From a virus: a stretch of DNA of 21,248 bases. Where the stretch lies: the IMG/VR virus record IMGVR_UViG_3300047171_000146, positions 1-21,248 of that record. One strand, 5' to 3'. How positions within the stretch are numbered: position 1 is the first letter of the stretch; the number at the start of each line of letters is the position of its first letter. The position numbers and the translations under genes are program-made. The notes under the pieces are model-generated. The model was not told the DNA's origin. It ran no database searches and worked only from the letters and a program-made list of their open reading frames with translations. Positions 1 through 21,248 of the stretch are shown here, piece after piece.

Positions 1-723
1 CTACAGATCGTGAATCAACAGACACACCCTCCCGGCGATGTGGTCCGACGGCATCTCATCCGGCCCGACCGCGATCAACTGCACCGCGCACTCCATCGCC
101 GAGGGCCGCAGCACCAGCCAGCCCTCGGCAAACTCAACATAACGAAGCAGAAGCCCCGCGCCATGGCGGACCGCATACAGCGTCGGCTCGTGCGCCCGGT
201 ACGGTGCCAGCGAGTTGTAATGCCGGTCGATCACCGCAATCGTCCCCGAAGCCAGCACCGGCTCCATCGCCGCCGCCTGCTGCGCGTCCAGCCGCAGCGC
301 CACGAAGCGCTGCCATCCCGCGGTCCGCCGCGACGGCCGCGCCCGGTTGTCCAGCAGGCGGGACGCGGCCACCGGCAGCGCTTCGATGACCGCCGCCCTG
401 ATCTCCCCCTCCTCCGCCGCCGCCGACGGCGACACGATCGGCACCAGCGCAATCTCCTCCCCCGGCGCGGTCTCCGCCGGCGCCCCAACCTCCGCCCCGG
501 CCGAGACCGCTACCGGCAGAATCTCTTCCACCGTCAGCCCCTGCGCCGCCAGCACCCTGTCCAGCCCCTCCATCGACAACGCCCGCTTGCGGTTCAGGAA
601 GTTCGAGATGTGCGCCTGCTGAAAGCCCGTCTGCTGCGCCAGCCGCGTTCCGGTCAGGTCGCCGCTCTCAATGCGGCGAAGGACTTCAAGACGCAGCAGT
701 TCATGAAGATCCTGAAAGTTCAT
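1..723 (-). CDS. XRE-type repressor with S24/LexA-like C-terminal domain lacking the catalytic serine
   Basis: A 240-residue DNA-binding regulator, probably the phage repressor. Residues about 22-60 form a Cro/CI-type helix-turn-helix (TGTRLAQQTGFQQAHISNF). An Ala/Pro/Glu-rich linker (about 71-110) leads to a C-terminal domain (about 138-240) resembling the S24 fold of LexA and CI. In self-cleaving members a serine precedes the Met-Glu-Pro motif; here it is Ala152 before M153-E154-P155, and the region where the catalytic lysine is expected reads LLLRYV (Arg194). It should therefore not autocleave in the usual way. The start is the ATG at 721-723 with an AAGGA just upstream. It diverges from the structural genes and faces a promoter with an inverted repeat at about 866-888. 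DNA binding is well supported; regulation of this phage is inferred. Confidence 0.75.
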   Translation of the reverse strand: MNFQDLHELLRLEVLRRIESGDLTGTRLAQQTGFQQAHISNFLNRKRALSMEGLDRVLAAQGLTVEEILPVAVSAGAEVGAPAETAPGEEIALVPIVSPSAAAEEGEIRAAVIEALPVAASRLLDNRARPSRRTAGWQRFVALRLDAQQAAAMEPVLASGTIAVIDRHYNSLAPYRAHEPTLYAVRHGAGLLLRYVEFAEGWLVLRPSAMECAVQLIAVGPDEMPSDHIAGRVCLLIHDL

Positions 724-1211
724 TCCTTGGGAGTTTCCTTGAAATAGCTGACAGACGAATTCTTCGACGATTTGTTAAAGCGGCATGTCAATCTGCAATG
801 ATGCATCCGCCATAATGCCACGTTTCAAAGTTTTTATCTCATTTCTTCCCGTTTTGAAATAACTTCTTGACTTTTATTTTGTCAAAAGCTATAACCGGAA
901 AACTTCGTGCTGGCTAACGGCCACATTGCCTGCGTGTCCCGACACACGCTCGCAATCCGCCGCGCCGCCAGGACGGGCCTCGCCCTTGCAGGGCTTTGAT
1001 CCACCTCTCCCCCGCGTGATGTCTCACGAAGTCCTGCGAAGTGAAAGAGAAGTCCAGTCCAAGCGGTTCCGGTCCATGACGTCGCCGCAGCGCGACGCAC
1101 CCCTGGGCCCGCTTCCCAACAATCCGGGCACGTCCGTTCGACCCCTGAAAAACTCCGAGACTTCGCCCGGAGAGAAAAACCTGGAGCTGCCCCTCCAGAG
1201 AGGACCCCAAT
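724..1211. other. divergent control region with promoter, inverted repeats and long 5' leader
   Basis: The left half is much more AT-rich than the surrounding DNA and holds the rightward promoter at 867-895. Candidate operators are TTTCAAA at 823-829 facing TTTGAAA at 853-859, CTTGAC facing GTCAAAAG over the -35 box, and a small CGAA/TTCG dyad at 756-766 before the repressor gene. From about 900 to 1211 the DNA is GC-rich with no convincing gene. Two small hairpins (CTCCG 1153-1157 with CGGAG 1168-1172; CTGGAG 1181-1186 with CTCCAG 1193-1198) lie directly before the ribosome-binding site of the next gene. Confidence 0.55.
867..895 (+). promoter_or_regulatory. sigma70-type rightward promoter
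   Basis: TTGACT at 867-872 and TATAAC at 890-895 are separated by exactly 17 bp, a near-consensus arrangement in an AT-rich patch. It points at the CxxC/sigma-like gene pair and lies opposite the divergent repressor. An inverted repeat (CTTGAC, then GTCAAAAG) overlaps the -35 and spacer and is a plausible operator. The transcript would have a leader of about 300 nt. Confidence 0.65.
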
Positions 1212-1526
1212 ATGAACACCTTGCGTGTGGAATTGAAGATATGCGAAGGATGCGGCGTGCTTTGGCTCCGCTCCGGAAAGACAGATGGCGCTTACTGCAG
1301 GGGATGTGCGGCCCGGTTAGCGGAGTTCCCCGCTCCCAACCCGGGCAGGTTCCACAACCGGCGCGTGCGGCTGGCCGGATCGCCCAGGTCCCGGACACGG
1401 CGCAGACCGTGCCGGCAAGTCGGCCCGGCCGATGCGATCGTCCAGCCCCAGCCGGTCATCGACCAGCCCTGGCCGGTGATTGACCCGCCCTGGCCGGTGA
1501 TTGATTGGACCGGAGGTGCCGATTGA
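1212..1526 (+). CDS. small CxxC/CxxC protein with PVID heptad repeats
   Basis: A 104-residue protein. The N-terminal third has Cys11-x2-Cys14 and Cys29-x2-Cys32, a likely zinc-ribbon/knuckle. The middle (about 46-70) is Arg-rich. The C-terminus has three exact-length heptads (QPQPVID, QPWPVID, PPWPVID; residues 78-98) encoded by a 21-bp tandem repeat at 1443-1505. The ATG follows AGAGAGGA with good spacing. Its TGA overlaps the TTG start of the next gene, so the two are probably translationally coupled. It resembles, from memory, small hypothetical proteins of Acidobacteriota. As the first gene after the promoter it may be a regulatory accessory of the sigma-like protein; that is inference only. 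Confidence 0.65.
   Translation: MNTLRVELKICEGCGVLWLRSGKTDGAYCRGCAARLAEFPAPNPGRFHNRRVRLAGSPRSRTRRRPCRQVGPADAIVQPQPVIDQPWPVIDPPWPVIDWTGGAD
1443..1505 (+). repeat. 21-bp tandem repeat, 3 copies, in frame
   Basis: Copies at 1443-1463, 1464-1484 and 1485-1505 each encode a seven-residue unit ending PWPVID or PQPVID. The last two copies differ at only a few bases. The unit length is a multiple of three, so copy-number change would keep the frame. Confidence 0.85.
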
Positions 1527-2074
1527 GCGCCGCCGCGGTGCAGTTGCTTCCCTGGGTACAGGCCAGCATCGCTCCCCCCTGCCACCCGAACGCTCCTCGC
1601 CGCCTGCCTCAGCCTGCGGCCGAGCCTGTTCGCAACCGGCCCCGCCCCGTCTCCCCGGAGCTCGCCTTCTACCGCAAGTACACCGAGGCGATCCTGCGCC
1701 GCTACGTCTCAATGTCGATGGAGTCCGGCCGCGTGCCCTCGCTCCTCGGCAAGGAGATGTTCCGCGGCAAGGTCACTCACTACCAGGTGCAGGGCTTCGA
1801 CGACGTGGTCATCTTCATCCACGACATCGAGGCCTGCATCGGCAAGCTCGACGACGACCAGCAGTGGCTCATCCGCCGCATCGCTCTCCAGCAGTACACC
1901 CAGCAGGAGGCCAGCCACATGCTCGGCCTCAAGCGCCAGACCATCATCCGCCGTTACAACGACGCGATGAACCGTCTGACGGCAATCCTGCTGGAGGTGA
2001 GGCTGCTCGAGCCGTTTGTCGCCTGCGAAACCTCCCGGCAAAATTCTTGTCAAGAGGGCGGCGCTTGCGAGTAG
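1523..2074 (+). CDS. sigma-70 region 4-like transcription regulator
   Basis: A 183-residue protein using the TTG at 1523, chosen because GGAGG at 1512-1516 sits 6 bp before it and because it overlaps the preceding stop as TTGA. An earlier in-frame TTG at 1505 has no such ribosome-binding site. Residues 1-45 are Pro/Ala-rich. Residues about 47-160 are the conserved part: a helical segment (YRKYTEAILRRYV), then about 109-158 a sigma-region-4-like helix-turn-helix (LDDDQQWLIRRIALQQYTQQ, then LGLKRQTIIRRYNDAMNRL). It lacks region 2, so it is probably not a full sigma factor but a sigma-like or late-gene activator of the kind many phages carry. A strong terminator lies about 100 bp downstream. The DNA-binding call is solid; its target promoters are unknown. 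Confidence 0.7.
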   Translation: MSAAAVQLLPWVQASIAPPCHPNAPRRLPQPAAEPVRNRPRPVSPELAFYRKYTEAILRRYVSMSMESGRVPSLLGKEMFRGKVTHYQVQGFDDVVIFIHDIEACIGKLDDDQQWLIRRIALQQYTQQEASHMLGLKRQTIIRRYNDAMNRLTAILLEVRLLEPFVACETSRQNSCQEGGACE

Positions 2075-2170
2075 CTCGTAAGTAATTCATTCCAAGCCGT
2101 TTGCGCGAAAATCTTTTTTGGACAAAGGATCGTGCGCACTTGGTATTCTTGAAATGTAAGTAAGAAATGA

Positions 2171-2209
2171 ACGGGAGAGTGCCTTCGGGCAGCTCTCCCG
2201 TTTCTGTTT
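2171..2209 (+). terminator. rho-independent terminator after the sigma-like gene
   Basis: The stem runs ACGGGAGAG plus TGCC, with a TTCG tetraloop, then GGCA plus CTCTCCCGT, giving 13 pairs with one bulged base. It is followed by TTTCTGTTT at 2201-2209. It closes the repressor-facing early unit. Confidence 0.8.
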
Positions 2210-2233
2210 CCAGGGAGCCTCGCCGCCCGATTC

Positions 2234-2450
2234 AAGAAGCCGTCATCCCGACCGAAGCCACGCGAACCTGTTGAACCTGTTGAAAAAGCGTCATCTCGAC
2301 CGCAGCAAGCGAACCTGTTAAAAAAGCCGTCATCTCGACCGCAGCCACGCTCTACCACCCCGGCGAACGCACCTGTTCGCGGGGTGGTAGAGCGTGGCGG
2401 AGTGGAGAGACCCCCGCATTTCGCCTTTGTCCTTGCCTCACTCGCGCACT
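2234..2450. repeat. intergenic repeat cluster with long hairpin
   Basis: Three imperfect units of about 32-50 bp each carry GCCGTCATCTCGACCG (or GCGTCATCTCGACCG / GCCGTCATCCCGACCG) near the start; the first two end in GAACCTGTT. They run from about 2234 to 2352. They lead into a hairpin whose 18-bp arms (2345-2362 and 2380-2397) are perfect complements, extended by CGAAC/GTTCG inside the loop. It is followed by GGAGTGGAGAGACCCCC. I recall this as a dispersed repeat of Acidobacteriota chromosomes. It is non-coding; the gap 2075-2546 contains this cluster and the terminator and nothing else I can support. Confidence 0.75.
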
Positions 2451-2546
2451 TCGCAACCAATAGCCGGGATCTCACAGCCCCGGCCCCGGCGTGACTCTCT
2501 TCAATCAGCTCCAGCCCGCCCTCGGGACGAAGGAAAGGAGGAAAGA

Positions 2547-3014
2547 ATGAGCAGCAATCACGACGGCCACGCATCGGCCGGAACCGCACCCGCAACTCCG
2601 TCCGTCCCGTCAGATAAGCCGCCGATCAAGCCGCCCAGCCCGAAGCACTGCCGCAACTTCATCCGCCGCCAGACCGCCGATGCCATGCCCAAGATCGTCG
2701 AGACCTTCGTCAAGAAGGCGGAGGAGGGAAGCGTCCCCCACTTCACCTCGCTGGCCAAGGTAGGCGGCTTCGACCAGCGGAAAGGCGCTCCAGAGACGAA
2801 GAAGCGCAAGACACGTTCCCTCGCCCGCCAGCTGCTGGACGAGGTCGAGCGCTACGAAGCCCGGCTGCAGGCGGAGAAGGATGCCGAAGCCGCCCAAACC
2901 GGCAACCAGATCGACAGCCAGACCGATAGCCAGACCGATAGCCAGACCGATAGCCCAACCGGCAACCGGACCGACAACTGGACCGACAACCCCGGCCCAC
3001 AGGAGCACTCATGA
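2547..3014 (+). CDS. conserved hypothetical phage protein with QTDS repeats
   Basis: A 155-residue protein. The ATG at 2547 is preceded by AAAGGAGG at ideal spacing; upstream in-frame codons run through the repeat cluster and are not credible. Residues 1-32 are Pro/Ser-rich. Residues 33-78 are the ordered, probably conserved core (NFIRRQTADAMPKIVETFVK, then GSVPHFTSLAKVGG). Residues 84-115 are highly charged helix. Residues 122-148 are QTDS/RTDN low-complexity repeats encoded by a 12-bp tandem at about 2913-2956. Its stop overlaps the next start (ATGA). Its place ahead of the protease and the core's similarity in style to small-terminase-associated DUF5681 proteins allow a small-terminase role, but no helix-turn-helix is visible and I do not claim it. 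Confidence 0.6.
   Translation: MSSNHDGHASAGTAPATPSVPSDKPPIKPPSPKHCRNFIRRQTADAMPKIVETFVKKAEEGSVPHFTSLAKVGGFDQRKGAPETKKRKTRSLARQLLDEVERYEARLQAEKDAEAAQTGNQIDSQTDSQTDSQTDSPTGNRTDNWTDNPGPQEHS
2913..2956 (+). repeat. 12-bp in-frame tandem repeat (QTDS)
   Basis: About three and a half copies of a unit reading AGCCAGACCGAT encode the residues SQTD. They continue as degenerate ACCGG-containing units to about 2990. The period is a multiple of three. Confidence 0.75.
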
Positions 3015-3661
3015 ACGAGACGGCATCAGCGCAACCGGCGCCAGCGCAAGTACGGGCCCACGGTCTTCGGTCCGCCGCGCGGGCGGCGCAGCCGCGCCCC
3101 GCAACCATGCAGCTGCGGGCGATGGCGGTCGAGTTCCCCGTCGTCCACGGGCATCCCAACCGGCTCCCCTTCGAGGGCGTCCTGACCCTCGTCGACCTGC
3201 CCAGCGACCGCGCCCCCAGCGGCGCCCGCGGCCACCGCGTCATCCTCACCCGCGCCGCCGCCGAAGCCGCCCTGCCCAGTCTGCTCGGCATGGCCGTCGA
3301 CTACAAGGACGGCTGGGACGGCCACGACGCCCGCCAGAAGTGCGGCATCATCACCGCCGCCCAGGTGGATGGGACCAGCCTCACCGTCGCCGGGTATCTC
3401 TTCGCCCGCGACTTCCCCGAGATGGAGCAGAAGGTCGGCGGCGTCGACGCGGCGGCCGGCGGCAAGGGCCAGATGGGCATGAGCTACGAGCTGGCCGACG
3501 CCCACGTCGCCGACATGCGCGCCCCCATCTGGACCCTCACCCGCGCCACCTTCACCGGCGCGGCCATCCTGCTGCGCGACAAGGCGGCCTACCGCGGCAC
3601 CAGCTTCCGCCTCTGCCGCCCCGGAATCTCCGGCCCCCGCCGCCTCGGACAGGCCACATAG
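3011..3661 (+). CDS. putative prohead maturation protease
   Basis: A 216-residue protein starting at an ATG that overlaps the previous stop by 4 bp. It probably cleaves scaffold and capsid protein during head maturation. Residues 1-35 are Ala-rich leader. The core (about 36-200) has GHP (47-49), GWDGHDA with His105, a hydrophobic block GTSLTVAGYLFARDFPEM, then GMSYEL with Ser158 and an FTGAAILL segment, followed by AAY-x2-T. A His then a Ser in an M-S-Y-E setting followed by the GAA block is the pattern I know from herpesvirus-fold capsid proteases. The identification rests on this and on position before scaffold and capsid genes. Its catalytic residues are inferred, not aligned. A C-terminal basic tail follows residue 200. 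Confidence 0.55.
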   Translation: MNETASAQPAPAQVRAHGLRSAARAAQPRPATMQLRAMAVEFPVVHGHPNRLPFEGVLTLVDLPSDRAPSGARGHRVILTRAAAEAALPSLLGMAVDYKDGWDGHDARQKCGIITAAQVDGTSLTVAGYLFARDFPEMEQKVGGVDAAAGGKGQMGMSYELADAHVADMRAPIWTLTRATFTGAAILLRDKAAYRGTSFRLCRPGISGPRRLGQAT

Positions 3662-3684
3662 CGGCGGCACAACGGCGACACAGC

Positions 3685-3842
3685 GGGTGTCCCACGTCTC
3701 GATTCTGAGACGTGGGCTCTCCACATCCCCACAACCGCTCGTAGCTTTCTGCCCCGGTCTCAAGCCCGTTCGTCCTGGCCGTCGAGATTGGGTGCCCCAC
3801 GTCTCGATTCTGAGACGTGGGCTCTCCACATCCCCACAACCG
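3685..3842 (+). repeat. palindrome family A, copies 1 and 2 (C-G variant), within a 53-bp duplication
   Basis: Two nearly identical 53-bp blocks (3685-3737 and 3790-3842, one early C/T difference). Each has a hairpin with arms CCCACGTCTC and GAGACGTGGG around loop GATTCT (3691-3716 and 3796-3821), then CTCTCCACATCCCCACAACC. Compared with other copies, the third-from-outside stem pair is C-G instead of T-A on both sides, a compensatory change. Confidence 0.9.
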
Positions 3843-3860
3843 TTTCAAGAAAGGAACCCC

Positions 3861-4244
3861 ATGAGCTTTATCAGCGTGTTGGAAAAGATTGGCAAGGAGT
3901 TTGCCAAGGGGCTGACCTGGGCGGTCAGCTATGCCGTTCCCGCGGAGAAACTCGCCGCGCTGCTCTTCCCCTCGGCCGCGCCCGCGCTTGGCACCGTCGT
4001 CACCGCGACGACCCTCATCCAGAACGCCGTCCTTCTGGTCGAGCAGAAGTACGCCGCCGCCGGCACCGCCAAGGGCACCGGGACGCAGAAGCTGGCTGAG
4101 GTCATCCAGCTCGCGGGTGACTCCGTCACCTCGCTGCTCGCCGCCGCCGGCATCAAGGCCGACACCGCCTACATCCAGAAGCTGGTCTCCGCGGTCGTCA
4201 GCATCCTCAACGTCCAGAGCGCGCAGGAACCGGCCGCGGCCTGA
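3861..4244 (+). CDS. small phage protein of unknown role, holin-like position only
   Basis: A 127-residue protein. The ATG at 3861 follows AAAGGA at good spacing; longer in-frame extensions read through the palindromes and are rejected. It is Ala/Val/Leu-rich and helical: an N-terminal amphipathic helix (FISVLEKIGKEFAKGL), a hydrophobic stretch (about 40-62, GTVVTATTLIQNAVLLVEQ), and a C-terminal part (about 74-117) with TGTQKLAEVIQ and AAGIKADTAYIQKLVSAVV. The latter resembles, in layout, the TG-x-EK and D-x3-I-x3-I pattern of LLH-type phage holins, but there is no clear transmembrane segment. It may equally be a capsid accessory. It lies alone between two repeat-bearing gaps, ahead of the scaffold-like gene. 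Function unassigned. Confidence 0.55.
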   Translation: MSFISVLEKIGKEFAKGLTWAVSYAVPAEKLAALLFPSAAPALGTVVTATTLIQNAVLLVEQKYAAAGTAKGTGTQKLAEVIQLAGDSVTSLLAAAGIKADTAYIQKLVSAVVSILNVQSAQEPAAA

Positions 4245-4305
4245 TCCACAGCACCGTCCCTTGCAGCGAAAGGGAATATCAACTGGCTCAAGCAACCGTA
4301 TGGCA

Positions 4306-4386
4306 GGGCCGAAGGCCCGGAGCTATACCAGCCTGGGGCAACGCCCCAGGTAACGGAGACCGGATCTTCGAGGGCTGAAGGCCCGA
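4306..4386 (+). repeat. palindrome family B, copy 1
   Basis: Three short hairpins in fixed order: GGGCCGAAGGCCCG (4306-4319), CCTGGGG/CCCCAGG around CAACG (4332-4350), and GGGCTGAAGGCCCG (from 4372). The linker before the second reads ATACCAG. The same three-part order recurs at about 6353, 9672 and 15394. Confidence 0.85.
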
Positions 4387-4447
4387 TCTATCCCCGATAC
4401 CGCAGCCAGGTTGATCTCATTCACCCAACAGAAGTCAGGAGGAACAG

Positions 4448-4846
4448 ATGGAAAGCGAAAACACTGAGATCCAAACCAGCACGGAAGAACTGATGGCCAA
4501 GCTGACCGCGCGTCTCGCGGCCGCCATCGAGCGGCTGGAGCGCGCGCTCCCGCAGCCAGCCATAGCAGCGGCTGGCGAGCCCGTCGGCCCCATCGTCGCC
4601 ATGGTCGAGGGCACCACCCGCGAGGCCGAACTCGCCCGCAAGCTGGCCGAGGCCGAGAAGACGATCGCCGAACTCCGCGCGTCCTCCACCCAGCGCGAAG
4701 GCCGCCGCACCCTGCCCGTCAGCCTGCTCGCCAAGCAGGACGGCGCCGCGCCCGAGCCCGCCGCGCTCGACGCCGCCCTCGCCAGCCTGAGCCTCGAGCA
4801 GCGTATCGCCGTCAAGGCGCAGCTCCTCCGCTCCGGCCTCGTCTAG
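4448..4846 (+). CDS. scaffold-like coiled-coil protein
   Basis: A 132-residue protein starting at an ATG with AGGAGG 5-10 bp upstream. Residues 10-38 are a predicted helix (EELMAKLTARLAAAIERLER). Residues about 56-80 form a second charged heptad-like helix (REAELARKLAEAEKTIAELR). The C-terminus (about 88-132) ends in a helical hook (LEQRIAVKAQLLRSGLV). Helical, charged, small proteins immediately before the capsid gene are commonly scaffolding proteins in HK97-like phages, and this also sits downstream of a putative protease. No family was recognised, so the role is positional inference. A tail-side or capsid-decoration role is the alternative. Confidence 0.5.
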   Translation: MESENTEIQTSTEELMAKLTARLAAAIERLERALPQPAIAAAGEPVGPIVAMVEGTTREAELARKLAEAEKTIAELRASSTQREGRRTLPVSLLAKQDGAAPEPAALDAALASLSLEQRIAVKAQLLRSGLV

Positions 4847-4958
4847 CCACACTCCGGCTTGTCGAACCACCACAATCCGGGCTGTCGAGTTACCACAAAT
4901 CCGGGCTGTCCAATGACCACAAATCCGGGTGCCCCATGTCTCGATTCTGAGACATGGG
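4847..4958 (+). repeat. flank-box tandem units and palindrome family A, copy 3
   Basis: From 4847 three or four units of about 24 bp carry CCACAA(A)TCCGGG followed by CTGTC. The last runs into a full family A palindrome (arms 4933-4942 and 4949-4958, loop GATTCT). The units equal the conserved 5' flank of the palindrome elsewhere, so this is an array of flank boxes with one intact hairpin. Confidence 0.8.
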
Positions 4959-5032
4959 ATCCCCGCCACGGATGCCTGGTTGAGATCGACACCTCCCACC
5001 CGCCCCAACCCTTCACCTCGAAAGGAACACCC

Positions 5033-6004
5033 ATGAACGCGAAGTTTACGGACCTCTACGCAACCGCAGACTACATCGGACCCGGCGCCATCGAAGTCCC
5101 CATCTACCAGACCGAGATCACCGACCTGGTCCGCCGCCGCGGCATCTTCGGCCAGCGCATCAAGCAGGTTCCCGCCACCGGCCATCCGTCGCGCTTCTTC
5201 GAAGAGACCGGCATCCCCGCGCCGACCGCCGCGAACGGCTTCGTCGACCCGCGCAACATCGTCGCCCCGGTCGTCACGCCCACCCGCGTCGAGCGCAGCG
5301 TCCCCCTCAAGGCCCTCGTCGCGCAGATCAACTACAACCTCTTCGACATCGAGCTCGGCCAGCAGCAGAGCCAGTTCGCCTACCTCCAGGCCAAGGACCT
5401 CACCGACACCATCGAGGGCGTCCTCCGCACCCACGATGTCGCACTCTGGAACGGCACCGACACCAGCCTCAGCACCCCGACCACCACGCAGTACTTCGGC
5501 GCCATCGGCCAGATCGTCGCCGGCGGCAACACCACCACCATCGGCACCACGGCCAGCATCGTCGACGGCCTCAAGTCCTCCGTCGCCTCAATGGTCGCCA
5601 ACAGCTCCTACGGCGTCCGCCCGACGGCCATCTACGCCAACCCCGTCCTGCTCGACCTCATCGACCGCGAGATGAAGACCGAGTTCAACGTCGTCCTGAA
5701 CACCCGCGTCATCGAGGGCGGCTTCACCGTCAAGACCCTCGCCACCCAGGCCGGCGAGCTGCCCCTCATCCCCGAGTGGACGCTCCCCTACACCGGCACC
5801 CCCGGCTCCGGCTCGGCCGTCCTTCCCGCCTACATCGTCACCGAGGACCTCATCGAGTACCACTGGCTCAGCGAACCCAACCCGCGCGTCTTCCAGCTCG
5901 GCGTCCCCGGCTCGCTCGCCTCGCAGTATGTGGTGGTGAAGTTCGGCGCGATCGTCGTCAAGGGTGCCAACTACGCGCACTACCAGGTCCTCGTCGACCG
6001 CTAA
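5033..6004 (+). CDS. major capsid protein, HK97-fold type
   Basis: A 323-residue shell protein. The ATG at 5033 follows AAAGGA at 5021-5026; in-frame extension upstream crosses a palindrome and lacks a start signal. The layout fits the HK97 fold: an N-terminal arm (1-75), a beta/E-loop-like region (about 76-125, RVERSVPLKALVAQINYNLF), a spine-helix region (about 116-138, AKDLTDTIEGVLRTHDVALW), and a P-domain helix with the typical pattern VDGLKSSVASMVANSS, then TAIYANPVLLDLIDREM (177-214). The C-terminal A-domain ends in VVVKFGAIVVKGANYAHYQV. Upstream protease and scaffold-like genes and downstream connectors support it. A terminator lies about 320 bp after the stop, so capsid mRNA may be separately ended. 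Confidence 0.8.
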   Translation: MNAKFTDLYATADYIGPGAIEVPIYQTEITDLVRRRGIFGQRIKQVPATGHPSRFFEETGIPAPTAANGFVDPRNIVAPVVTPTRVERSVPLKALVAQINYNLFDIELGQQQSQFAYLQAKDLTDTIEGVLRTHDVALWNGTDTSLSTPTTTQYFGAIGQIVAGGNTTTIGTTASIVDGLKSSVASMVANSSYGVRPTAIYANPVLLDLIDREMKTEFNVVLNTRVIEGGFTVKTLATQAGELPLIPEWTLPYTGTPGSGSAVLPAYIVTEDLIEYHWLSEPNPRVFQLGVPGSLASQYVVVKFGAIVVKGANYAHYQVLVDR

Positions 6005-6048
6005 GCGCAGGGAATAGGGAATAAGGAACCCGATCCCGGCGAGAATGC

Positions 6049-6080
6049 GGGTGCCCCATGTCTCGCTTCTGAGACATGGG
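6049..6080 (+). repeat. palindrome family A, copy 4
   Basis: GGGTGCC box then arms CCCATGTCTC (6055-6064) and GAGACATGGG (6071-6080). The loop is GCTTCT rather than GATTCT, so loop variation occurs with an unchanged stem. Confidence 0.9.
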
Positions 6081-6116
6081 CTTCCACATCTGCCGTAAAG
6101 CCGCGTCTTGCTTAAG

Positions 6117-6176
6117 GGCACGGCTTCAGCCGTGCCGTAAGCGATGCACTCTAACCGGCGGCTTTAGCCGCTGGGG
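6117..6176. repeat. two further short palindromes
   Basis: GGCACGGCTTCAGCCGTGCC at 6117-6136 is a near-perfect hairpin, and GGCGGCTTTAGCCGCTGG at about 6157-6174 is a weaker one. Both types recur as dispersed intergenic elements in genomes of this kind, from memory. Confidence 0.7.
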
Positions 6177-6195
6177 TATGCTCTTCGCCGTCGGC

Positions 6196-6227
6196 GGGTG
6201 CCCCATGTCTCGATTCTGAGACATGGG
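6196..6227 (+). repeat. palindrome family A, copy 5
   Basis: GGGTGCC box followed by arms 6202-6211 and 6218-6227 with loop GATTCT. It lies in the same gap as copy 4, about 147 bp away. The gap 6005-6515 otherwise holds the small palindromes, a terminator and family B copy 2, and no credible gene. Confidence 0.9.
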
Positions 6228-6320
6228 ACCGCCGAGAATCCCACTTGCCGATCACGTGACTGAGCGGTTGGTGCGCCGGATGGTCTCAGTTAGCCGGGCG
6301 AGCTGCTTGAACGCATCGGG

Positions 6321-6352
6321 AAGGGCTGCCTGCGGGCGGCCCTTCTGCTTTT
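6321..6352 (+). terminator. rho-independent terminator after the capsid gene
   Basis: AAGGGCTGCC and GGCGGCCCTT pair over 10 bp (one G-T wobble) around loop TGCG, followed by CTGCTTTT. It lies downstream of the capsid gene and upstream of the connector genes. Confidence 0.75.
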
Positions 6353-6434
6353 CGGGCCAAAGGCCCGACCCATACCAGCCTGGGGCAACGCCCCAGGAAC
6401 CCATGCAAGCAAGAGTTGAGGGCTGAAGGCCCGA
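6353..6434 (+). repeat. palindrome family B, copy 2
   Basis: CGGGCCAAAGGCCCG (6353-6367), CCTGGGG/CCCCAGG around CAACG (6379-6397), and GGGCTGAAGGCCCG (from 6420), in the same order and strand as the other copies. Confidence 0.85.
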
Positions 6435-6515
6435 CTTATCCTCTCACCACGTTCCGGGGCCGGCGAACTCTACCGGCCCCGATGCATTTCACCCCGCACA
6501 GAAAGGCGGACCCTC

Positions 6516-7139
6516 ATGGGTTACTTATTGCCGGCGCAGTACGCAGAGTACGGCCTGCCCGCGGACACCACAGACGACTGGATCACCACCGCCTCCGCCC
6601 TGATGGAGAGCTACTGTCGCCGCCCCACCCTGCTCGCCAGCCAGTACGTCGAGCGCATGCGCCTTACCGCCGGCTCGCAGTCCGTCCGGCTCAGCTACAT
6701 GCCCCTGGCCGTCGTCCCTCCTTCAACCAGCTCCTTGGTTCAGGTTCAGGTCCGCTACGGCCTGCCTCGCCGCGGCGAGCTCCAGGACCCCATGCTCGCG
6801 CAGATCGCCTGGGCCTTCAGCGTCCCCGGCAGTTGGAGCACCCTCGACCCGGGGAGCGTCGACGTCAACCCCGACACCGGCGAGCTCATCTTCCCGCGCA
6901 CCTTCCTCGGCCTCGGCTACAACGAGGTCATGGTCACCTACACCGCCGGCCTGATCGCGCCCACGCCAGCCGTCATGGCCGCCTGCGCCCAGATCGTCAG
7001 GAACGCCCAGGCCACCCCCGGAATGAACGTCAAGTCCAGCAAGATCGACACCATGCAGATGCAGTACTTCTCCGGCTCCATCATCGACCCGCAGGTGCAG
7101 TCGCTGTTGCGGCCCTATCTCGCGCAGAGGATCGGGTGA
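6516..7139 (+). CDS. head-tail connector protein (gp6/adaptor-like)
   Basis: A 207-residue protein; the ATG follows AAAGGCGGA. The start (about 15-60, DTTDDWITTASALMESYCRR, then SQYVERMRL) has the helix-turn-helix-bundle character of phage adaptor proteins that bind the portal ring: a short acidic helix, a conserved E-x-Y-C-R-R and a following beta strand. A beta-rich middle (residues about 60-145) ends in EVMVTYTAGL, then helices (VMAACAQIVRNAQ) and a C-terminal QSLLRPYLAQR helix. Length and place directly after the capsid gene match connector proteins of HK97-like phages. The next gene starts 4 bp after its stop, so they are likely coupled. Confidence 0.65.
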   Translation: MGYLLPAQYAEYGLPADTTDDWITTASALMESYCRRPTLLASQYVERMRLTAGSQSVRLSYMPLAVVPPSTSSLVQVQVRYGLPRRGELQDPMLAQIAWAFSVPGSWSTLDPGSVDVNPDTGELIFPRTFLGLGYNEVMVTYTAGLIAPTPAVMAACAQIVRNAQATPGMNVKSSKIDTMQMQYFSGSIIDPQVQSLLRPYLAQRIG

Positions 7140-7143
7140 CGCC

Positions 7144-7572
7144 ATGGCGAAGGTGAATGCAGCAGCAATCCGGGCAGCCGACACGCTGCTCCGAGGCGTC
7201 GGCGGCACCCAGGTCCTGCTCCGCGCGCCGGCCCCAGCCAACCCCGACGACGACGGCGAGCAGCTCGGCCTCTCCACCCCGCAGTTCCAGGATTCCCCGC
7301 TCTGCCCCGTCGTCTACCGCCGCTTGCGGCCAAAGTTCAACGCCGTCGCGAAGACGCCCACGCAGTACGAACTGCTCGTCTCGGCCACCGCCGTCAACGC
7401 GCTCATCGGCCCCGGTGCCTACGACTCCGCCGAGACCCTATTCGCCACCGCCTTCGCCGTCATCATCGACTCCGTCCCTCTCGAAATCGTCTCCGCCACC
7501 GCCTCCGAGATCGGCGGCGCACCCTACATGTACCGCCTGCTCTTACAGGCCCCGCTGTCCCTGAAAACCTAG
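7144..7572 (+). CDS. probable head-closure or neck protein
   Basis: A 142-residue protein 4 bp after the connector gene. It is beta-rich and mixed (GGTQVLLRAPAPANPDDDGE, then LCPVVYRRLRPKFNAV and a C-terminal YMYRLLLQAPLS). No family was recognised. Its size and slot between the connector and the tail-terminator-class gene match stopper/head-completion proteins, which are short beta-barrel proteins in siphophages. The role is positional inference. The start codon context (GAGGA about 10 bp upstream) is adequate. A long gap with an inverted repeat follows. Confidence 0.5.
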   Translation: MAKVNAAAIRAADTLLRGVGGTQVLLRAPAPANPDDDGEQLGLSTPQFQDSPLCPVVYRRLRPKFNAVAKTPTQYELLVSATAVNALIGPGAYDSAETLFATAFAVIIDSVPLEIVSATASEIGGAPYMYRLLLQAPLSLKT

Positions 7573-7596
7573 CCAAATAAGAGCCGTCATCAGTAA

Positions 7597-7796
7597 GAGC
7601 CGTCATCCTGAGCGGAGTCGCGAGCGGCTTCATCGCGAGTGACGGAGTCGAAGGATCCCGAGGACTTCAACGTCACCTCAACCGCTCGAACCTTTCCACC
7701 ACGGCTCCCCCCGGGTGAAAGGTTCGATCACCCGTGCCACGGTAAGCACCCTCGGGATCCTTCGACTCCGCTGCGCTCCGCTCAGGATGACGGCTC
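7597..7796. repeat. long inverted repeat of a dispersed GTCATCCTGAGC element
   Basis: Left arm segments 7597-7617 and 7643-7663 are exact reverse complements of 7776-7796 and 7750-7770. The middle of the left arm is longer and diverged. Inside lies a smaller hairpin (CGAACCTTTC 7687-7696 with GAAAGGTTCG 7717-7726). The arm sequence resembles a chromosomal repeat widespread in this group, from memory. Non-coding. Confidence 0.85.
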
Positions 7797-7833
7797 GCAG
7801 TGACCGAAGTTGTTCCCCACAAACTCAGTGTGC

Positions 7834-7866
7834 CCCATCCATCGCGGTCTCATCGCGATGGGTGGG
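7834..7866 (+). repeat. palindrome family C, copy 1
   Basis: CCCATCCATCGCG (7834-7846) pairs with CGCGATGGGTGGG (7854-7866) with one T-G wobble. It follows a GTGTGCC box like that of family A, with a different stem sequence but similar length. Confidence 0.8.
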
Positions 7867-7908
7867 ATCAAAACATTCACACCAGCCACGCCCCAAAGGA
7901 ACTCCGCC

Positions 7909-8424
7909 ATGCAAGATGCGCGTGACACATTCTATGTCGCTCTCAGAACCCGTCTCGCCGCGATCAACCCGGCCCGGACCATCGTCCTCCGCGGCCAGGT
8001 CCGCCCCGGCATCCTCGTCGAAGAGAACGAGCTGCCCACGGCCTTCCAGCCGGTCGACGCCTTCAGCCTCCGCTGGACCGGCACCCGCGTCGACACCGCC
8101 GCCCCGCTGCCTCTCATCGCGATGGAGTGCCAGGTCACCTACGCCACCGACGGCACCGCCGCCAACGGAGGCATGGACCGCGGCCGCCTGCTCGCCGCCA
8201 TGGATGCCGAGCTCCTCGCCGCCCTCAACCAAACCCCGCACTCCGCGCCCAAGATGAACTACTCCGGCGTCGCCGCCACCGGAGCCGCCGCCGTCCCCAT
8301 GTCCACCAGCATCTTCTGGAGCCAGCCCGCCTTCGCTCCCGCAACCAGCGCCGGATCCGGCGAACGCATCGAGCGCGTCGCCACCGTGCAGGTCTTCTCC
8401 TATCAGGAAGCAGGTGAGCTATGA
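7909..8424 (+). CDS. probable tail terminator-class protein
   Basis: A 171-residue protein. The ATG at 7909 follows AAAGGA at 7895-7900; longer in-frame reading enters palindrome C and is rejected. N-terminal helix with ARDTFYVALRTRLAAINPAR, then strands (TIVLRGQ, ELPTAFQPVDAFSLRW), a GMDRGRLLAAMDAELLAAL helix and a C-terminal strand RVATVQVFSYQEAGEL. An N-terminal helix R-x3-L plus later beta strands and size of about 170 is the pattern of tail terminator/completion proteins. It sits directly before, and overlaps by ATGA, the tail tube-like gene, which fits that role. Not recognised as a specific family. Confidence 0.5.
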   Translation: MQDARDTFYVALRTRLAAINPARTIVLRGQVRPGILVEENELPTAFQPVDAFSLRWTGTRVDTAAPLPLIAMECQVTYATDGTAANGGMDRGRLLAAMDAELLAALNQTPHSAPKMNYSGVAATGAAAVPMSTSIFWSQPAFAPATSAGSGERIERVATVQVFSYQEAGEL

Positions 8425-9416
8425 GCATCGCCCTCACCAACGCCACCGCGCCCATCGCCGGCCGCGTCCGCGCCTACTTCGCCCCGGTCAACCGCGCAAC
8501 CGCGACGCCCAGCATCTTCGACGCCGCCCAATCCGGCACCTTCCCCATCGACACCCCGCCTGCCCCCTGGCTCGACCTCGGCTGGATCGCGAACTTCGCC
8601 CGCAAGGCGGAGACCAAGGTCAGCCCCTTGCGCTCGGGAGCTCCCGCCATCGTCCAGACCCAGGTCCGCACCGAGGTCGAAGCGACCGTCTCTCTCGAGT
8701 TCGAAAGCTGGGGTAAGATCCAGCTGGCGCTGTCCTCCGGATCGGACCAGATGAACCTCCTCGCCACGGCGACTGGCGCATCAGCCAACGGCTCCGGTGG
8801 CGTCGCCGCAGCCGCCGTCCCGCTCCTCAACTCCGACTCGACCTCCACCACCCTCGACGTCGGCACCGCAGCCGCCAACTTCACCGTCGGCTCGCTCGTC
8901 GCCGTCGACATCGACTACACCGGCCAGCTCGGCTACGTCGGCAGCGGCGTCAGCGCCGCCTACGTGGCCTCATCCACCGCCGTCGGCGGAGACATCAATT
9001 ACATCCGCCGCGTCACCCTCAACGTCGGCCGCGTCGTGTCGATCGCTTCCGGCATCCTCACCCTCGGCTCGCCGCTGCTCGCCGGCGCACCCGTCGCCGG
9101 GATGAAGGTCGGGCTGCTCACCGGCTTCTGCGACCGCGAGGGCGGCCGCTTCTTCCAGGAGTGGTCCGCGCTCTTCGTCTTCGACGGCGAGCAGGGCGAC
9201 CGCGTCCTCTACCACTACCCCCGCCTGCAGGCGATGCAGGGCTCGGCCGAGATCGTCAGCGCCCTGTCTTTCGCGGGAACGGCCGGCACCGCCACCCCGC
9301 TCGAACGCATGCGCCTCGCCGCAGCCTTCCGCGCCCTGCCCGTCACCGACGCCAACGACAGCGCCCAGGTCGTCTGCTTCCGCAGCTACATCCCCGGCCC
9401 CATGCGCGCCGTCTGA
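8421..9416 (+). CDS. major tail (tube) protein-like
   Basis: A 331-residue protein starting at an ATGA overlap. The N-terminal part (about 1-110) has the features of tail tube subunits: residues around 47-60 PWLDLGWIANFARKAET followed by a block predicted to be strand-rich (VQTQVRTEVEATVSLEFESW) and a helix-like GKIQLALSSGSDQMN. The middle (about 120-235) is Ser/Thr/Gly/Val-rich and beta-like (SLVAVDIDYTGQLGYVGSG), possibly a surface Ig-like insertion. The C-terminal part has GKC-free strands (WSALFVFDGEQGDRVLYHYP). Larger than typical tube proteins of about 150-200, consistent with an inserted domain. Position after the terminator-class gene supports it. No tape-measure gene follows, which is unusual. 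Confidence 0.5.
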   Translation: MSIALTNATAPIAGRVRAYFAPVNRATATPSIFDAAQSGTFPIDTPPAPWLDLGWIANFARKAETKVSPLRSGAPAIVQTQVRTEVEATVSLEFESWGKIQLALSSGSDQMNLLATATGASANGSGGVAAAAVPLLNSDSTSTTLDVGTAAANFTVGSLVAVDIDYTGQLGYVGSGVSAAYVASSTAVGGDINYIRRVTLNVGRVVSIASGILTLGSPLLAGAPVAGMKVGLLTGFCDREGGRFFQEWSALFVFDGEQGDRVLYHYPRLQAMQGSAEIVSALSFAGTAGTATPLERMRLAAAFRALPVTDANDSAQVVCFRSYIPGPMRAV

Positions 9417-9418
9417 CG

Positions 9419-9634
9419 CCACCGCCGCCTCGACCCCACGCCCAGCCACGACCTTGGGTGCCCCATGTCTCGATTCTGAGACATGGGCCTCCACCGCCGC
9501 CTCGGCCCCACGTCCAGCCACGACCTTGGGTGCCCCATGTCTCGATTCTGAGACATGGGCCTGCACCGCCGCCTCGGCCCCACGTCCAGCCACGACCTTG
9601 GGTGCCCCATGTCTCGATTCTGAGACATGGGCCT
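9419..9634 (+). repeat. 72-bp tandem repeat, 3 copies, each with palindrome family A
   Basis: Units start at 9419, 9491 and 9563 with exact 72-bp spacing. Each holds CCACCGCCGCCTCG-type sequence (third begins GCACCG), CCAGCCACGACCTT, then a GGGTGCC box and a family A palindrome (9462-9487, 9534-9559, 9606-9631). A partial fourth unit begins at 9635. There are no variable spacers, so this is not a CRISPR. Confidence 0.95.
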
Positions 9635-9671
9635 CCACCGCCACATCGCCCCCAGAAAGCACGGCGGTCTT

Positions 9672-9797
9672 CGGGCCGAAGGCCCGACCTATACCAGCCT
9701 GGGGCAACGCCCCAGGTATCGAACCGGCACCAAAGCAAGGGCTGAAAGCCCGGCCTATCGTTCGCGGCAGAGAAGCATAGTTCGGGCCTTCGGCCCT
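9672..9797 (+). repeat. palindrome family B, copy 3
   Basis: CGGGCCGAAGGCCCG (9672-9686), CCTGGGG/CCCCAGG (9698-9716), GGGCTGAAAGCCCG (9739-9752), plus an extra hairpin CGGGCCTTCGGCCCT (9783-9797). The gap 9417-9874 thus holds the 72-bp array, this element and nothing else supported. Confidence 0.85.
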
Positions 9798-9874
9798 CAA
9801 AAACGGTCACCGCAACACCGGCGGTCACCGTTCGACTTCAAACCACAAGTTCCGATCCAAAGGAGATACCCGCC

Positions 9875-12800
9875 ATGCGCCAAACCCCAACTCACTCCGG
9901 GCTGATTGAAGTCCTCCTCTTCGCGACCCTCTTTACCGCGACCACCCTCGCCGGGTCCCTGCTCGCCGCCCCGGCCCCCGTCGCCGCCCAGACCACCCCC
10001 GCCATCCCCACCACCCAGCTCACCGACACCGTCTACCGCGCCGACGGCACCACCGCCACCGGCACCGTCCTCATCAGCTGGCCCGCCTTCACCACTGCCA
10101 CCGGCCTCTCGGTGCCCGCCGGCAACACGTCGGTGACCATCGCCGCCGGCGGCGTCTTCACCGTCGCGCTCGCCCCCAACGCCGGCTCGAACCCCATGGG
10201 CAGCTACTACACCGCCATCTATCACCTCGACGACGGCACCGTCAGCCGCGAGTACTGGGTCGTCCCCGTCTCAACCGGCCCGGTCGCCATCGCTTCCATC
10301 AAGTCCACCGTCCTGCCCGCCACCGTCGCCCTCCAGACCGTCACCAAGAGCTACGTCGATACGTCCATCGCCAACGTCACCACCGCCTACGTCCCCATCG
10401 CCGGCGGCACCATGACCGGCCCGCTCGTGCTTCCCGGCGACCCCGTCTCCTCGCTCCAGGCGGCCGACAAGCACTACGTGGACACCAGCGTGGCCGCCGT
10501 CGGCGGCGGCAGCGGAGGCAAGGTCGCCCTCGCTCCCTCCGCCAGCCAGGCCGTCGCCCAGCCCGCCGGCACCGCGCTCTCCGTCAACCGCCTCAACGGC
10601 GTCGAGTACGCCTCGCAGTACACCACCGGAGGCGCAGCCAACGGCATCGCCAACGCCGCCGCCAGCACCGACTGCGCCGCCGGCTGCGAGATCACGGCCG
10701 ACTCCAGCTACGCCGCCACCGAGGCGCTCCGCCCCACCCAGTGGAACAGCCAGACCCACGTCGAGGACACCCGCAAGGGCGGCCGCTGGGACAGCTACCT
10801 CAACCCCGAAAACGTCCAGACCCCCGGCATCGAGACCGGCCAGACCATCGACACCGTCTCCACCCGCAGCGGCGCCGCGCTCCACCAGCTGACCGGCACC
10901 GATACCCCCGCCTCCGTCGGCCTCGCTGTCTCGAACGAGGCCCCCGCCGGCGGCTCCAACCTCTTCCCGCAGTCCATCGGCGCCAACGCCCCCTACTTCA
11001 AGAGCGCCTACAGCGCCCTCACCGTCAACGGCACCTACAACACCCAGGGCCAGCACGTCCTCGCCCCCCACGGCGTCAACTGCTACGGCGTCGGTGACTG
11101 CCTCATCGGCTCCGAGTTCCTCACCTCCGCCGGAGGCTTCCGCGACGAGGCCGACGAGGGCACCCACCCCAAGGACATCCAGATCTCCGAGGACACCCAT
11201 GTCTTCGACGGCACCTGCGCCACCGGCTGCACCACCGGCTCGACCGCCCTCGCTATCACCCCCACCTCCGGCGCCGGCACCCAGGGCGACGGCCGCTTCC
11301 TCATCGACATGAACCCCGCCCGGGTCCTCTCCACCGGCACCCTCATCGGCGGGAGCCTCGCCGCCCCCCACGCCACAGCCAGCTTCACCGGCACCAGCTT
11401 CCCCCTGACTACCTTCTTCTCCACCGGCCAGGTCATCCCGTCCCAGGCCACGGACATCGCCCCCGGCACCGTCACCTTCGTCATCGCGACCGCCGGCGTC
11501 CCCTCCGGCTACGCCACCAGCACCTCCGCCGCGCCCGCCACCACCGGCCTCGCCTGCATCGCCGACCAGGTCAGCGGGACCCTCCCCAGCAACTACGAGA
11601 TGGCCGCCTACACCGTCATCGACGCCACCCACCTGCAGATCGCCTTCAAGAAGCCCCACGCCACCCTCGCCACCGTCGCCATCGGCGGCCTCTGCGGCTA
11701 CGGCCTGGAGCAGAAGGTAGACACAACCGGCGGCATCCGCCAGGTCTTCCCCGTCGTCGGGTCTTACTCCGCCACCGCCCTCTACTACGCGGGAACCAGC
11801 GCCGCCATCGTCGGCCAGCAGGGCACCACCAGCGGCTTCGTCAACGTCAACGCCCCCATCGCGACGGCCTCGCGCAGCGGAAACCTCGTCACCCTTACCG
11901 CCTCCTCCGCCCTTCCCTTCGACCTCAACGGCCTCACCGTCACCATCTCCGGCGTCGCCGACAGCTCCTACAACGGGACGTTCCCGGTAACCACCACCAG
12001 CCCCACCACCCTCACCTACACCCAGACCGGTGCCAACAGCTCCAGCACCGGCGGCTCCATCACCCTCCAGACCGGCAGCTTCGCCCTCTATCCCATGGCC
12101 GAGGTCCTCAGCGTCTACAACGCCTCCACCAGGGCCGTCGACGGCTTCATGACCCTCGCTCCCAACAACGTCGCCTGGGCCGTCGGAGACGCCGTCGAGG
12201 AGCCCCACTTCTTCCAGCAGATCGTCGCCGCCGACATCTCCTTCGTCACCCAGACCACCCCGCGCCCCACCACCTACGCCCGCGCCGGCATCACCTACCA
12301 GGGCAACAACGGCCCCGGCCTCCAGGGCTGGTCCATCGACAACAGCACCCCCGCCTCCAGCTACATCGGCAACGGAGGCACTCATCTCGCGCCCGACTTC
12401 GCCTACCAGGCCCTGGGCGTCTGGAAGCGGTCCATGGTCCTCCAGGCCGGCGAGCAGAGCGCCTTCACCCTCAACTGCAACTCCCACGGCTGCGGCAGGT
12501 GGAACAGCAACTACAACCTCTTCGAGCTCCAGAGCAGCGCCGGCGCCGACACCATCCAGTTCCAGCCGCCTTCGAGCACCCTCACCTTCTCCCTGCGCGG
12601 AACCCCCTTCACCTTCTCGCCCTCCGGCCTCACCGCCGGGACCCTCAACGCCACAACCCTGAACGCCACCACGCTCAACGGCGCGCTCGCCGCCTCGAAC
12701 ATCGCCTCGGGCACCGTCGCCGCCGCACGGCTCCCGCTCTTCGGACCCAGCGGCTCCGCCCACGCCGCCGGCATCGTCCCCGACCCCGGCGCCGCCGCCG

Positions 12801-15157
12801 GCACCACCCACTTCCTCCGCGAAGACGGCACCTGGGCCGTCCCCGCGGGCGGCAGCGGCGGCGGAGGCAGCAGCTCCGTTGCCGCCATCACCTCCGGCAC
12901 CATCGACGGCGCGACCATCGGCGCAACCACGCCCTCCACCGGAGCCTTCACCACACTCTCCGCCTCCTCCCTCACCGTCTCGACGCCCATCGCCGTCGCC
13001 AGCGGAGGCACCGGCTCCGCTACCACGCCCGCCGCCGGCCAGATCCTCATCGGCAACTCCGGCGGCACCGCCTTCGGCCCGCAGACCGTCTCCGGCGATT
13101 GCACCCTCTCCGCCTCCGGCGCGACTACCTGCACCAAAACCAACGGCGTCGCCTTCGGCACGGCCGCAACCACCGCCGCTTCCGCCTACGACGCCGCCGG
13201 TGCCGCCACCGCCGCCGCCGCCGCCGCCACCACCTCCACCGCGCTGCTGACCACCCTCCGCACCCTCACCAACTGCAACACCTCCGGCGGCTACTACCTC
13301 TCGCCCTTCTCTGGCACCTGCGTCGCCGTCTCCGGCGGTGGCGGAGGCTCCGTCAGCTCCGTCACCGCCGGCACCTGGCCCTCCTGGCTCACCCCGACCA
13401 TCACCAACTCCACCTCAACGCCAACCATCGCCGTCACCGCCTCCGCCATCCCCAACTCCGCCCTGGCCAACGCCTCCGTCAACGTCAACGGCACGGCCTG
13501 CGCGCTGGGATCCTCCTGCACCACGAACAGCTTCGCCACACTTCCCGCGCAGTCCAGCGTCCTCGCCGACTACCAGCTCACCGACGGCTCCGGCACCGCG
13601 CCCGCCGACTCCAGCGGCAACGGCAACACCGGCACCTTCCCCGGCGGCACCGCCAACCCCGCTTGGACCACCCAGGGCCTCAGCTTCACCGGAGGCTATC
13701 CGGCCACCGCGACCGGCCAGTACTTCTGCACCGCCGGGACCACCAGCGCCCAGACCGTCATGATCGCCTACACCTCCACCGCCCCGCTCGGCAACAATGG
13801 CCCGTCTTACCCGACCTACTACACCCTCTTCGCCAACGCCGCCATCTCCGGCCTCGGCTTCTATGCGCCCAGCCAGAACTACGGCTTCTTTCCCGGCATG
13901 AACCTGAACGGAGCTCCGCTCACCGCCATGAACAACACCATGGTGGGGACCCACGTCCTGGTCATCGTCTACGGCACCGGTTCGGGCGGCACGCCCTACG
14001 ACACCTACTACCTCGACGGCGTGCAGCAGTCCCTCGCCGGGACCAACTACTCCTCCGGCAAATCCACCGGCGTCTACTGCGTCGGCGGGGCCAACACCGG
14101 CTACTCCACCTACCTCTACGGCCAGGTCTATCGCGCCACCTTCTGGAGCACCCAGCTCACTCCGCAGCAGGCGGCGGCCGCCTCTCAGCTCACCACCATC
14201 CTCGCCCAGCAAAGGGGCGTCAACTTCGCCCCGCAGTCCATCGGCGGATCGACCCCGCAGGCCGTCTTCACCGGCGACTCCCTCACCAACGGCAACGGCG
14301 TGACCCCCTTCACCGCCAGCCTCTCGACCCGGATCGCCTACAACGTGAACAACTTCGGCATCGGCAACATCGGGGCGAACGTCAACGCCTCGCTGATGCC
14401 CTATCGCGAGCAGTACTTCTACTCCCCGCTCGCCCAGTCGAACGTCGCCTTCATCTGGAACGGCACCAACGATGTCGTCACCAAGGGCTTCACCGCGCAG
14501 GCCGCGCTCAACTCCATCCTCACCGAGTGCAACTACCAGCGCCGCTTCGGCTACAAGACCATCGTCGCCACGCCGATCTCCCGCGCCACCGGCGGCACCT
14601 CGAACGACCCGGCCGACAAGGACGCCCTCGGCCCCCTGATCCGCCAGTACGCGGTCTCCGGAGGCTGCGACGTCGTCGCCGACTTCGCCGGCGATCCGCG
14701 CGTCGGTGCCGACGGCGCGTACTCGAACACCACCTACTACCAGGGCGACACCACCCACCTCACGGCCGCCGGACAGGCATCCGTCATCGCGCCCATGGCC
14801 AGCCACGCCATCGACCAGGCCACCGGCTCGACCCTCGCCAACTGCGACCCCAACGTCGTCACCGCCTCCACGTACACCAGCGTGGCCTCGGACGGCTGCA
14901 AGGTCTTCAACACCGCCGCGAACTCCATCACCGACACGCTGCCCTCGGCCGTCGGCTACACCGGCCGCATCATTCGGCGCTGCAACAACTCGCTCTCCGG
15001 CTCGAACACGCTCACCCTCGCCGCTCCCTCCGACACGCCCTTCAACAACGTCGCCGGGACCACAACCATCACCGTCCCCAACAACACCTGCAAGGACTTC
15101 AAATCGACCCTCATCTCGGTCGCCGCCGCCGGCGAGTACTGGCAGCAGCTCAACTAG
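9875..15157 (+). CDS. giant secreted tail-fibre-like protein with LamG-like and SGNH/GDSL esterase domains
   Basis: A 1760-residue protein; the ATG follows AAAGGAGA. Residues 1-39 look like a Sec signal peptide: Arg2, a hydrophobic run (about 10-31), and an AAPAPVAAQ cleavage region. Residues about 45-135 are a beta domain ending REYWVVPVS. Residues 172-203 carry a tail-fibre motif (GGTMTGPLVL, then ADKHYVD). The middle is beta-rich Ser/Thr/Gly/Ala sequence with fibre-like FLREDGTWAVP (about 980-990) and GTIDGATIGATTPSTGAFTTL-type segment near 1008-1028. Residues about 1229-1455 resemble a LamG-like jelly roll (LADYQLTDGSG, SSGNGNTG). Residues about 1460-1645 are an SGNH hydrolase: GDSLT with Ser1469, NGTND with Asn1532, and DTTH with Asp1625 and His1628. 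It probably deacetylates or de-esterifies surface polysaccharide. A signal peptide on a fibre-like protein is odd, since virion fibres assemble in the cytoplasm. Confidence 0.85.
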   Translation: MRQTPTHSGLIEVLLFATLFTATTLAGSLLAAPAPVAAQTTPAIPTTQLTDTVYRADGTTATGTVLISWPAFTTATGLSVPAGNTSVTIAAGGVFTVALAPNAGSNPMGSYYTAIYHLDDGTVSREYWVVPVSTGPVAIASIKSTVLPATVALQTVTKSYVDTSIANVTTAYVPIAGGTMTGPLVLPGDPVSSLQAADKHYVDTSVAAVGGGSGGKVALAPSASQAVAQPAGTALSVNRLNGVEYASQYTTGGAANGIANAAASTDCAAGCEITADSSYAATEALRPTQWNSQTHVEDTRKGGRWDSYLNPENVQTPGIETGQTIDTVSTRSGAALHQLTGTDTPASVGLAVSNEAPAGGSNLFPQSIGANAPYFKSAYSALTVNGTYNTQGQHVLAPHGVNCYGVGDCLIGSEFLTSAGGFRDEADEGTHPKDIQISEDTHVFDGTCATGCTTGSTALAITPTSGAGTQGDGRFLIDMNPARVLSTGTLIGGSLAAPHATASFTGTSFPLTTFFSTGQVIPSQATDIAPGTVTFVIATAGVPSGYATSTSAAPATTGLACIADQVSGTLPSNYEMAAYTVIDATHLQIAFKKPHATLATVAIGGLCGYGLEQKVDTTGGIRQVFPVVGSYSATALYYAGTSAAIVGQQGTTSGFVNVNAPIATASRSGNLVTLTASSALPFDLNGLTVTISGVADSSYNGTFPVTTTSPTTLTYTQTGANSSSTGGSITLQTGSFALYPMAEVLSVYNASTRAVDGFMTLAPNNVAWAVGDAVEEPHFFQQIVAADISFVTQTTPRPTTYARAGITYQGNNGPGLQGWSIDNSTPASSYIGNGGTHLAPDFAYQALGVWKRSMVLQAGEQSAFTLNCNSHGCGRWNSNYNLFELQSSAGADTIQFQPPSSTLTFSLRGTPFTFSPSGLTAGTLNATTLNATTLNGALAASNIASGTVAAARLPLFGPSGSAHAAGIVPDPGAAAGTTHFLREDGTWAVPAGGSGGGGSSSVAAITSGTIDGATIGATTPSTGAFTTLSASSLTVSTPIAVASGGTGSATTPAAGQILIGNSGGTAFGPQTVSGDCTLSASGATTCTKTNGVAFGTAATTAASAYDAAGAATAAAAAATTSTALLTTLRTLTNCNTSGGYYLSPFSGTCVAVSGGGGGSVSSVTAGTWPSWLTPTITNSTSTPTIAVTASAIPNSALANASVNVNGTACALGSSCTTNSFATLPAQSSVLADYQLTDGSGTAPADSSGNGNTGTFPGGTANPAWTTQGLSFTGGYPATATGQYFCTAGTTSAQTVMIAYTSTAPLGNNGPSYPTYYTLFANAAISGLGFYAPSQNYGFFPGMNLNGAPLTAMNNTMVGTHVLVIVYGTGSGGTPYDTYYLDGVQQSLAGTNYSSGKSTGVYCVGGANTGYSTYLYGQVYRATFWSTQLTPQQAAAASQLTTILAQQRGVNFAPQSIGGSTPQAVFTGDSLTNGNGVTPFTASLSTRIAYNVNNFGIGNIGANVNASLMPYREQYFYSPLAQSNVAFIWNGTNDVVTKGFTAQAALNSILTECNYQRRFGYKTIVATPISRATGGTSNDPADKDALGPLIRQYAVSGGCDVVADFAGDPRVGADGAYSNTTYYQGDTTHLTAAGQASVIAPMASHAIDQATGSTLANCDPNVVTASTYTSVASDGCKVFNTAANSITDTLPSAVGYTGRIIRRCNNSLSGSNTLTLAAPSDTPFNNVAGTTTITVPNNTCKDFKSTLISVAAAGEYWQQLN

Positions 15158-15160
15158 CCA

Positions 15161-15371
15161 CAACTCCGGGCACCCATATCCCGATTCCGAGACATGGGCT
15201 CCCACACCGGCCCCAACTCCGGGTACCCATATCCCGATTCCGAGGCCTGGGTTCCCGCACCGCCACCACTCCGGGTGCCCCATGTCTCGATTCTGAGACA
15301 TGGGTTTCCACACCGGCACGACTCCGGGCACCCGATCCGTCGCGTCTTTTGTCTCTCGCGACGGGTGGGTT
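15161..15371 (+). repeat. 53-bp-period array of box-plus-hairpin elements
   Basis: Four units with hairpins starting at 15173, 15226, 15279 and 15331 (spacing 53, 53 and 52). Each begins ACTCCGGG plus CACCC, TACCC or TGCCC. Units 1 and 2 are degraded family A (CCCATATCCC arm; unit 2 right arm GAGGCCTGGG), unit 3 is intact family A (15279-15304), and unit 4 is family C (arms 15331-15344 and 15357-15369). Hairpins differ while the leading box and spacing are kept. Confidence 0.85.
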
Positions 15372-15393
15372 CCCATCACCGCCCGGAACCTGA

Positions 15394-15474
15394 GGGCCGA
15401 AGGCCCGACCCCATACCAGCCTGGGGCAACGCCCCAGGTCCCCGGCACCCGGGAGACGGAGGGCTGAAGGCCCG
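15394..15474 (+). repeat. palindrome family B, copy 4
   Basis: GGGCCGAAGGCCCG (15394-15407), CCTGGGG/CCCCAGG (15420-15438) and GGGCTGAAGGCCCG (15461-15474) in the usual order. It fills the last part of the gap 15158-15526 before the terminase. Confidence 0.85.
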
Positions 15475-15512
15475 ACCCATCTCCGCCACGCCATCGTCAT
15501 CGACGCGAACCG

Positions 15513-15529
15513 AAAGGAGGCCCCCCATT
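15513..15529 (+). promoter_or_regulatory. ribosome-binding site with apparent ATT start of the terminase
   Basis: AAAGGAGG at 15513-15520 is followed after 6 bp by ATT at 15527, which is in frame with the terminase. No ATG, GTG or TTG in that frame has such a site: the TTG at 15528 is out of frame and reaches a stop two codons later, and the next in-frame ATG is 54 codons downstream. A single base change would make it ATG. Confidence 0.6.
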
Positions 15530-17143
15530 GCAGATCTAGCCCCGGCCAGCAAGCCCCGCCGGCAGCCCGGCGAAGAAAACGAAGCCGCCTGCCTCCTCGC
15601 CGCCATACGCGGTCTCGCCGCCCGTCCCCGTCCGCACAAGCCCGGCGAAGCGACCCCGCCCATCGCCTGGGCCGCCCGGCATCTCCGCATGCGCGACCGC
15701 GACGGCGCCAGCCGCTTCCTGCGCGCCAACCCCGCGCAGGTGCACTTCGAGCGCGACCGCCAGCAGCGCAACATCATCCTCAAGGCGCGCCAGATGGGCG
15801 TCACCACCTGGATCGCCGGCCGCTTCTTCCTCAAGACGATCATGATGCCCGGCACCCGCACCGTCCTGGTCGCCCACAACCAGAGGTCCTCGGAGGCCAT
15901 CTTCCAGACCGTGCAGCGCTTCTGGAACTGCCTCCAGGAGGAGGACCAGGAGAGACTCTTCCGGCTCGACATCGCCAACGTCGGCACCATGCGCTTCCCC
16001 GTCCTCGACAGCGAGTTCCGCGTGCTCTCCGCCGCCGACGCCAACGCCGGCCGCGGCCTCGCCATGCAGAACCTGCACTGCAGCGAGGTCGCCCGCTGGC
16101 CCGGCAACCCCGCCGAGACCCTCGCCGGCCTCCGCGCCGCGCTCGCCCCCGGCGGCGAGCTCGTCCTCGAGTCCACCCCCAACGGCGCCTATGGCTGCTT
16201 CTACGACGAGTGGAACAAGGCCCTCGACCCGCACCAGTGGCGGAACACGAAAGACGGGGGCAGCGGCCTCGTCCGCCACTTCTTCCCCTGGTGGATGGAG
16301 CCGGCTTACGTCGCCGACCCCGCGGCGGCGGACCTGACGCCCGAGGAGCTTCGCCTGGTCGCCGCGCACGGCCTCTCGCCCCGCCAGATCGCCTTCCGCC
16401 GCGGCCTCGAGCAGAGCTACCACACCCTCCGCTCCCAGGAGTTCGCCGAGGACCCCGAGACCTGCTTCCGCGCCACCGGCGACTGCTGCTTCGACATCGA
16501 CGCCATCGAGACCCGGCTCGCCGAACTCGGCCCCGACCGCCCCCTCGCCACCCGGCGCGGCGGCGCGCTGCAGATCTATCTGCCGCCGCAGCCCGGCAAG
16601 CGCTACCTCGTCGCCGTGGACTCCGCCGGCGGCGGCAGCCGGGGCGACTTCGCCGCCGTCCAGGTCATCGATCTCGACTCCGGTCTCCAGTGCGCCGAGC
16701 TGCGCCAGAAGATCCGCCCCAACGAGCTCGCCAGCATCTCGGCCGAGCTGGCAAAGGAGTACGGCAACGCCATGATCGCCGTCGAGAGCAACAATCACGG
16801 CGCCGCGGTCCACGCCTACCTCGCGGCCTCGGAGCTTTACACCAACATCTATGGCAGGGGCCGCGAAAAGGGCTGGCCCACCAACGCGGCCACGAAGCCG
16901 CGGATGGTCGGCCTCATGGGCGCTCTCCTCGCCGAGTCGCCCGGGCTCTTCCTCAGCCGCCGCCTGCTCGCCGAGTGCCGCACCTTCGTCAGCAAGGAGG
17001 GAGGCCAGACCGGCGCGGCCAGCAGAGCGCACGACGACTGCTTCATGGCCATGGCCGTCGCCCACTCCGTCCGCGCCGAGCTGCTGACCCGCAAAGAGAG
17101 CTTCGTGGGGCGAATCGGTCCGGGGTCCTACGTTTACCTATAA
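15527..17143 (+). CDS. terL: terminase large subunit
   Basis: A 538-residue DNA-packaging motor from the apparent ATT start. The ATPase half has a Walker A-like KARQMGVTT (86-94), a Walker B-like hydrophobic strand ending in SE (NLHCSE, Glu187), and the coupling motif ESTPNG (215-220). The nuclease half (about 355-515) has the RNase H-like acidic residues in VAVDSAGG (Asp365), MIAVESNNHG (Glu420) and AHDDC (Asp503/504). All signature sites are intact, so it looks functional. It works with the portal at the capsid vertex, cutting and pumping DNA. Upstream in-frame reading passes through palindromes and is rejected. The portal gene, usually next, is displaced by about 2.9 kb. Confidence 0.9.
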   Translation: MADLAPASKPRRQPGEENEAACLLAAIRGLAARPRPHKPGEATPPIAWAARHLRMRDRDGASRFLRANPAQVHFERDRQQRNIILKARQMGVTTWIAGRFFLKTIMMPGTRTVLVAHNQRSSEAIFQTVQRFWNCLQEEDQERLFRLDIANVGTMRFPVLDSEFRVLSAADANAGRGLAMQNLHCSEVARWPGNPAETLAGLRAALAPGGELVLESTPNGAYGCFYDEWNKALDPHQWRNTKDGGSGLVRHFFPWWMEPAYVADPAAADLTPEELRLVAAHGLSPRQIAFRRGLEQSYHTLRSQEFAEDPETCFRATGDCCFDIDAIETRLAELGPDRPLATRRGGALQIYLPPQPGKRYLVAVDSAGGGSRGDFAAVQVIDLDSGLQCAELRQKIRPNELASISAELAKEYGNAMIAVESNNHGAAVHAYLAASELYTNIYGRGREKGWPTNAATKPRMVGLMGALLAESPGLFLSRRLLAECRTFVSKEGGQTGAASRAHDDCFMAMAVAHSVRAELLTRKESFVGRIGPGSYVYL

Positions 17144-17173
17144 CGAGCGCAAATAGAAACGAGCGCAAATAGA
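17142..17173. repeat. 16-bp exact tandem duplication at the terminase stop
   Basis: AACGAGCGCAAATAGA occurs at 17142-17157 and again at 17158-17173; the first copy overlaps the terminase TAA. It marks the left edge of the lower-GC cargo and may be an insertion scar. Confidence 0.85.
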
Positions 17174-17346
17174 TTTTGCAGTTGTACCTATTTCAACAGG
17201 AGGTGCGAATCTTTCATAGCGTCCCTTACGCGACATCCGCTATAGTGTGGGGTAAGGTATTTACAAGAAACGATACTGCGGCATTGCACTTCCTTTCCCT
17301 CCTTCCAAGCTGTATTAGCTAAGTTTTGGCTACTTGGGAGGCGGAT
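17174..17346 (+). promoter_or_regulatory. gap before cargo with weak promoter-like signal
   Basis: This AT-richer gap has a TATAGT at 17241-17246 resembling a -10 box, but no fitting -35 at 16-18 bp. A strong AGGAGG (17198-17203) has no standard start after it. The cargo must be transcribed from here or from the terminase; the sequence does not decide. Confidence 0.25.
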
Positions 17347-17664
17347 GTGGGAGTCTTTGGATCAGTGGTTGCGAAGCGTGAAATTCCTCGGGAGCATATC
17401 GCGCTTCCATCTGATTTTTATCCGTCCGCGACCTGCAAAGAGAGGGCTGAACTCTCCGACGCCTGGCAGGACGCGTGTCGGCCTTGTCTCCGTAAAGAGC
17501 TTGAATACCTTGAACTTTACGAGGAGAACAAGCAGCAAGTCCGGGCTGCTTTGATTGGGCATGTGGAAACGTGTGCCCAATGCCGGTTCCCCGAGAAGAG
17601 GCGTTCCTGGTTGGCTCTCCGGCTTATTTCGTGGCGGGCGGCCTTCCTCAAGGGGTCCTCATGA
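17347..17664 (+). CDS. small cysteine-cluster protein of unknown function
   Basis: About 105 residues from the GTG at 17347, chosen because GGGAGG at 17335-17340 lies 6 bp before it; a TTG at 17326 is the alternative. Two Cys pairs (CRPC and CAQC, about 38 residues apart, with CK and HVETCAQC nearby) bracket a charged helix (RKELEYLELYEENKQQVRAA), giving a possible zinc-binding module. The C-terminus is basic and aromatic (RSWLALRLISWRAAF). Base use is less GC-rich than the structural genes. Its stop overlaps the next gene as ATGA. I do not recognise the family. A competing 69-residue frame starting at 17345 lacks such features. Confidence 0.5.
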   Translation: MGVFGSVVAKREIPREHIALPSDFYPSATCKERAELSDAWQDACRPCLRKELEYLELYEENKQQVRAALIGHVETCAQCRFPEKRRSWLALRLISWRAAFLKGSS

Positions 17665-17876
17665 GGGCGAGCCAGCCAGGCGAAAAGCCTATCTGCAAAA
17701 GATGCGGCTCCGAACGCACAAGCAGAAAGCCGCGCAAGGGCTTTTTCGAGGAAACCGTGATGTTTAGGCTTGGCTACTTTCCCTGGGAGTGCAACGCTTG
17801 TTGGAAGCCCTTCTGGTCCCGCGTTCGGGGTCAGAGAAAACCTCGCAGAGACGCGGGGATGGGTGAATCGGCGTAA
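17661..17876 (+). CDS. small zinc-ribbon protein
   Basis: A 71-residue protein overlapping the previous gene by ATGA, which fixes the start. CKRC (residues 12-15) and CNAC (about 44-47) form a zinc ribbon, separated by a basic segment (SRKPRKGFFEE) and FRLGYFPWEC. Small proteins of exactly this layout, with an aromatic FPW just before the second Cys pair, are familiar to me from Acidobacteriota genomes, uncharacterised. The C-terminus is basic, so nucleic-acid binding is possible. It is probably co-translated with its upstream partner. A HipA-like gene begins 50 bp later. Confidence 0.6.
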   Translation: MRASQPGEKPICKRCGSERTSRKPRKGFFEETVMFRLGYFPWECNACWKPFWSRVRGQRKPRRDAGMGESA

Positions 17877-17926
17877 TTGTAGATTCAATTGGCGACACTC
17901 TTGCATGCCTTGGGCGGGGTAGATAG

Positions 17927-18769
17927 TTGGCCATCTTAGCGGTGCAGGCAATTCGTAAAATTGTTAAGGGCAGTTCACAGCCTCAACTGATGCTCGGTGC
18001 CGATAGGAACCTTTGGGTCGTCAAGTTCCAGAACAACCCGCAACATCTCCGCGTGCTTGCCAATGAAATGATCGCTACCCGCCTGGCAGCGGCGATCGGC
18101 CTCACAGTGCCGAAGTGCCACGTCGTCGAGGTCACGCCCTGGCTGGTCGAGAACACCCCGGACATGTACTACGAGCTGGGGCAAGGCCGGCGCGAACGCT
18201 ATGTCCCGGGGCTGCACTTCGGCTCGCAGTTCGTCGGTGGCCTCATGCCCGGACAGGCCGTAGACTACCTGCCCGACCAGCAGCTCGACGAGGTCCGAAA
18301 CGTCGGCGAGTTCGCCGGCATCCTCGCGCTCGACAAATGGGCCGGCAACTGCGACGGCCGACAGGCGGTCTTCACCCGCCGCCCGCGCGAGCGCAGGTAC
18401 CTGGCCAACTTCATAGACCACGGCTTCTGTTTCGCCGCCGGCGACTGGAACTTCCCCGACGCGCCCCTGCGCGGCATCTTCGCCCGCAACCGCGTGTACG
18501 CTAAGGTAAACGGCTGGGCATCGTTCGAACCGTGGCTTTCTTGCATCGAGGAGATGCAACCGAGTATCCTCTGGCGAATTGCTGAAACCGTTCCGCCTGA
18601 GTGGTACGGGGGCAACCTCTCCGACTTAGAAGGTCTCGTCGAGAAAATGCTGACGCGCCGATCGCGTGTCCGGGACCTGATCGTGTCATTTCGGGATTCA
18701 GATAGGAAGCCATTCCCGAATTGGGTAAGATCCTCTACCGTATCGGTACCGCAGCAATTCTCGTGTTGA
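17927..18769 (+). CDS. HipA-like (HipA_2) kinase-domain protein
   Basis: A 280-residue protein; the TTG start at 17927 gives MAILAVQAIRKI, matching how relatives begin (from memory); the GTG at 17942 is an alternative. It resembles the short HipA-like kinase family, not full HipA. Visible sites: Lys33 in VVKFQNNPQH (ATP-binding region), the family block LRVLANEMIATRLAAAIGL (41-59), a catalytic-loop-like DKWAGNCDGRQAVF (Asp136, Asn141, Asp143; 136-149), and FIDHGFCF (Asp164), equivalent to the metal-binding motif. All key positions look intact. HipA proteins phosphorylate translation-related targets; the substrate here is unknown. No HipB-like antitoxin gene is adjacent. The DUF3037 gene follows after about 100 bp, an association I recall as recurrent. 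Confidence 0.75.
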   Translation: MAILAVQAIRKIVKGSSQPQLMLGADRNLWVVKFQNNPQHLRVLANEMIATRLAAAIGLTVPKCHVVEVTPWLVENTPDMYYELGQGRRERYVPGLHFGSQFVGGLMPGQAVDYLPDQQLDEVRNVGEFAGILALDKWAGNCDGRQAVFTRRPRERRYLANFIDHGFCFAAGDWNFPDAPLRGIFARNRVYAKVNGWASFEPWLSCIEEMQPSILWRIAETVPPEWYGGNLSDLEGLVEKMLTRRSRVRDLIVSFRDSDRKPFPNWVRSSTVSVPQQFSC

Positions 18770-18815
18770 TAGATTTCATCGGTATCACCTAGACTTCGAC
18801 GATTTAGGGACGCTG

Positions 18816-18838
18816 GCAATTGAATTGCAGTAACTGCA
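18816..18838. promoter_or_regulatory. two overlapping perfect 13-bp palindromes, possible operators
   Basis: GCAATTGAATTGC (18816-18828) and TGCAGTAACTGCA (18826-18838) are both perfect 6-1-6 palindromes, centred at 18822 and 18832, so about one DNA turn apart. They lie between the HipA-like and DUF3037 genes, 33 bp before the latter's start. An AATTG/CAATT dyad (17875-17890) precedes the HipA-like gene. The binder is unknown. Confidence 0.5.
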
Positions 18839-18871
18839 TCGCAGAACATGTCTCCCAAGGAAGGTAAGCTT

Positions 18872-19834
18872 TTGAGTTCACGGATTCCATGCGAGTTTTT
18901 CCTCATCCGCTATGTCCCGGATGTGGTGAAGGGAGAGTTCACCAACATCGGCGTTGTGCTGCGCGAGGCGCGGCCGGAGACCCTGAAGTACCCCGACGCT
19001 GCCCGCAAGGCCGTGACGCAGGTCCGCTTCACCCGGGACTGGCGGCGCGTCCGCTGCATCGACCCCGGCGCCGATACGGAGCTTCTGGAATCGATCGAGG
19101 ACGAGATCGCCTCGCGGCTGATCTCCGAGGCCACCGGGCCGCTGCCCCCGCGCCCGCTGTTGCAGTTGTTGTCGGACACGCTGTCGAACTCGGTCCAGAT
19201 CACCGAACCCCGCGCTACGCTCGCCGAGAGCTTCGCCCTGGAGCTCGAACAGCTCCTGCGGCTCTACGTCGAGCCCATCCGGGTCAGGGTGACGCGGGAG
19301 CGGACAGGCCGCGCCGCCATCCACGCGGAGATGCGAAAGGAGTTCGAGCGCGCCGGGGTCTGGGCCGCCATGTTCAAGCGCTACCCCGTATCCGAATACA
19401 CCCGCAAGGGCGATCCGATGCGGCTCGACTGCGGCTACCGGCCCGAACCGAAGACCAAACCGAAGACCGAACCGAAGACCGAACCGAAGCTCGAACCGAA
19501 GACCGAACCGAAGCTCGGGGGCGGGACAGTCCACATCTTCCACGCGATCTCGCTGGCCGGCGACGCGGAGGCCGCCAGGGGCCTGGCCTTCACCGCGCCG
19601 CTGCTGCGCCAGGGGCTCGAGCGCAAGCTCGGCGCTGGACTCGACCTGGCGGCCGTGGTTGAACCGATCCGCTCCGTCTCGCCCGAAAAGGGCGAAGCAG
19701 ACGACTTCACCGGCGAGGCGGCCGATCTCTACCGCTTCGGCGTCGCCACCATGGAGGGCGTGGGCATCCGCGTCCTCACCACCAGCGATCTCCCCGGCGC
19801 CGCCGCCACCGCCCGCACCGAACTTCGACTGTAG
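18872..19834 (+). CDS. DUF3037 domain protein with EPKT-repeat linker
   Basis: A 320-residue protein. The TTG at 18872 follows AAGGAAGG (18857-18864) well and gives MSSRIPCEFF, matching relatives; an ATG at 18848 lacks a ribosome-binding site. Residues 5-30 hold the hallmark CEFFLIRYVPDVVKGEFTNI then GVVL. The middle is helical with acidic runs (about 70-150). Residues 192-215 are six 4-residue repeats (E/K-P-K-T/L) from a 12-bp tandem at 19445-19516, joining to a C-terminal ordered part (about 218-310). DUF3037 has no known function. It pairs here with a HipA-like kinase, so it may be a partner or regulator. It is followed by a palindrome and a terminator. Confidence 0.75.
   Translation: MSSRIPCEFFLIRYVPDVVKGEFTNIGVVLREARPETLKYPDAARKAVTQVRFTRDWRRVRCIDPGADTELLESIEDEIASRLISEATGPLPPRPLLQLLSDTLSNSVQITEPRATLAESFALELEQLLRLYVEPIRVRVTRERTGRAAIHAEMRKEFERAGVWAAMFKRYPVSEYTRKGDPMRLDCGYRPEPKTKPKTEPKTEPKLEPKTEPKLGGGTVHIFHAISLAGDAEAARGLAFTAPLLRQGLERKLGAGLDLAAVVEPIRSVSPEKGEADDFTGEAADLYRFGVATMEGVGIRVLTTSDLPGAAATARTELRL
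19445..19516 (+). repeat. 12-bp tandem repeat, 6 copies, in frame
   Basis: Six units close to GAACCGAAGACC encode EPKT, KPKT or EPKL. Differences are few, indicating recent expansion. The period keeps the reading frame. Confidence 0.85.
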
Positions 19835-19876
19835 CGGCACCGAAGCGGGTGATCGAACCACCGCAACGCCGGGTGC

Positions 19877-19902
19877 CCCATGTCTCGACTTTGAGACATG
19901 GG
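19877..19902 (+). repeat. palindrome family A, copy after the cargo
   Basis: Arms CCCATGTCTC (19877-19886) and GAGACATGGG (19893-19902) with loop GACTTT and the GGGTGCC box at about 19871. The stem is intact with a third loop variant. Confidence 0.9.
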
Positions 19903-19936
19903 CATTCGGGCGGAGCACGAACCGCCTTCCTTCAAC

Positions 19937-19969
19937 AGGCACAGCGATTACGCTGTGCCTCTTTCTTTG
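19937..19969 (+). terminator. rho-independent terminator before the portal gene
   Basis: AGGCACAGCG and CGCTGTGCCT pair perfectly over 10 bp around loop ATTA, followed by CTTTCTTT. It closes the cargo, 35 bp before the portal gene's start. Confidence 0.85.
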
Positions 19970-20003
19970 CCGCAACCCCGAACCCAACCCACAGGAGACC
20001 CCC

Positions 20004-21248
20004 ATGGGAATCACCGCCGCCCTCAAACAAACCTGGCACCGCCTCGCCGGAGTCCAATCCGCCGCCGCCGACCAAACCGGTGCCCGCAAGACCGCCATCC
20101 TCCCCTCCATCCTCAGCCCCCTGCGGCCTGGCGCGGGCAACCAGCAGGCGCTCATGAAGCCCACCCCCGCCAACCTGCGCCGCTTCGCCGAGACCCCCGT
20201 CGCCCGCCGCGCCATCAACCTCGTCAAGGACAAGATCACCAGCATGGACTGGCAGGTCCGCGTCCGCCGCGGCTACACCGCCGCCCAGGTCCCCGGCGCC
20301 GAAGCCCGCCTCAACGCCCTCCGCCAGTGCCTCGAAGAACCCAACGCCGCCGACAGCTTCCGCACTTTATTTGAACAGGTAGTCGAGGACGTCCTCGTCG
20401 GCGGCTTCGGCGCCATCGAGATGGAAGCGACCGGCGACGCCGCGCTCCCCTTCCACCTCTATCCGGTAGACGGCGCGACCATCCAGATCGACCCGGCCTG
20501 GAAGGGCGACCCCGAGCAGCCCCGCTACGCCCAGCAGACCGGCCGGATCGGCACCGGAGCGCTCATCCCTCTGCTGGATGACGAGCTGATCTACATCCGC
20601 CTGAACCCGCGCACGCACACTCCGTTCGGCCTCGGCCGCCTTGAAGTCGCCTTTGAAAGCATCACCCAGTTTCTCGGCGCCAACCGCTACGCCGGCCGCC
20701 TTGCCTCGAACTCCGTCGTCCAGTACGCCCTCTGGCTCAACGAGGCCACCCCCGAGCAGCACGACCGCCTCATCCGCTGGTGGCAGGACGAGATCGAGGG
20801 CACGGGCCGCGTCCCCATCCTCAGCTCGGAGAACAAGCCCGAGGTCCTGCGCTTCGCCGGAGGCACCGACGCCGACCTGCACATCGCCTGGCAGGAGTTC
20901 CTCCTCCGCATCATCGCCAACGCCTTCGACCTGCCTCCCATGCTGCTCGGTCTGACCGGCGACGTCAACAAGTCCACCGCCTCCGAGATGGCCGACGAGG
21001 CCTTCGCCTCCGCCATCGTCCCCGTCGCCAAGCTCCTCGCCGAACACATCACCCGCGACCTCTTCTCCAAGCGTCTCGGCTGGCGCGAGTTCGAGTTCGT
21101 CTTCAACGACCTCGAAAGCCGCGACGAGACCGAGGAGCTCAACATCCAGGTCCAGCTCCTCCAGAACGGCGTCCTCACCGTCTCCGAGGTCCGCCAGCAG
21201 CGCGGCCTCGCCCCCCTCCCCGAACCCGTCCCCCAACCCCAACCCTGA
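20004..21248 (+). CDS. portal protein, HK97-like family
   Basis: A 414-residue protein; the ATG follows ACAGGAGA. The portal dodecamer is the gate through which terminase pumps DNA. The family pattern is visible: PVARRAINLVKDKITSMDW (about 65-83), an FEQVVEDVLVGGFGAIEM segment (about 121-138), a beta stretch with YPVDGATIQIDPAWKGDPEQ, then a long helical region with NRYAGRLASNSVVQYALWLN, WQEFLLRIIANAFDLPPMLL and GDVNKSTASEMADEAFASAI. It ends with a short Pro-rich tail. An in-frame extension upstream to 19659 overlaps the DUF3037 gene and lacks a site, so is rejected. The window stops at its TGA. A terminator upstream implies its own promoter or read-through. Confidence 0.85.
   Translation: MGITAALKQTWHRLAGVQSAAADQTGARKTAILPSILSPLRPGAGNQQALMKPTPANLRRFAETPVARRAINLVKDKITSMDWQVRVRRGYTAAQVPGAEARLNALRQCLEEPNAADSFRTLFEQVVEDVLVGGFGAIEMEATGDAALPFHLYPVDGATIQIDPAWKGDPEQPRYAQQTGRIGTGALIPLLDDELIYIRLNPRTHTPFGLGRLEVAFESITQFLGANRYAGRLASNSVVQYALWLNEATPEQHDRLIRWWQDEIEGTGRVPILSSENKPEVLRFAGGTDADLHIAWQEFLLRIIANAFDLPPMLLGLTGDVNKSTASEMADEAFASAIVPVAKLLAEHITRDLFSKRLGWREFEFVFNDLESRDETEELNIQVQLLQNGVLTVSEVRQQRGLAPLPEPVPQPQP

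Follow-up and report, generated by a model that had tools for sequence, protein, structure and literature searches.

The DUF3037 gene in the 21,248-base stretch of DNA analysed here (the window) is, judging from comparison with related loci, quite likely transcribed from a sigma-54 promoter, TGGCAATTGAATTGCA, with a start at about 18840 and separate from the upstream hipA_2; the two palindromes in the same gap would then be incidental. That is, RpoN polymerase would bind at 18814-18829 and await an activator, and transcription would begin near 18840 and run into DUF3037 (TTG at 18872) apart from hipA_2. The HipA_2 kinase has DUF3037 as its antitoxin-like partner, so the supply of antitoxin would depend on an enhancer-binding protein whose gene lies elsewhere. 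Sigma-54 promoters are silent without an activator (PMC4641369), such that loss of the activating signal would leave less of the antitoxin-like protein.

A sigma-54-like pattern in hipA-DUF3037 gaps

The site (18814-18829, plus strand) has the form TGG-N8-TTGC and resembles a sigma-54 (RpoN) -24/-12 promoter, a likeness from which we infer its function. Its GG (18815-18816) and GC (18827-18828) lie ten bases apart within TGGCAATTGAATTGCA on the plus strand. The transcription start predicted from promoter geometry (18840, plus strand) is 12 bases past the C of the -12 GC in the usual promoter numbering. For DUF3037 (18872-19834, plus strand), TTG 18872 is probably the start codon; it is preferred over ATG 18848 because it fits the N-termini of four relatives and the Shine-Dalgarno-like AAGGAAGG (18857-18864, plus strand). 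The predicted leader from 18840 to this TTG thus has 32 nt and contains the Shine-Dalgarno-like sequence.

Within the whole window, TGGN8TTGCW occurs at 3 sites on both strands together (0.77 expected), and 4 of 100 shuffles of the window had at least 3. Only two of them are on the coding strand (18814-18829 and 17890-17905), the third being on the minus strand at 7038. The second coding-strand site, TGGCGACACTCTTGCA (17890-17905), lies 21 nt upstream of the hipA start codon. It is absent at the equivalent place in the relatives examined, may therefore be due to chance and does not enter the promoter proposal for DUF3037. Written more strictly (TGGCAYRNNNNTTGCW; TGGCAYRN4TTGCW), the pattern is not matched anywhere in the window with 1 mismatch allowed; in the DUF3037-proximal site, the -24 block is TGGCAA and the -12 block is complete.

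A rival promoter is provided by a weak sigma-70-like match (TTGATA-18-TAGACT, 18766-18795, plus strand). DUF3037 might be expressed from it or by read-through from hipA, which the gene order permits, with the palindromes shaping the leader RNA. We consider this quite unlikely: 0.5 such sigma-70-like matches are expected by chance where 1 was found, and the RNA of the region folds no better than its shuffles (z of 0.04, 0.71 and -0.42), on which grounds a leader RNA hairpin was rejected.

The promoter-like pattern was sought in related loci with hipA, namely five viral contigs (L004-L007 and L009) and the top 80 of 307 chromosomal matches. Most of the chromosomal loci carry an Acidobacteriaceae or Acidobacteria label; L020 and L053 are filed under Rhodanobacteraceae and L058 under Verrucomicrobia. 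Genus and family searches added further loci to a total of 233, some of which are one place from two sources; 229 have a measurable gap between hipA and DUF3037, yielding 164 distinct gaps. Gap counts omit L067 and L165 and, for the sets of 94 and 108 gaps, also L164 (unreliable boundaries or paralogues), while the 164-gap count keeps all gaps. The gaps measure anything between zero and several hundred bases, and unrelated repeats are found in many of them.

The most enriched coding-strand hexamer in 99 gaps is AATTGC (12 vs. 1.5 expected). Aligning its flanks gives TGG[C/T]...ATTGC[A/T] with GG and GC ten bases apart, a spacing that, as far as the letters tell, is the -24/-12 arrangement of sigma-54. 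TGG-N8-TTGC is found on the coding strand of 15 of the 94 non-coding gaps and on the other strand of none, compared to an expectation of 0.71 and a maximum of 4 in 200 shuffles. N8 alone is enriched, i.e., the spacings N4-N7 and N9-N12 give 0-4 coding-strand matches in the same gaps. Among all 164 distinct gaps, the coding strand bears the pattern in 16 (2.0 expected) and the opposite strand in 0. When the gaps are divided by the identity of their hipA, those with at least 65% show 14/71 vs. 1.05 expected, and those below 65% show 2/93 vs. 1.06, no more than chance; one of the latter two sites (L005) belongs to the window's own clade. The excess of this promoter-like pattern is thus confined to the closer relatives.

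The place of the sites is similarly constrained. Most of them (13/15) begin 38-91 nt upstream of the edge used for DUF3037, and the window's site, beginning 61 nt upstream, is like most others. Scanning TGGN8TTGCW over 3 kb on either side of DUF3037 in 108 loci, we find a peak in the last 100 nt upstream, with 13 matches on the plus and 0 on the minus strand. The next two upstream 100-nt bins hold 4 and 6 matches, including some inside hipA, and all other bins 0-3. Of the 25 matches in the 400 nt preceding DUF3037, the 10 inside hipA were discounted; seven of these have TGGAG...TTGC in common, stemming from a conserved codon stretch. The pattern is not enriched in the terL-hipA and DUF3037-portal gaps.

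Those columns of the 15 sites that are independent of the search pattern agree with a sigma-54 promoter as well. TGG is followed by C/T in 13/15, TTGC by A/T in 15/15, and directly ahead of TTGC stands an A (14/15; otherwise G), itself preceded by A/G in 15/15. The sigma-54 consensus is given as TGGCACG-N4-TTGC (PMC3224663), and -24/-12 elements of similar kind are described in PMC4641369. A G ahead of RATTGC, present in 13/15 sites, goes beyond the cited consensus, such that a factor other than RpoN is possible. On the hipA-DUF3037 tree of 108 gaps, the 15 sites require 13 changes compared to a shuffled mean of 14.3; they are thus scattered and do not go back to one inherited copy.

The exact site is found in 15/108 or 16/164 gaps, and 148/164 are without it; of the 108 gaps, 43 do not reach 40 nt, and none of these has a site. 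A further set of mostly distant gaps gave 1 site vs. 0.56 expected (37 gaps of at least 16 nt). A weighted sigma-54 score does not exceed its shuffles when the threshold is 8-9.5; with 10, 10.5 and 11, it selects 48, 34 and 27 of 94 gaps on the coding strand vs. shuffle maxima of 45, 29 and 21. All these counts are to be read knowing that TGG-N8-TTGC was recognised and tested on overlapping gap data: the second gap batch alone (L097-L165) shows 6/30 vs. 0.78 expected but was in view when the motif was recognised, and the last 18 regions largely duplicate loci already counted, so that the closer relatives are without a truly held-out set.

RpoN itself is present in the related genomes. Its DNA-binding domain (PF04552) is matched in 16/17 of them, the exception being a genome of 2.9 Mb, and also in 4/14 control genomes. 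Sigma54_activat has 13-15 matches per genome in 5 genomes, weak ones included. Since this family also matches in all 14 control genomes, only strong matches were counted; G001, the only genome for which positions were compared, has nine of these, none near the cluster discussed below. In 5 genomes, TGGYNNNNGRATTGCW occurs at 39 places vs. 6 for the reversed control. Of 30 such loci that were read, four are DUF3037 genes and many others lie inside open frames. Further sites are located 30 and 4 nt upstream of two PEP-CTERM-like genes (L253 scores above the PEP-CTERM cut-off, L248 below every cut-off) as well as ahead of an UpxY antiterminator gene and an NtrC-type activator gene with GAFTGA.

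Palindromes overlapping the promoter-like site

The gap had drawn attention for its symmetry. GCAATTGAATTGC is a perfect 6-1-6 palindrome at 18816-18828 (centre 18822; palindrome 1) and TGCAGTAACTGCA another at 18826-18838 (centre 18832; palindrome 2), both without strand, with TGC (18826-18828) in common. The original prediction of two perfect 6-1-6 palindromes that share 3 bp and have centres 10 bp apart was confirmed in all coordinates. Palindrome 1 overlaps the promoter-like site, running from the second G of its GG to the C of its GC. Palindrome 2 begins within TTGC and ends just short of 18840, the predicted start; it would occupy about -14 to -2 and is a possible operator.

How unusual the pair is depends on the background considered. 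The whole window contains 11 palindromes of the 6-1-6 type compared to a mean of 8.4 in 300 simulations. When 102-nt stretches are simulated with the gap's own dinucleotides, 2.4% of 20,000 contain at least one such palindrome and 0.005% an overlapping or adjacent pair, the latter being a rough figure since it reflects 1 simulation. The pair is thus locally odd, yet it was chosen after the fact.

At least one pair of 6-1-6 palindromes not more than 25 bp apart is found in 15% of simulated windows. This would suit the view that nothing in the gap is functional, i.e., that chance palindromes lie in a drifting, repeat-rich gap and that the promoter-like match is also a chance one at the window's locus. 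The variable gap lengths, the unrelated repeats in several gaps, the eight copies of a 26-bp inverted repeat in the window and the 148 related gaps without exact site point the same way. On the other hand, the enrichment over loci is specific for strand and spacing, and the window's site is placed like most others and is one of only two coding-strand TGGN8TTGCW in 21 kb. Given this, we regard a purely accidental origin as unlikely.

The original prediction took the palindromes for a pair of cooperative repressor sites. Formulated in full, a dimeric repressor (HipA together with DUF3037, or that of the phage) would bind both as neighbouring operators facing the same side of the DNA, and palindrome 2 when occupied would block the promoter. 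The exact symmetry, the 10-bp spacing and the rarity of an overlapping pair in a 102-nt stretch of this composition speak for such operators, as does the published modelling of DS-6B with DNA (ipTM 0.67, PMC13092281). By eye, L005 and L034 also show short symmetric stretches just past the -12 element, in another register. The comparison of related loci, which had been proposed as a check, gave the result that had been named as refuting: neither palindrome occurs in the 163 other distinct hipA-DUF3037 gaps, and no other gap among them has two 6-1-6 palindromes together. Among the 15 sigma-54-like sites, only the window's is palindromic. At the other 14, 1-4 of 6 pairs match at the positions of palindrome 1 and 0-2 of 6 at those of palindrome 2. 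Candidate DNA-binding domains were not recognised either, with neither DUF1829 nor helix-turn-helix matches in 34 DUF3037 proteins and no solved structure at E 0.001 in a Foldseek search. Since neither palindrome recurs in the other gaps, the operator pair was rejected as the main reading, and we give it little probability; a repressor acting at palindrome 2 is likewise conceivable but improbable.

Part of the oddness of the symmetry is explained by the promoter-like site, since TGGCA...TTGC already sets GCA and TGC inverted at the right spacing, which accounts for 3/6 arm pairs. The remaining three arm pairs of palindrome 1 would then match by chance. On the sigma-54 reading, palindrome 1 is a by-product of the promoter, whose -24 GGCA and -12 TTGC are near inverted repeats, and palindrome 2 is probably incidental. 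What is conserved in the related loci is, at the level of sequence, a strand- and spacing-specific pattern as in promoters and not a symmetry as in operators. The more general expectation of regulatory-looking DNA in a gap adjoining a toxin-antitoxin-like pair was borne out.

The gene pair and its phage-like cluster

The first gene of the pair encodes a HipA_2 kinase (17927-18769, plus strand; PF20613, 2e-13), which is toxin-like and matches the PADLOC model PDC-M66A (9.2e-11). The DUF3037 gene (PF11236, 1.9e-19) is antitoxin-like and matches PDC-M66B (1.5e-8), with the order of both genes being the same as in the models. HipA_2-DUF3037 is thus the published defence pair PDC-M66/DS-6/HipAD. 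For Retron-Sda1, deletion of the HipA kinase abolished defence while deletion of DUF3037 was toxic, from which its authors suggest that DUF3037 neutralises a toxic HipA (PMC12548924). DS-6, renamed HipAD, has the same architecture and shows kinase-dependent defence, neutralisation of toxicity by DUF3037 being only hypothesised there. Its second protein, DS-6B, is a DUF3037 plus DUF1829 protein, for which AlphaFold3 suggested binding to DS-6A and, less strongly, to DNA (PMC13092281). The main texts of PMC12548924 and PMC13092281 make no mention of RpoN, sigma-54, sigma factors or Acidobacteria. We infer an antitoxin role of DUF3037 in the window, and hence an effect of its supply on the toxin, from this likeness.

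The pair had been noted to lack a HipB-like gene, and this holds: 0/34 DUF3037 proteins have a helix-turn-helix Pfam match (E 0.1), and neither the pair nor the two small ORFs upstream of it gave one. The implied lack of an antitoxin does not follow, given that DUF3037 is the published antitoxin-like partner. DUF1829 was likewise found in 0/34 DUF3037 proteins (E 0.1), and DUF3037 as a recognisable DNA-binding protein was dismissed on these two results together with its AlphaFold model, which has a mean pLDDT of 83.5 but a pTM of 0.59 and gave no Foldseek match at E 0.001. By sequence, there are no solved relatives for HipA_2 or for DUF3037.

Some features of the proteins themselves are worth recording. 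At its stop, HipA_2 has a C-terminal tail [VILM][MN] in 95/108 loci with varying preceding residues, which could be a docking or degradation signal; the window's HipA_2 is without this tail and ends in PQQFSC (18740-18769). The window's DUF3037 has a lysine-proline repeat (EPKTEPK..., 19441-19520) between its halves that is not found in four other proteins compared.

The pair is embedded between phage genes. Upstream lies the gene of the terminase large subunit (15194-17143, plus strand; phrog_2, 1.8e-27), the true start of which is uncertain. Downstream follows the portal protein gene (20004-21248, plus strand), which starts with ATG and runs off the window; its product shares 85% identity, along the matched part, with the L029 protein, which itself matches PF04860 (1.2e-52). 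A head-tail adaptor is recognisable by profile in the cluster. A putative capsid protein (5030-6001) is 80-85% identical in nine relatives compared and occupies the place of a capsid gene. Comparison with PHROG and Pfam (at 0.001) and with the PDB gave no match for it, and the pLDDT of its predicted model is 31.9, so the label rests on gene order.

In the initial set, a DUF3037 match adjoins hipA in 84/85 loci, the exception, L076, being cut off where its contig stops. A terminase and a portal match occur together in 66/85 loci and singly in 7, while 12 loci show neither. The pairs without terminase or portal alongside (L039, L043, L048, L050, L071, L084, L093 and others) include some with kilobases of flank; the pair can thus outlive or leave the cluster. 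The cluster (putative capsid, adaptor, TerL, hipA, DUF3037 and portal) is placed at 3011-21248 of the window and was followed across L017-L096. Its gene order is rotated between groups: the putative capsid block precedes TerL in the window and follows the portal in a more distant group (compared with L033, L041, L006, L073 and others).

The cluster is mainly inherited, as its gene trees largely follow rpoB. Of 250 genomes from the family, 177 contain hipA (E 1e-20) and 145 the putative capsid gene (E 1e-60), in 144 of them as a single copy. For the comparison with rpoB, we started from 30 genomes in which one contig carries both hipA and the putative capsid gene, and left out G110 and G139 (no rpoB match) and G107 (broken match), i.e., 27 genomes. 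The distances of five cluster genes correlate with those of rpoB at 0.70-0.84, compared to permutation maxima of 0.29-0.35. The joined cluster tree recovers 16/24 rpoB splits and 13/15 well-supported ones, where the random maximum is 2. Taken singly, portal recovers 13 of these 15 splits, hipA 12, TerL 11, DUF3037 10 and the putative capsid gene 7. Based on its genes, the cluster is perhaps a candidate gene transfer agent or a domesticated prophage. Prophages in Acidobacteria genomes have been described (PMC5900883), and a shared Sphagnum phage-like contig matches an Acidobacteriaceae genome (PMC12142844). Neither is called a gene transfer agent in the relevant passages of these two articles, and the surveyed portion of the literature holds no report of one in Acidobacteria.

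Other elements of the window include an ORF (1505-2071) with a match to sigma-70 region 4 (PF04545, 9.2e-6), relatives of which lie upstream of hipA in L035 and L058; it is a possible regulator of the cluster. The 26-bp inverted repeat CCCATGTCTC-N6-GAGACATGGG has its eight copies at 4933, 6055, 6202, 9462, 9534, 9606, 15279 and 19877, and TGGGGCAACGCCCCA has four copies. Such dispersed repeats are chromosome-like, in a contig filed as virus. The inherited cluster also warns that IMG/VR contigs such as the window's may be host chromosome.

Taken jointly, the observations allow a wider reading, which we put forward tentatively and hold to be rather doubtful as a whole: a gene-transfer-agent-like element would be inherited in Acidobacteriaceae with HipA_2-DUF3037 between terminase and portal, the antitoxin of a Granulicella-like group would be under a sigma-54 promoter, and a host signalling pathway would decide on the restraint of the kinase via an activator ATPase. 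If true, a signal of starvation, envelope state or exopolysaccharide would govern particle production or phage defence. Of possibly greater importance than the promoter is its setting, a largely inherited, mostly single-copy phage-like cluster of a soil family in which a defence pair has become fixed.

Comparison with known systems

The gap sites resemble sigma-54 promoters in TGG-N8-TTGC[A/T] with exact spacing on one strand, in the mostly C/T after TGG, in the presence of RpoN in related genomes and in that 13/15 sites are within 100 nt of the DUF3037 edge. They differ in the -24 block, which is TGGCAA in the window and TGGT in many relatives compared to TGGCAC, and in the extra G before RATTGC.

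With HipBA, the pair shares a HipA-fold kinase and a partner gene. In contrast to HipBA, it is without a HipB-like helix-turn-helix partner, and the palindromes are not operators kept among relatives. Autoregulation via operators is the usual mode in type II toxin-antitoxin pairs; if an antitoxin-like gene had an enhancer-dependent promoter to itself, the circuit would be wired differently and could be controlled by one host signal.

Gene transfer agents of the RcGTA type and domesticated prophages are also mostly single-copy phage-like clusters whose trees largely follow the host. The host group differs, and the putative capsid protein of the cluster has no profile match.

The pair resembles PDC-M66/DS-6/HipAD, where a HipA_2-type kinase gene is likewise followed by a DUF3037 gene. 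The second protein of the window's pair has no match to DUF1829, a domain reported for DS-6B and not known to define PDC-M66. The pair further differs in lying inside an inherited phage-like cluster, flanked by terminase and portal, and in that its DUF3037 gene has a promoter-like site of its own.
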